Shown here in pieces: positions 1-50,378 of a stretch of 50,378 nt of DNA. Source of the DNA: a virus; IMG/VR virus record IMGVR_UViG_3300033143_006579, positions 1 through 50,378 of that record; one strand, written 5' to 3'. The number at the start of each line of letters is the position of its first letter. Position 1 is the first letter of the stretch. The notes beneath the pieces are model-generated. The model had not been told where the DNA came from and did no database searches. It was given only the letters and a program-made list of their open reading frames with translations. The position numbers were made by a program, and so were the translations under genes.

Positions 1-210
1 CAACTTGATAATATTGCTGATTTATTATCAGATGTACCGATTGATACAGACGCTATATTTGTAATGAATGTTGATGGGTTTGAACGGGATGGAGATGAAT
101 TTAGATATTATAGCAGGATTCATTCTAAACTTATTAAACATAATAAACAATATAGAGAAATGTTCTATCAAAATGTTGTAAAATGTGGTGAAGGTAATAA
201 AGATGGATAA
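1..210 (+). CDS. C-terminal end of an unrecognised protein (5' truncated by window)
   Basis: An open frame runs from the first base to a TAA at 208-210, giving about 69 residues with no stop. The C-terminus overlaps the start of the next gene by 8 nt, as expected for translational coupling. I do not recognise the fragment; it is hydrophilic, with no cysteine cluster or membrane segment. In many genomes the gene before a metallopeptidase/VWA protein such as the next one is a MoxR-type AAA+ ATPase, so this could be the tail of one. That rests on context only, since no ATPase motif falls inside the window. Confidence 0.7.
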   Translation, partial: QLDNIADLLSDVPIDTDAIFVMNVDGFERDGDEFRYYSRIHSKLIKHNKQYREMFYQNVVKCGEGNKDG

Positions 211-1504
211 TAAAGTTATGACTACAGATGAGCGATTGAAAAATTTGGTCGCTCATTTTGTTTTAAAAAACAATTATTGGGGTTACTTATTTTCAAGAAT
301 TGCAAGAAAACCAACAGAACAATCTCTATTAATTATGGGGGTTGCACCAGAATCTAATGGAACTATAACATTGTATTATAATAAGGAAGCTGTTGATGGA
401 ACTGATGATAAAACCTTAATAACAGTTCTAGAACACGAAGGGATGCATTTGCTTAATAAACATATTCCTAGGTTGCTTAGAATAATATCTAATGAAATAA
501 ATGATGAACAAAAGTTTAAGAAATATGAAATGTGGAATATAGCAGCTGATTGTTGTGTTAATACTCAAGCTAATATTCCAAAAAGGTTAGTTATTAATGG
601 CAAACCTATTGATTTATGTTTTCCTGAACTGTATAAAATGGAAGATGGTAAAGCAACTGAATGGTATTATAACACTCTATTAGATCAAGAATCTAAAGCT
701 AACGAATGTGGTGGAACAATGGATTTTTCAGGTTTATTTGATAAACTTGATGATCATACAGGGTGGAAAAAAGCAGCAAATGATAAACTAAAGGGAGTTT
801 CTGATTTAAGTTCTTTATCAAGAAAAGTTGAAAATTATGTAAATGATATTGTTAATGAATCTGTTAAGACGTTTAATAAACAGAGAGGAAAATTACCAGG
901 TCATGTAGAAGAATTGATAAACGAACTACTTGCACCTCCTAAGGTTCCTTATTTTCAAATAATTAGAAAGTTAGTAAGAGGATCAAGATTGTCTAAGTTT
1001 AAGAGAACACCAACAAGAATAAACCGTAAAAGAACATATGTTTTTCAACTAGGTGATGATCCGAATGTTCCAGCGATATCTCCTTTTCCTGGAAGAATGA
1101 GAGATTTCAGTTTTAATATCGTTATTCTTATTGATACATCTGGGTCTATGTCTAAGGATGATATATTAGAAGGATTATCTGGAATTAAGAACATTATTGA
1201 AAATGATAGACATTGTAAAGTTACGGTACTTGAAAATGACACACAACTTCAGAAAGAATATGAAGTGAAAAAGTTACGAGATATTGATTTTAAAGTTAAA
1301 GGCCGTGGAGGAACTACGTTAGCTCCTGGTCTTGAAAGAGCTAGAGAATTAAAGGCAGATGTTACCCTAACTTTCACAGATGGGGGATGTGATAATATTA
1401 ATGAAATAGACCGAAAACTTTTACCAAAAAAGATAATTTGGGTTATTCAAAAAGACGGAACAGCTAGAATGGTTAATCAAACTGGTTTTGTCGTGAGGAT
1501 TTAA
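203..1504 (+). CDS. VWA-like protein with N-terminal metallopeptidase-like domain
   Basis: About 433 residues. The N-terminal half has LEHEGMHLLNKH, an HExxH-type zinc site as in the putative metallopeptidase domain of DUF2201-like proteins. The C-terminal half has IDTSGSMS, the DxSxS MIDAS motif of von Willebrand A domains, followed by a GGTTL and FTDGG stretch that completes the metal site. Such proteins usually partner MoxR AAA+ ATPases in assembly or remodelling. I chose ATG 203 over the in-frame GTG at 185 because AAGGT lies about 8 nt upstream of it. Whether the peptidase is active is unknown; the VWA metal site looks intact. Role in the phage cycle unknown. Confidence 0.8.
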   Translation: MDNKVMTTDERLKNLVAHFVLKNNYWGYLFSRIARKPTEQSLLIMGVAPESNGTITLYYNKEAVDGTDDKTLITVLEHEGMHLLNKHIPRLLRIISNEINDEQKFKKYEMWNIAADCCVNTQANIPKRLVINGKPIDLCFPELYKMEDGKATEWYYNTLLDQESKANECGGTMDFSGLFDKLDDHTGWKKAANDKLKGVSDLSSLSRKVENYVNDIVNESVKTFNKQRGKLPGHVEELINELLAPPKVPYFQIIRKLVRGSRLSKFKRTPTRINRKRTYVFQLGDDPNVPAISPFPGRMRDFSFNIVILIDTSGSMSKDDILEGLSGIKNIIENDRHCKVTVLENDTQLQKEYEVKKLRDIDFKVKGRGGTTLAPGLERARELKADVTLTFTDGGCDNINEIDRKLLPKKIIWVIQKDGTARMVNQTGFVVRI

Positions 1505-1506
1505 AT

Positions 1507-1665
1507 ATGTATTGGTTATATGGAATTTTAATTGGTGCATTTATTTCATTTTCCTATACTAATAACTCCCCACAATGGTTATTTATTGGAGCTGGAATAT
1601 TATTTTATTTAATAGTTATTGTAGGTCATCACCCTTATAACATGGAGAATGATGAAGAAGACTGA
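1507..1665 (+). CDS. Small two-helix membrane protein
   Basis: A 52-codon frame begins 2 nt after the preceding stop and overlaps the next gene. The product starts MYWLYGILIGAFISF, has a second hydrophobic stretch at about residues 24-40 (WLFIGAGILFYLIVIVG), and ends in an acidic tail (MENDEED). This predicts a two-pass inner-membrane miniprotein with a hairpin topology. No good ribosome site precedes the ATG, so it probably depends on coupling to the upstream gene. I do not recognise a family. It fills what would otherwise be a gap between genes. Confidence 0.6.
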   Translation: MYWLYGILIGAFISFSYTNNSPQWLFIGAGILFYLIVIVGHHPYNMENDEED

Positions 1666-2284
1666 CATAATAAAAAGAATAGACTCTTTTATTATAGAAC
1701 TAAAGAAAGATGACTCCATTTTAATTTCTAAATATGGAGTCGTCTTTCAATTAGAAGAGTTAAAACAATTTGTTGAAGAATATCCCGAAAGTAAATTTCA
1801 TAAGGGAGTTTCCGTATTACAACACATTGAAGGAAATTCAATAACTTATTCATGTGATTGTGATTGTGGAGAAGGTGAACATCAAGTTAAAATTGATTTT
1901 GAATTTGATAAAACATTTGAAATAGCGGTTTTGACTTTTTTTAAAAACGTTGAATGTAGAAATTATATTTATAGAGATGTTACTTGGGATGATGAATTGG
2001 GTAAAAAAATAAGATCATCTATTTGGGATGTTCATGATATTTTTGAAATTATTAAATATGCTTTTGATAATACTATAATGTATTATTTAAGTAACTTCTG
2101 GAAAAGGTTATGTGGTGCATGTAAAATATTATTTTTAGGAGTAATTGAAGTTGAAGAAGAGTTCATTCTTAGGGGTGAAGCATTAGATAATTTTATAATA
2201 GCTTTAAATGAAGGAAGAGATATATTAAAAAAACAACATGATCTAAGAATGAAAAAAATTAAAGACAAGAAAAACAGGAGTTAA
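1652..2284 (+). CDS. Unrecognised 210-residue protein
   Basis: I do not recognise this protein. It is mixed alpha/beta, with an acidic Cys-rich patch CDCDCGEGEHQ near residue 70 that could bind a metal, a Trp/aromatic-rich middle and a Lys-rich C-terminus. ATG 1652 is preferred over the adjacent ATG at 1649 because GGAG at 1644-1647 is better spaced from it. It overlaps the upstream membrane miniprotein and ends 1 nt before the topoisomerase gene, so it belongs to the same transcript. Confidence 0.7.
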   Translation: MKKTDIIKRIDSFIIELKKDDSILISKYGVVFQLEELKQFVEEYPESKFHKGVSVLQHIEGNSITYSCDCDCGEGEHQVKIDFEFDKTFEIAVLTFFKNVECRNYIYRDVTWDDELGKKIRSSIWDVHDIFEIIKYAFDNTIMYYLSNFWKRLCGACKILFLGVIEVEEEFILRGEALDNFIIALNEGRDILKKQHDLRMKKIKDKKNRS

Positions 2285-2285
2285 T

Positions 2286-4064
2286 ATGGTAGAAAAATAT
2301 AGTGCAAAGGATATTAGAACATTAGGAGATATTGAGAGTATAAGGATTAATCCATCTCAGTTTGTTGGCTCTTTAGACAGACCTACTCATTTAATAGAGG
2401 AAGCGATAGATAATGCAATAGATGAAGCATTGGGTGGGTCTGCAACAATCATAGCTGTTTTTATCAATACAAAGACAAAAGTTTGTAGTGTATTAGACAA
2501 TGGGAGAGGATTACCTATATCAAAAGATGTTCCGATAACTGTTTCTACAAAGTTATATTCAGGTGCTAAATTTCAAGATAAGAAAACAGCTTATAAAATA
2601 AGTAGTGGTATGCATGGTGTTGGTCTGGTTGCTGTTAATGCATTGACAACTGATTATAAAATTGAAATATATAGAAGTAAGAAACACGCTATATTCACAT
2701 TTAAGAACACCAAGTTTAAAGGGAAGAAAATAAAAGCACATCATGGGGCGATTCCCTTTTCAACAAAAATTGAATTTAAACCTGATAAGAAGATCTTTGA
2801 TAGTATTGATCCTGATTTGAATAGAATTAGAAAAAGGTTAACTATAGCAACGGCAGAAATGCCTAAATGTACTTTCGTATTAACAATAGATGATAAAAAA
2901 GAAATATTTGATTTGACATTGGAACAATATTTCAGAAAACAATGTTTTGATGAAAAAGATACCCCTTCTTTAATTTCATTAACATCAAGTAAGAAACCAG
3001 AATTATTTGATATATTAATGGCATATGCAACTAGTGGATCTATAGCACCTAAACTAATTTCATCTGTTAATTTATTACCAGTTGATCATGGTGGATCTCA
3101 TGTTAGTGCTTTTTATGACATATTAAAAACATTTTATATTACAAAAGGTAAAAAATATGGGTTTAAATTTTTACCTAATGATACCTTACCTTTTCTAAGA
3201 GCTTATTTGAAACTTAATTTAATTGAACCTAAATTTTCAAGTCAGACTAAAGAAAAACTTGTATCTAGAAAAAATTCTTTTGATGTTTTTGTAAAGCAAC
3301 TTAAAAGTCAATTAGAATCATATTATTCTAAAAGAGAAAAGGAACTTAAGGAACAACTTGAAAGATTTGCTTTATATAGAAGTAAATTAGATTCAAAGAA
3401 ATTGAAAGCTGCAAAGGGCGCTAAAAGGGCATCTACTAAATTTACTAAACTAAGGGATTGTACAAGTAGAAAAGGTGAATTATTTATAGTAGAAGGTGAA
3501 TCTGCGGGAGGGTCAATTCTTCAATGTAGAAATCCAAAGATTCATGCAGTTTTTCCATTAAAGGGAAAGATTCCTAATATTTCAAATGCTAAAAATATTT
3601 TAAAGAATAAAGAAGTATCTGAAATGTTACAGGCATTCGGGACTGGTGTTGATCCTGATTTTAATATTGTTGATTTGAGATATGAAAAAATTGTTTGTGC
3701 AACTGATGCCGATCCTGATGGTTCACATATTGCTGCTTTAGTAACTATGGTTTTAGCTGTTCTTGTTCCTGAAATAATTAAACAAGGAAGATATTATATA
3801 GCTCAGACTCCATTGTTTGCTATTGTTGAGGGTAAATCATTTACCCCTTTATGGGATAGAGAATCATTAGAAGAAGCACAGAAAAATGGAAAGAATATTC
3901 AACGATATAAAGGACTTGGAGAAATGAGTCCTCATCAAATGAAAATTTCTCTTATTGATAATGATACAAGACGATTACAACAAGTTAAATATACTGAAGA
4001 TATTGTAGCGATGGGTAAGTTGTTTTCAGATTCAGGTGTAAAAAGAGAACTTTTAAATAGTTAG
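2286..4064 (+). CDS. Type II DNA topoisomerase, ATPase/TOPRIM subunit (GyrB/ParE-like; T4 gp39/gp60 equivalent)
   Basis: The 592-residue product has the full GyrB/ParE order. A GHKL ATPase domain carries EEAIDNAIDEAL (catalytic Glu and Mg-binding Asn), DNGRGLP and SSGMHGVGLVAVNAL. A transducer domain follows, then a TOPRIM domain with EGESAGG, DADPDGSHI and the terminal QRYKGLGEM. The length matches ParE (about 630), so ATPase and TOPRIM are one chain, unlike T4 where gp39 and gp60 are separate. It pairs with the DNA-cleaving subunit two genes downstream to relax or decatenate phage DNA during replication. Ribosome site CAGGAG precedes ATG 2286. Confidence 0.96.
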   Translation: MVEKYSAKDIRTLGDIESIRINPSQFVGSLDRPTHLIEEAIDNAIDEALGGSATIIAVFINTKTKVCSVLDNGRGLPISKDVPITVSTKLYSGAKFQDKKTAYKISSGMHGVGLVAVNALTTDYKIEIYRSKKHAIFTFKNTKFKGKKIKAHHGAIPFSTKIEFKPDKKIFDSIDPDLNRIRKRLTIATAEMPKCTFVLTIDDKKEIFDLTLEQYFRKQCFDEKDTPSLISLTSSKKPELFDILMAYATSGSIAPKLISSVNLLPVDHGGSHVSAFYDILKTFYITKGKKYGFKFLPNDTLPFLRAYLKLNLIEPKFSSQTKEKLVSRKNSFDVFVKQLKSQLESYYSKREKELKEQLERFALYRSKLDSKKLKAAKGAKRASTKFTKLRDCTSRKGELFIVEGESAGGSILQCRNPKIHAVFPLKGKIPNISNAKNILKNKEVSEMLQAFGTGVDPDFNIVDLRYEKIVCATDADPDGSHIAALVTMVLAVLVPEIIKQGRYYIAQTPLFAIVEGKSFTPLWDRESLEEAQKNGKNIQRYKGLGEMSPHQMKISLIDNDTRRLQQVKYTEDIVAMGKLFSDSGVKRELLNS

Positions 4065-4072
4065 GAGATAAT

Positions 4073-4534
4073 ATGGGAACACGAGGAACTTATGGGTTCA
4101 AGAAAGATGGAAAATATAAAGTAGCTTATAATCATTATGATAGTTATCCTGATGAATTAGGCGAAAAAGTTTTAATGTATATAAAGACAAGAGATATAAT
4201 GGACTTACATAATATATTTAATGAGATAAGATTAGTTAATGATTATGATAAGGTTGTTATAAATGATATTGATAAATATAGAGAATTTTCAGATTATAGG
4301 GTGAATGGAGGAAAACTTGATAGTTGGTATTGTTTATTAAGAAATATGCAAGGTGATCTTGAAGCACATGAACGAGCTGAAATTATGTTAGATGGAGTTG
4401 ACTCATTTAATGAAGAAGAATATGATTATCTAATTGATTTAGATGATGAAAACTTTGTAATATTTTCTCATGGTAATCATGTTGTATCTTTTCCATTGGA
4501 CCAACTACCAAAAACTTTAAAAGGCAATTATTAA
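4073..4534 (+). CDS. Unrecognised 153-residue protein between topoisomerase subunits
   Basis: The start MGTRGTYGFKKDGKYKVAYNHYDSYPDE resembles a small phage/bacterial protein family of unknown role that I recall as beginning MGTRG.YGF. The body is acidic and aromatic with no catalytic motif I can name. It has a good AGGAG site and its stop overlaps the next start by one base (TAATG), so it is co-translated with the topoisomerase. An accessory role for the topoisomerase is possible only by position. Confidence 0.7.
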   Translation: MGTRGTYGFKKDGKYKVAYNHYDSYPDELGEKVLMYIKTRDIMDLHNIFNEIRLVNDYDKVVINDIDKYREFSDYRVNGGKLDSWYCLLRNMQGDLEAHERAEIMLDGVDSFNEEEYDYLIDLDDENFVIFSHGNHVVSFPLDQLPKTLKGNY

Positions 4535-5841
4535 TGGACATATTAATTCCGAAATTATATAAAGAATATGGGCAGTATATTAATTCTTTCAGATCATTTC
4601 CATTAGATGTTGATGGGCTAAAACCTGCTGAACGAAGAGTATTATTATCAGCACATCAAATTGCCAGAAGTAAACTTGTTAAATCAGCAAAAATTGATGG
4701 GTATACAATCGGCAATTTCCATCCACATGGTAGTGTTTATGGGACTATAGTTCAACTTGTACATCAAGGGTTTTTAGAAGGTCAGGGTAATTTCGGGGCA
4801 AATTTTGGGGTTCAACCAATAGGGCCAGCAGCCATGAGATATACAGAAGCTAGACTTTCAAGATTTATAAAAGAGATAGCTTTTAAATATGTTGAACATG
4901 TAAACTGGAATACGAATGATCTTGATGAAAAAGAACCGGAATTTTTACCAACCATGTTTCCATTATGTTTTTGTGGAACCGAATATACTCAGGGTATAGG
5001 GTTTGGATACAGAACTTTAATTCCTTGCTTTAGAGTAGAAGATTTATATAAAAGACTATTATGGGTGTTGAAAATTGAAAAAACAGAACCTATCATAAAA
5101 CCCATTACAGGTTGTACTATAACTGCGACTAATGCTGAATTAAAGACTCTTTTAACTACTGGAAAATCTGTTATATCGGTTAAAGGAGTGATTAAAACAA
5201 TACCATTACAATGTAAGGTCATTCTAAAATCATGGCCTGCGGGAAAACGATTTGAAAGTATTTTAGGTAAGTTATCAAAGGAATTGGATAATGGTGATAT
5301 TGGTTTTACTGATTCTTCTGTAACTGATACTGAAATCGTATTTGAAGTTTTAAAACAAAGAAGTAGAGATGTTATTTATAAGAAATTCCTTAAAACATTA
5401 AGGGAAGCTGTCAAAGGAAGTATTTCATTCGAAAATAATGTAGTTGATGTTAATCAAAATGTTAAATTAAAATCTATTGATCAAATGTTATTGACAACAT
5501 ATAGTATGTTTACTCAGGTTAGAAAACAAGTTTTTCGAAGACAAATTCAAGACGTTAAAGCTCAAATTTTAGAGTTAAAAATATTAGAAAAAATACGACC
5601 ATCTTTATCAACAGTTTTAAGAAATAAACTTCCAGAAAATCAAGCAATTACCAAAATTTCTAAAACAACTAAAGTTAGTGAAATAGATATTCGCTATTTA
5701 TTTGGGAAATACAGAATTAGTAAATTATTGAATATGAGTATTGAAACTACTACATTGAATACCGAGGTTAATAGTTTAACCTCTGATTTGAATAATATAA
5801 CAAATGTTGTTTTGAATCATTATAATGAATTATTTGAGTAG
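4534..5841 (+). CDS. Type II DNA topoisomerase, DNA-cleavage subunit (GyrA/ParC-like; T4 gp52 equivalent)
   Basis: The 435-residue product is close to T4 gp52 (442) and lacks the GyrA C-terminal wrapping domain. Near the N-terminus are FRSFPLDVDGLKPAERRVL, the FHPHG block and GNFGANFG. The catalytic tyrosine lies in AAMRYTEARLSRF, at about residue 109, next to its conserved Arg. A long helical coiled-coil tail region follows (about 330-430). Together with the ATPase/TOPRIM subunit at 2286-4064 it forms the strand-passing heterotetramer. The last codons carry one copy of a short direct repeat. Confidence 0.95.
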   Translation: MDILIPKLYKEYGQYINSFRSFPLDVDGLKPAERRVLLSAHQIARSKLVKSAKIDGYTIGNFHPHGSVYGTIVQLVHQGFLEGQGNFGANFGVQPIGPAAMRYTEARLSRFIKEIAFKYVEHVNWNTNDLDEKEPEFLPTMFPLCFCGTEYTQGIGFGYRTLIPCFRVEDLYKRLLWVLKIEKTEPIIKPITGCTITATNAELKTLLTTGKSVISVKGVIKTIPLQCKVILKSWPAGKRFESILGKLSKELDNGDIGFTDSSVTDTEIVFEVLKQRSRDVIYKKFLKTLREAVKGSISFENNVVDVNQNVKLKSIDQMLLTTYSMFTQVRKQVFRRQIQDVKAQILELKILEKIRPSLSTVLRNKLPENQAITKISKTTKVSEIDIRYLFGKYRISKLLNMSIETTTLNTEVNSLTSDLNNITNVVLNHYNELFE

Positions 5842-5879
5842 AATTTGTGTATTTTGATTCATTATAATGAATTATTTGA
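5817..5879 (+). repeat. 21-bp direct repeat, two copies 42 bp apart
   Basis: TCATTATAATGAATTATTTGA occurs at 5817-5837 and 5859-5879, one base longer than this if split, and with flanks the match extends to about 26 bp with one mismatch. The first copy encodes the last residues of the topoisomerase subunit and the second lies just before the prepilin-like gene. The copies enclose a short non-coding spacer. It looks like a tandem duplication of the gene end, perhaps a scar of insertion of the downstream gene. Confidence 0.8.
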
Positions 5880-5888
5880 AAGGATATT

Positions 5889-6182
5889 ATGGGGCAAAAA
5901 GGATTTACTTTACTAGAGTTAATGATTATTATTACGATTATAGTAATATTAGCTTCTATAGCTATTCCAAGTTTTATAAAGTCTAAAGAGAGACAACAAA
6001 AACAACAAAAGATTGAACAAACACAAACACCTCAACAAAAGAAATTAAAATCTACGGGATTGAATATAATATGTGTAGATGGATATTATTATCTAGAAAA
6101 TAAAGTTGGAATAACACAAATGTTTGAGATTAAAGAAGAACTTGGGGATAAACTATCATTACCTATGACTTGTAAGGAGTAA
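5889..6182 (+). CDS. Type IV prepilin-like protein (class III signal peptide)
   Basis: The 97-residue product begins MGQKG then FTLLELMIIITIIVIL. This is a canonical prepilin peptidase site: short charged leader, Gly at -1, Phe at +1, Glu at +5, then a hydrophobic helix. After the helix come a Lys/Gln-rich linker (31-55) and a small domain with Cys62 and Cys95, reminiscent of the C-terminal disulfide loop of pilins. At 97 residues it is shorter than typical major pilins. It should be cut by a host PilD-type peptidase and enter the host pilus or type II secretion assembly. Interference with pili (superinfection exclusion) is inference. Ribosome site AAGGA precedes the ATG. Confidence 0.8.
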   Translation: MGQKGFTLLELMIIITIIVILASIAIPSFIKSKERQQKQQKIEQTQTPQQKKLKSTGLNIICVDGYYYLENKVGITQMFEIKEELGDKLSLPMTCKE

Positions 6183-6185
6183 TAT

Positions 6186-6614
6186 ATGTATAAAATTGAA
6201 AAGAGATTCACCCTTCCGATGGGGCATAGACTGAGTAAACATAAAGGACGATGCTCTTCTATTCATGGTCATAATATAACAATACTAATAGGAGTTATGA
6301 GTCAAAAATTAAATGATAACGATATGGTTATTGATTTTGCTGATTTAAAGAAAATAGTATTAGAAATTTTAGATGTTTGGGATCATTGTCTGTTATTAAA
6401 TGAATGTGATGGAAAAATAGAAGAACTAGCTGAAGCAGGTGGAATGAGAATTATCACATTTAATTTTGACCCAACTGCTGAAAAATTATCAGAAACATTA
6501 TATACAGTTTTAGATCAAAGGATTTCACAAGCTTCTAGTGGAGATAATTTTGTCGAACTTGAATATGTAACTATTTATGAAAATGAAAATTCTAAAGCTA
6601 CATTTATGGAGTAA
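6186..6614 (+). CDS. queD: 6-carboxytetrahydropterin synthase / 6-pyruvoyl-tetrahydropterin synthase family (QueD-like)
   Basis: The 142-residue product has zinc ligands His14 (PMGHRLS) and His27/His29 (SSIHGHN), with the catalytic Cys23 four residues before HGH, matching the CxxxHGH pattern of QueD. The VIDFADLKK block and the late Glu in VTIYENENS are also typical. QueD converts dihydroneopterin triphosphate to 6-carboxytetrahydropterin, the second step of preQ0/queuosine synthesis. The GTP cyclohydrolase FolE2 lies about 22 kb away (28447-29304), so at least two 7-deazaguanine steps are phage-encoded. QueE and QueC are not seen here. A tetrahydrobiopterin or folate role cannot be excluded. 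Confidence 0.85.
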   Translation: MYKIEKRFTLPMGHRLSKHKGRCSSIHGHNITILIGVMSQKLNDNDMVIDFADLKKIVLEILDVWDHCLLLNECDGKIEELAEAGGMRIITFNFDPTAEKLSETLYTVLDQRISQASSGDNFVELEYVTIYENENSKATFME

Positions 6615-6616
6615 AC

Positions 6617-6832
6617 ATGACATTAAAATTTATTATGGATAAACAAGAAGTAATTCTATTTCAAAATATGTGCCAAGATATTGTTTTAAATAGTACTGAC
6701 GATCCTAATAATAATTGCTATCCTCCAGAAGATTATGAAGAGGATGACTTTCATAGAATGCTTCATACTTTTGCCAGCTTTCTAAGAGAGATCGAATCAC
6801 AAGATTCTGTTATTATAGAACAGAGGAAATAA
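6617..6832 (+). CDS. Unrecognised 71-residue acidic protein
   Basis: A small acidic protein with NNCYPPEDYEEDDFHRMLHTF in its middle. It begins 2 nt after the QueD-like gene and ends 1 nt before the helicase gene, so it is part of the same operon. No family recognised and no membrane segment. AT content and codon use are like those of its neighbours. Confidence 0.65.
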   Translation: MTLKFIMDKQEVILFQNMCQDIVLNSTDDPNNNCYPPEDYEEDDFHRMLHTFASFLREIESQDSVIIEQRK

Positions 6833-6833
6833 T

Positions 6834-8240
6834 ATGTTTAAATTTTATAGGAAGTCTGGAATAATAATACCTAGTAAATATCGGAATGAGTTGTTTTATT
6901 TCCAGATTAAAGAGCATCTAAAAAGAAGGATGCAGAAATTTCAAACCCCTGATTACACGGTTTGTAATTTCTTTCTTGAATCTGATGATGCCCTTTTGAT
7001 TCCTAGGTGTTTCCCGATTGATAACTTTATTCAGGATTATAAAATAATTGATCAGATTCCGGATGGTAACTCTATTGATATAGAACATAATATCATACCG
7101 AGAAATGATGTGCAAAAAAGATCATTGGAATATTTAGCACAAACAAAAAACGGTATCCTTCAATTATCTCCTGGTGTTGGGAAAACTGTAATTATGATTT
7201 ATCATATTGCAGATTTGAAAAAGAAATCATTTATATTAGTTCATAGAGACGCTTTAGCGAAACAATGGATTGATAGATTCTTAGAGTTTAGTAATATTAC
7301 CGAAGACGGTATATCGAGACTAAAAACAGCAACATTCACGGAGGACCTTCAAAAATCAATTATTATATGTACCGACCAAACTTTCACATCTTTATTAAAA
7401 CGTCACCGATTGGAATTTTTAACTGAATTAAATAAAGCAAAATTAGGAGTATTTGTTGCTGATGAAGTTCATACATCGGTTGGTGCTCCCTCATTCTCCG
7501 AATGTTCGATTCATTTACCAGCAGAATATACTTATGGTTTAAGTGCAACTCCATATCGTTGGGACGGTAATGGCGACATCATAGGGTATCATTTAGGAGA
7601 TATCTATCAAGATGAAGATACAGAAGGTACGATGGATGCAAGGGTTAATATTTTAATGGTTGATTATAAAATTGATATTCCATACCGATATAAATATCTT
7701 CACTGGGAAGGAAAATTTCAAAGATCAAGATATTTAAATCTATTTAAAAACTCTAAACAATTTATGTGGGTCATTAAGAGTTTATTAAATAAATTTAAAG
7801 ATGATAGAAATTTGTTAGTTATGGGAGAACGAGTCGATAAACTACTAAAGATTTTGTATGAGTGGGTTTATCATCATGATAAATCAGCTTTTTATGGTTC
7901 TGCTCCATTGGAAGCATCTAACCATCAATTAGTTTTTGCAACACCTGGTAAAATGAGAGATGGTGTTGATGTTCCTCATATTGATTGTTTGATTATGACT
8001 TCTCCAATTTCAAATGTAGAGCAAATGTCAGGGAGAATAACAAGAGAAAAACTTGGTAAAAAAGAACCTATTATTATTGATATGGTTGATATTGGGTGTG
8101 AAGAGATAAGAAATACTATTTGGAAAAGAAAAGAATATTATGAAAAGAGAGGATGGAAAATTAAATATATATTTTATATTAATGGTGGGCCTAAAGTTGT
8201 AGACGAAGAGGTTGCTATTAATATTTTGAAAGGATTATAG
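6834..8240 (+). CDS. Superfamily 2 DNA helicase, UvsW-like
   Basis: The 468-residue product has helicase motif I LSPGVGKTVIM (about residue 115), Ia LVHRD, motif II VADEVHTS (DEVH box), motif III LSATPYRWDG, and in the second RecA domain DGVDVP and motif VI QMSGRITRE. In T4, UvsW unwinds branched and R-loop structures and drives the switch from origin- to recombination-dependent replication. The gene sits just before the gp47/gp46-like nuclease, consistent with a recombination-repair module. Length is similar to T4 UvsW (503). The exact orthology is inferred from motifs and neighbours. Confidence 0.9.
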   Translation: MFKFYRKSGIIIPSKYRNELFYFQIKEHLKRRMQKFQTPDYTVCNFFLESDDALLIPRCFPIDNFIQDYKIIDQIPDGNSIDIEHNIIPRNDVQKRSLEYLAQTKNGILQLSPGVGKTVIMIYHIADLKKKSFILVHRDALAKQWIDRFLEFSNITEDGISRLKTATFTEDLQKSIIICTDQTFTSLLKRHRLEFLTELNKAKLGVFVADEVHTSVGAPSFSECSIHLPAEYTYGLSATPYRWDGNGDIIGYHLGDIYQDEDTEGTMDARVNILMVDYKIDIPYRYKYLHWEGKFQRSRYLNLFKNSKQFMWVIKSLLNKFKDDRNLLVMGERVDKLLKILYEWVYHHDKSAFYGSAPLEASNHQLVFATPGKMRDGVDVPHIDCLIMTSPISNVEQMSGRITREKLGKKEPIIIDMVDIGCEEIRNTIWKRKEYYEKRGWKIKYIFYINGGPKVVDEEVAINILKGL

Positions 8241-8618
8241 ATGAGTAAAGAAAAAAAAAGAATGGAGTTGATTACAACATCAATTAATAATTTATCAATG
8301 TCTTCTTACGATCCTAGAGAAAAAACATTTTTACAAATAATACATGAGATGGTTCAATTAATTAAAGATCAACAGACAAAGATAATGGATTGTGAAGATA
8401 AAATAGACGACATAGAACGAACAATAGACAATGCAGATCTTGATAGTTTTGAGGCATTGGCTACAGACTTATCAGAAAGAATTGATGAAATAGAAAAGAT
8501 TACAAATGATATTGATCTTGATGATGTTCAAACTTTATTAGACGAAACAGTCAGTCTTAATTTTACAGAGGTTGAAGATGCATTAGAAACTTTAGAGAAT
8601 ATTAAAGGATGTTTTTAA
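8241..8618 (+). CDS. Unrecognised acidic coiled-coil protein
   Basis: The 125-residue product has Lys-rich first residues and then, from about residue 35, a repeated acidic heptad-like pattern with many Asp, Glu, Ile and Leu (for example DKIDDIERTIDNADLD), predicting a long coiled coil. It abuts the helicase stop and runs into the SbcD-like gene's ribosome site. No family recognised. By position it might be a partner of the helicase or nuclease, but nothing in the sequence shows this. Confidence 0.65.
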   Translation: MSKEKKRMELITTSINNLSMSSYDPREKTFLQIIHEMVQLIKDQQTKIMDCEDKIDDIERTIDNADLDSFEALATDLSERIDEIEKITNDIDLDDVQTLLDETVSLNFTEVEDALETLENIKGCF

Positions 8619-8629
8619 AGGGGAATATT

Positions 8630-9649
8630 ATGAAATTTGCTTTTACAGCAGATATACATCTTTCAAGATATGGGCAAGATAAAGTTGAAGATAAAACCAA
8701 TCTACCAGAAAGATTATTCAGTATTCAAACTGCATTAAATGGAATAGCAGAATATTGTATAAAAAATGATATTAAAAATATTGTTATTGGAGGAGATCTT
8801 CTTCATGGAAAATCCGTAATTTATGCACTTGCTCAATCAATAATGCTAGACTTTTTCAGAAAATATAATTATCTTAGTTTTATTGTTATTGATGGAAATC
8901 ATGATTTATCTGGAAAAGGAGCTTCTGCTGTTTCAGCTTTAAAATCTATTGATAATGAACCAAATGTTTTAAGAATTGAAGATGATTATTGGAGAAAGAA
9001 AGATTTATTATTTGTTCCTTATTCATATAATATGGTTGATATTATTAAAAATAATAAGGAAACTTTTCTTATTTCACACTTTGGTTTAACAGAAGCTATG
9101 TTGAATTCAGGAATAAGTATTGTATCAAGTTTAAGCTCTAAAGATCTTGTTGGTAGATATAAATACGTTCTTCTTGGACATTATCATAAACCTCAAGAAA
9201 TGATAACAGATGATATTCAAATTTATTACGTAGGGTCTCCTATTCAATTAGATTGGGGAGAAAAGAACGAGACAAAAAGATTTTTAGTTGTTGATACAGA
9301 AAAGAAAACAATAGAAAGTATTCCTACAATAGGTTATAAGAAATACAGGGAATATATTATCACTGCTGAAAATAAAAATGAGATTGTTGAAGAAGCAAGA
9401 CAATTACAAGAAAATGGACATCATGTAAAGATTGTAAAAGAAGAAGATGTTGATATTGATGATACTGAGTTTAGAGTCATTGATAAAACAGAAATTGATA
9501 TAACAAATAGAGGTATAACTTCTTCTATGTCAAAAGCCGATATATTAAAGAAATTCCTTGAAATAAAAGGAGTTCAAGATACAGAGGAATATTTAACAGC
9601 AGGGTTAGATATTATTAATTGCTGCGAAGGAGTTGAAGATGGAAGTTGA
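8630..9649 (+). CDS. Recombination exonuclease subunit, SbcD/Mre11-like (T4 gp47 equivalent)
   Basis: The 339-residue product starts MKFAFTADIHLSRYG, phosphoesterase motif I (DxH). It continues with GGDLLHGK (motif II), DGNHDLSG (motif III, GNHD), ISHFG and GHYHKP (motif V, GHxH). These place the two-metal ligands of Mre11/SbcD nucleases. It should form a complex with the SbcC/gp46-like ATPase at 10087-12276 to resect DNA ends for recombination-dependent replication. ATG 8630 is chosen because AAAGGGG stands 6 nt upstream and the protein then begins directly with motif I. Confidence 0.95.
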   Translation: MKFAFTADIHLSRYGQDKVEDKTNLPERLFSIQTALNGIAEYCIKNDIKNIVIGGDLLHGKSVIYALAQSIMLDFFRKYNYLSFIVIDGNHDLSGKGASAVSALKSIDNEPNVLRIEDDYWRKKDLLFVPYSYNMVDIIKNNKETFLISHFGLTEAMLNSGISIVSSLSSKDLVGRYKYVLLGHYHKPQEMITDDIQIYYVGSPIQLDWGEKNETKRFLVVDTEKKTIESIPTIGYKKYREYIITAENKNEIVEEARQLQENGHHVKIVKEEDVDIDDTEFRVIDKTEIDITNRGITSSMSKADILKKFLEIKGVQDTEEYLTAGLDIINCCEGVEDGS

Positions 9650-9890
9650 TATTAATACAGTGATTATATTGTTAGGGGAATTTGAAAACGTTCCTGAAGA
9701 AGAAAACTATGAGACTTTAAGAACCTGTATGATAGATCTTGCTAGAAATCTATCTACTATTTCTTCACATGCTCTACGAGTAAGTATTTTATCCGCTTAT
9801 GGAGGAGTATCTCAAATATTTTTTGAAAAAGAATATTCTTCTAAATATAAGTTTTTTGAGAAACTATTTGGAAGTATATTATGGGATTAG
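9639..9890 (+). CDS. Unrecognised 83-residue protein
   Basis: A small helical, acidic protein lying between the gp47-like and gp46-like genes and overlapping the nuclease gene by 11 nt and its downstream neighbour by 10 nt. ATG 9639 is used rather than the in-frame TTG at 9633 because AAGGAG at about 9627-9632 fits it. No motif recognised. The overlaps suggest coupled expression with the nuclease. Confidence 0.65.
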   Translation: MEVDINTVIILLGEFENVPEEENYETLRTCMIDLARNLSTISSHALRVSILSAYGGVSQIFFEKEYSSKYKFFEKLFGSILWD

Positions 9891-10087
9891 GAAACTGGAG
9901 AAAATCAAAATATGGGCGAGCTCTTAGAAAAGCTGCCGAAGAAGCATTTACATATGAAATTATTGAAACAGAATCATTTGATATGGAATATGAGATGAAC
10001 TTTGTCGATGAATCTAGAGATGAGTGGAAAGAAAGATGGATTATCGAAAGAATGGAATACTGGTTTGAAGGACATGAGGAATATTAA
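9881..10087 (+). CDS. Unrecognised 68-residue charged protein
   Basis: A small, highly charged protein rich in Arg, Glu and Trp, for example ESRDEWKERWIIERMEYWF near its end. It overlaps both neighbours by a few bases and directly precedes the gp46-like ATPase. T4 also has small open frames between genes 46 and 47 (46.1, 46.2), so the position has a parallel, though I cannot show homology. Confidence 0.65.
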   Translation: MGLGNWRKSKYGRALRKAAEEAFTYEIIETESFDMEYEMNFVDESRDEWKERWIIERMEYWFEGHEEY

Positions 10088-12276
10088 TGAGACAAGTTAT
10101 ATTTAAAGAAGTGGGAATGTATAATTTCGGGCCTTATATAGATCCTATGAAATTAACATTTGTTCCTGACACTTTAGTTCTTATAAGTGGGCCAAATGGA
10201 ATTGGAAAAACAATGATGCTTGACTCGATTCCATTCACTTTATATGGGATAACGAGTAAAGGAGCGCGTGGTGATGATGTAGTAAATAATACGGTAGGGA
10301 AAAATTGTCATACATGGTTAGAATTTAATGTTGATAATATTCCTTATAGAATAGATAGATATCATAAATATAAGAAATTAAATAATACAGTTATTCTTAA
10401 TAGGGATGGAACTGATATTTTAAAAGGTCAAAAAGAAGTTCTACCTGAAATTGAAAGACTTATTGCACCAAGAAAATTATTCATGAATACTTTGATGTTT
10501 GGTCAGAAGGTTAAAGATTTCTTTACGGACCTGACCGACTCAGAAAAGAAAGAGATATTTAAAAAGATTCTTGAATTAGAAAATTATATGGTGTATGGAA
10601 AGTTAGCTCATGAAAGATTAAAAGTTTCTTTTGATCTATTACAAAAAGTTGGAACTGAAATTCAAGTTAATATCAAGTTAAGAATTGATTCTGAAATTCA
10701 AATTGAAATATTGGAAGACAAAAAGGAAGCATTTGAAGATCTAAAGAAACGTGATATAGTTGATATGAACGAGAGAATTGATATTTCGAATGAAAAACTT
10801 TCTGACTATCGTGAAATGTTAACTGAATTTGATTTGCTTGGTGAAGAACTTGAACATCAAACAACTGTAAAAAATGAACTTGAAAGACATATATCAACAA
10901 TTGAAACTGAAATAGAGTTATATCATAAAGATCTAATGTCTAAACAACAATTGACTATTAATGAAATAAATACTAAAGCTAACGCATCTAAAACAAGAAT
11001 ATCAAAAACACTTTCTAATCAAATTCAAGAACTATCTAATGAATTAAAAAATAGTAATGATAAGTTAAACTATGAATTTAATTTGATTTTGAAAGACAAA
11101 GGGGATCTTAATACAGAAATACAGTCTTATAGAATGGAACATAGAACATTAGATATAGAACGTATAAACTTACAGGAAAATGTTATTGATAAAGAAGTTT
11201 CTATATGTCCAACCTGTGAACAAGAAATAGATTCTCAAAAGACCAAGGAACTTAAAATAAGATTAGATGTTGTTGTCAATACAATGAATCAATTAAAAGA
11301 AAAAGAAGATATTGGAGTAAAGGCATTTCAGAAGAAGGAAAAAGCAGGAGATATAATAGCAAAAGCAATGTCAGATTTAACTTTGATATTTCAGAAAGGA
11401 AAGAAAAAACTTGAAAATGAAGAAACCCAACAATTAAATGAAGTGCAAGAAAAACTAGATAAAGTAAAAAGAGATCTTAAAGATTTTACTACTGATCAGT
11501 TAAACGAATTTGAAAAGGATTTATCTGAAAGTATCAAGATCTTAGAAATAAAGTTATATGAAGTTAATATAGATATTGCAGAATCAGACGATAAAGTTTC
11601 CAAAAAACAAAGAATAGAAAAAGATGTAATAATGCAAGAGAAGGAATTAGAAGGAAATGAACATAAATTACAAATGATATCCGATTCTATATTTGACGAA
11701 GATATACTACACAGTTATAAGAATAAAAAGGTTGAGTTAGATGAATTAATCACCATATCCGAAGATCAAAAGGACGGGATATTAAAATCTAATGAAATTC
11801 TTAATTTCTGGAAATCTGCATTTTCAACATCTGGAATTCCATCAATGTTGATTGACGAATCTATACCATTTATGAATTCTAGAGTTTCTGAATATCTTGA
11901 TCAAATATCAAATGGAAGATACGTAGTTTCATTTGATACTTTATCAGAAACTAAGGGCGGAGAATTCAGAGATCAAATATCAGTTAATATGTTTGATAAT
12001 GTGACTAAAGCATCTGGAAAGAAACAATTTTCAGGAGGACAAACACGAATAGCTGATATTGCAACAATCTTAACCTTATGTGATTTACAGAGTAGTGTAA
12101 GAGGAATTTCATTTAATATTCTATTGTTCGATGAAATATTTGATTCATTAGATACTGAAAATACAGAATTTGTTGCTAAAGTTTTGAGATCATTGATAAA
12201 AGACAAAACTATTTGTATTATTAGTCATAGACATTTAGATCAGATTGAAGCAGATGAAACCTTAAATCTGTGTTAG
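10087..12276 (+). CDS. Recombination exonuclease ATPase subunit, SbcC/Rad50-like (T4 gp46 equivalent)
   Basis: The 729-residue product has Walker A GPNGIGKT at about residue 36, a long Lys/Glu-rich coiled coil, a zinc hook CPTCEQE near residue 376, the return coiled coil, ABC signature FSGGQTRIADIA near 649 and Walker B ILLFDEIFDSLD near 677, then the His switch ISHRH. This is the complete Rad50/SbcC architecture at a length slightly above T4 gp46 (560) and below SbcC (about 1050). It works with the SbcD/gp47-like nuclease upstream in end resection. Its ATG overlaps the preceding stop by one base. Confidence 0.95.
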   Translation: MRQVIFKEVGMYNFGPYIDPMKLTFVPDTLVLISGPNGIGKTMMLDSIPFTLYGITSKGARGDDVVNNTVGKNCHTWLEFNVDNIPYRIDRYHKYKKLNNTVILNRDGTDILKGQKEVLPEIERLIAPRKLFMNTLMFGQKVKDFFTDLTDSEKKEIFKKILELENYMVYGKLAHERLKVSFDLLQKVGTEIQVNIKLRIDSEIQIEILEDKKEAFEDLKKRDIVDMNERIDISNEKLSDYREMLTEFDLLGEELEHQTTVKNELERHISTIETEIELYHKDLMSKQQLTINEINTKANASKTRISKTLSNQIQELSNELKNSNDKLNYEFNLILKDKGDLNTEIQSYRMEHRTLDIERINLQENVIDKEVSICPTCEQEIDSQKTKELKIRLDVVVNTMNQLKEKEDIGVKAFQKKEKAGDIIAKAMSDLTLIFQKGKKKLENEETQQLNEVQEKLDKVKRDLKDFTTDQLNEFEKDLSESIKILEIKLYEVNIDIAESDDKVSKKQRIEKDVIMQEKELEGNEHKLQMISDSIFDEDILHSYKNKKVELDELITISEDQKDGILKSNEILNFWKSAFSTSGIPSMLIDESIPFMNSRVSEYLDQISNGRYVVSFDTLSETKGGEFRDQISVNMFDNVTKASGKKQFSGGQTRIADIATILTLCDLQSSVRGISFNILLFDEIFDSLDTENTEFVAKVLRSLIKDKTICIISHRHLDQIEADETLNLC

Positions 12277-12285
12277 GGGAATATA

Positions 12286-12528
12286 ATGAGCGTTAATTTA
12301 TATGAGTTTGGCGATTTATTAAATCATGCTACAACTTTAGGATATGACTGGAATGTTATACATGACATTCTAGTTGAAGATGAAATTCCTCCAATGTATG
12401 AAAGTAAAAAACACGAAATATATTTATGTGATTTGGAGGACAATGAATATGATTATGGTAAAGATACATTAAAAGTGTTGATGTCATTTATGGAAAAAGA
12501 GGATATAGCTAATATGGTGATTGTATGA
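12286..12528 (+). CDS. Unrecognised 80-residue acidic protein
   Basis: Acidic small protein without recognisable domains; good ribosome site (AGGGGAATATA before the ATG). Its end overlaps the start of the radical SAM gene by 4 nt (ATGA type). No membrane segment. It may be co-expressed with the radical SAM protein, but no functional link can be read from the sequence. Confidence 0.65.
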   Translation: MSVNLYEFGDLLNHATTLGYDWNVIHDILVEDEIPPMYESKKHEIYLCDLEDNEYDYGKDTLKVLMSFMEKEDIANMVIV

Positions 12529-13568
12529 ACGATAAAATTCATATATGTAATTGGTTATTGACTAGAAAATGTAACCTTAATTGTTCTTATTGTGCTATTG
12601 TAAAGAACTACAAAGGTAAACCGGCTGAATATCCTGATATGAAATATTATCATAGAAACGAAATGACAACACAGGATATTATTGATGGGTTAAAGAAATT
12701 GAAAAAACATAACCCTGATATGTTCCATTTGTTCTATGGAGGAGAACCATTACTACGAAGAGATATTGCCGATATTATAAATTTCTGTAATAAGGAAGAT
12801 ATACATTATACTATTATTACAAACAACTCGCCTGAGTTGATTGATGATTTAGAAGACCTTTTATTGAAGGTAGATTTTCTTAATGGTCTTACAAGTTCAG
12901 TTGATCCAGTCTTTCATGAAATTGGAGATAGTGATAGAATAAAGAAAAGTATATCAGGTATTATGGGGTTAAAGAAATACAAGGATGTTATAAATGATTT
13001 GGTTGCGGAGATTACAGTGTCCCCGGATGATGTTGATCATTTACTTCCACTTGTAAGAAAATTAACAAAGGAAGGTATTAATAGTGATATAACATTTGTT
13101 GATGTTGCTAAAACTCCATATTATGATTTTTCTAATGTAACTGATCCAAAAGGGTTGGTTATGCCGACTAGAAAATTAGAAACCGTATTAGGAAGGATGA
13201 TTGAAGAAGGGCTTGATGTTCATATGTTAAAAAGTTTAGTAATGCAAACCTTTGATATTCTTCCATCAAATATGGATTGCCAGATTGACAAAACTCTTCA
13301 TAATATAACTGTTGATGCCGATGGGTCTATCAGGTTATGTTTGAGAGTTAGAGGAGTTAGTACTCCAAGAGCAATCGGATTGAACCAGAATTTATTTACC
13401 AAAACAGGGAAGGTAAATACATTTGCTAAAGAGATGATTCAAAGAGATAAGAAGAATTTTTGTAGAGGATGTAATCATACTTGTTTATTAATGTCTTTAA
13501 TGATTGATGAAAATAAAGGTAATGTTGATGAGTTGGTTCATTTAGAAAGGAGATTAGATGAAAGTTAA
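12525..13568 (+). CDS. Radical SAM enzyme with SPASM/twitch-like C-terminal cysteines
   Basis: The 347-residue product has the radical SAM cluster motif CNLNCSYC at Cys16/20/23 after LLTRK, and FYGGEPLLR, the GGE motif that helps bind S-adenosylmethionine. Its C-terminal part has further cysteines (NMDCQ, IRLCLR, NFCRGCNHTC) like the auxiliary Fe-S clusters of SPASM/twitch enzymes. Those families typically modify peptides or proteins, or act as maturases. It is not QueE: it is too long and has extra cysteines. The next gene overlaps it by 11 nt and begins with the VTNSSS motif, which also occurs in two other proteins here, so a substrate relation is a hypothesis. Confidence 0.85.
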   Translation: MNDKIHICNWLLTRKCNLNCSYCAIVKNYKGKPAEYPDMKYYHRNEMTTQDIIDGLKKLKKHNPDMFHLFYGGEPLLRRDIADIINFCNKEDIHYTIITNNSPELIDDLEDLLLKVDFLNGLTSSVDPVFHEIGDSDRIKKSISGIMGLKKYKDVINDLVAEITVSPDDVDHLLPLVRKLTKEGINSDITFVDVAKTPYYDFSNVTDPKGLVMPTRKLETVLGRMIEEGLDVHMLKSLVMQTFDILPSNMDCQIDKTLHNITVDADGSIRLCLRVRGVSTPRAIGLNQNLFTKTGKVNTFAKEMIQRDKKNFCRGCNHTCLLMSLMIDENKGNVDELVHLERRLDES

Positions 13569-13911
13569 ACAGGATTATGTAACAAATTCAAGTTCTACAT
13601 GTTATTTAATTACAAGTGTTAATCCAGAGCATTCCTCTGAAAAAATGGAAGTAACAATTAATATTGCCAAATCAGCAAGTTTAACTGAAATAACCCCTGA
13701 GATATTGGAAGTATGTAAAAAAAATATTTCTTACGGAATGGGATGTTACGGAGAAGGGTATAATAAAATAACTATTGATGAAGACTATTTTGAGGATATA
13801 GAATTTAAACTTTCTAGAGGTATAAAAGTTTTTCATGCTTCTGTATATGAAAACGAACAAATGGGATTTGATGCAAAAGACATAACTGTCTTTGGACAGG
13901 AGGATTGTTAA
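13558..13911 (+). CDS. VTNSSS-motif protein (first of three)
   Basis: The 117-residue product starts MKVKQDYVTNSSSTCYLIT. The pattern MK-x-K-x-D-(F/Y)-VTNSSS recurs at the N-terminus of the proteins at 35826 and 36192, though the rest of this chain is unlike those two. A similar N-terminal signature occurs in many uncharacterised bacterial and phage proteins. Strong overlap (11 nt) with the radical SAM gene suggests coupled translation. The conserved Ser/Asn stretch could be a recognition or modification site; this is inference. No enzyme motif is visible. Confidence 0.75.
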   Translation: MKVKQDYVTNSSSTCYLITSVNPEHSSEKMEVTINIAKSASLTEITPEILEVCKKNISYGMGCYGEGYNKITIDEDYFEDIEFKLSRGIKVFHASVYENEQMGFDAKDITVFGQEDC

Positions 13912-14225
13912 TGGAATTTGGAAGAGCTATACATTATAAAATAGAAATTGAATCAAGTTCTAATATGGGGTTTTTTGTAAAGATTGGTTGTGGGAGATTT
14001 TGTTTTGAGAATAAAAGAAATCTCATATCTGCATTAACTGAGTTTTTAAATAAACCAGAGGAATTTGAGAAAAAATATAATAAAATTTCTGGAACTCCTC
14101 AGCCTGTTGTTACAGGAAACAAGTCTGAAAATGATTGTAGTTATACAAGAAATAGTCCACCAACTGGAAATAGTGCAAGATCAATATTAAGATCTAATGA
14201 TGATTTTGATGAAAGGGAGAAATAA
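13911..14225 (+). CDS. Unrecognised 104-residue protein
   Basis: The product begins MEFGRAIHYKIEIESSS, has an aromatic, Gly/Cys-containing beta-rich first half (IGCGRFCFENKR) and a Ser/Asn/Pro-rich, probably disordered tail. An upstream AGGAGG supports ATG 13911, which overlaps the previous stop by one base. No family recognised. Confidence 0.65.
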   Translation: MEFGRAIHYKIEIESSSNMGFFVKIGCGRFCFENKRNLISALTEFLNKPEEFEKKYNKISGTPQPVVTGNKSENDCSYTRNSPPTGNSARSILRSNDDFDEREK

Positions 14226-14227
14226 TT

Positions 14228-14551
14228 ATGGCACATGATATTATAGATGATGTAATAGAATTTTGGGAAAAAATAAGGGAAGAAGATGAAGTAACTGTTA
14301 GATTTACAAAAGCTGATAATACAATCAGAATTATGAAATGTACTCTAAACTTCGATAAAATTCCAGTAGATAAAAAACCTAAATCTGTAAATGTTCCACA
14401 AATTGTAAGATTGGCAAAAAAATCACAAATAATTCATGTATATGACCTTGAGAAGAATGATTGGAGATCATTACCTTTTAAAAGATGTGAATGGTTAGAT
14501 ACTCCTACTAATCAAAGATTCTATATGAAACATGCCAGAAGGAGAGGATAA
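14228..14551 (+). CDS. Unrecognised 107-residue protein
   Basis: A small mixed alpha/beta protein with basic C-terminus (KHARRRG). It begins MAHDIIDDVIEFWEKI and has a beta-rich middle; the WRSLPFKRCEW segment could be a nucleic-acid-facing surface, but this is only composition. The ribosome site GGGAGAAATAATT precedes the ATG. Lies directly upstream of the Ubl operon on the same strand with no gap. Confidence 0.65.
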   Translation: MAHDIIDDVIEFWEKIREEDEVTVRFTKADNTIRIMKCTLNFDKIPVDKKPKSVNVPQIVRLAKKSQIIHVYDLEKNDWRSLPFKRCEWLDTPTNQRFYMKHARRRG

Positions 14552-14920
14552 ATGGGAATTCTTGATAAATTACTTGATGAAATCAAGTCGAATAAACTTG
14601 ATGAACAAGTTATGGAATTATGTGATTTAATTAGAATTGAGGAACATGAAAATATTAAACATCATATACATTTACCTAAAGGTCCTAATGTTTTTCTAGC
14701 ATTAGAAGTTCCTGCATCAAGAAAAAATGAAATTGCTTTTGTGTGTTTAGAAAGAGAGTTTAAAGAGCAGTATGTTATTACTTTATGGGGCGGTTATATG
14801 CCTAAAGTAATGAAGGATGGTATTTTAAAGAAATTGAAAGTATGGGAAATTAAGGAAGTTAAAGCAAATAAAATATTAACAGAGTATGCGAAAATAATAA
14901 AATATATGAAAGGCGAATAA
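14552..14920 (+). CDS. Unrecognised 122-residue protein
   Basis: Helical N-terminus (MGILDKLLDEIKSNKLDEQV), beta-rich middle and basic C-terminus. It starts directly after the preceding stop with AGGAGAGG upstream, and its stop overlaps the large E2-like gene by one base (TAATG), so it is probably translated together with the Ubl operon. I see no motif that would make it a component. Confidence 0.65.
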   Translation: MGILDKLLDEIKSNKLDEQVMELCDLIRIEEHENIKHHIHLPKGPNVFLALEVPASRKNEIAFVCLEREFKEQYVITLWGGYMPKVMKDGILKKLKVWEIKEVKANKILTEYAKIIKYMKGE

Positions 14921-17451
14921 TGAATAGAGAATCATTAATTCAAGAAATAAAAGTTCAACCAGATCATACCCAATTAACTTTATCGGATATAAAATTATCA
15001 GAAAATCAAGATACTATACCAATTATAAGGAAAAAATTAATTACAACAACTGAATTTGTAGATAGGTTCAGAAAAAATCTTTATGGTAATGTAAATATGA
15101 ATATTTTACCTAGAAATTGTAGATATTCTGAAGTATTTTCAAGTGGTCATAAAGTATATGTTATAGAGGACTCTCCTAAGGTAAGAACTGTAACAACCGA
15201 TTTTTCTTTGTCTGGAGCGTATGAAAGAGTATGTCAAGCAAAGAAAATTGAAGAATATGGATTACAAAATTTTGATCCTTTGGAAAGACCTCATACATTA
15301 AGACTTGCATTTCCTTATACAGTTTATATTATTATATTAGACTTTAGGAATAAGTTTGAAACATTTAGAGTATATTACAGATTGAGCCCCATTACAACAA
15401 TGGGCGATTATCTATTTAAAACAAATTTATTAAATGTAGGTGGTGATAATCGTGTATGTGTAGGTAGTAATAATTATGGTAATGGAAATACCATAATTGA
15501 TATATGTGATGATTTAATTCATAGATTTTGGTCTTCTGAATTTAATGATGATATTATTACAAGTTATAATAACTACAACAATATTGATGGTGTAAGAGAT
15601 TTATTGATGTGGCAATATAACAGTTTAAAAGATCCTATGTTTGTTTTTGGGGTAAAGTGGCTAAAATCCAGCCGTAATCTTTCTCAAGCAATTGATTATC
15701 TTCGAGACCGTTATGATCAAAATAGTAAAAATATATTTTCAATGTTTAATATAGCACAGAAAACAGATACACCTAATGAATGGAATAATTTTACTGATGC
15801 ATTTTATATTTCAGAAGCAGGAGAAGAAATAAGTGTAGGAGATACTTTAATATTAAATAAAGAAGAATTATTTGTAGAATCTCTAATAGGAAATATAGAT
15901 ACTGGCACTTTAACTAATATTAAATTTGAGACTGATAGAGGAGAACGTAAAATTATAAAAATTACTCCTACTATCAAAAAACAAATAGTTGCTTTTTTGA
16001 AAAATAAAAAATATATTGAATCTATTGAATTGAAAAATGGGGTAACCATAAAGGTAGGAGATATTATTAAATTAATATATCCATTTAAAACCATTCAAAA
16101 GGTTGAAAAAATAAGGAAAAGTCGTAATGGTAATTTTGAAATAAGACTAAATGGAGAGTTTTATTTTCATAATATTATAGAAGCTACCTTACTTGATCTA
16201 AGGAAACCTAAATTTAAAGATATTGATCTGGTTATTGATACCAAATATATTTTAACATCACATACAAGAAATAATGGAAATCAAGCTATCCAAAAATTAA
16301 CAACTGTCAGATTTACCGGATTTGGTGTTGAAAATAAAGATATAACCTTGGATTTTAAACGGTCTAATGCCCATTATGTAAAGATTCCTCTTAATAAGAT
16401 TGATTCTTATGAAAAAAATATATCAGAAATAGATACCTTAATTCAAGCTCCAAAATATTTCAGAATGGCGGTAAATATTTTTTTAAATAAAAAAGACGAT
16501 ATATATTTTGGGGAATCAGAACTATTAACAGATGATATTTATTTAGATAATGTTACTCCTACAATAAATGACCTAGATGAATTATATGATGCAATTATAA
16601 AAGAAAATAAAATCTATATAAAGGGGTTTGATAAAATAACAGAATTTAACGTAGGTGATAAGGTAGTGGTTTCTAATTGGAATGACCCTTCACAGATGTT
16701 AAAAGTAAGAACTGTTGTTGGTTTTAGTCGTAATATTATTGATAATAAACCTGTCTTGAACATGTTATTTAAAGGTAAAAATGAGATGGTATATCATGTT
16801 CCTTATTTAATACAAAATAATTATAATTCAGAGGTTAAGATAAATATTGGCATTGTTCGGCATATAGATCAAAGATATGTTTGTGAACAAGGGACTGTTT
16901 TAGCAGGAACTAAGATTCGTGTTAAAGAGGCAGGAATATCATTCTTTCCAAAAAAGGACACAAATATAGTTATAGGTGTTTTAACTGATACTAATTGTGA
17001 ACCTTTTGTGTTATGTTCAAATTGTTGTACTATATGGTTGAGCGATTATTTTGATAAATTCAATCACTACTTAATAAATACTCCTGAATGGAAAAAGTAT
17101 GATCATGCTACAATAGATCATATGAAACTTAATATTCAAAATGGAGATATGTATTGTGATGGTGATGGTTTTCCTAAAAATATTATAGCATATTCCAGAA
17201 ATTATAAAAATATAAGATCTTTTAATATAAATACATTAACTTCATCTTATACTGGGTATTCAGATTCTTATACCCAAAAATTCATAAAAGATAATTGGAG
17301 AAGGTATGGTTTTATAAATCCTAGAGTTAAACCCGGGATTATGGCTGATATGCCTAAAATAGGGGCAATGCCTAATTTTACAGGTGGATATACTAAAGTA
17401 GATACAGGATGTCAATTTACAATTGACGAAAGGGCAATTAATAATGTTTAA
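14920..17451 (+). CDS. Large protein with N-terminal E2-like (PRTRC-B-like) domain
   Basis: In this 843-residue product, about residues 125-200 read FPYTVYIIILDF, a second strand, then LLNVGGDNRVCVGS with a candidate active Cys180. The NV...(R)VC(V/L)G pattern is what I recall for the E2-like PRTRC protein B. The remaining 600 residues are beta-rich with repeated VGD segments (about 310, 372 and 580) suggesting SH3-like barrels, and a CSNCC cysteine group near 690. The JAMM peptidase, E1-like and Ubl genes follow without gaps, which supports an E2-type role. The domain call rests on a short motif plus context; the large C-terminal part has no assignment. Confidence 0.55.
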   Translation: MNRESLIQEIKVQPDHTQLTLSDIKLSENQDTIPIIRKKLITTTEFVDRFRKNLYGNVNMNILPRNCRYSEVFSSGHKVYVIEDSPKVRTVTTDFSLSGAYERVCQAKKIEEYGLQNFDPLERPHTLRLAFPYTVYIIILDFRNKFETFRVYYRLSPITTMGDYLFKTNLLNVGGDNRVCVGSNNYGNGNTIIDICDDLIHRFWSSEFNDDIITSYNNYNNIDGVRDLLMWQYNSLKDPMFVFGVKWLKSSRNLSQAIDYLRDRYDQNSKNIFSMFNIAQKTDTPNEWNNFTDAFYISEAGEEISVGDTLILNKEELFVESLIGNIDTGTLTNIKFETDRGERKIIKITPTIKKQIVAFLKNKKYIESIELKNGVTIKVGDIIKLIYPFKTIQKVEKIRKSRNGNFEIRLNGEFYFHNIIEATLLDLRKPKFKDIDLVIDTKYILTSHTRNNGNQAIQKLTTVRFTGFGVENKDITLDFKRSNAHYVKIPLNKIDSYEKNISEIDTLIQAPKYFRMAVNIFLNKKDDIYFGESELLTDDIYLDNVTPTINDLDELYDAIIKENKIYIKGFDKITEFNVGDKVVVSNWNDPSQMLKVRTVVGFSRNIIDNKPVLNMLFKGKNEMVYHVPYLIQNNYNSEVKINIGIVRHIDQRYVCEQGTVLAGTKIRVKEAGISFFPKKDTNIVIGVLTDTNCEPFVLCSNCCTIWLSDYFDKFNHYLINTPEWKKYDHATIDHMKLNIQNGDMYCDGDGFPKNIIAYSRNYKNIRSFNINTLTSSYTGYSDSYTQKFIKDNWRRYGFINPRVKPGIMADMPKIGAMPNFTGGYTKVDTGCQFTIDERAINNV

Positions 17452-18598
17452 TGTATTTGTTAACGATGGAACTCAAGAAATGCCAAATGATGATATTTTA
17501 TATATCGTTTCTAAAGAGGGTATATTTCTAAAAAAGAAAGTAGGACTAGTAGAAAGTTTAACAAAGGTAAATAAAATATCAATTTTGGATACAATGGGGT
17601 TAAAAGAAACTGCTTCATTAGATATTCCCAAGATCCCTATTGGAAATTTTGCCAAAATAGCAGAATTTTTCAATGAGATTTGTAAAGCATCTAGGGGAGA
17701 AGCAATTACTTTGATTTATTTTAATCAAAAAACCAGGAAATTTAAATTCTTTATTCCATATCAGTTAATATCTCCTGGATCTTTAAATTACTTAACTGAA
17801 TCTTTTAAAGGCTATGATTTAATTGGAGATATTCATAGTCATGGTACTATGGGAGCTTTTCATTCTGGAGTTGACGATCATGACGAACAATATTTTGATG
17901 GAATTCATATTACGTTAGGGAATGTTTCTGGTAGAGATAATATTTCGATTTCAGCATCTCTGGTTGTAAATGGAACTAGATTTATGATTGAACCACAAGA
18001 TTATATTGAAGGGGTTGAACACACTGAATCATCATATAGTCCGATATCTTTTGTTAAAGGAAATACCGGCAGTGGGGTGTCACATTTTGGTAGTTTATTT
18101 GAAGGATTAAATACTTCTTATCCTACTTATTCATCCAAAAATAAGTTCTATAAAGTTTTGGCAACTGAGGAACAAAGAATTTTTAATCAAGATTGGTTAG
18201 ACAAGGTAGAAGAAAAAAATTCTTTTCTTAGAGTTTCTGATGCGGTTGCTTACGAATCTCCTGTTTATGAACAGTTCTCAGATTATAGAGAAAATTTTAA
18301 GAAAGAACAAGATAAATTAGTAAATAAAGGAAAAGCTGCTACAATGGAAATATCTTCTATTCTTGATGAAAATGATGAAAACCCATGTGCAACTTGTGTA
18401 TTCAAAGCACATAAAATTGATTATGTTATTGATAATATTATTGAGGATGTTGAAGAAGAAGAAGAAAAAAATGTATTTGAAATTGAAGAGGATAACTATA
18501 TTAGTAGCCCAGAAGAAAACCCATCACCAGGTCTAATTCAAAAAAGTTTAGATTTATTACGGAAAGGAGGAAGTTTCTTTAAATATGGACCAGATTAA
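17444..18598 (+). CDS. JAB1/MPN (JAMM) metallopeptidase, candidate Ubl-processing enzyme
   Basis: The 384-residue product has an exact JAMM motif: His131-Ser-His133, seven residues, Ser141, two residues, Asp144 (GDIHSHGTMGAFHSGVDD). An upstream Glu in RGEAITLIYF fits the catalytic acid. JAMM enzymes cleave isopeptide or peptide bonds after ubiquitin-like proteins. In bacterial Ubl cassettes they trim the Ubl or remove conjugates. The C-terminal third is acidic and has a CATC pair. ATG 17444 overlaps the upstream gene by 8 nt, with AAAGGG upstream; the next gene overlaps by 14 nt. Phage tail-assembly JAB proteins (lambda K type) are an alternative, but the neighbours argue against it. Confidence 0.88.
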   Translation: MFNVFVNDGTQEMPNDDILYIVSKEGIFLKKKVGLVESLTKVNKISILDTMGLKETASLDIPKIPIGNFAKIAEFFNEICKASRGEAITLIYFNQKTRKFKFFIPYQLISPGSLNYLTESFKGYDLIGDIHSHGTMGAFHSGVDDHDEQYFDGIHITLGNVSGRDNISISASLVVNGTRFMIEPQDYIEGVEHTESSYSPISFVKGNTGSGVSHFGSLFEGLNTSYPTYSSKNKFYKVLATEEQRIFNQDWLDKVEEKNSFLRVSDAVAYESPVYEQFSDYRENFKKEQDKLVNKGKAATMEISSILDENDENPCATCVFKAHKIDYVIDNIIEDVEEEEEKNVFEIEEDNYISSPEENPSPGLIQKSLDLLRKGGSFFKYGPD

Positions 18599-19283
18599 AA
18601 TTATAGGATTGGGAGGCATTGGTTCAATTTTATCTGAAAAGATTTGTAGGTTTATCAATTTTTCAGATGATCTTGATTTTGAATTAACATTTGTAGATGG
18701 CGATACTTACGAATTCAAAAATTATGAAAGGCAAGAATTCGGAATGATCGGTAAGAAAGCAGAAGTTAAATCAAGTGAGCTTTCAGCTAAATTTGGGAAT
18801 ATGATAATTGAACCAATGTTTGCTTTTATAACAGAAAACAATATTGCAGAGGTTATTAAAGAAAACGATCTTGTTTTTCTATGTGTTGATAATCATAAAA
18901 CAAGAAACATTGTTTCTCATCATTGTAAAACTCTGAAAAATATTACCTTGATTTCCGGCGGTAATGATTATTATGATGGAAATGTACAAATTTATATTAG
19001 AAAGGAAGGTGAGGATATAACTCCAGATTTATGTGCATATCACCCGGAGATTGAAACCCCTGAAGATAAGTTACCGGAAGAAATGTCATGTGAAGAATTA
19101 GAGGCATCAGAACCTCAATTATTATTCACAAACTTGGGTGCAGCAACTCTAATGTGTTGGGCATTCTACAACGTTGTAGTAAGAAAGGATAACCGAATAA
19201 GCGAAGTATATTTCGATATTCGATCTATGAATTCTGATTCTAAAGTCAGAATTATTAAACAAACCCCGAAAGGAGAAGCGTAA
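18585..19283 (+). CDS. ThiF/E1-like Ubl-activating enzyme (PRTRC ThiF-like)
   Basis: The 232-residue product begins with a Rossmann nucleotide-binding loop IIGLGGIGS, followed by VDGDTYEFKNYERQ, the E1/ThiF block whose Asp and Arg contact ATP. CVDNHKTR matches the second conserved E1 segment. MSCEELE contains Cys169 in front of a C-terminal helix pair, a position where PRTRC-type ThiF proteins also have Cys, so it may be the thioester or zinc-linked residue. It would adenylate the C-terminal Gly of the Ubl encoded next door (19286). The gene overlaps the JAMM gene by 14 nt, tying the two together. Confidence 0.88.
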   Translation: MDQIKIIGLGGIGSILSEKICRFINFSDDLDFELTFVDGDTYEFKNYERQEFGMIGKKAEVKSSELSAKFGNMIIEPMFAFITENNIAEVIKENDLVFLCVDNHKTRNIVSHHCKTLKNITLISGGNDYYDGNVQIYIRKEGEDITPDLCAYHPEIETPEDKLPEEMSCEELEASEPQLLFTNLGAATLMCWAFYNVVVRKDNRISEVYFDIRSMNSDSKVRIIKQTPKGEA

Positions 19284-19285
19284 CA

Positions 19286-19774
19286 ATGACAAAGTATAAT
19301 TATGATAATTTGGATTCAAAAACAGTGGCAGAACTTAGAGAACTGTGTGCTTATGATCTTGATATTTCTGGTATGTGGAAACAACGCAAGGATACCATTA
19401 TCAAAGCAATTCTTGCTAAAACTACCCCCAAGAAACGCAGAGCCGCAGTGGCAAACCCTACTGTAACTAAACAGGTTGATACTTCCCACGATGTAAATAT
19501 TGTAGGAGGTACATTCACAAGCGAAATAACAGCTCCCGATGCACGTATAGGATCCAGAATTTCAACCACAATCCGTGTTTCATGTGGTGCTTCATCAGGA
19601 GATTTTCCTGTAGTTGGGAAAACTGTTGGTGCTGTAGGTGAATTCTTGAAAGAGGTTCTTAATGTAGAAACTCTTGCTCGTGGTCTTGTAAACGGTACTG
19701 AAGTTGATGGAGATTACCTGTTGAAACAAGGTGATCAGCTTGAGTATCTTAAACCTGCAGGGAAAAAAGGGTAG
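19286..19774 (+). CDS. Ubiquitin-like protein with N-terminal SAP-like domain
   Basis: The 162-residue product has two parts. Residues 10-43 (SKTVAELRELC...SGMWKQRKDTIIKAIL) fit a SAP/HeH helix-turn-helix, which usually binds nucleic acid. From about 95 to 162 is a MoaD/ThiS/PRTRC-C-like beta-grasp domain with VNGTEVDGDYLLKQGDQLEY, ending KPAGKKG at a terminal glycine. The GD-x-L-E-(Y/F)-x-K-x-AG-x-KG ending is the Ubl signature here. The Gly should be adenylated by the E1-like protein and conjugated to a target. Codons are visibly richer in G and C than in neighbours, compatible with high expression. Good AGGAG site. Confidence 0.8.
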   Translation: MTKYNYDNLDSKTVAELRELCAYDLDISGMWKQRKDTIIKAILAKTTPKKRRAAVANPTVTKQVDTSHDVNIVGGTFTSEITAPDARIGSRISTTIRVSCGASSGDFPVVGKTVGAVGEFLKEVLNVETLARGLVNGTEVDGDYLLKQGDQLEYLKPAGKKG

Positions 19775-19790
19775 GTTTAAATATTAATAT

Positions 19791-19942
19791 CTTGTTTGGT
19801 GGGTTAAAGCGAAGCGACTAAGCGGGTGACAGAGCAACAAGAAGCAGAAAGGCATTTCTGTGAAAACGGGCTCTTAAGAGGCAGTGGTCGTATATATCAC
19901 ATATGTAGTGTTATAATACTGATACCCTGCCCACCAAACAAG
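19791..19942 (+). ncRNA. Structured RNA (152 nt) with 13-bp closing helix, in the Ubl operon
   Basis: CTTGTTTGGTGGG (19791-19803) pairs perfectly with CCCACCAAACAAG (19930-19942). Inside are the hairpin CAGAAA-GGCA-TTTCTG (19845-19860), a helix AGAGC/GCTCT (19831-19835 with 19870-19874) enclosing it, and a third arm with GGT/ACC, GTAT/ATAC and CAC/GTG pairs (about 19886-19926). No open frame of note crosses it and it is GC-richer than its surroundings. Not tmRNA (no CCA end or tag frame), not tRNA, and no RNase P core was found. It lies between the Ubl gene and a small gene on the same strand, so it may be processed from the operon transcript or be a regulator of it. Class unknown. Confidence 0.7.
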
Positions 19943-19965
19943 TTTATTTATGAAAGGAAACATCT

Positions 19966-20223
19966 ATGGGATATAATACTGAAGCTGATAAACTCATAAA
20001 ACTATTTGAATATGTAGGAGAGAAGAATACTTTATTGTTTTCATTATTCTCTTATAAAGGAGCTAAACCTAAACTTCAAATACATCGTAGTTTTGAAAAA
20101 AGAGATAAAACTACAGGATATGGAAAAATGGGTAGATTAACTGGTCAAGAGCTAACGTATTTTTTAAGTATTTCCAATGAGATATTAGAAATAATTGATA
20201 ACTGGGACGTGTATGAAAGGTAG
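19966..20223 (+). CDS. Unrecognised 85-residue protein in Ubl operon
   Basis: Helical, basic small protein (MGYNTEADKLIKLFEYVG...) with a central KGAKPKLQIHRSF segment that may form strands. GAAAGGAAA precedes the ATG. It sits between the structured RNA and the second ThiF-like gene, 3 nt before it. No motif recognised, so it is listed as a possible accessory of the conjugation system by position only. Confidence 0.65.
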   Translation: MGYNTEADKLIKLFEYVGEKNTLLFSLFSYKGAKPKLQIHRSFEKRDKTTGYGKMGRLTGQELTYFLSISNEILEIIDNWDVYER

Positions 20224-20226
20224 GCT

Positions 20227-21087
20227 ATGGTATATAAAACAATAACGGTAATTGGAGTTGGTTCTTTAGGAAGTTTCATTATTAATGCTATATCAGATAT
20301 TGAAACCGTTAAGAAAGTTATATGCGTAGATCATGATATTGTTCAAACTAAAAACCTAAAAAACACTTTATATCCAAGTTGTGATGTAGGTAAATTAAAA
20401 GTTGACTCAATATATGACATGCTATCTAATAAAAGAAAAGATTTAAAAATTCAACGGATCAACCAAAAGTTCATAGAGGGACAAGTTAAAATTCCTGATA
20501 GTGATCTAGTTATAGATTGTAGAGATTATACTTATAACAGAAGTAAAATTATAGATGTGAGATTGTATATTTCTTCGCGATATATGATAATTGATTGTAG
20601 AAAGAATGTAAATTATGAAAAACAATACAAAGGTAAATATACTTCAGAATTAACTAAAATTGATTTAAGACACGCAGCATCTATATTTTCAACATTGGTA
20701 GGATATGAGCAAATCAAGTCTTTAATAAAAACACAATCAGTACAAAAGGTTGAACTTGATTACTTAAAAGGATTCATTAAACAAGAACAAGATATCATTT
20801 ACGATTCAAATTTTGGTCAAAAAAGGTTAGTAAATCTTCCTGATAATGTATTTCCAATTATGGAAGCAAATAAAAAAACACCTATAAATTTATGTTTAGG
20901 AACTAAAGATAGTCCAATATCAGAAAATACTATACCAATAGGAATGTTGACAAATGGAAATGACGTTGTTGAAAGTTTAAAAGCAATGCTGAGTGTTTCA
21001 GATAGTTTTAATAACTACGTAGTTTGTCTGTCTCAAAACAACAACCAATTTATAGTTGAATTGGTTCCGGAAACTGGAGCTGCTTAA
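20227..21087 (+). CDS. Second ThiF/E1-like protein (diverged)
   Basis: The 286-residue product has ITVIGVGSLGSFI, a Rossmann GxGSLGS loop, followed by CVDHDIVQTKNLKNTLY, the E1/ThiF adenylation block with NLKNT in place of NLxRQ, and PSCDVGKLK. Thus the fold is E1-like, but the usual Arg of the NLxRQ motif is lost. VIDCRDYTYNRS replaces the canonical D-N segment. It may be a partner subunit, a pseudo-E1 or an enzyme for another substrate. It is longer than the first ThiF-like protein, with an unassigned C-terminal 120 residues. The adjacent small E2-like gene starts 1 nt after its stop. Confidence 0.75.
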   Translation: MVYKTITVIGVGSLGSFIINAISDIETVKKVICVDHDIVQTKNLKNTLYPSCDVGKLKVDSIYDMLSNKRKDLKIQRINQKFIEGQVKIPDSDLVIDCRDYTYNRSKIIDVRLYISSRYMIIDCRKNVNYEKQYKGKYTSELTKIDLRHAASIFSTLVGYEQIKSLIKTQSVQKVELDYLKGFIKQEQDIIYDSNFGQKRLVNLPDNVFPIMEANKKTPINLCLGTKDSPISENTIPIGMLTNGNDVVESLKAMLSVSDSFNNYVVCLSQNNNQFIVELVPETGAA

Positions 21088-21088
21088 A

Positions 21089-21433
21089 ATGGAAGAAACA
21101 TATCATAAAATTATAATTCCAAAGAGACTTATATACAAAAAACAATTATATCAAATTACTAAATTTGATAGAAAGTATATTATTAATAATTATAGAATTC
21201 AAACGACAGAAGGATTGTTTTTATGGTTGTTTGTAGATAGTCCTCATCCAAATGTTAGTCCTAAAACTAATATATTTTGTACTCCATCACAAATGAATGA
21301 AGAGTATATATCAAATAAATTTTTATTCTTTATAGAGACTTTATTATCAACGTTTAATGCTGATGATTGTTATTTCACTCCGTGGGGTGAAATTGAATAT
21401 GAAAAAATGGTAGTAGGAGAATTTAATATATGA
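21089..21433 (+). CDS. Small candidate E2-like protein (HPN...Cys)
   Basis: In this 114-residue product, after strands near residues 30-50 (FLWLFVDS), residues 53-64 read HPNVSPKTNIFC. Eukaryotic E2 enzymes have HPN followed eight residues later by the active Cys; here Cys64 is nine residues after Asn55, and strands precede while a helix follows, as in the UBC core. Together with E1-like, JAMM and Ubl genes upstream this makes an E2 function plausible, but the match is a single motif in a short chain. ATG 21089 is used (GGAG 12 nt upstream); a longer start inside the ThiF-like gene seems unlikely. Confidence 0.5.
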   Translation: MEETYHKIIIPKRLIYKKQLYQITKFDRKYIINNYRIQTTEGLFLWLFVDSPHPNVSPKTNIFCTPSQMNEEYISNKFLFFIETLLSTFNADDCYFTPWGEIEYEKMVVGEFNI

Positions 21434-21615
21434 CTTATCATGAAAAAAGCGACGAAGAAATCAAAGAATTTATTGACGAATCAATAGAGAAACTAGAAGA
21501 TATTGCTAAAGATGGCTGTAATGTTTTAATTGATTTAATTGTAGGAACAGTTAAAAATAAATTAGTTGAATATTTAAAAAATAATAAGATTATCTTTAAG
21601 GATAAAGATAAATGA
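21430..21615 (+). CDS. Unrecognised 61-residue acidic/helical protein
   Basis: Short helical protein (DEEIKEFIDESIEKLEDIAK) with a hydrophobic stretch VLIDLIVGTV that could be amphipathic, and a Lys-rich end. It overlaps the E2-like gene with ATGA and the next small gene with ATGA, showing tight coupling. No family recognised. Confidence 0.6.
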   Translation: MTYHEKSDEEIKEFIDESIEKLEDIAKDGCNVLIDLIVGTVKNKLVEYLKNNKIIFKDKDK

Positions 21616-21812
21616 TAGATTTAAATAAAATTATAGAAGACGCAGTGAGGAAAACGGCTGAAGGAATTACAGATTCAAAAATAACAACTAAAGATGCAAC
21701 AGAAATAGTAAATGAATTAATGCCAGTAATTGACGAATTGATTTCAAAAAGAGTTAAAGAACACCTTGCTGAAATTGCTTCTTATATATTTCAAAAAATA
21801 AATAAACCATAG
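21612..21812 (+). CDS. Unrecognised 66-residue helical protein
   Basis: Small protein predicted helical (MIDLNKIIEDAVRKTAEGI...). Starts within the preceding stop (ATGA) and is followed by AGGAG and the RNA polymerase beta' gene, so it may be transcribed with the polymerase. No motif seen. Confidence 0.6.
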   Translation: MIDLNKIIEDAVRKTAEGITDSKITTKDATEIVNELMPVIDELISKRVKEHLAEIASYIFQKINKP

Positions 21813-21823
21813 GAGATTTTTAT

Positions 21824-24547
21824 ATGCCAGGTATTCTAGATTTTGAAGAAGTATGTGAAGAACTAACCGAAGTTACAACAACAAAGATCATGAACAAAAA
21901 AAAATTTCATGAAGCTGGATTATTTTCTGAACAGATCTTTGGTCCATTGAAGAATTATACTTGCCAATGCGGAACATATCATGGTGTTTCTAAGATAGGT
22001 GATAACTGTGATTTATGTAGAGTTGATATATTAAACAGTGATGAAAGAAGAAAAAGATTTGCCAAGATAGTTCTGCCTATTCCAGTTGTTAATCCTATAT
22101 TTTATGATCTTCTTGTAAACATAGGAGGAATAGGGGTTAAAAAAGCACTTAATAAATTAATGAAAGATGAGAATAGTGTATTATACAATGACGGTAATGG
22201 AGATTTTGTTGTAGTATCAGATATTGAAGCTGTTCCAGAGGGAGTTGAAACATTCGAAGGTATTGATGCCATTGAAACTATGATTCACGATTTATCAAGA
22301 GATATGGCAGAAGAAGGAAGACCTGATTGGAAACTTGTATTTGATAATATTCATAAGTTAATAATTAGAAGTGTTATAGTTCTTCCACCTGATCTAAGAC
22401 CTGCCGCAAAAGGAATAAGCAAAAATAACCAAATTCTTGACAAAATTAACAGGTACTATACTCAAATTCTAACTAAAAAAGAATCTATGAGAAGTACTAT
22501 AATTGAGATCAGGAGAGATAAACAGTTATTTTATGTTTATTTCAAACAACTACAGAAAGATGTAAATGAATTATATCAGCATATTTTAGATAAGATGGCA
22601 AAAAAAGAAGGGTTGATTCGCGGTCATATTTTAGGTAAAAGAATTGACTTTTCTGGAAGAGCTGTAATTGTTCCCGAGCCGACTTTAAGTTTAGATGAAT
22701 GTGTCCTTCCATATCTTATGATATTGGAAATATTTAAATTAAAAATAGCTAAAAAATTAATTGAAATAGGCAAGTTTAAACTATTAAATAAAGCTATTAC
22801 TTTCATTGATGAATGTATTGAAACTCAATCACCTATTTTATTTACTATTTGTGAACTTATTGTAGTAGATAAGGTATGTATATTAAATAGACAACCTTCT
22901 CTACATAGATTAGGAATGTTAGGATTTAAAATTAAAACAAGTCTTGATTCAGTTATTAAAATACATCCATTAATATGTGCTCCGTTTAATGCTGATTTTG
23001 ATGGAGACCAAATGGCTGTATATATTCCTATTTCGAATAGAGCTAAACAAGAAATCATTGATAAAATGTTCGTTACAAAAAATCTACACAGTCCTGCAAA
23101 TGGAAAATTAACTACAATTCCAAGCCAGGATATTATTTTAGGAGTTTATGCTATAACATCTGGGCATATTCCTGAATATACAACAATGAATAAATTAGCT
23201 AACATGAGTGAAGGGGAAATATTATTCAATGATTGTTTACCTCTTAATTTTACCCCAATAAAAGGTCCTGTTGATAGTAAACGATTAATGATAATTTTAA
23301 ATGATATTAAAGATTTATATCATGAAGATGAAGTAGCTGAATGTTTAGATAATATCAAAAAATTAGGATTTAAATTTTCTACAGTCTTTGGTACAACTAT
23401 GTCTTTAGATGATTGTATCTTTGAAAGATCTGGTGAATTGAGAGATGCTATATATGAACCTGAAAATATCAGACAACAATTGGTTAATTTTTCAAGTGAA
23501 AAGCTTACAGATGAATTAAGAAAGAATTTTGAGTATGCATATTTGATTGAATCGGGAGCTAGAGGTAGTTGGGATCAGGTTAAACAAATGATATTAACAA
23601 GAGGATTCATTTCAAATTTTAATGGAGAAATTCTTGATACTCCAATTAAACATAGTTTGTTAGAAGGATTAACAGAGCAAGAATTTTTTAATTCAACTTA
23701 TGGTTGTAGAAAAGGACTAATGGATGTGGCTGTTAATACAGGGACTTCCGGTTATTTATCAAGAAAACTAATATTTACATGTGCTAATTTACAAATTGAT
23801 GTTGATATGGAGGATTGTGGAACAACTGATTATTTACAGGTTCATATTGATTCATATCAGAAATTATTGATGCTTGATCAAAGATATTATTTAGAAGATG
23901 ATGTTCTTAAAAAGATTGATATTGATGAATATTCTGAACAAGCTAAACAATTGATAGGAACTACAATTCTTTTAAGAAGTCCTATTTTATGTAAAAATGA
24001 AAAGGTATGTAAGACATGTTATGGTGATACATATAAAAAATTACATTCTAAATTCATAGGTATTATTGCAGCACAAACATTAGGAGAGAGGGGAACTCAG
24101 TTAATTCTAAGAACATTTCATACGTCAGGTTCTGCTGTTATTAGGGGAGAGGAAGAAGAAGGGGAAGGGTCTGATGATATGAGACAACACGATATTGTTG
24201 CTGATCTTTCAACAGTTGCCAGTCTATTACATAAATTCAAAGGTAAAACATATACTGATATAACAGCAGATTTATTTAAAGTATATGGAAAAAATATTTA
24301 TCATATTCATTTTGAATGTGTTGTTTCTCAGTTAATGTGGAATGGTGATAAAAAATGGAGACTTTATGAAAATAGAGATGCCTTAAAACCTAAATTCTTT
24401 TCAGTTCAATCAGTACCTTCAAATGAAAGTTGGATTTTAGGATTAGCATTTAGTAATCCTAAAAGACATATCTTGAAAGGTCTTCTGAATACTGGAGAAT
24501 ATAAAGGTGTAATTGATAAAATATTATTAGGAGAAAGAATTGGATAA
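21824..24547 (+). CDS. DNA-directed RNA polymerase beta' subunit (bacterial type)
   Basis: The 907-residue product has the N-terminal zinc site YTCQCGTYHG...CDLC (about 44-66), LGKRIDFSGRAVIV, and the catalytic loop NADFDGDQMAVY (about 388) whose three Asp hold the active-site Mg. MEDCGTTDY and LCKNEKVCKTCYGD give the second bacterial zinc site, and ERGTQLILRTFHTSGSA marks the bridge helix/trigger loop region. It is far shorter than E. coli beta' (1407), lacking large insertions, but not split as in phiKZ-like phages. With the beta gene downstream it could make a phage polymerase core. No alpha, omega or sigma gene is in this window. Ribosome site AGGAG. Confidence 0.96.
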   Translation: MPGILDFEEVCEELTEVTTTKIMNKKKFHEAGLFSEQIFGPLKNYTCQCGTYHGVSKIGDNCDLCRVDILNSDERRKRFAKIVLPIPVVNPIFYDLLVNIGGIGVKKALNKLMKDENSVLYNDGNGDFVVVSDIEAVPEGVETFEGIDAIETMIHDLSRDMAEEGRPDWKLVFDNIHKLIIRSVIVLPPDLRPAAKGISKNNQILDKINRYYTQILTKKESMRSTIIEIRRDKQLFYVYFKQLQKDVNELYQHILDKMAKKEGLIRGHILGKRIDFSGRAVIVPEPTLSLDECVLPYLMILEIFKLKIAKKLIEIGKFKLLNKAITFIDECIETQSPILFTICELIVVDKVCILNRQPSLHRLGMLGFKIKTSLDSVIKIHPLICAPFNADFDGDQMAVYIPISNRAKQEIIDKMFVTKNLHSPANGKLTTIPSQDIILGVYAITSGHIPEYTTMNKLANMSEGEILFNDCLPLNFTPIKGPVDSKRLMIILNDIKDLYHEDEVAECLDNIKKLGFKFSTVFGTTMSLDDCIFERSGELRDAIYEPENIRQQLVNFSSEKLTDELRKNFEYAYLIESGARGSWDQVKQMILTRGFISNFNGEILDTPIKHSLLEGLTEQEFFNSTYGCRKGLMDVAVNTGTSGYLSRKLIFTCANLQIDVDMEDCGTTDYLQVHIDSYQKLLMLDQRYYLEDDVLKKIDIDEYSEQAKQLIGTTILLRSPILCKNEKVCKTCYGDTYKKLHSKFIGIIAAQTLGERGTQLILRTFHTSGSAVIRGEEEEGEGSDDMRQHDIVADLSTVASLLHKFKGKTYTDITADLFKVYGKNIYHIHFECVVSQLMWNGDKKWRLYENRDALKPKFFSVQSVPSNESWILGLAFSNPKRHILKGLLNTGEYKGVIDKILLGERIG

Positions 24548-24740
24548 CTTAAAAGAATTAGACGAAATCGGTCAAGAAAAATTTATTAAAGCGTTAGATC
24601 TAATACTAGATCTAGCATATGGTAATATGATTACAGATAAACTTTTAGCAGATAATCCTTCTTTAAAAGAAGTGATGGAAGAACAAGAGAAAGCTGTTGA
24701 GATAGTGGAGTTATTTAAAGTAGTCTTAGAAGAATCATAG
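24540..24740 (+). CDS. Unrecognised 66-residue protein between rpoC- and rpoB-like genes (TTG start)
   Basis: Small helical acidic protein beginning at TTG 24540, preceded by AGGAG; it overlaps the end of the beta' gene by 8 nt. Contains ALDLILDLAYGNMITDKLL, an amphipathic helix pattern. A role with the polymerase is possible by position (an omega-like size), but I see no omega sequence motif. Confidence 0.55.
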   Translation: MDNLKELDEIGQEKFIKALDLILDLAYGNMITDKLLADNPSLKEVMEEQEKAVEIVELFKVVLEES

Positions 24741-24751
24741 GAGGAGAACAT

Positions 24752-27700
24752 TTGAATATTATTAATCCGAACTTCAAGATCAACGAAGATGATAGCATCT
24801 TCAAACTTAGACGTGAAGAGTATAATACCATTCTTGAAAAAGTTACAGAGATAGTACACCCTGTTGAAGATATTGGATTTACAGTCACGACTGTAGATTT
24901 GAAAGATTCAAAATTTTCATCAGGGGAATTAAGTAAAACAATAAAACAAAAACTCGTTATTAGATTACAAAAAGGAACCTCAGAAATTGATATAAGTATG
25001 ATAATCCCTGAACTCATAGATAATAACTATATTATGATTAATGGGAGGAAGAAAATACCTCTATTTCAATTATTTGATGTACCTGTTGTAACTCGTGGTG
25101 AATCAATTAAATTAAGAACTAACGTAGCCACAATTATGATATTTAAGGATAAAGAAGCACCTTTTGTCAAAGTAAGTTTTATGTCAAAGAAAGTATCGTT
25201 GGCATTACTTATGTACGCTTCATATACAATTGAAGAATTGGTCGAGAGGTTTGATTTAACTAATATTGAACCGAATGAAAACAGTTCTGATTTATATGAG
25301 TGTTTCTTATATGATTTGAAACTATATTATGATGAATCAAGGGATTATACTCAGGATAATTTTATTCTGGAGGTTGGTGGTATTTACTCCAAATATAATA
25401 AAAGATCCAAAGGAGAAGATATAGTATATGCTCTTGATTTAATTACAAAAGTAGATATTATGTCTGCCAAATTCTTTCAGACTGATAGTGTTTTAAATGA
25501 ACTTATATTTTCTCTTAATCATGATATTGATGATACACAATTTATAAACAAAAGAATTCGTTGTTTTGAATATATGATTCTTGGAAAGGTTTCTAAAGCT
25601 ATTTTCGATCTATGTGTTTCATGTAGAGTTGCTAGACAACCTAAATTCAATGTTAATTCAACACATATTCTAACAGAGTGTAATGTATCTGATATTGTTC
25701 AATTTGATTTTTCTATTAATCCTATTGAGGAACTGACTAAACTGTCACGAATAAGTTTGTTAGGTCCTGGAGGATTTAAAAGGGAAAATGTACCTAAACA
25801 TTTAAGAGATATACATCCTTCAATGTTCGGAAGAATATGCCCAGTGGATACTCCAGATAGAGATAATTGTGGTATTCTTCAAAATCTTGTTCCGAATGTA
25901 AAAGTGGATGAAAATATGAAATTTACTGATGAAATTAATGAGAGACAGCCAATTTCTATTCCTGTATCCATGATTCCATTTTTGCAAAATGATGATCAGA
26001 CAAGACTTCAAATGGCATCATCACAAATGAGACAAGCGATCATGCTTAAGAAATTTGATACCCCATTGATTAGTTCTGGATGTGAAGGATTATATACAGA
26101 TCATACTCAATTTGTAAAAAGAGCAAAACGTGGTGGAGAAGTTTTGTATGTTGGTGGAGAATATATTATAGTAGTTTATGATAATGAAGAAGCAGAAATA
26201 TTTGATATTTCACATAGAAATATTTATGTAGATAATATGGACTTTATGAATATTTATGTTACTCAAGGTGATAAATTCCATCAGGGAGATATCTTAGCGG
26301 AAAGTAATTATTGTAAAAATGGAAAAATAAATATAGGTAAAAATTTATTAACAGGTATTATGTCTCATTATGGAAACAATTACGAGGATGGGATTATCAT
26401 ATCAAAACGATTAGTAGACGAAGGAATATTTACTTCAGTGCATAATAAAGATTTATCATTTATATTACCACCTAGTAAAGTTCTACTTCCTTTACCAACT
26501 GAAAATGGAGAATATGCCCCCTTACCTAAAAGGCTTGAGAGAGTTAAAACTGGGGACCCTTATGCCATTATTAAAGAAATGAATTCTTATGATTTCAATT
26601 TAATCTTTGGTGAAGAAATAACTCTAAAAGCAACTCATGATTTTATTATAAGCGATGTTAAAATATATCCTAATGATTGGAATGATGATATTCCGGAGTA
26701 TCAAGAATGGGTTGAAGCTCAAATTGAAAAACAGCAATCTGAGGAAAAAGCATTTCAGAAAATTATAACTGATGCAATACCAAAAGAAGCTGCTGAAAAA
26801 TTCATTACGGATAATTCTTTAAATAAATTTTCATATATAGGTAAGTTCAAGAATAAGGGAGAACGAATCAATGGTATGAGAATTGAATTATCTGGAGTAT
26901 ATTTTAGAAATATTAAAGTTGGAGATAAAATAGCAAATAGACATGGTAATAAGGGTGTTATATCAAGAATTATAGAACATGATAAAATGCCAAAAATTGA
27001 AGATGGTCGAAATGTTGATATTTGTATTAATCCTCTTGGTATTATTTCTCGTATGAATATTGGTCAGTTGTTTGAACTTCATCTTGCCGAATCATTTTGT
27101 AATTTGAAAAAGATGTTGAAAGATATGGTAGATGAAAAAATTGATCAAGCTCATATTAAAGCAATTTTTATGGAGTATATTAATGTTGTTGACAATACTA
27201 GAGATGGATGGTATACACAACAAGCATCTGAAAACTTACCAGAAAAAATTGATAAAGAATTTATCAATAATATGACTCTTATTCAAGCTCCTTTTGAATC
27301 AGTAACATTTGATCAGTTGAAAAAAGCGCTTGATTTTACACAAACTAAATTTAAACAGAAAGTTTATGATCCTCTATCCAAAACAAATATTGTTAAAGAT
27401 GTTGCAGTAGGGAAAATTTATTTCTTTAGAATGGTACATATCGCTGATGAAAAGATAGCAGCAAGAGGTATAGGAGCGTACTCACGACGCACATTACAAC
27501 CCCTAGGAGGGCGTAAAAATAAAGGGGGCCAAAGGTGTGGAGAAATGGAAACAGCGTGCTTAATCGGTCATGATGCGCCGGAGAATCTCTTTGAATTCTT
27601 TACAACAAAGTCTGATTGTATTGATCTAAAGAATAAATATATAAAGAAATACGTAGATACAGATTTAATTGAAATTCCAGAAGATGAAGATGAAAAACCA

Positions 27701-27757
27701 GAATCAAATAAATTACTAGATGCTTATTTTAAAGTTGTAGGTGTCGATATAGACTAA
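24752..27757 (+). CDS. DNA-directed RNA polymerase beta subunit (bacterial type)
   Basis: The 1001-residue product has HLRDIHPSMFGRICPVDTPD, the hallmark block of bacterial beta. It continues with GKNLLTGIMSHYGNNYEDGI, KVGDKIANRHGNKGV and, near the end, IAARGIGAYSRRTLQPLGGR with GGQRCGEME. The core active-site residues therefore look intact. It starts at TTG 24752 with a strong AGGAGGA ribosome site; no ATG lies nearby in frame. Order is beta' then beta, the reverse of the usual bacterial rpoB-rpoC arrangement. It is shorter than bacterial beta (about 1340), as expected for a stripped phage version. Confidence 0.96.
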   Translation: MNIINPNFKINEDDSIFKLRREEYNTILEKVTEIVHPVEDIGFTVTTVDLKDSKFSSGELSKTIKQKLVIRLQKGTSEIDISMIIPELIDNNYIMINGRKKIPLFQLFDVPVVTRGESIKLRTNVATIMIFKDKEAPFVKVSFMSKKVSLALLMYASYTIEELVERFDLTNIEPNENSSDLYECFLYDLKLYYDESRDYTQDNFILEVGGIYSKYNKRSKGEDIVYALDLITKVDIMSAKFFQTDSVLNELIFSLNHDIDDTQFINKRIRCFEYMILGKVSKAIFDLCVSCRVARQPKFNVNSTHILTECNVSDIVQFDFSINPIEELTKLSRISLLGPGGFKRENVPKHLRDIHPSMFGRICPVDTPDRDNCGILQNLVPNVKVDENMKFTDEINERQPISIPVSMIPFLQNDDQTRLQMASSQMRQAIMLKKFDTPLISSGCEGLYTDHTQFVKRAKRGGEVLYVGGEYIIVVYDNEEAEIFDISHRNIYVDNMDFMNIYVTQGDKFHQGDILAESNYCKNGKINIGKNLLTGIMSHYGNNYEDGIIISKRLVDEGIFTSVHNKDLSFILPPSKVLLPLPTENGEYAPLPKRLERVKTGDPYAIIKEMNSYDFNLIFGEEITLKATHDFIISDVKIYPNDWNDDIPEYQEWVEAQIEKQQSEEKAFQKIITDAIPKEAAEKFITDNSLNKFSYIGKFKNKGERINGMRIELSGVYFRNIKVGDKIANRHGNKGVISRIIEHDKMPKIEDGRNVDICINPLGIISRMNIGQLFELHLAESFCNLKKMLKDMVDEKIDQAHIKAIFMEYINVVDNTRDGWYTQQASENLPEKIDKEFINNMTLIQAPFESVTFDQLKKALDFTQTKFKQKVYDPLSKTNIVKDVAVGKIYFFRMVHIADEKIAARGIGAYSRRTLQPLGGRKNKGGQRCGEMETACLIGHDAPENLFEFFTTKSDCIDLKNKYIKKYVDTDLIEIPEDEDEKPESNKLLDAYFKVVGVDID

Positions 27758-27768
27758 GGAGATAAATA

Positions 27769-28185
27769 ATGTATACACTAGTTATAATAGTATTAAGTGT
27801 ACTGTTTACGATAGGATGGGGAGTTATTGGATGGGATATTTGTGAAAAAAGTATAGAAAAATTAGATAAGTCACGAACACCATTAACAGTTTTTATAATG
27901 TTATTTTTAGGACCAGGTTGTTGGGTGGCATTATGTGGTGATATTTCTTATTATATATTCGTCCGATGTAGCTCATCATTAAGCTTAATATCATTAAAAT
28001 TAAAACATATTTTAATTAGGCAAACAATAGTATTAGAAGAAGGTCAAGTGAAGTGTCCTTGTTGTAAAGGTTCTGGCCAACAAATTAATTTTGATTCTTA
28101 TGAGAAAAAATGGAAAGATTATCCATGTGAAAAATGTAAAGGGAAGAAATTACTTGATTGGATAGAAAACGCGAGAGGAGTTTAA
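27769..28185 (+). CDS. Membrane-anchored protein with DnaJ-type zinc-finger tail
   Basis: The 138-residue product has two hydrophobic helices (about residues 2-22, and 42-62 with FIMLFLGPGCWVALCG) followed by CPCCKGSG and CEKCKGKK, two CxxCxGx(G/K) repeats as in the DnaJ zinc-binding domain. It ends LLDWIENARGV. The same ending type (LDWIxNxxGV after CxxC...CxGxGK) recurs in the protein at 30005, so the two share a module. Function unknown; membrane anchoring suggests action at the cell envelope. Confidence 0.75.
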   Translation: MYTLVIIVLSVLFTIGWGVIGWDICEKSIEKLDKSRTPLTVFIMLFLGPGCWVALCGDISYYIFVRCSSSLSLISLKLKHILIRQTIVLEEGQVKCPCCKGSGQQINFDSYEKKWKDYPCEKCKGKKLLDWIENARGV

Positions 28186-28187
28186 AA

Positions 28188-28445
28188 ATGAATAACAAAT
28201 TTTGTCCTGTATGTGGAGCAGAAATTATATTTGAATATATTACACAAGTTAGAACATTTAAAATTGATGCAGGTACAATCGTTCGAGATGATGCTTGGCA
28301 AGGGAGTCCTTGGGATGATCCGCTTTTACAATTTAGATGTGAGGATGATCCATCTCATGATTTAGGTGATAGTGATGAATTATGCGAATGGAAAGATTCT
28401 GTTGAAATGGGTTATTTTCGTATGAGAGATGAAGGGAGATTATAA
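28188..28445 (+). CDS. Small zinc-ribbon-like protein
   Basis: The 85-residue product begins MNNKFCPVCGAEIIFEY, a CxxC zinc knuckle, with one more Cys (FRC) later and an acidic C-terminal half. ATG 28188 has GAGAGGAG upstream, directly after the stop of the membrane protein; longer in-frame starts would lie inside that gene. No specific family recognised. Confidence 0.65.
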   Translation: MNNKFCPVCGAEIIFEYITQVRTFKIDAGTIVRDDAWQGSPWDDPLLQFRCEDDPSHDLGDSDELCEWKDSVEMGYFRMRDEGRL

Positions 28446-28446
28446 G

Positions 28447-29304
28447 TTGACATTACCTGATATACAGCAAACGGAACCTATGATTAAACTTCCGATTGCT
28501 CAAGTTGGAGTTGAAAATGTTGAAGTTCCTTTCTTACTAGAATTGAAATCAGGAGGGTTCCGGCAGATCGTTGCTAACGTATCTATCAGAACAAACCTTA
28601 ATTCAAATGAGAAAGGAATTTCAATGTCAAGATTATTATTAACATTGAAACCTTATTTAGATGTTCCTTTAAAAAGAACTTTGATTCAAACAATTCTTAA
28701 TGACTTGGTTATGAATGTTGAAACCACAAAAGCATTTATAAGATTTGACTTTAAATTACCTCTTACAAGACATTCGCCTATTTCTGATAATTCATTTGTA
28801 CTTTTTTATAAGTGTAGATTTGAAGGTCAATTTTCTATTGAAAATCAAAACCATGCTGATGAATTTGATTTCTTTCAAGGGGTTAAGATTCAATATGCTT
28901 CATATTGTCCATGTTCAGCTGGACTTTGTGAACATCTTGCTAGGCAAAATAAACAAGGATTTCCTCATGCTCAAAGATCTTTTACTGATATTTTAGTACG
29001 GGTTCAGAAGGATAAATATGTATGGCTTGAAGATATTATTCATTCAGTTGAAGGGGTTTTACCGACCCTGCCTTATCCTGTTATTAAGAGAATTGATGAA
29101 CAGGAGATTGCTAGAATTGCAGGATCAAATCCTATGTTTGTAGAAGATGCAATAAGAGCAATCTCACAAACATTATATTCAAATGATGACTTAGCAGACT
29201 GGATTGTTAAATGTAGTCATGAAGAATCAATCCATACATCTGAAGCAATAGCTATAAATTGGAAAGGAGTTCCATACGGGTTTAATGGAAATTACTACTT
29301 ATGA
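28447..29304 (+). CDS. folE2: GTP cyclohydrolase I, type IB (FolE2-like); TTG start
   Basis: The start LPDIQQ and VGVENVEVPF match the N-terminus of FolE2, and SYCPCSAGLCEHLARQNKQG followed by FPHAQRS gives its zinc-site Cys and the HxQRS block. FolE2 makes dihydroneopterin triphosphate from GTP, the precursor both of folate and, through QueD, of 7-deazaguanine. The gene lies about 22 kb from the QueD-like gene. I chose TTG 28447 (AAGGGAG upstream, right after the previous stop) because FolE2 proteins start at xLPDxQ; an ATG at 28429 would add six residues. Its end overlaps the TIM-barrel gene by ATGA. Confidence 0.85.
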   Translation: MTLPDIQQTEPMIKLPIAQVGVENVEVPFLLELKSGGFRQIVANVSIRTNLNSNEKGISMSRLLLTLKPYLDVPLKRTLIQTILNDLVMNVETTKAFIRFDFKLPLTRHSPISDNSFVLFYKCRFEGQFSIENQNHADEFDFFQGVKIQYASYCPCSAGLCEHLARQNKQGFPHAQRSFTDILVRVQKDKYVWLEDIIHSVEGVLPTLPYPVIKRIDEQEIARIAGSNPMFVEDAIRAISQTLYSNDDLADWIVKCSHEESIHTSEAIAINWKGVPYGFNGNYYL

Positions 29305-30008
29305 TACGACCGTCAATATCGTTCAGCATTCATGATGATGAATCACTAAAAAAATTAAGGAAAATAAATTTACCTATTCAGTTAGGATTGTTTCAATTTA
29401 ATATTTATAAGAACTTAAAAGACAAGTTACTTATAATTCTTGATAAAAATCAAATAGAAATTAATATTGTACATTTACCTATTGATATTTTAAGACATAA
29501 CTATAAACAAATTATGGATTTAATTGAGGTATTTTACCTTGGGTTTGGCTGTGAAAAATTTGTAATCCATCCGAATAAAGGAATACATGAATTTGTACAA
29601 TATTTTGTTGATATGGAAGCTCCGATGAAATTATGTGTCGAAAATTTTCAATGGAGAAGAAAGAAACCTTTGAGAAGTCCTTTGGAAATAGATTATATGT
29701 GTCATTCATATATAAATGAAAAAATTAGAATGACATTTGATACATCACACGCTGAACATATATGGTTTGATCATAAAATTATGAGTTTTATAATTAACTC
29801 TATAAGTATTATACATTTATCAAATAGAATAGGTAAGCAACAACATATGCCATTCAATATTCAGAATGGTGATTTGAATTTAATAAAATTTGTAAAACAA
29901 CTTAAAAGACAATATAAATGGTCGGGCGATATTGTACTTGAATATATGGGAGATTATAGTTATAAACTAACTCCTAACTATTACTACTTACAGGAATTAA
30001 TAAAATGA
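29301..30008 (+). CDS. Xylose-isomerase-like TIM-barrel protein
   Basis: The 235-residue product has a string of strand-ending metal-ligand motifs typical of the AP endonuclease 2/sugar isomerase fold: IVHLP, FVIHPNKG, CVENF, FDTSHAEH, IIHLSN, NGDLNLIKFV and VLEYMG. The His/Glu/Asp residues are retained in order, so it is probably an active metal-dependent enzyme. The substrate is unknown. It is translationally coupled to FolE2 (ATGA overlap), which may hint at pterin, nucleotide or sugar chemistry, but an AP-endonuclease-like DNA repair role is also possible. Confidence 0.75.
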   Translation: MIRPSISFSIHDDESLKKLRKINLPIQLGLFQFNIYKNLKDKLLIILDKNQIEINIVHLPIDILRHNYKQIMDLIEVFYLGFGCEKFVIHPNKGIHEFVQYFVDMEAPMKLCVENFQWRRKKPLRSPLEIDYMCHSYINEKIRMTFDTSHAEHIWFDHKIMSFIINSISIIHLSNRIGKQQHMPFNIQNGDLNLIKFVKQLKRQYKWSGDIVLEYMGDYSYKLTPNYYYLQELIK

Positions 30009-30544
30009 TACAAGTTGAGAGAAAATTAAATGAACATGAAATGATATGTAGTCATTGTAATGGAATTGGATGTACTCATTGTTGTGGGCAAGGAAAATTA
30101 GATTGGATTCAAAATGTAGCAGGTGTAGGGCCTATTAGACAAATAGGACTTACATATGGAATGGTGTATAACAAACAATTTGAATCTGTTTATAATTCTA
30201 AAAAAATAATAAAAAATAGAATAGGAGATATAATAAAATTTGATGTAACAAAAGAGTATTTTGATAAGGTTATAAGAAAATATGTTCGGGGTACAAATTT
30301 TCAAGTTCCTGCTTACTCAAGAGGAGAATATGCTGTAATCATTTCAATTTATCGTTGGTTAAAATATAAATATTTAAAATTTAATGATTATGGTAGAATA
30401 ATACAAATGTTAACTGGATCAAAAAAAGGACATATAAGAAGATATTATATAACCTATCCATGGGTTACAATAACTAAAAAAAATAAGATGTATAATCAAT
30501 TAAAACTAGATGTTGATAAACTTAAATTGAGGATAACAATATGA
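30005..30544 (+). CDS. Zinc-finger protein of the CxxC...LDWI type
   Basis: The 179-residue product carries CSHCNGIGCTHCCGQG then KLDWIQNVAGVGPI at its N-terminus, a compact CxxCxGxG zinc finger like that in the membrane protein at 27769. The remainder is basic and aromatic (KYKYLKFNDYGR), possibly nucleic-acid or structural-protein binding. It overlaps both neighbours by ATGA. Similar GxLDWIxN motifs occur in other phage proteins as I remember them; the function is unknown. Confidence 0.65.
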   Translation: MIQVERKLNEHEMICSHCNGIGCTHCCGQGKLDWIQNVAGVGPIRQIGLTYGMVYNKQFESVYNSKKIIKNRIGDIIKFDVTKEYFDKVIRKYVRGTNFQVPAYSRGEYAVIISIYRWLKYKYLKFNDYGRIIQMLTGSKKGHIRRYYITYPWVTITKKNKMYNQLKLDVDKLKLRITI

Positions 30545-31272
30545 CTGATGAGAATAAAAAAGATGAGGAACCAGGTGTTTTAGATCCTAATAATCCTCTT
30601 CTAAAAGAATTTAGAGAAAAAGCGCCTGGTAGTTATAAACATGCTCAATCGGTTTCATCTATTGTAGAAAATGTAGCTGCTGCAATCGACTTAGAACCTA
30701 ATCCTCTTAAAATAGCTGCTATGTATCACGATATTGGAAAGATGTGGGCTCCAAATATTTATTCTGAAAACCAACCAAAAGATTCTAATATACATGATGG
30801 ACTTGAACCAGAATTAAGCTATCATTTAATAACACGTCATGTATCTGATTCAGTAACAATTATGGTTGCTAATAATTTTGATATTGAAATTATTAATATC
30901 GTTGCTCAGCATCATGGAAAAACTGTTTTAAAATCAATATTTGAAAAGGATAAACATAAAAAAAAATCTAAAAACATATATAGATATAGAACTGAAAAAC
31001 CAAAAACTATAGAAGCTTTAATTATTATGTTATGTGATACATTAGAAGCTACATCAAGATCAGTTTATGCACAACAGAATTTAGATATTGAACCAGCAGA
31101 TTTAGTTTCAAATAGGTTCAATGACTTAATGTTGGATGGGCAATTTGATGATGTTGAAATTAAATTAGGAAATATAAGTAAAATTCAGAAAACTTTAATA
31201 ACTGACATATCCGCAATGTTTCATAAACGTATTGAATATGAAGAGGATAAGGAGATAAGTGGAGATGAGTAG
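30541..31272 (+). CDS. HD-domain phosphohydrolase, PgpH/c-di-AMP phosphodiesterase-like
   Basis: The 243-residue product carries the ligands His34, His63-Asp64 (MYHDIGKMWAP), His100 (TRHVSD), His124/His125 (AQHHGKT) and Asp166 (IMLCDTLEATSRSV). YRYRTEKPKTIEALIIM and LMLDGQFDD followed by HKRIEY match the C-terminal HD domain of PgpH-type proteins, which hydrolyse cyclic di-AMP, but the 7TM and extracellular parts are absent. All metal ligands look intact. It may therefore act as a soluble cyclic-dinucleotide phosphodiesterase. An anti-signalling role against host defence or osmotic control is inference. It lies in an operon with unknown genes. Confidence 0.85.
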   Translation: MTDENKKDEEPGVLDPNNPLLKEFREKAPGSYKHAQSVSSIVENVAAAIDLEPNPLKIAAMYHDIGKMWAPNIYSENQPKDSNIHDGLEPELSYHLITRHVSDSVTIMVANNFDIEIINIVAQHHGKTVLKSIFEKDKHKKKSKNIYRYRTEKPKTIEALIIMLCDTLEATSRSVYAQQNLDIEPADLVSNRFNDLMLDGQFDDVEIKLGNISKIQKTLITDISAMFHKRIEYEEDKEISGDE

Positions 31273-31978
31273 AACTTTAATTATTGAAGTTAACGGAAGT
31301 ATTTCTATTAAGGAGTGGGTGTATGACGAAGAGAAGGAAAAAGGGGAATATGAAATAGCCGAATTGTTTCCCTCTGATGTTAATATTCTTGGATTTCTTC
31401 AGTATTCTATAGACTTGGAAGAAGGATTTACACTTAGAGATTATTTTAAGTTAATATTAAATTTCACTGAACTTCAAAATCTAGATGGATATTTTAAGGA
31501 TTTTATTGAAGAATATAATAAATGCCCAGATGAAGGATGTTTTGAAGATAACATGCCTACTATTCAAATATCACGTCTTGTTCAAATCACTAAATGGAAT
31601 GATAAAGACAAGATGAAAGATAGTATAGAAATATATGTTCAAGTTGATGGGAGCACTACAGAAGAAAATGGAATTCCTTGGAGTTTTGGATTTTCACATC
31701 TTGATAAATTACTAGATACTCCTATTATTTTGAAGGATACTACTTTTTATATAGATGATTATAATATGTCTGTTCAAGAGAGGACAGAACAAGGATTCCA
31801 AACATATAAAACTGATTATACATTATGGGAATTTATATCTTCTATTATATATGAATTATCATGGTACGGAAACCCAATTCAACGGGATACTAAAGGTGAA
31901 GAACTTAACCAAATTACAAAAGATATTAAGGAGGGGAAGTGTGAGTTGATTCCTATGGAGGAAATTTTTAATGACTAA
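31265..31978 (+). CDS. Unrecognised 237-residue acidic protein
   Basis: Acidic, beta-rich protein with IPWSFGFSHLDKLLD and ending CELIPMEEIFND. ATG 31265 is preferred over GTG 31259 because AAGGAG stands about 8 nt upstream. It overlaps the HD gene by 8 nt and the next gene by 8 nt. No family recognised. Confidence 0.65.
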   Translation: MSRTLIIEVNGSISIKEWVYDEEKEKGEYEIAELFPSDVNILGFLQYSIDLEEGFTLRDYFKLILNFTELQNLDGYFKDFIEEYNKCPDEGCFEDNMPTIQISRLVQITKWNDKDKMKDSIEIYVQVDGSTTEENGIPWSFGFSHLDKLLDTPIILKDTTFYIDDYNMSVQERTEQGFQTYKTDYTLWEFISSIIYELSWYGNPIQRDTKGEELNQITKDIKEGKCELIPMEEIFND

Positions 31979-32306
31979 AAATGAAGTAATTCAGTTGTAC
32001 TTGAAAGAAAGAAAACATGAAGAGAAAAATTTTGGTAAATACAAAACCAATTTAAATTTAAATCTCGCAAGTTTTCTTGTATTTTTAAAGAGTTATACTG
32101 ATAAAGCAAGCAAAGAGTATACTAACAAATGGGATGGAGAACTACCAAGTTGGTTAGTAGAATGTGCCGAATTTAATGCACATGGGGTAGCCCCCGTAAA
32201 CACTTATGAATGTTTAATTGAAATAATGACCCTAGCAGGAGCTGCATTAGAGACATATGCAGAAATTGATATCCATGAATGGAGAAAACAAAACAAGGAG
32301 AAGTAA
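31971..32306 (+). CDS. Unrecognised 111-residue protein
   Basis: Helical protein (LYLKERKHEEKNFGKYKTNL...) with WDGELPSWLVECAEF and a C-terminal helix. Good GGAGG-type site (GAGGAAATTTTTA) before ATG. Stops 1 nt before the next gene. Unknown. Confidence 0.65.
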   Translation: MTKNEVIQLYLKERKHEEKNFGKYKTNLNLNLASFLVFLKSYTDKASKEYTNKWDGELPSWLVECAEFNAHGVAPVNTYECLIEIMTLAGAALETYAEIDIHEWRKQNKEK

Positions 32307-32307
32307 A

Positions 32308-33129
32308 ATGAGTGAAACTGTAACAGCAACTGAAACTGTAGAAAGTGAAAATTTGTCCGAGATGGTAAGAAACGAAGACCCCGTAATCCCAGTAGCAGTT
32401 GAGGATCTTGATTTTGGGGATGCTGTATCTGAACCAGAGGCAGCAGAAGAAGTTGTAACTGGAGCTGAAGTAATTGACATGGTAAATACAGAAGAATCAG
32501 ATGCGGGGATTATGATTGCTACTGCATCTTTACGTGATTGGATTTCTGAAAATGCAGTACATTTTGAAAACATTGGACTTTTAACACTTCGGTCTGATGG
32601 AGTAGATCCAAATGAGGATGTTGTTTTGAAATGTACCCATTCTGAAGGTGGAGATTATGAAGATAATCCAAAGATGAAACTAAGACTTATTGAATATGCA
32701 AATGAACGCCCAGTATTGAACATTCCCGGTCAGAGCATGGAAGTATTTAATACAGGGTTTCAGATTGTTTATGATTATAGTGATCAGATTTCAATCAAAG
32801 CATATGGTGTTAAGACCGGTCTGATTATTGTATTCTGTAGTAAGGTAGCGGATCAGTTGATTCCATTTGCAACCCAGCGGTTGAAGAAAAAAGATGATTC
32901 TATTGCTCTTATTGAAAATGAAAATGCAGCAGGAATTCCTGAACAACTAGCTGCTGCTGTGGATATTGAAGAAGTTCAGATTCTTTATAAACAGATCAGT
33001 AAATATATAGATGATCTTGGTGAAACTAAAGGTGATATTGTTACATGGTTGATTGATCGTCAGGCAGATGTAACAGATGTGAATCATCTTCTCCAGATTG
33101 ATAATGTAATTATGAAAACCTTACAGTAA
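32308..33129 (+). CDS. Acidic 273-residue protein, possibly abundant
   Basis: The N-terminal 60 residues are Glu/Thr/Val-rich and probably disordered (MSETVTATETVESENLSE). A folded domain follows with LRLIEYANERPVLNIPG and later VKTGLIIVFCS, then a helical C-terminus. Codons are richer in G and C than those of neighbours, compatible with high expression. ATG 32308 has AAGGAG upstream. It ends just before a structured intergenic element (33141-33203). I do not recognise the family; a structural or DNA-associated role is possible but not shown. Confidence 0.65.
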   Translation: MSETVTATETVESENLSEMVRNEDPVIPVAVEDLDFGDAVSEPEAAEEVVTGAEVIDMVNTEESDAGIMIATASLRDWISENAVHFENIGLLTLRSDGVDPNEDVVLKCTHSEGGDYEDNPKMKLRLIEYANERPVLNIPGQSMEVFNTGFQIVYDYSDQISIKAYGVKTGLIIVFCSKVADQLIPFATQRLKKKDDSIALIENENAAGIPEQLAAAVDIEEVQILYKQISKYIDDLGETKGDIVTWLIDRQADVTDVNHLLQIDNVIMKTLQ

Positions 33130-33140
33130 GTTTGTACAAA

Positions 33141-33203
33141 TGCGACTATCCCGCATCCTAGAGCTCTGTGGATGGAATTCTGTGATAGAATTCAACTCTA
33201 GGA
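33141..33203 (+). ncRNA. Structured intergenic element with two hairpin domains
   Basis: TCCTAGAG (33156-33163) pairs with CTCTAGGA (33196-33203). Nested inside are GAATTC (33175-33180) and GAATTC (33188-33193) around a 7-nt loop, and upstream TGCG/CGCA (33141-33144 with 33152-33155) makes a small hairpin. The element lies between two + strand genes with no T-run after it, so it is not a simple terminator. It may be an RNA processing site, a leader structure for the next gene or a small RNA. No known riboswitch class recognised. Confidence 0.55.
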
Positions 33204-33222
33204 ACACCCAAAGGAAACCGAA

Positions 33223-33960
33223 ATGAAGATTAATAATCAATGCAGTTTGTATTTAAACGATGTTTATAATTATGATATACGAGCATGTCACTACTCGATA
33301 ATGAAAAACTACGGACTTGATTTGCATGGAATTGATGGGAGTAATAAAGCTGAGAGAAATATCCTTATCGGAAAAATGATGCAAACTAATCCAAGATTAA
33401 CTTCATTTCTTAGGAATACAACCTCAGCAATTGTTTATGAATTTATTTCAGAGTGTAAAATAAAAGAAGAAGATTTATTAATGATTCAGTATGACGGAAT
33501 AATTGTTAAAAAAATTTTAAGAAAAATATCAAGCGATATTATGACTTTAGAATTAAGGGCACATTTCCAAACTTTAATAATGTCTATAAATAGAAATAGT
33601 TATATAGCTTATGATGTAACTAATAACAAAGCTGTTATTAAGGGAGTGTCACATAGATATAAAAAAATGGACGAAATTTTAGGAAAACTTGTTAAAATTG
33701 AATTTCAAAGAAAACGAGGATTATTCAGACAACTTCAAAAAATAAAAGATAACTTTATGACGTCAACTGATATTCATTTATTCTGTATACCTCTTTCTGA
33801 TGATAAATATTCTGTATTTCTAAAGGGGTATGGTGAATTAGAAATTGCAAAACAAACAATAAAAATCATGGACCCTAATGATATAGATAAGCATAGATAT
33901 TTTGATTTCTATTTAAGACCTTTTACTCAATCAATTGTAGCTGAACATGTAAGACAATAA
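33223..33960 (+). CDS. Possible polymerase-palm-like protein (245 residues)
   Basis: Near the start is YNYDIRACHYSIM, which recalls polymerase motif A (Asp in a strand followed by a helix), and at about residue 90 MIQYDGIIVKK, which recalls motif C of family A polymerases (HDE region). A Lys/Arg-rich helical C-terminus follows. These two motifs are weakly matched and the chain is far shorter than a complete polymerase, so it could be a split fragment, an inactive homologue or an unrelated protein. The other half is not in this window. AAAGGA ribosome site. Confidence 0.35.
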   Translation: MKINNQCSLYLNDVYNYDIRACHYSIMKNYGLDLHGIDGSNKAERNILIGKMMQTNPRLTSFLRNTTSAIVYEFISECKIKEEDLLMIQYDGIIVKKILRKISSDIMTLELRAHFQTLIMSINRNSYIAYDVTNNKAVIKGVSHRYKKMDEILGKLVKIEFQRKRGLFRQLQKIKDNFMTSTDIHLFCIPLSDDKYSVFLKGYGELEIAKQTIKIMDPNDIDKHRYFDFYLRPFTQSIVAEHVRQ

Positions 33961-33981
33961 AATTATGTTAAAATAAAATAT

Positions 33982-34002
33982 CTATATATATTAATTTATG
34001 AA
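33982..34002 (+). promoter_or_regulatory. Candidate promoter element (copy 1, towards SPFH gene)
   Basis: CTATATATATTAAT at 33982-33995, two bases, then ATGAA to 34002. The same arrangement occurs at 38650-38670 (-), 40228-40248 (-, TTGAA) and 47658-47678 (+). It reads towards the SPFH gene. Downstream at 34024-34030 stands AAAGGAGG followed about 8 nt later by GTT rather than a start codon. Strand and role are inferred from shared position and orientation. Confidence 0.55.
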
Positions 34003-34038
34003 TAAAGGTTTTTAATTTTATCAAAGGAGGTTATAAAA

Positions 34039-34209
34039 GTTCAGTACAAGGATTTTAAGGTTCGTCTTTTTATTATTAAATTTTTATTAGCAAAAAAACT
34101 AATAGTTAAAAAAAAAGGAGTTACAAGATGCCGTTTAACAATCGAAATAGTGATGATAGTGAAATCATGGATAAAGTTAAAAAAGGGAAGAGTAAGATTA
34201 TCGGAATAG
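34039..34209 (+). pseudogene. Possible decayed short gene (57 codons, no start codon)
   Basis: AAAGGAGG at 34024-34030 is a strong ribosome site followed, about 8 nt on, by GTT CAG TAC AAG in an open frame of 57 codons to TAG at 34207-34209. It lacks ATG, GTG or TTG, and it overlaps the start of the SPFH gene in another frame. The product would be Lys-rich and basic (VQYKDFKVRLFIIKFLLAKK). The spacing from the promoter element to GTT (36 nt) nearly matches the 35 nt seen before true starts elsewhere, suggesting a start codon lost by mutation, or a non-canonical start. Confidence 0.35.
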
Positions 34210-35474
34210 TTTTAATGGTTATTATTCTTTTGGTCGGCCTAATCGGCGGGTCCAGTCTTGTTGAAACAGTTGACAAAGGGGAGTATCAGGTCAAGCAGGC
34301 GGCCATCACCGGAACAATGTCAGCGAAAATGACACCCGGAATGTGGGCCCAGATGTTCGGTGATATTGAATCCTGGCCGAAAGCCGAAACCTTTTTCTTT
34401 ACTCATGGAAATGATGCGGCCGGCGATGTTGATCGGGACACCAGTATGGAGGTCCGATTTAATGACGGATCCATTTGTAATATTTCCGGAACCCTTCGTA
34501 TTATTATGCCTACATCAGAAGATCTGGCGATCTCTATGGTAACCGAACGTGGCCATAAAACGTATGGTGATGTACGGGAAAAGTTGATCCAACCGCATGT
34601 TCGTAATGTTTTACGATCAACTGCAAACCTTATGAGTGCCAAAGAATCCTACGCCAGTAAGCGCCCGCAGTATATTAGCTGGGCACGAGACCAGATTCAA
34701 AATGGTGTATATCAGACTAAATCGGAAGTCAGACCCGTAAAGGATCTTGTTTCAGGTGAAATTGTAAATAAGGAATTTCAGGTCATCAAGAAGGTGGAAG
34801 GTAAACCTTTATATCAGAAGAATCCGATTGAAGGTACCGGAATCCTGGTGAAGAACTTTGAGGTAAAACAGTTTCGTTATGATCCCAAGGTTCAGAAACA
34901 GATTGCTACTCAACAGGAAGCGCTCATGGCCGTTCAGACCGCCAAGGCAAAAGCCGAGGAAGCCGAACAGGATAAGTTGACCATCGTCGCTCAGGGTAAA
35001 GCAAAAGTCGCCAAGGCCAAATATGAGAAGGAACAGGAAAAGGTCAAGGCGGTTGTTGATGCTCAGAAGGACAAAGAGGTTGCTGAACTGGATGCTGCCA
35101 GGGATAAGGAAGTTGCCGTAATCGCAGGTACCAAAAGAAAAGAAGTTGCTGCTCTTGATAGAGATGCTGCTAAACTTACCAAACAGAAGGATATCTTCTT
35201 AGGTCAGGGGCAAGCTGAAAAGAAACGACTTGTTCTTGCAGCTGATGGTGCTCTTCAGCAGAAACTTGCTACAATTGAAAGGATCAATTCAGTATGGGCC
35301 GAAGCGTATACCCACAGGAAAGTTCCTGCTGTTATGATGGGAGGGGCTGGAGGTAAATCTGGAGGTGAATATGGAAATCAGGATGCTTCCCTATTCAGCC
35401 AGGCAATAAACCTCATGGCCATGAAACAGATCGGGTTAGATCTTTCAATTCCTAAAGGTGCCGTAGTCAAGTAA
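34128..35474 (+). CDS. SPFH/band-7 (flotillin/prohibitin-like) membrane protein, GC-richer
   Basis: The 448-residue product has a membrane helix at about residues 24-45 (IIGIVLMVIILLVGLIGG), then an SPFH domain beginning VDKGEYQV. A long Ala/Lys/Glu coiled coil (about 265-350) is typical of flotillin-like scaffolds. The C-terminus carries Gly-rich GGAGGKSGGEYG. SPFH proteins form oligomeric membrane scaffolds, often with proteases. The gene is visibly richer in G and C than the rest of the window (GCC, GGC and CGG codons) and sits alone between a promoter element and a strong terminator. I therefore infer recent transfer from a bacterial host. Confidence 0.85.
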   Translation: MPFNNRNSDDSEIMDKVKKGKSKIIGIVLMVIILLVGLIGGSSLVETVDKGEYQVKQAAITGTMSAKMTPGMWAQMFGDIESWPKAETFFFTHGNDAAGDVDRDTSMEVRFNDGSICNISGTLRIIMPTSEDLAISMVTERGHKTYGDVREKLIQPHVRNVLRSTANLMSAKESYASKRPQYISWARDQIQNGVYQTKSEVRPVKDLVSGEIVNKEFQVIKKVEGKPLYQKNPIEGTGILVKNFEVKQFRYDPKVQKQIATQQEALMAVQTAKAKAEEAEQDKLTIVAQGKAKVAKAKYEKEQEKVKAVVDAQKDKEVAELDAARDKEVAVIAGTKRKEVAALDRDAAKLTKQKDIFLGQGQAEKKRLVLAADGALQQKLATIERINSVWAEAYTHRKVPAVMMGGAGGKSGGEYGNQDASLFSQAINLMAMKQIGLDLSIPKGAVVK

Positions 35475-35501
35475 CAATATTAACTGCAAAGTCAATTTGC
35501 G

Positions 35502-35531
35502 AATACCCCCTTTTATTAGGGGGTATTTTTT
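35502..35531 (+). terminator. Rho-independent terminator after SPFH gene
   Basis: AATACCCCC (35502-35510), loop of 8 nt, GGGGGTATT (35519-35527) and a T run to 35531. A perfect 9-bp stem with GC core and T tail. It closes the SPFH cassette that starts at the promoter element near 33982. Confidence 0.95.
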
Positions 35532-35543
35532 CAAGGAGGATAT

Positions 35544-35825
35544 ATGTTTGCACAATTGCTAGTTACATTACTTATTATTTGTTCTTTATGGTGGGTTGGA
35601 AAGAAGTTTTTATATGATCCTATCATGGAGGATAAAAAAGCAGCTTCTACTGAAGGAGCGAAAATTATAAAGCAAGATTATAATGCATTAATACAAATTA
35701 AACAGGAATTAAAAAATAAAAAAGAATCACTTCAACTTCGTATTAAAGAAGAAAATGTAAACACCGAATTAAACGAAGTTGAAAAAGAACTAGAAGAAGT
35801 AAATAAGAGGTTAAATATAAGATAA
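35544..35825 (+). CDS. Small membrane protein with coiled-coil tail
   Basis: The 93-residue product has an N-terminal hydrophobic helix (MFAQLLVTLLIICSLWWVG), a short loop and a long Lys/Glu coiled coil to the end. One-pass membrane topology like many phage accessory or spanin-like proteins, but no lipobox or spanin partner is seen. AAGGAGG ribosome site. It may be unrelated to the SPFH protein, since a terminator separates them. Confidence 0.7.
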   Translation: MFAQLLVTLLIICSLWWVGKKFLYDPIMEDKKAASTEGAKIIKQDYNALIQIKQELKNKKESLQLRIKEENVNTELNEVEKELEEVNKRLNIR

Positions 35826-36179
35826 ATGAAGTGTAAAACAGATTTTGTAACGAACTCAAGTAGCTCGTCATATGTAATATGGGGGATTGAAAAAAGCTCC
35901 GATGATATACGGGAACATTTTAAAGATACAGATGGTTGCCCTTATGGTTCTTCTACTGATGTATATGATATTTTAGAGACTCATATGAACTGGGTAGAAA
36001 TATCATATGAATGTTGGTGGGAAGCTTCACTCGTATATATCGGACTTTCCCCATCAAGAATGAACGAAGATGAAACACTTAAAGAATTCAAAACACGGAT
36101 ATTACTTGGATTGAAAAAACTAAACTTCGATGTAACATACGAAGATATTTTTTACTACGAAGAATCATCAGGGCAATAG
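35826..36179 (+). CDS. VTNSSS-motif protein (second)
   Basis: The 117-residue product starts MKCKTDFVTNSSSSSYVIW. It aligns along its length with the next gene's product, for instance YIGLSPSRMNEDETLKEFK against YIGLSPFKMKDDETLLQFK, so the pair arose by duplication. The N-terminal motif is shared with the radical-SAM-linked protein at 13558. It begins right after the preceding stop. Function unknown. Confidence 0.75.
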   Translation: MKCKTDFVTNSSSSSYVIWGIEKSSDDIREHFKDTDGCPYGSSTDVYDILETHMNWVEISYECWWEASLVYIGLSPSRMNEDETLKEFKTRILLGLKKLNFDVTYEDIFYYEESSGQ

Positions 36180-36191
36180 GAGAAAACAAGC

Positions 36192-36539
36192 ATGAAATGT
36201 AAATTAGATTATGTAACAAATTCAAGTAGTTCGGCATTTTTTTTATTAGGTGTTGATTATGAATCAAGCGAAATTAAAAACATATTTCAAGCTTCTGAGG
36301 AAGACATGGAGGACGGAGCTGGAGAATATATTTATAATAAATGCAAGGGAATACAATTAGAATACGAACATGACTATGAAGAAGATCATTTATATATCGG
36401 GTTGAGTCCATTTAAAATGAAAGATGATGAAACTTTACTTCAGTTTAAAGAAAGAGTTGTAAATACCATGACTGATATTGGATTTCCTGATATATCTATA
36501 GAAAAGGTAAAGTTCATGGAAGGAATTATATACGGATAG
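36192..36539 (+). CDS. VTNSSS-motif protein (third; paralogue of the previous)
   Basis: The 115-residue product starts MKCKLDYVTNSSSSAFFLL and is a paralogue of the gene at 35826 (shared YIGLSP and DDETL blocks). AGGAG ribosome site. The body is acidic. No enzymatic motif. The conserved N-terminus with divergent bodies suggests a leader, recognition or modification segment. Confidence 0.75.
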   Translation: MKCKLDYVTNSSSSAFFLLGVDYESSEIKNIFQASEEDMEDGAGEYIYNKCKGIQLEYEHDYEEDHLYIGLSPFKMKDDETLLQFKERVVNTMTDIGFPDISIEKVKFMEGIIYG

Positions 36540-36551
36540 GAGGAGATTTAT

Positions 36552-37172
36552 ATGTCATTTCTTTGTGGAAATGTTTTGAATATTGCGGCGGGAAAAATCA
36601 AACCAATTGAATTTCTTTTGAAACAAAAACTCGCTATAATTACAAATATAGATCCTATGTATGATAGAGGAAATTCGAAAATATCAATAGGAGGAGTTGA
36701 AAGAGAAACTGAAGAATTAGAAAGAAAAAGATCTCATACAACCCAAGAAATATTTGTAAGTATGAGTGCTTTTGATTTTATGGAAAAAACTAAGTTATTT
36801 TTTGATCAGGTTTGTGCATATAGATTTTTAGAACACGTTTCTATGGAGTACATCAATTACTTTATTTATTTAATATCTACATGTACTAAACCAGGCGTGA
36901 AGGTTGATATTGTTGTTCCTGATTATGAAATTCTGGCTAATATGATTCTTCATGAGGAAGTGATTGGAAATCCTGGTTTTGAAAAGCATAATATTCTTTT
37001 GACAACTGAACTTCTTAATGTTAAAGTAGACCCTCATTGTTCTATATGGACTGAACCTCGTTTACGTTACTTCTGGGAGTTGGAGGATAGATTTAAAGTA
37101 GTTAAAATTGAACATGAATATGAATTTGATGGACGTAATATATATCTTAGAATGATCGCAGAGAGAATATAA
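36552..37172 (+). CDS. Class I SAM-methyltransferase-like protein
   Basis: The 206-residue product has strand-loop features of the Rossmann methyltransferase fold: an early LNIAAG loop, IDPMY as the acidic second strand, then FDQVCAYRFLEHV resembling the motif around post-motif II of small phage methyltransferases. PGVKVDIVVPDYE fits the later strand. The glycine loop is short (A-G only), so SAM binding is uncertain. Substrate unknown. The GGAGGAG site is strong; the stop overlaps the next start. Confidence 0.5.
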   Translation: MSFLCGNVLNIAAGKIKPIEFLLKQKLAIITNIDPMYDRGNSKISIGGVERETEELERKRSHTTQEIFVSMSAFDFMEKTKLFFDQVCAYRFLEHVSMEYINYFIYLISTCTKPGVKVDIVVPDYEILANMILHEEVIGNPGFEKHNILLTTELLNVKVDPHCSIWTEPRLRYFWELEDRFKVVKIEHEYEFDGRNIYLRMIAERI

Positions 37173-37483
37173 TGGTCCCTATGATAGATTTACCTATCCG
37201 TCCACAGTGGCCAGATGGTAGAGATTATATACCAACAATACATGATAAAGTTGAAAAAGCAGATATTGTATTCTCTTTTACTAGAAATAAAATGGAAATT
37301 CTTAAAAATAGAAAAGGTACAAAAATAAAACGAAAACTAGTTATAAAGCTATTTGCTAAAGTTTTAGAAAAACAAATACTTCCTACCGAAACTCCATTTT
37401 TTTCAAAGGCATTAAGAAGTGAATTAGAAGAAGTAATAATAGAAGTAGTAACAAATCATGAAAGGAAATATAAAAAGAAATGA
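37172..37483 (+). CDS. Unrecognised 103-residue basic protein
   Basis: Begins MVPMIDLPIRPQWPDGRDYIPT and becomes Lys/Arg-rich with a helical C-terminus. It overlaps the methyltransferase-like gene by 1 nt and its own stop overlaps the next ATG. No family recognised. Confidence 0.6.
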   Translation: MVPMIDLPIRPQWPDGRDYIPTIHDKVEKADIVFSFTRNKMEILKNRKGTKIKRKLVIKLFAKVLEKQILPTETPFFSKALRSELEEVIIEVVTNHERKYKKK

Positions 37484-38394
37484 GTTTTTCAGAAAGACAT
37501 GAAGACATGGGATTGCTAGATTTAGGTAACTCATGTTATCACTACGCTGATAGATATGGCGAAGTGGTTTATAGACAAGTAAAAACAATGCCAGGTGGAA
37601 TTGAAGGAACCAACGATAATAATATTCCAGCAATGGCACTTTTTACAAAAGGAATAGCCCCGGAATCAGAATTTAATTATTGCGGGATTGTTTCGGACGA
37701 ATATAAGTTCATGGGTCATGATGATTTAAATGATCAAATTAGGCAATCAATTACTGATATTGGTAGTCCTATTTTAAGAGAAAATAACTTCATGAGTCTT
37801 GACTTGACCAAGATGCATAATGAAATAGTTATCTCAAACGTCCATAATATACCAGAACAGGGAGATGTTTATCCTCAGATAATTATAAGGAATACTTATG
37901 ATGGGTCTGGGAAAGCAGATATTGCATTTGGTATTTGTATGGATCAAGGCAGACTGGGTATGGTAAGTTTCGGATTCAGACAAAAAATATCCTCAATGAA
38001 ACAAATTCATATCGCAAACTCAACTACGAGGTTAACAGCTGCCGTAGGAGGTTATGTAAATACCTTCGCCCAAAATATTACAGAACTTATAAGAACAAGT
38101 TTCAATAACCATTTATCAGAAGAAGAAATGTTATCAGTTCTTGATCTAGTTGAAAATGTTGGGAAAAAAAGAAGAGAGGGTATAAGTAATATTTTAGAAA
38201 GTTTGACCAATCGAAGTGAACAAGGGATTCAATCATGGAGTACATCTGCTTGGAATTTATTTTTAGCAATAACGAGATTTTCAGCAGTTGAGAAAAACTT
38301 GAATGCTAAACTTATGCTTGAGTCTGTAGCTGAAAGAGTATTGACTGTACCTCCTCAAATGATGAACACGCTTGATGTTTTAGAAGCAGCGTAA
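37480..38394 (+). CDS. DUF932-like protein (tentative)
   Basis: The 304-residue product has RNTYDGSGKADIAFG, which resembles the NSYDGS...F-G block of DUF932 phage/plasmid proteins, followed by MDQGRLGMVSFGF and a helical C-terminal region. DUF932 proteins are of unknown function, sometimes near replication or defence-related genes. The match is short. It starts in the ATGA overlap and is the last gene of the + run before the terminator at 38411. Confidence 0.5.
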   Translation: MSFSERHEDMGLLDLGNSCYHYADRYGEVVYRQVKTMPGGIEGTNDNNIPAMALFTKGIAPESEFNYCGIVSDEYKFMGHDDLNDQIRQSITDIGSPILRENNFMSLDLTKMHNEIVISNVHNIPEQGDVYPQIIIRNTYDGSGKADIAFGICMDQGRLGMVSFGFRQKISSMKQIHIANSTTRLTAAVGGYVNTFAQNITELIRTSFNNHLSEEEMLSVLDLVENVGKKRREGISNILESLTNRSEQGIQSWSTSAWNLFLAITRFSAVEKNLNAKLMLESVAERVLTVPPQMMNTLDVLEAA

Positions 38395-38410
38395 GCAAAA
38401 AAAGTAATTC

Positions 38411-38445
38411 AAAAATGATCCGGAAATTTTTCGGTTCATTTTTTT
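38411..38445. terminator. Bidirectional terminator between convergent genes
   Basis: AAAAATGATCCG (38411-38422), loop, CGGTTCATTTTT (38432-38443) with one T-T mismatch. A/T runs on both ends make it usable in both directions: it ends the + operon (stop at 38394) and lies just after the minus-strand gene stop at 38447. The CGGTTCATTTTT arm also forms the right half of the terminator at 48256-48296. Confidence 0.85.
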
Positions 38446-38446
38446 G

Positions 38447-38614
38447 TCACTTAATAAACCACGTTGCTAACAGCCCCATGAATATCGTTGCTATTATAAT
38501 TTGTTTGATCATTCTATCTCTGTGATTTTTACATGCTGGGCATAATGTTTCATCATCATTCAAGGCTCTCCCACAGACACAGAACAGATCATTCTTTTTT
38601 GGCAGTATTATCAT
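38447..38614 (-). CDS. Small zinc-binding membrane protein (55 residues)
   Basis: On the minus strand ATG at 38614 follows AAAGGAG. The product starts MIILPKKNDLFCVCGRAL, continues with LCPACKN and then a hydrophobic helix IIIATIFMGLLATWF. Thus a CxC/CxxC zinc knuckle is followed by one membrane helix. It has its own candidate promoter 35 nt upstream and terminator downstream, so it is a single-gene unit opposite to its neighbours. Family unknown. Confidence 0.7.
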   Translation of the reverse strand: MIILPKKNDLFCVCGRALNDDETLCPACKNHRDRMIKQIIIATIFMGLLATWFIK

Positions 38615-38649
38615 TATTATCTCCTTTTGTTATTCTAAATATTTCTACC

Positions 38650-38670
38650 TTCATGTATTAATATATATAG
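38650..38670 (-). promoter_or_regulatory. Candidate promoter element (copy 2, minus strand)
   Basis: Reading leftwards: CTATATATATTAAT (38670-38657), two bases, ATGAA (38654-38650), then exactly 35 nt to the ATG at 38614. Same spacing as copy 4. A related but weaker run, TATATATATAGTATAAAA, lies at about 38713-38730 upstream of the + gene at 38763. The 148-bp stretch 38615-38762 otherwise holds no gene; the + strand ribosome site AAAAAGGAG lies near 38750. Confidence 0.6.
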
Positions 38671-38762
38671 TAATCAAAACCATATCTTAAAAGATTATTT
38701 ATAATCTTAGTTTATATATATAGTATAAAATACAGAACAAAATAATAAAAAGGAGTTGTAAT

Positions 38763-40052
38763 ATGTCCAATCCAATAAACGAAAGAACTTCTATTCCTTC
38801 AAGAGGATATGATATAAAAGTAACTATTAATGATCTTGATTATTCAAGTGATATTATTAACATAAGAATTATGTCATCCCTTACAACTGCTTATCAAAAT
38901 GTATTCTTAACTATACTCATTGATCCGAATGATATTATATTAGAAGATATTTTTGGAAAATACCCGATTAAATTATCAGTTGTTTTAACGGGTCAAACAG
39001 GAATTCCTTATGAACAAGTAGATTTTGAATTAATGTATTTAACATCAAAATTTGTAACAATTACAAAAGAAGAAATATCACTTAACTTTCAAAAAGATAG
39101 AGTTCCTTTAGAGATAGTTACTGTATGTAGACAACCATATAAAACTATGCACTCATTTGTAAATAAAATTTATACAGGAACAACTATTCGAGAGATTATA
39201 ACAGACTTAGCATCTGAAATTGGAGCTGATGTTGAATACGATTCTGATGGAGAAAATACAATAGCTATAGATCAGATATGTATTCCTCCAACAACATTCT
39301 ATAAAATTATAAAAGAATATAATTATGAAAACGATACAAGTTATGATGGGTTTTTAGATAGACATTTTGGATTGTTTGCTGGAATACCTGCTATTTTTTG
39401 TCAGCATGATAATACAGTTAAAATAAAAAATCTAACTAAAAAAATGAAAAAAGCACAAACATTTACAGTATACCAATTAGCACAATCAGGAGAAAATAAA
39501 GACATAATTGAAAAAAGTACTAACGGAGAAATATTTTATACATACGATAATATAGATTTTCAATATTCTGGAAATGTTAAATTTGCAGTAATAGCACCAA
39601 AACTTAAACATATAGTAACTCCTAAAGATAAATTGTTTCATATAGTGGAACAAGATTTGGCAACGATATGTTCTAATTATGGATTAATTGATGGTGATGA
39701 TCAAATGGAAATTGATAGCGAAATTTTATCCCCAACAAGAATATCTTATAATATACAAGATAGTGGAACCGGATCAGATGAAACTCAATTCATATCTCGA
39801 CTTTCCGGGACAATGGCAGATTTAAATGCTTTATCATTGAATCTAGAAAGAAATCTTCCGATCTTAAATTTGATGGATGTAGGAGAGTGTGTAAAATTAA
39901 ATACTAAAATAACAGAATATATAGATTTGGCTGGAAAATATATTCTTTGGAGCTCTGATTTAAATTTTGGAAGGCATAATGTGGGAGAGTTTCAAGCGGT
40001 TGCTAGAATTAATTTGATTAGAACTAACAAAAAAATTGGGCAAAAATCTTAA
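38763..40052 (+). CDS. Baseplate hub/tail protein candidate
   Basis: The 429-residue product has an N-terminal beta-rich domain (MSNPINERTSIPSRGYD...) and a central block LDRHFGLFAGIPAIFCQHDN with helical surroundings, and it ends in a beta-rich region. The pattern suits gp27/gpD-type baseplate hub proteins, which form the ring under the tail tube. It stands alone on the + strand opposite a block of tail genes on the minus strand (40268-47588). Functional call is tentative, based on pattern and context; no signature motif of hub proteins can be quoted. Confidence 0.5.
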   Translation: MSNPINERTSIPSRGYDIKVTINDLDYSSDIINIRIMSSLTTAYQNVFLTILIDPNDIILEDIFGKYPIKLSVVLTGQTGIPYEQVDFELMYLTSKFVTITKEEISLNFQKDRVPLEIVTVCRQPYKTMHSFVNKIYTGTTIREIITDLASEIGADVEYDSDGENTIAIDQICIPPTTFYKIIKEYNYENDTSYDGFLDRHFGLFAGIPAIFCQHDNTVKIKNLTKKMKKAQTFTVYQLAQSGENKDIIEKSTNGEIFYTYDNIDFQYSGNVKFAVIAPKLKHIVTPKDKLFHIVEQDLATICSNYGLIDGDDQMEIDSEILSPTRISYNIQDSGTGSDETQFISRLSGTMADLNALSLNLERNLPILNLMDVGECVKLNTKITEYIDLAGKYILWSSDLNFGRHNVGEFQAVARINLIRTNKKIGQKS

Positions 40053-40091
40053 GATCAGATTTCTCTGACCCTATGATAAATAAATAATATT

Positions 40092-40148
40092 TTATATTCT
40101 ATATTTTGAAGCAATCGGGACTGATTTGCCGTTCAGTAAATAGATCAT
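40092..40148 (-). other. Possible 18-codon ORF in a short transcript
   Basis: On the minus strand, ATG at 40148 follows AAAGGA by 7 nt and encodes MIYLLNGKSVPIASKYRI then TAA at 40092. The candidate promoter element ends at 40228 and the hairpin at 40189-40222 lies between. It may be a translated short peptide or only a by-product of a small RNA. Too short for confidence. Confidence 0.3.
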
Positions 40149-40188
40149 AACACATTCCTTTCAAAAAGTTTAAGTGTTTTATCTTTGC

Positions 40189-40222
40189 GTTGTTGTATTT
40201 ATGAATTACATAATCCAACAAC
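40189..40222. other. Imperfect inverted repeat, GTTGTTG...CAACAAC
   Basis: GTTGTTG (40189-40195) pairs with CAACAAC (40216-40222) around an inner TTATG/CATAA stem. It lies between the convergent genes ending at 40052 (+) and 40268 (-), followed on the + strand by CCCCTTTTC. Could be a terminator for the + gene at some distance or part of a small RNA on the minus strand. Confidence 0.55.
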
Positions 40223-40227
40223 CCCTT

Positions 40228-40248
40228 TTCAATTATTAATATATATAG
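40228..40248 (-). promoter_or_regulatory. Candidate promoter element (copy 3, minus strand)
   Basis: Reading leftwards: CTATATATATTAAT (40248-40235), two bases, then TTGAA instead of ATGAA. It lies between convergent genes and would direct transcription to the left across the hairpin and the 18-codon frame. The 216-bp region 40053-40267 holds no larger gene. Confidence 0.5.
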
Positions 40249-40267
40249 ATGCTTTATCCAAACAATA

Positions 40268-41506
40268 TTATACATATAAGGTGCTATTTGATTGTGTTAA
40301 TAAAGTTTCCATATCTTTGGCATCTTGTGCTGATCTATCTGTAACTGTTGAACTTCCTGTAGTTACTTGAGACCCTCTAGAATTATTAGGTATAAGTTTA
40401 GGATTTGTACTAACAGGATAAACACTTCTTCTAGGTTTTATAAGTTCCGGGTTAATATTTGAATAATAATCTCCTGACATTGTTTGAGCATGATAATAAG
40501 GATCTCTTATTTCTTTTTCCCTTTCCATTGCTTGTAAATATGTTTTCAATGTTGGTCTATTTGCTTGTTTTCTTTTACCTTCATCTGCAAGAATAGAATT
40601 GAAAAGAGAGATAAAATCAATTCTCACATCAACCATTCCCAACCTTTGATTATCACCTATTTGTTGTTGATCCCCACCTTTTATAACCGCTATATTTGTA
40701 ATAGCTGCTGGAGAAAGATCGTATATACCAGGGCATCTTACCTTATGTAAAAATGGCCATTTGTATGATGAACCATCAATTGATCTAGGAACTCCTAATG
40801 CTAATATAACAGCTAATGGCCCGATAATATAATGTTTTGTAGATGCTAGACTTTTAGGACTTGGATTGAATAATCTACATGTTAATGTATATGATGGAGC
40901 GAATCCACTATTTTGCCATAGTTGTGGAAAGTCAACTCTATGACCAGCTATCATTGTATTAACAAGATCAGCTCCAGCTCCCAATGTAGAATTTTGTTTA
41001 GCCGCAGCATTTCTAACACTTTGTAAGGCATTTCCAACCCCCGCCCCAATATTTCCAGCAGTACCAAGAGCAGTACCAATCATTCCATCTACCGATTTTC
41101 CAACCCCACTTAAATGCCCACTTAAATTTTTTATAAGCTCAATAGCATTATTTGAATTGGACATCTGTGATAATTGCGACATTCCAGAAGAAGCAACGTC
41201 TGTCATTTTTTGTAGAAAGGTTTCTCCATATTCATTAGTAAATGTATCAGTTGGAAATGAATCAGCTATAAATGCTATATTAATATTTTTATCAGAAAGT
41301 TTATAACCTGCATTTTCTAGGATATTATTATATGTATTCCAATCTTCAGAAACTGTAAAAGCTGTTAGTCCTGTTGACATCTCAGGTTTACAAGGAATTA
41401 TATTCACAACAGGCATTGAATTTCTAACTTTTTGATTAGATATATACGTACCCATTGAAGGTGGTAATCCAAAAACACCGTGATCTGGTTTTAATATAGT
41501 TGTCAT
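40268..41506 (-). CDS. Baseplate tail-tube cap protein, T4 gp48-like (tentative)
   Basis: The 412-residue product has DFPQLWQNSGFAPSYTLTC, then IIGPLAVILALGVPRS, WPFLHKVRCPGIYDLSPAA and a DVRIDFISLFN ending. I recall this pattern from gp48/gp54-like tail-tube cap proteins of T4-like phages. The middle holds a Gly/Ala-rich low-complexity stretch (about 120-190) and the tail is Ser/Thr-rich and disordered. It is the last gene of the minus run, next to the tape measure. Good GAGGAT ribosome site on the minus strand. Confidence 0.55.
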   Translation of the reverse strand: MTTILKPDHGVFGLPPSMGTYISNQKVRNSMPVVNIIPCKPEMSTGLTAFTVSEDWNTYNNILENAGYKLSDKNINIAFIADSFPTDTFTNEYGETFLQKMTDVASSGMSQLSQMSNSNNAIELIKNLSGHLSGVGKSVDGMIGTALGTAGNIGAGVGNALQSVRNAAAKQNSTLGAGADLVNTMIAGHRVDFPQLWQNSGFAPSYTLTCRLFNPSPKSLASTKHYIIGPLAVILALGVPRSIDGSSYKWPFLHKVRCPGIYDLSPAAITNIAVIKGGDQQQIGDNQRLGMVDVRIDFISLFNSILADEGKRKQANRPTLKTYLQAMEREKEIRDPYYHAQTMSGDYYSNINPELIKPRRSVYPVSTNPKLIPNNSRGSQVTTGSSTVTDRSAQDAKDMETLLTQSNSTLYV

Positions 41507-41509
41507 TTT

Positions 41510-44500
41510 TTATCCTCTTGCTCCACATACCAATACTGCATGGGCATATTGATCCCCACTTGATGCGGTACCTCCACCAGGTACTCCTCCTCCCCCACCA
41601 CTAACATTACTAGACATGTTATTTACAGAATTAACAATAGCAGAAGAACTATGAACTACAGCACGACTGTTTTGATCCATGCTATTTTTAACAGCATTAG
41701 AAATTCCTTCATTTGATTTAGCAATTTCTCCTGCTGTGATTTTCCCTTCAAATAATTTTTCAACTACATTTGATTTAGCAAGTTCTCCTGCTCCCATCAT
41801 AACCCCTGGTCTTCTCTCAGAAGCAGAAGTATTTTTACCCAACAGACCTTTCTTTTTCAAAAATGGTCCTATTATTGGAATAGAAGAAATTTTGCCTAAC
41901 CACCAATCTTTAGCAAATAACATCATCTCTTTCATTATTCTCAAAGGCCAAGTAATTAACTTCCATATAGATACGATAATTTTCTTAATACCACCTCCAA
42001 CAGCTTGTAATCCTTTAGATATATTTTTTCCGCCTATGAATCCAAGTAATCCACCAGCTATAGCACCTACCGCTCCACCGATAGCAGTTCCAAACCCAGG
42101 TACAATAGATCCAATTGCAGCTCCAAGTGCTCCACCTTTAGCAACACCTTTTAAAGTTCCACCTACTGTGAATGCCCCATTCGCTCCACCTAGTGCACCT
42201 CCAACCCCAGCAGCTAACTTATTTGTTCCCCATTTTTTAGCTTTACCAACTCCTTTATAGGCATCATACCCCATTAAACCAACACCAGCAACACCAGCAG
42301 CAATCGGTAATGCAGCAGCACCACCTACTGCACCTATTCCAGCTTTTGATGCCAAGCTTCCAATTCCAGTCATAGCCATACCACCAACGGCACCAACTTT
42401 TCCAAATAAAGATTTACCAAAATTCATAAGAGTACTGAACATTGCCATTAATATTGGCCATATAGCACTTCCAATTTTCTTGATTTTTCTACCTATTCCA
42501 GCGAATATTTTAGTTACTCTAGTTTGATATTTAAAAGATTGTTTTCTGAATTGTTCAATTTTGTCAGGAAGATCCATTGCTTGTTTCCATCTTTGACTTA
42601 TCATTTTTCTTCTTATTGACCATTGTTCTTTTCTTGCTTCTCTAATTCTTTGTCTCATTTCTTTAGAATCAATTCTTGCTTGTTTTTTAGCTTCGAACAT
42701 TTCCAATTTCATTTTTTTCATATCGGATTTCATTTTTCGGTTTGCAGCAGCTCTTTGCGCTTTTAGAAATGGTTTTTGTTTAATCATTTCTAATTTTCTT
42801 GCGGCCGCTTCTTTTTTCGCTTCCATCTTAGCTTGTCTATATCTTGCTTTACCTTCAATTTTCTCTTTCCACATTAGAATTTTTTGTTCGTGTGTGATTT
42901 TTCTTTTTTCAATTTTATCTCTTAATGCGGCAGTTTTTTTATGTATCTTAGCTTCTTTTTTTCTCATTTTAGCTTGCATATTAGAAAGTTTTTTCTGATG
43001 TATTAATTCAAGTTTTCTTTGTCTTCTTGCTCTAAATTCAGTAAAGAACAACATAAATTTTTGTTGTCTTACTAATGACTTTTGATATTTTATAGATTTC
43101 TTTCTATAGAATTCTCTTATTTTGTTTTCTTCTTTTAAACTTTTCTTTACAATTCTGTTTCTTTTTAATACTCCAAAAAATTGCTCTTTTTTTCTGAACC
43201 ATGAAAGTCGTCTTGCGGTTCTCATTTCAAGTTTTTCTTTTAGATTATTAATTTTAATTTCATGTTTAGTATTTCTATCATTTCTTTTATTTATAATTTT
43301 TTCTGCTTTGGCATCAAACTTTTGTTGTCTCTTACTACTTTTTCCTAGATGCTTTGCGAAAGACTCCATATGGTCAGGAGTTCCAATCATTTCCCCAGCA
43401 TGCGCTTTAAAGAATCCAGGTTGAGTAAACTTGAAAGGTCTATATTTTGCTTTGGCAAATGATTCAACAGGTTCACCTTTAGCTATTCCTTTTAAAGTTT
43501 TTCCTTTGAATAGATCTCCTATACTTGTAATTCCTGCTTCTGCTAATGCATCACGGTCTAATTCAAGCCCATCAACAAGTGCATCAAATGCATTACCCAT
43601 TAGACTAGATTTAGATTTAGGTTTTTTTCTCCATTTATTTATTTTACCTAATCTAGTCCATGTTTTTTCTTTTAGATCCGCTCCCTTTCCTTCTCCACCT
43701 GCAAGCTGTACCATTTCAGTATTAAGACTTATAATTCTATCAAGACGGATCATTGTATCACTATATAATAATCCCATTACATTTGAGAGTTTTAGAAATA
43801 CATTTTGGGTTCTTGTTGCCGCAGCAACTCTAGATCTATATTTACCTTGAATTCCAAACAAGAATTTTAATGGAGATACAAAAGTAGTTTTCAATGCATC
43901 TCCAAGCATAATTAAATTTCTAAATGTAGGATGTTCAACAAGTGTACGTTGCCATGCAATCTGTAATCTATCAGTTGATCCAATCATTGCTATTCTTAAA
44001 TCTAACATAGCACGTAACATTCTATCTTGCCATTTTCCTTCCCCAAAATTCTTTGCGTTTTTAAAAGCATATAAAAAATCTTGAACTAACCCTTGACTTT
44101 TTCTTCCTTTTTTACCCCCTCCTATATAAGTTTCTATATTTGCATAACTCTCAGACATCATATCAATAGAATCTTTTAATTGAACTCTATCTGGAATTTG
44201 TTCATCAATTCTAGCAAGAAGTTTATCAATTGGCATAACAACTTCAGCAGGATGTATTTGAGCTAATCCTCCTTTTTCAACATACCCACCAACTTGCATT
44301 TTTGGTATTTTAGCACCTAATTCTTTTATACTTGCATTAACATTACCCATGGCTGCTTGTGATTCTTGAGAATAGTTAACTTTTCCTTTACCACTACCAA
44401 ACGACCCTTTAAGATCACTTCCTAGATTTTTAGCTAATGAACCAGCACCAGAGAAAATTCCGCCTAATCCTTTAGAAATATTATCTTTCATTGAATCTGT

Positions 44501-44953
44501 GGCAGTTTTAAACACATCAGTTTCAACGAATTTTGAAGCAAAATAACCAAATAATGGAGTTGATTTAGCTAACGCCATAGCTACCGTATTTTGTCTATTT
44601 ACACTTATATCTTCAGCAACGGCTTTTCCATATTGACTTATTGAGTCTCCAGTTGCTCTAGCAGTTTCTTCTGTTATATGTTTTATCCCTTTACCTAGAG
44701 ATGATATTGTATAATTTAAAGCACTTATAGTTTTATTCATATCCGATGCAGCGATATTATTATCAGTTGTATGATTCATAGTTTCAGCAGATTTTTCAAT
44801 ATCAGCCATAGACTTTTGTATTCTATTGGATTGTGAGTCGGACTGCTGTTCTATTCTATATAACTGATCTTGCATGGAATTAATTTTTTTAGCTCTATAT
44901 TTACTTTCACTTGTAGAACTATCAATTCCTTGTGGCGGTTTTTTATCGGCCAT
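41510..44953 (-). CDS. Tail tape measure protein
   Basis: The 1147-residue product starts with a Ser/Gln-rich helical region (MADKKPPQGIDSSTSESKY), followed by a very long Lys/Arg/Glu-rich coiled coil with Met and Gln (about 540-815). Ala/Gly-rich hydrophobic segments follow (about 835-1015, several GAIG-type membrane-like stretches). It ends Gly-rich (SGGGGGVPGG). Length, coiled coil, hydrophobic segments and position next to the tail-tube cap protein fit a tape measure protein that sets tail length. The call is structural, not from a conserved motif. Confidence 0.75.
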   Translation of the reverse strand: MADKKPPQGIDSSTSESKYRAKKINSMQDQLYRIEQQSDSQSNRIQKSMADIEKSAETMNHTTDNNIAASDMNKTISALNYTISSLGKGIKHITEETARATGDSISQYGKAVAEDISVNRQNTVAMALAKSTPLFGYFASKFVETDVFKTATDSMKDNISKGLGGIFSGAGSLAKNLGSDLKGSFGSGKGKVNYSQESQAAMGNVNASIKELGAKIPKMQVGGYVEKGGLAQIHPAEVVMPIDKLLARIDEQIPDRVQLKDSIDMMSESYANIETYIGGGKKGRKSQGLVQDFLYAFKNAKNFGEGKWQDRMLRAMLDLRIAMIGSTDRLQIAWQRTLVEHPTFRNLIMLGDALKTTFVSPLKFLFGIQGKYRSRVAAATRTQNVFLKLSNVMGLLYSDTMIRLDRIISLNTEMVQLAGGEGKGADLKEKTWTRLGKINKWRKKPKSKSSLMGNAFDALVDGLELDRDALAEAGITSIGDLFKGKTLKGIAKGEPVESFAKAKYRPFKFTQPGFFKAHAGEMIGTPDHMESFAKHLGKSSKRQQKFDAKAEKIINKRNDRNTKHEIKINNLKEKLEMRTARRLSWFRKKEQFFGVLKRNRIVKKSLKEENKIREFYRKKSIKYQKSLVRQQKFMLFFTEFRARRQRKLELIHQKKLSNMQAKMRKKEAKIHKKTAALRDKIEKRKITHEQKILMWKEKIEGKARYRQAKMEAKKEAAARKLEMIKQKPFLKAQRAAANRKMKSDMKKMKLEMFEAKKQARIDSKEMRQRIREARKEQWSIRRKMISQRWKQAMDLPDKIEQFRKQSFKYQTRVTKIFAGIGRKIKKIGSAIWPILMAMFSTLMNFGKSLFGKVGAVGGMAMTGIGSLASKAGIGAVGGAAALPIAAGVAGVGLMGYDAYKGVGKAKKWGTNKLAAGVGGALGGANGAFTVGGTLKGVAKGGALGAAIGSIVPGFGTAIGGAVGAIAGGLLGFIGGKNISKGLQAVGGGIKKIIVSIWKLITWPLRIMKEMMLFAKDWWLGKISSIPIIGPFLKKKGLLGKNTSASERRPGVMMGAGELAKSNVVEKLFEGKITAGEIAKSNEGISNAVKNSMDQNSRAVVHSSSAIVNSVNNMSSNVSGGGGGVPGGGTASSGDQYAHAVLVCGARG

Positions 44954-44964
44954 GTTTTAAACCC

Positions 44965-45903
44965 CTATAATGCTTTTATGATTTTATTTACTTTTGATAA
45001 AGATCCTTTCTCAGAATATATTGCTATAACTTCTGACGGGTATATTAGTTCTTGAATACAAATAGTTTGTAAATTTTTCATTCCAAATGCATCTTTATAT
45101 GCGTCATACATAGGAATTAATATATGACGAAAAACTCTAAGACTATTAAAAAATGCTTCTATATTTTTTATATATAATTTAATTAATGTTATAAAATCTA
45201 ATAACTTCCTATCAAAGTCATTATCATCCATTGTAGAATATGGTTTTAATGATTTCTCTAAAAACTTATAATATTTCACCAATAATGAATTATTTAATTT
45301 TCCTTTTCCTTTTTCAAATGTTTTATATATAAACAGCATTATTTGCTCTGCTTTCTTATCATCAAATTCATCCGTTAAACTGAATAATCGTTTAAATAAA
45401 AATCTATAATATAAACACAATTCAGGTTTAAATGTTGAAATAAATTTAGTTGTTTCATGAGATGCCATATGCATCAATTCATGAACTATTAATTGTGACA
45501 TAAATGAATCTGACGCATATGTAAAAATATTAGTATTATTACTTAGAAGAATATAAATTCGTTTAGTTTTTACAGGATCATAAAATCCTCTTATACTTTT
45601 TATATAACTTGGAATGAATATTCTCCAAGCTATAAATCCTATTAAAGATTTAGTGAAAAAACAAATATTTACTTTTTTTCTTTTTAATAGTTTTTCTATT
45701 TCTTTTACAACTCCTTTACTTCGACTTTGTTTTCCCAAAGCCTTAATAAATTTATCATTGAGTTTGTTTGATCCATATAATAAAGAACCATCAAGTTTAA
45801 CAATTGGTTTCAGTCCTATTGGAACTGCCCATAATTCCTTTAGATCTTCCCCTTCTTTAATATTATTCTCAACAGCTTCTATAATAACATCTAATTCATT
45901 CAT
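44965..45903 (-). CDS. Zinc metallopeptidase-like protein in tail/terminase block
   Basis: The 312-residue product contains IVHELMHMASHE, an HExxH zinc site (His-Glu-Leu-Met-His) with another His/Glu four residues on. The rest is helical, Lys-rich and aromatic, without a signal peptide. Lying between terminase and tape measure genes, it may act in prohead or tail maturation, but T4-type prohead proteases are Ser proteases, so this would be unusual. Substrate unknown. AAGGAG ribosome site on the minus strand. Confidence 0.65.
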   Translation of the reverse strand: MNELDVIIEAVENNIKEGEDLKELWAVPIGLKPIVKLDGSLLYGSNKLNDKFIKALGKQSRSKGVVKEIEKLLKRKKVNICFFTKSLIGFIAWRIFIPSYIKSIRGFYDPVKTKRIYILLSNNTNIFTYASDSFMSQLIVHELMHMASHETTKFISTFKPELCLYYRFLFKRLFSLTDEFDDKKAEQIMLFIYKTFEKGKGKLNNSLLVKYYKFLEKSLKPYSTMDDNDFDRKLLDFITLIKLYIKNIEAFFNSLRVFRHILIPMYDAYKDAFGMKNLQTICIQELIYPSEVIAIYSEKGSLSKVNKIIKAL

Positions 45904-45914
45904 TAATGGTCTCC

Positions 45915-47588
45915 TTACATATTATCATATAGTGACAACACATCAACAAATCCTTGATGTTCACTAATATTATTTTTAACATATTTCATTATCTGAGCAT
46001 TTGACATCTCATCCATGTGGGAAGTATTTGAATTTATCAAACTACTTATTTCTTGGCTTTGTTCAGATATCTTATCTGTTGTTACTAATACTCTACTTGA
46101 ATCATATTTTCTTACATAAAAGCATAAAGCTGCACTAAGAGCTAAATCGTCATGAGAACCTTCTTCCGCTTCAACTTTACCATTCTTTTTAGTAATAAGA
46201 CCTGTTAGTTCAAGAGCAAGTCTTTCAGATTTTACAATTTCTGGAAACTGACTAATATATGAATACAAAGCATCAATCATCAAAGGCCGTGTTTTGGCAT
46301 TAGTAGACAACCCTGGAACAATTGTTTGCTCACCTCTTTTTTCAGAATATACCATTGTTGTATATTCAGCCGAATCGTTTATATGTTCAACAACTTGATT
46401 TCCATATGAATTTGATTCTATTATAACTGTTCCATTTCTATATAATGAACAAGCTACTTTAACAACTTTTACAAAATCAAGTACTTTACATTTTCCTTTA
46501 TATTCCCAAACCTGATTTAATGTTTCCCAATCCCAAACTGTTATAGCACTTTTATCAGCTCCATGTTCACTCGCTGTATCCACCCCAATTAAATAATAAG
46601 ATCCAGGATTGGCATCCTCAAACTTCCAACATTCCCCTCCAAATAATTTAATCCTCTTTGTTTCATTTATAATAGCAGAAGAATCTTGCATTTTCTCAAC
46701 AGTTATTGCTTCAAAGAATGAACCTTCAGAAGGAAGGAATTTTAATTCCAACTCTTGTTGAATTTTTCTAGGATCATCTTCGAATAGTTTACATTGAACT
46801 TGATACCAATCTGGATCATCTGCTAATTCTGGAATCATTTTCCAGTGAATAATAAATGGTTTGAAAATTTCGTTTCTATCTGCAATAGCTTTATTATATC
46901 TATCAAAATACCATTTTCCAATTCCAACTGTTTTGTTAGGAGTGGATAACACCACAGTGCCATATGGTACTCCATTTTTCTTAGCATGCATCTGATTAGT
47001 AGATAGAGCTGGAACCATTGAAGTCCATGCTTTATCCAGATATAGGACAAATGCAGCCTCATCAATGACAAGAAATGTTATTGCTTGACCACGAAGAGTT
47101 TTTTCTGGAGCATTTGGATTAACAGGAGATGCAATTACTTTTGAACCATTTGTAAGAATAAATGATTGTTCGCTTCTTTTTGCAAATCCTCTTCCTAATA
47201 CTCCTTTTGGAGGTTTCATCCAATCAGGAAGTTTTTCAATCATTCCACGAATAGTTCTCGCAAAATGGGTTGCTTCTTTTCCATCTTTTGAAATAATCCC
47301 TACAACTGCATTATCATAAAATATAGCTAGCCATGTAGCATATGCTTGAATTACAGTTGATATTCCAATTTGTCTTGATTTTAAAACAATAACATATTTA
47401 TTACTGTTGACTAATTTAACTAATTCATCCTGTTTATCATATAACATTAAAGGAGTGTCACCACCTGGTAATTCAAGTAAAACATAAGTAGCACAAAAAT
47501 ATCTAAAATTATTTTTACAACGAATAAATTCAGTAATATACTTATTTGCTTTTGTTTGTATTTTACTCGCTTTAGTAATTGATGCCAT
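45915..47588 (-). CDS. Terminase large subunit (T4 gp17-like)
   Basis: The 557-residue product has the ATPase motif KSRQIGIST (Walker A-like), FLVIDEAAF (Walker B with catalytic Glu), and STPNK as the coupling motif. It then has the nuclease domain with IGVDTASEHGADKSAI (first Asp of the RNase H-like site) and HDDLALSAALCF. Together these make the DNA-packaging motor with its headful nuclease. Length is near T4 gp17 (610). AAAGGAG precedes the ATG at 47588. The small terminase subunit is not seen here. Confidence 0.93.
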   Translation of the reverse strand: MASITKASKIQTKANKYITEFIRCKNNFRYFCATYVLLELPGGDTPLMLYDKQDELVKLVNSNKYVIVLKSRQIGISTVIQAYATWLAIFYDNAVVGIISKDGKEATHFARTIRGMIEKLPDWMKPPKGVLGRGFAKRSEQSFILTNGSKVIASPVNPNAPEKTLRGQAITFLVIDEAAFVLYLDKAWTSMVPALSTNQMHAKKNGVPYGTVVLSTPNKTVGIGKWYFDRYNKAIADRNEIFKPFIIHWKMIPELADDPDWYQVQCKLFEDDPRKIQQELELKFLPSEGSFFEAITVEKMQDSSAIINETKRIKLFGGECWKFEDANPGSYYLIGVDTASEHGADKSAITVWDWETLNQVWEYKGKCKVLDFVKVVKVACSLYRNGTVIIESNSYGNQVVEHINDSAEYTTMVYSEKRGEQTIVPGLSTNAKTRPLMIDALYSYISQFPEIVKSERLALELTGLITKKNGKVEAEEGSHDDLALSAALCFYVRKYDSSRVLVTTDKISEQSQEISSLINSNTSHMDEMSNAQIMKYVKNNISEHQGFVDVLSLYDNM

Positions 47589-47657
47589 CTATCGCTCCTT
47601 TATATTCTATTCTCTATTTATTATTTGTTCTTATAAAAGTACGTATAGTTTTAGTTA

Positions 47658-47678
47658 CTATATATATTAATCCATGAA
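47658..47678 (+). promoter_or_regulatory. Candidate promoter element (copy 4, towards secreted protein)
   Basis: CTATATATATTAAT (47658-47671), two bases, ATGAA (47674-47678), then exactly 35 nt to the ATG at 47714. It lies in a 125-bp gap between the divergent terminase (-) and secreted-protein (+) genes. The spacing equals that of copy 2, which supports a shared function. Confidence 0.65.
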
Positions 47679-47713
47679 TGATAAGTATCATTACCCACTA
47701 AAGGAGGTATACA

Positions 47714-48247
47714 ATGGTTAAAAGAATATTCATTATTGTATTAGCTGTGTTGATGTCAGTTTCAACTGTTTATGGTGGTTGGGGGTCAAACGATTATGAT
47801 TTTATGAAAAGCGATACGACCATTCAAAAACAACTCGAAGGTCTCTACCAGATGAAGAAGCAGGTTCCACAAATGAACGATTATTTGACCGCTATTATAA
47901 GTTCCCCGGATGTGCTGTATTCTAATCTTAAAGAACAGCGATGCGATAAAGAAATTTTAGAATTTGTAAAGGACAATGGGGAGTTTTCATTAAAACTCCT
48001 TCATCTCAGCATTGTTCAGGCGGTATCGCCGGCACTTCAAAATATAAATGAACTTGTCTTTGTTACAAATTACATCCGGGCACCAACTGCTATGGCGGCC
48101 ACAAATGCACAAGAAATGGGAATGGAAACCCAGTTTATGAAGCAAATGTATACTTTCCAGGTTTATGACTTTCTGTCAGGACCCGAAGGATTAAAAATTC
48201 AAATGGAAGCTATTTTCCATGCTACCAAAAAAGCACATGATAAGTAA
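47714..48247 (+). CDS. Secreted/periplasmic protein with signal peptide, GC-richer
   Basis: The 177-residue product starts MVKRIFIIVLAVLMSVSTVYG, a Sec signal peptide with an Ala/Val-rich core and a likely cleavage site after VYG. The mature part is helical with a single Cys (RCDK). It is visibly richer in G and C than its neighbours and is the only + strand gene between two minus-strand blocks. Promoter element, AAAGGAGG ribosome site and a perfect terminator frame it, so it looks like an independently acquired cassette (moron). Function unknown; a periplasmic role in exclusion or host modification is possible. Confidence 0.75.
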   Translation: MVKRIFIIVLAVLMSVSTVYGGWGSNDYDFMKSDTTIQKQLEGLYQMKKQVPQMNDYLTAIISSPDVLYSNLKEQRCDKEILEFVKDNGEFSLKLLHLSIVQAVSPALQNINELVFVTNYIRAPTAMAATNAQEMGMETQFMKQMYTFQVYDFLSGPEGLKIQMEAIFHATKKAHDK

Positions 48248-48255
48248 CCCAGCGA

Positions 48256-48296
48256 AAAAATGAACCGCTCCCTTATTCAAGTCGCGGTTCATTTTT
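48256..48296. terminator. Bidirectional Rho-independent terminator
   Basis: AAAAATGAACCGC (48256-48268) pairs perfectly with GCGGTTCATTTTT (48284-48296) around a 15-nt loop, with A and T runs on the two sides. It ends the secreted-protein gene (+) and lies just after the stop of the minus-strand gene at 48309. Its AAAAATGAACCG arm also appears in the terminator at 38411-38445 read on the minus strand. Confidence 0.95.
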
Positions 48297-48308
48297 CGGT
48301 GTAATTTT

Positions 48309-48638
48309 TTATGTATTTGGGCAGACTGTTCGTCTCATTACCATTGTTAAATAATACGCTAAGAATAAATTTATTAAAAACTGAGTTTGAGATGTAACTT
48401 TATTGTATCTGTCTATATACTTAACCTCAGTTAGTACTTCAATAACTAATGAATTTATTTGTTGTTTAAAATAAATTTCACTCTTAGTCCTTTTAATTGA
48501 CATTATTTTTCTTACATGTTTATAATAATCTTTTCCACATAACATTTTCATTTCTTTTAACTCTTTGGTAAACAATACTAATGAAACCTTAATTTTATCA
48601 GTGTATTTAGTATTTCCTAAATTTGTCAGTCGTAACAT
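48309..48638 (-). CDS. Unrecognised 109-residue protein
   Basis: Small basic helical protein with a hydrophobic C-terminal stretch (FLINLFLAYYLTMVM) that could be a membrane helix. Its start overlaps the end of the upstream gene by 32 nt on the same strand. No family recognised. Structural-module location suggests a tail role only by context. Confidence 0.6.
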   Translation of the reverse strand: MLRLTNLGNTKYTDKIKVSLVLFTKELKEMKMLCGKDYYKHVRKIMSIKRTKSEIYFKQQINSLVIEVLTEVKYIDRYNKVTSQTQFLINLFLAYYLTMVMRRTVCPNT

Positions 48639-49302
48639 GCTGATACGAGTTCTCTTCGTCGTCAGCGGGTTCTCTTTGAGTCTGTATTCCTAGTCCTAAT
48701 TCAGCGTTTTTATAGTATGTTTCAGCAAATGAACGAGTTGACTGGGCAATTCTATGTCGTGCATATGTTATAAATTTTGAAATTTTATCAAGATCATAAT
48801 TTTTAATTGCAGGTCCCCATTGTTTCATAAGTTCTTTAGATAGAAAATATATAGCATTCCCAATTGTTTTCTCCCTAGAAAATAGATGAGTTTTTGTTAA
48901 TGTATCTAATGTATATTTAAATACATCTTCTTGACAATATTTGAAATGAATTTCAAATCTAGCAGCATAATGTCGTAATTCATAAAATATCATAAAATAC
49001 TGTGCCATCAATTTGTCATTTTTATTTAAAAAATAATGCATTAGAAAAATATAAAAATTAGCAAGAGGTTCTTTATGAAGTTGAAATACAGCCTCTTTTC
49101 TACCTACCCATACCCTTTTTGCGTAATCTCTAACATCTTTTTCAGTTAATCCAGATAGTTTTAAAAATTCATAATAGTGTTTTTTCATAGAAGGTCTGAA
49201 ACATGGAGTTGATAAACCAGATATATTTGTTGCAACAGCTCTTACAAGAACAGACTTCATTCTTGGTTTGTTTATTTTAATTTTTGCAAGCAATTTTTCC
49301 AT
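48607..49302 (-). CDS. Unrecognised 231-residue protein in baseplate region
   Basis: Helical, basic protein (MEKLLAKIKINKPRMKSVL...) ending in an acidic tail (EPADDEENSYQ). AAGGAT ribosome site on the minus strand, 1 nt after the baseplate wedge stop. It sits between the baseplate wedge protein and the small gene, so it may be a structural or chaperone protein. No motif recognised. Confidence 0.6.
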   Translation of the reverse strand: MEKLLAKIKINKPRMKSVLVRAVATNISGLSTPCFRPSMKKHYYEFLKLSGLTEKDVRDYAKRVWVGRKEAVFQLHKEPLANFYIFLMHYFLNKNDKLMAQYFMIFYELRHYAARFEIHFKYCQEDVFKYTLDTLTKTHLFSREKTIGNAIYFLSKELMKQWGPAIKNYDLDKISKFITYARHRIAQSTRSFAETYYKNAELGLGIQTQREPADDEENSYQHVTTDKFRKY

Positions 49303-49303
49303 A

Positions 49304-50378
49304 TTATATAATCCTTATGGTTATAGTAGATGAATCAAAATAAATATATTCAGGTCCATAAGTTAGTAACTCTTCTTTAGTTAATTTAGTTAAATCAAAA
49401 TTAAAGAAAATATTTGTTTCAGGGTTTAGAATTCTACAATGATCTATTCCAGATATTCCATGAATAACATTTATTAATTCGGATCTATATAATGAGATGT
49501 TAGATCCAAATCTATCTTGAAATGAACTTATGAGAGTCTCTCTTATTTTTGTTCCCAATTCTGTGTCAGAACCTGTGTAACTTGAAGTCTTAAATACCTC
49601 AATATCTAATTTAAGAGGTATTTCATATTGTGGAATTACCATCCATCCATTATCTGAATAAATATATTTTGCAGATAATTCTGTAACTGTCAAAATATCG
49701 TCTGTAGTTGGTTCTTTATAAATCCATATTTCAGAAGTTGAATCACTACACGTTGCTATGTAATTTGTATATTCTCCGCTTGTTAAAATATATCTATCTC
49801 CATCATCTAGAATATCAATGCCAGATGGAAGGGTATCTGTTAAATTAATAACAGCTGTTCTATTTGTAGAATTATATTGCATGTTTACACAAATACCATC
49901 CGTATTTGTAAACTTGATATTTGCAAAATCTGTTAGTATTTTATAATCTTCTAAATGAATTGATGTTATCATTTTTTGTAACACTTGAGTTTCGAATGTT
50001 CGTTTATCAATTCCATCGTAAAATTCTTTTTGTATAACTGGAATATCATAAATAGTTAAAGAAGCAGGAATTGTTACTTCTTGGCCAGGTATTGATATAG
50101 ATGATTTACCTACATTAAGGTCGTATTCCGTATTTGTCACAGTTTTTGTAAAAACAGTTTCTACCCATACCCCAATCATTGAATGAGTTATATTAAAATA
50201 ATATAAAATGTTTGAATTTACATCAAAATCATAAACAAAATCTAGTAAGTAATCAGTAGATCCTGATTTATACTCATATCCTTCTAGTAAAGTATCTGTT
50301 CTCCATATATCTTGTGAATTTTCAAAAAGTACTATCTTCTGTGAGTAGGTCTTATAATAACTAATAAGTATAAAAATA
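49304..50378 (-). CDS. Baseplate wedge protein, T4 gp6/gpJ-like (5' end outside window)
   Basis: The frame is open from the stop at 49304 to the right edge with no stop, so the start lies beyond 50378. An internal ATG at 50179 is not the start: the frame upstream encodes a continuous sensible peptide. The C-terminal part has VIHGISGIDHCRILNP and FNFDLTKLTKEELL, patterns I associate with gp6/gpJ-type wedge proteins, and the rest is beta-rich. It would build the six-fold baseplate periphery. Visible length about 358 residues. Confidence 0.7.
   Translation of the reverse strand, partial: IFILISYYKTYSQKIVLFENSQDIWRTDTLLEGYEYKSGSTDYLLDFVYDFDVNSNILYYFNITHSMIGVWVETVFTKTVTNTEYDLNVGKSSISIPGQEVTIPASLTIYDIPVIQKEFYDGIDKRTFETQVLQKMITSIHLEDYKILTDFANIKFTNTDGICVNMQYNSTNRTAVINLTDTLPSGIDILDDGDRYILTSGEYTNYIATCSDSTSEIWIYKEPTTDDILTVTELSAKYIYSDNGWMVIPQYEIPLKLDIEVFKTSSYTGSDTELGTKIRETLISSFQDRFGSNISLYRSELINVIHGISGIDHCRILNPETNIFFNFDLTKLTKEELLTYGPEYIYFDSSTITIRII

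Follow-up and report, generated by a model that had tools for sequence, protein, structure and literature searches.

Many uncultured viruses that infect microbes appear to carry an apparently complete, eukaryote-style conjugation pathway for a ubiquitin-like protein (Ubl), situated directly upstream of their own RNA polymerase genes. In the window, which is the whole stretch of 50,378 nucleotides that was analysed, the first-pass annotation had proposed a single + strand operon with all the parts of such a pathway, and six ORFs were indeed found there, from 14920 to 21433, in the order large E2-like protein, JAMM, E1, SAP-Ubl, ThiF2 and mini-E2. The junctions within the cassette range from -14 to +3 bases, with the single exception of a 191-base gap 3' of the Ubl gene, and the genes coding for RNA polymerase beta' and then beta lie downstream of the mini-E2. 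The set of motifs in the predicted proteins is far beyond chance expectation. We consider it probable that the cassette is a virus-encoded, reversible Ubl conjugation system, made of a core quartet and an added pair; conjugation, targets and host have not been shown. The features of the locus are the following:

12525-13568, + strand: upstream neighbour, radical SAM protein (Radical_SAM E 3.7e-14; synteny in 32/47 loci)
14228-14551, + strand: upstream neighbour, WYL_2 protein (WYL_2 1.8e-8; synteny in 33/47 loci)
14552-14920, + strand: upstream neighbour, 122-aa protein (synteny in 30/47 loci)
14920-17451, + strand: E2L, E2-like (UBC) protein of 843 aa whose C-terminal extension is long (Prok-E2_D, conserved Cys)
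17444-18598, + strand: JAMM/JAB metalloprotease, predicted to cleave the Ubl precursor and to undo conjugation (PRTRC_A, Prok-JAB)
18585-19283, + strand: E1, 232-aa putative ThiF/MoeB-type Ubl-activating enzyme (ThiF E 1.1e-18, PRTRC_ThiF 4.5e-9)
19286-19774, + strand: SAP-Ubl, N-terminal SAP/Rho-N helix domain and C-terminal beta-grasp Ubl
19966-20223, + strand: small variable protein of 85 aa in the Ubl-ThiF2 interval (homologs in 5/47 loci only; not a conserved part)
20227-21087, + strand: ThiF2, second E1-like protein, 286 aa (ThiF, PF00899, E 2e-10)
21089-21433, + strand: E2S, mini-E2 (HPN...C, AlphaFold model)
21430-21812, + strand: two small overlapping ORFs, 61 and 66 aa, in the E2S-RpoC interval (homologs of the second in 27/47 loci)
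21824-24547, + strand: RNA polymerase beta' (RpoC), single ORF with NADFDGD motif
24752-27757, + strand: RNA polymerase beta

RNA polymerase beta was found in 39 of the 47 surveyed loci, and RpoC likewise. In the alignment, RpoC shares 49-64% identity with its relatives; its identity to phage RNA polymerases, measured by tblastn, is about 27%. The upstream radical SAM protein matches MoaA, among other families.

The annotation had attributed E2-type Cys motifs to two proteins, E2L and the mini-E2, and both motifs are present. In E2L the motif is N172-x7-C180-x-G at 15433-15465, with Asn172 at 15433 and Cys180 at 15457-15459; the HPN His is missing and the conserved Cys is present. The resemblance of this protein to E2 folds, on which the earlier proposal depended, rests on Prok-E2_D, which weakly matches residues 164-216 of the window protein (E 0.0017) and is found in 24 of 30 large-E2 relatives (best E 3e-6). 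C180, N172, W204 and D163 are invariant in 30 sequences. The UBC fold predicted for E2L is therefore only weakly supported: apart from the conserved Cys, it has only the weak match to Pfam in its favour. No significant match to PDB sequence profiles was obtained with the large E2, the mini-E2 or the Ubl.

As concerns the JAMM protein, comparison with its relatives indicates that translation begins at ATG 17444 and not at the listed TTG 17423. The HxH-x7-S-x2-D motif previously reported was confirmed as H131-x-H-x7-S141-x2-D144 (17834-17875, with HSH as HxH), together with E86 (17699), and E86, H131, H133, S141 and D144 are invariant in 23 sequences. The protein scores E 4.7e-12 with PRTRC_A (below cut-off) and 1.6e-5 with Prok-JAB; its best solved relative by profile is RPN11 (E 0.0014). 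In E1, the glycine loop and the CVDN segment could be read directly, the former as GLGGIG (18606-18623), and are accompanied by RQ49-50 and C169. GxGGxG, D38, R49-Q50, K58, D102 and C169 are invariant in 37 sequences. The E1 set meets the residue criteria of active E1/ThiF proteins (GxGGxG, Arg finger RQ, Lys and catalytic Asp); the adenylation residues are complete, and Cys169 (19089-19091) is the candidate catalytic Cys. Taken together, the HMM searches bore out the assignments made for the two E1-like proteins, which both match ThiF (PF00899), and for the JAMM protein, with its Prok-JAB and PRTRC_A matches.

SAP-Ubl consists of a SAP/Rho-N domain (about 19304-19423) and a beta-grasp Ubl (about 19559-19771), and ends, as had been noted, with AGKKG (...PAGKKG*, 19754-19774). 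Among 35 relatives, Rho_N matched 30 (best 3.8e-13), TGS 26, ThiS 25 and Ub-Mut7C 13; the beta-grasp matches (ThiS, TGS) are modest in E-value, the best being 6e-4. The terminal K161-G162 is invariant, and the relatives end with KG, KGC, KGR or KGF, so that many have removable residues after KG. By these features the protein meets the description of a putative beta-grasp modifier with a C-terminal Gly. A match of DUN1 to the Ubl profile (E 0.0097) was set aside as partial.

ThiF2 has a GVGSLG motif and a C-terminus reading ...PETGAA*. Its model (pLDDT 87.5) matches ThiF, Cap2, MoeB and UBA5 in the PDB, with E 3e-8 and up, and contains a C-terminal b-b-a-b-b domain at 20884-21069. The RQ Arg finger is present in none of 77 ThiF2 sequences, and the ...ETGAA tail is conserved in 70 of them. 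This tail is reminiscent of a MoaD-type tail. E2S contains HPN-x8-C at 21245-21280 (HPN 21245-21253, Cys64 21278-21280), and H53, P54, N55 and C64 are conserved in 34 relatives. Its resemblance to E2 folds is indicated, if only by weak matches: in the AlphaFold model (pLDDT 93.7) the top 20 Foldseek matches in the PDB were all E2/UBC, individually weak (E 0.16-1.2, TM about 0.4), the best viral structural match was a giant-virus E2, and UQ_con matched one E2S relative (E 0.0033). When the mini-E2 was compared by hhalign with the UBC region of the large E2, the cysteines were aligned and the match was not significant (E 0.08).

In about 40 contigs the six gene families keep a fixed order. When RNAP beta' was used as the sole query, without any cassette gene, all six genes were found upstream of the polymerase in 49 of 59 viral loci. 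The catalytic motifs are nearly invariant across polymerase-linked loci: the JAMM motif (E ... HxH-x7-S-x2-D) is kept in 68/69, the RQ of E1 in 68/69, KG at or near the end of the Ubl in 67/69, and the mini-E2 motif H[PV][NH]...C in 69/70. The E1s of these cassettes form one clade (support 100/99) and their distances correlate with those of RpoC (Mantel r 0.52-0.78), which indicates that the cassette has been inherited along with the polymerase. Natural losses were also observed. Locus L114 keeps the quartet (E2-JAMM-E1-Ubl) and has no ThiF2 and mini-E2; L110 keeps ThiF2 and E2S, and its contig of 92 kb contains no E1 of the quartet type (the record may be a fragment); L111 and L126 retain the polymerase without any part of the Ubl system. 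These losses imply that the quartet and the pair are separable, and the last two loci that the polymerase of some viruses does without the system.

The predicted core quartet is of the bacterial "type 6d"/PRTRC-like kind. The type 6d operon, described from bacteria, comprises a small Ubl with a C-terminal Gly and separate JAB, E1-like and E2-like genes (PMC1779556, Table 1, row 6d); its E2 has a conserved Cys and no HPN histidine (PMC1779556), and a conserved alpha-helical fifth protein is among its criteria (Iyer, Burroughs and Aravind 2006, PMC1779556). The window has the same four adjacent genes and the same type of E2 Cys, whereas its Ubl carries SAP/Rho-N, its E2 has 843 aa, ThiF2 and mini-E2 are added and RNA polymerase is next. 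The resemblance to plasmid PRTRC cassettes (TIGR03734-03738) proposed earlier holds for the core (PRTRC_A-like JAMM, PRTRC_ThiF-like E1, Prok-E2_D domain) and does not extend to membership. In fact, every tested NCBIfam cut-off was missed (45.9 against 101.8 bits for PRTRC_A, 36 against 144.75 for ThiF, 10.9 against 131.45 for B) and PRTRC_parB was found in none of five long viral records, whose completeness is not established; PRTRC_C gave no match in the clade records searched.

Cellular quartets (E2-JAMM-E1-Ubl) were found in MAGs of Methylomirabilota, Deltaproteobacteria, CPR, Chloroflexi and Lentisphaerota, with an E1 identity of about 34-51%, when genome contigs were scanned with a deeper alignment. 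They have no ThiF2/mini-E2 pair, no nearby RpoC of the viral kind and no SAP on the Ubl (0/51, against 67/69 polymerase-linked loci). In CBASS Cap2 the E1 is fused to the E2. Bil (BilABCD) and Cap2 share with the window the E1/E2/JAMM logic of Ubl conjugation; the parts of the window are separate, virus-borne and polymerase-linked. In Bil, the Ubl has two domains and the E1 halves are fused (PMC11354881); the window has one Ubl domain after SAP/Rho-N, and E1 and ThiF2 are separate ORFs, so the BilA criterion (two tandem Ubl domains) and the BilD criterion (an inactive and an active adenylation domain in one chain) are not met. While the kind of core is already known, the SAP-Ubl fusion, the ThiF2 and mini-E2 pair and the polymerase linkage are, at the level of predicted proteins, new with respect to the bacterial versions.

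The core families are assigned by sequence and the chemistry is inferred from them. E1 would adenylate the C-terminal Gly of SAP-Ubl by means of R49, K58 and D102; the Ubl would be loaded on Cys169 of E1, handed over to the large E2 at Cys180, and attached to lysines or other nucleophiles of targets picked by the long C-terminal extension. The JAMM protein would cut KGC/KGR precursors to KG and also strip the tag from targets. As SAP/Rho-N is a nucleic-acid-binding domain, tagging should tether the target to DNA or RNA. Less certainly, ThiF2 (without Arg finger) and the mini-E2 (HPN...Cys64) may form a further transfer arm that is separable from the first. Neither an E3 nor a conserved proteasome was found. 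The presence of the pathway suggests that in the course of infection these viruses attach tags to proteins of their own or of the host. By inference only, the likeliest targets are the phage's own transcription or DNA-processing proteins, because module and RNA polymerase form one gene string clade-wide; the operon linkage does not identify targets.

The role of the pair may be understood in other ways. ThiF2 could be a pseudo-E1 that combines with the active E1 into a split, heterodimeric enzyme, comparable to SAE1-UBA2 or the inactive half of BilD, and that recruits E2s through its C-terminal domain, so that the six proteins would make one pathway. This is possible, if somewhat unlikely. The absence of RQ from every ThiF2, as against its retention in E1, is in agreement with it, as are the b-b-a-b-b order, which fits an E2-recruiting ubiquitin-fold domain, and BilD, which joins inactive and active adenylation domains (PMC11354881). 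However, the pair without quartet-type E1 in L110 (with the reservation on that record) and the quartet without pair in L114 imply that neither half strictly needs the other. It is less likely still that the virus has two independent pathways, the second being ThiF2 with its own C-terminally fused modifier, which would be activated in cis, activated in trans or set free, and served by the mini-E2. If real, this would be the first E1-Ubl fusion with a mini-E2 of its own known to us. The hhalign comparison of the ThiF2 C-terminal domain with the Ubl was not significant (E 0.09-0.45).

With respect to the targets, it is conceivable, and in our opinion unlikely, that proteins of the host, such as those of defence, its RNA polymerase or its ribosomes, are tagged and thus inactivated or redirected. 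The system is virus-encoded, covalent modification of host proteins by phages is well known, and such tools abound in large phages (PMC7824862); on the other hand, no host is known, and polymerase synteny and co-inheritance resemble a core function rather than a fast-changing anti-defence gene. The same conservation, next to RNA polymerase and SbcCD throughout a diverse clade and not at a variable defence site, speaks against a defence versus competing phages acting on virion proteins as Bil or CBASS Cap2 do, whose architectures are moreover unmatched. This role is quite improbable, even if PADLOC profiles of the E1-E2 type recognise ThiF2 as well as E1, a related cassette of Salmonella phage Arash adjoins genes labelled structural, and Bil reportedly interferes with phage assembly, according to citations of Hor et al. 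(2024). That the Ubl marks proteins for degradation by a protease is very doubtful: the JAMM profile is closest to RPN11 and one related virus has a proteasome/HslV-family protein, but this family was found in 1 of 18 records only, for which reason proteasome coupling was rejected as a general rule, and AAA_2 unfoldases never exceeded the cut-off; host proteases are not excluded. Least credible is a sulfur-carrier or cofactor pathway, made up of a MoaD/ThiS-like Ubl, an E1 resembling MoeB and the radical SAM protein close by, which resembles MoaA, in spite of the matches of E1 to MoeB/ThiF, of the radical SAM protein to MoaA among others and of the Ubl to ThiS. A JAMM and two proteins with E2-type cysteines are present, the tail is KG and not GG, and the absence of MoaE and of rhodanese from all 17 viral records argues against sulfur transfer, so that a molybdopterin/sulfur-carrier pathway was rejected.

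The Ubl conjugation systems known so far from prokaryotes belong to bacteria, plasmids or archaea, and the best-studied ones are anti-phage. If the reversible conjugation system proposed here is real, a conjugation-deconjugation pathway that is a near-core feature of a viral clade, with its Ubl joined to a nucleic-acid-binding domain and its genes linked to the viral RNA polymerase, would reverse the usual direction. One could then test whether Ubl tagging serves microbial viruses to control the host or their own transcription, and the natural losses would offer ready-made experiments on two separable halves. No pathway of this sort appears in an overview of 224 jumbo phages from 2021 (PMC7824862), and we found no published description of a polymerase-linked six-gene cassette, within a partial coverage of the literature. 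The first-pass annotation had judged a complete set in a phage, directly before its RNA polymerase genes, unusual; its position was correct, and it is not a one-off, since at least the core is present in dozens of viral contigs and in two isolated phages. Ubl, E2, JAMM and E1 are clustered in Bacillus phage vB_BauM_KLEB27-3 (gp199, gp196-gp194, with four tandem Ubls in one ORF) and in Salmonella phage Arash (an unannotated Ubl, gp248-gp246), with no ThiF2, mini-E2 or adjacent polymerase in the stretches examined. As both phages can be cultivated, these core cassettes make the question accessible to bench work.

The six genes of the module form a single string on the + strand, in which adjacent ORFs are spaced by −14 to +3 bases, except for a 191-base gap after the ubiquitin-like protein (Ubl) gene:

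start 14920, + strand: large E2
start 17444, + strand: JAMM protein (start revised to the ATG at this position)
start 18585, + strand: E1
start 19286, + strand: SAP-Ubl
start 20227, + strand: second E1-like protein (ThiF2)
start 21089, + strand: mini-E2

Two small ORFs separate the module from the genes of the viral RNA polymerase subunits beta' (RpoC, 21824) and beta (RpoB, 24752). The first-pass annotation had read this region as a complete Ubl conjugation operon, and every motif it named was found in the ORFs of the window. At the level of sequence, the family membership of the module proteins and the near-invariance of their catalytic residues are established. The E1 matches ThiF (E 1.1e-18), and 37 homologs all keep GxGGxG, D38, R49-Q50, K58, D102 and one cysteine, C169. 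The JAMM protein matches PRTRC_A (E 4.7e-12) and Prok-JAB (1.6e-5), its nearest solved relative in a profile search is RPN11, and its metal and catalytic residues (E86, H131, H133, S141, D144) do not vary in 23 homologs. Profiles matched by 35 Ubl homologs were Rho_N (30), TGS (26), ThiS (25) and Ub-Mut7C (13), and the terminal Lys-Gly is invariant among them. In many Ubls a few further residues follow the KG (KGC in 17/69 polymerase-linked loci, KGLAA and similar in MAGs), as expected if the JAMM protein trims precursors. Prok-E2_D was recognised in 24 of 30 homologs of the large E2 (best 3e-6), which carries N-x7-C; the same spacing separates N77 and C85 in the eukaryotic UBE2D family. Several zinc-ribbon-like CxxC pairs occur in the JAMM C-terminal tails of two related loci (L003:8492-9982 and L004:5846-7228), and the window JAMM has one pair only.

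The mini-E2 conserves H, P, N and C in 34 homologs. Its AlphaFold model (pLDDT 93.7, pTM 0.85) has E2 enzymes as all of its top 20 PDB matches, albeit weak ones (E 0.16-1.2, TM about 0.4), and its best viral match is a Bodo saltans virus E2. The fold of ThiF2 is clearly that of the E1 superfamily (its Foldseek matches are led by ThiF at E 3e-8, followed by Cap2, MoeB and UBA5), and the RQ Arg finger was found in 0/77 ThiF2 sequences. The predicted secondary structure of its last ~65 residues, which terminate in a conserved ...ETGAA, is b-b-a-b-b. With less confidence, and only from this predicted strand order, the domain may be beta-grasp-like, a reading that alignment to the Ubl with hhalign did not support.

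An E1 alignment search yielded 40 viral loci. Since selection on the Ubl system itself was to be avoided, RNAP beta' was also used as sole query, and among the best 80 of 518 matches we counted the 59 loci whose upstream sequence spans 8.5 kb or more. All six genes were present upstream in 49 of these (ThiF2 in 56, JAMM 55, mini-E2 53, E1 52, Ubl 52, large E2 51); because only the best 80 of 518 matches were considered, the frequency is valid for the near clade. Some contigs are common to both scans. The order SbcC - radical SAM - WYL_2 - small ORF - large E2 - JAMM - E1 - Ubl - ThiF2 - mini-E2 - RpoC - RpoB - FolE2 holds in almost all charted loci. In 53 non-redundant loci, the distances of each gene correlated with those of RpoC (Mantel r from 0.52 for the mini-E2 to 0.78 for JAMM, p 0.001), and a phylogeny of 103 E1s has a branch, supported at 100/99, that separates the 20 polymerase-linked viral E1s from all others. 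Both results fit a single acquisition of the module followed by vertical inheritance. SAP/Rho-N on the Ubl, found in 67/69 polymerase-linked viral loci, 2/10 other viral loci and 0/51 cellular ones, is a derived feature.

Some loci lack parts of the module. L114 (= L033) has the quartet (large E2, JAMM, E1 and Ubl) and the polymerase, without ThiF2 and mini-E2; L110 has this pair at the same position without the quartet, and its 92-kb contig is without a quartet-type E1. The RNAP is retained in L111 and L126, where 0/6 module genes were seen, and L111 still has the WYL_2-type neighbour. Quartet and pair can thus each persist alone, and the polymerase without both, although these records may be fragments, so that the missing genes could lie in other parts of the genome. 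Three distant members (L128, L131, L139) have divergent ThiF proteins, JAMM and mini-E2 upstream of RpoC, and L131 has in addition a different large ORF with HPN...C. The regions L131:2075-5601 and 7302-9999 encode two ThiF proteins, JAMM, a 443-aa ORF containing SHPNVNAGDDVICIG, and a mini-E2 that reads HPNCDKNGYYCLG, an active-site layout of the eukaryotic type.

As inferred from the families, in the absence of biochemistry, the E1 would adenylate the Ubl and relay it as a thioester to the large E2; the Ubl would then be conjugated and later removed by JAMM. With less confidence, the SAP domain may tie tagged proteins to nucleic acid, the C-terminal extension of the large E2 may pick targets, and ThiF2 and mini-E2 may constitute a second arm, whose modifier would be ThiF2's own C-terminal domain, unless the arm works on the SAP-Ubl. 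That ThiF2 belongs to a heterodimeric E1 is a good rival to this second arm. Sulfur transfer is an unlikely function of the module, because MoaE and rhodanese were each found in 0/17 records. Degradation tagging is not generally supported: a proteasome/HslV-family protein (174 aa, L287:4153-4677, on the 248-kb contig of L070) was found in a single virus with the module and was absent from 17 other records searched.

The quartet corresponds to type 6d of Iyer et al. (2006; PMC1779556). The likeness to PRTRC cassettes proposed in the first-pass annotation is only partial: PRTRC models recognise the window JAMM and E1, but with scores far under cut-off, and PRTRC_parB was not found in five long viral records. 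The cellular quartets, which come from MAGs of Methylomirabilota, Deltaproteobacteria, CPR, Lentisphaerota and Chloroflexi, have neither the ThiF2/mini-E2 pair nor an RpoC of the viral kind close by. Five contigs of a single Chloroflexi MAG, MGR_bin130 (L263, L270-L272, L281), carry quartet-type E1 copies, a multiplication that is unexplained. Core cassettes also occur in two isolated phages. In Bacillus phage KLEB27-3 (OM634661), gp199 (L005:6676-7425), annotated as hypothetical, is one ORF of four tandem Ubl repeats that end in KAGVKG and are split at KAGVKG|M, an arrangement resembling that of polyubiquitin genes, with E2 (gp196), JAMM (gp195) and E1 (gp194) as neighbours. In Salmonella phage Arash (OQ632216), an unannotated Ubl ORF ending in GTKG (L059:107-307), in a different frame from the gene annotated there, adjoins E2 (gp248), JAMM (gp247) and E1 (gp246), of which E2 and E1 are labelled structural protein. 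No publication on a phage-encoded Ubl pathway was found in the open literature searched, which left out most subscription journals and preprints, and any claim of novelty is bounded by this.

The 50-kb record, which may be a fragment, encodes a terminase large subunit, gyrase/topoisomerase subunits and SbcCD-like proteins, with one match to a virion structural protein and a weak one to a tape-measure protein. Two near relatives, viral-type contigs with the module (L207 and L208), were assigned to Thermoplasmatales and Heimdallarchaeota MAGs. Either they were misbinned or they come from a virus of archaea, so both a bacterial and an archaeal host are possible. A radical SAM protein (12525-13568) with PapB/viperin/MoaA-like scores is conserved beside the Ubl genes, and none was seen in L111, a locus without them. 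FolE2, a GTP cyclohydrolase (28429-29304), is kept downstream of RpoB, and QueC is present in 6/17 related records; together they suggest 7-deazaguanine modification of DNA or tRNA. An SPFH/Band_7 (stomatin-like) protein, which also matches phrog_11908, is encoded at 34128-35474.
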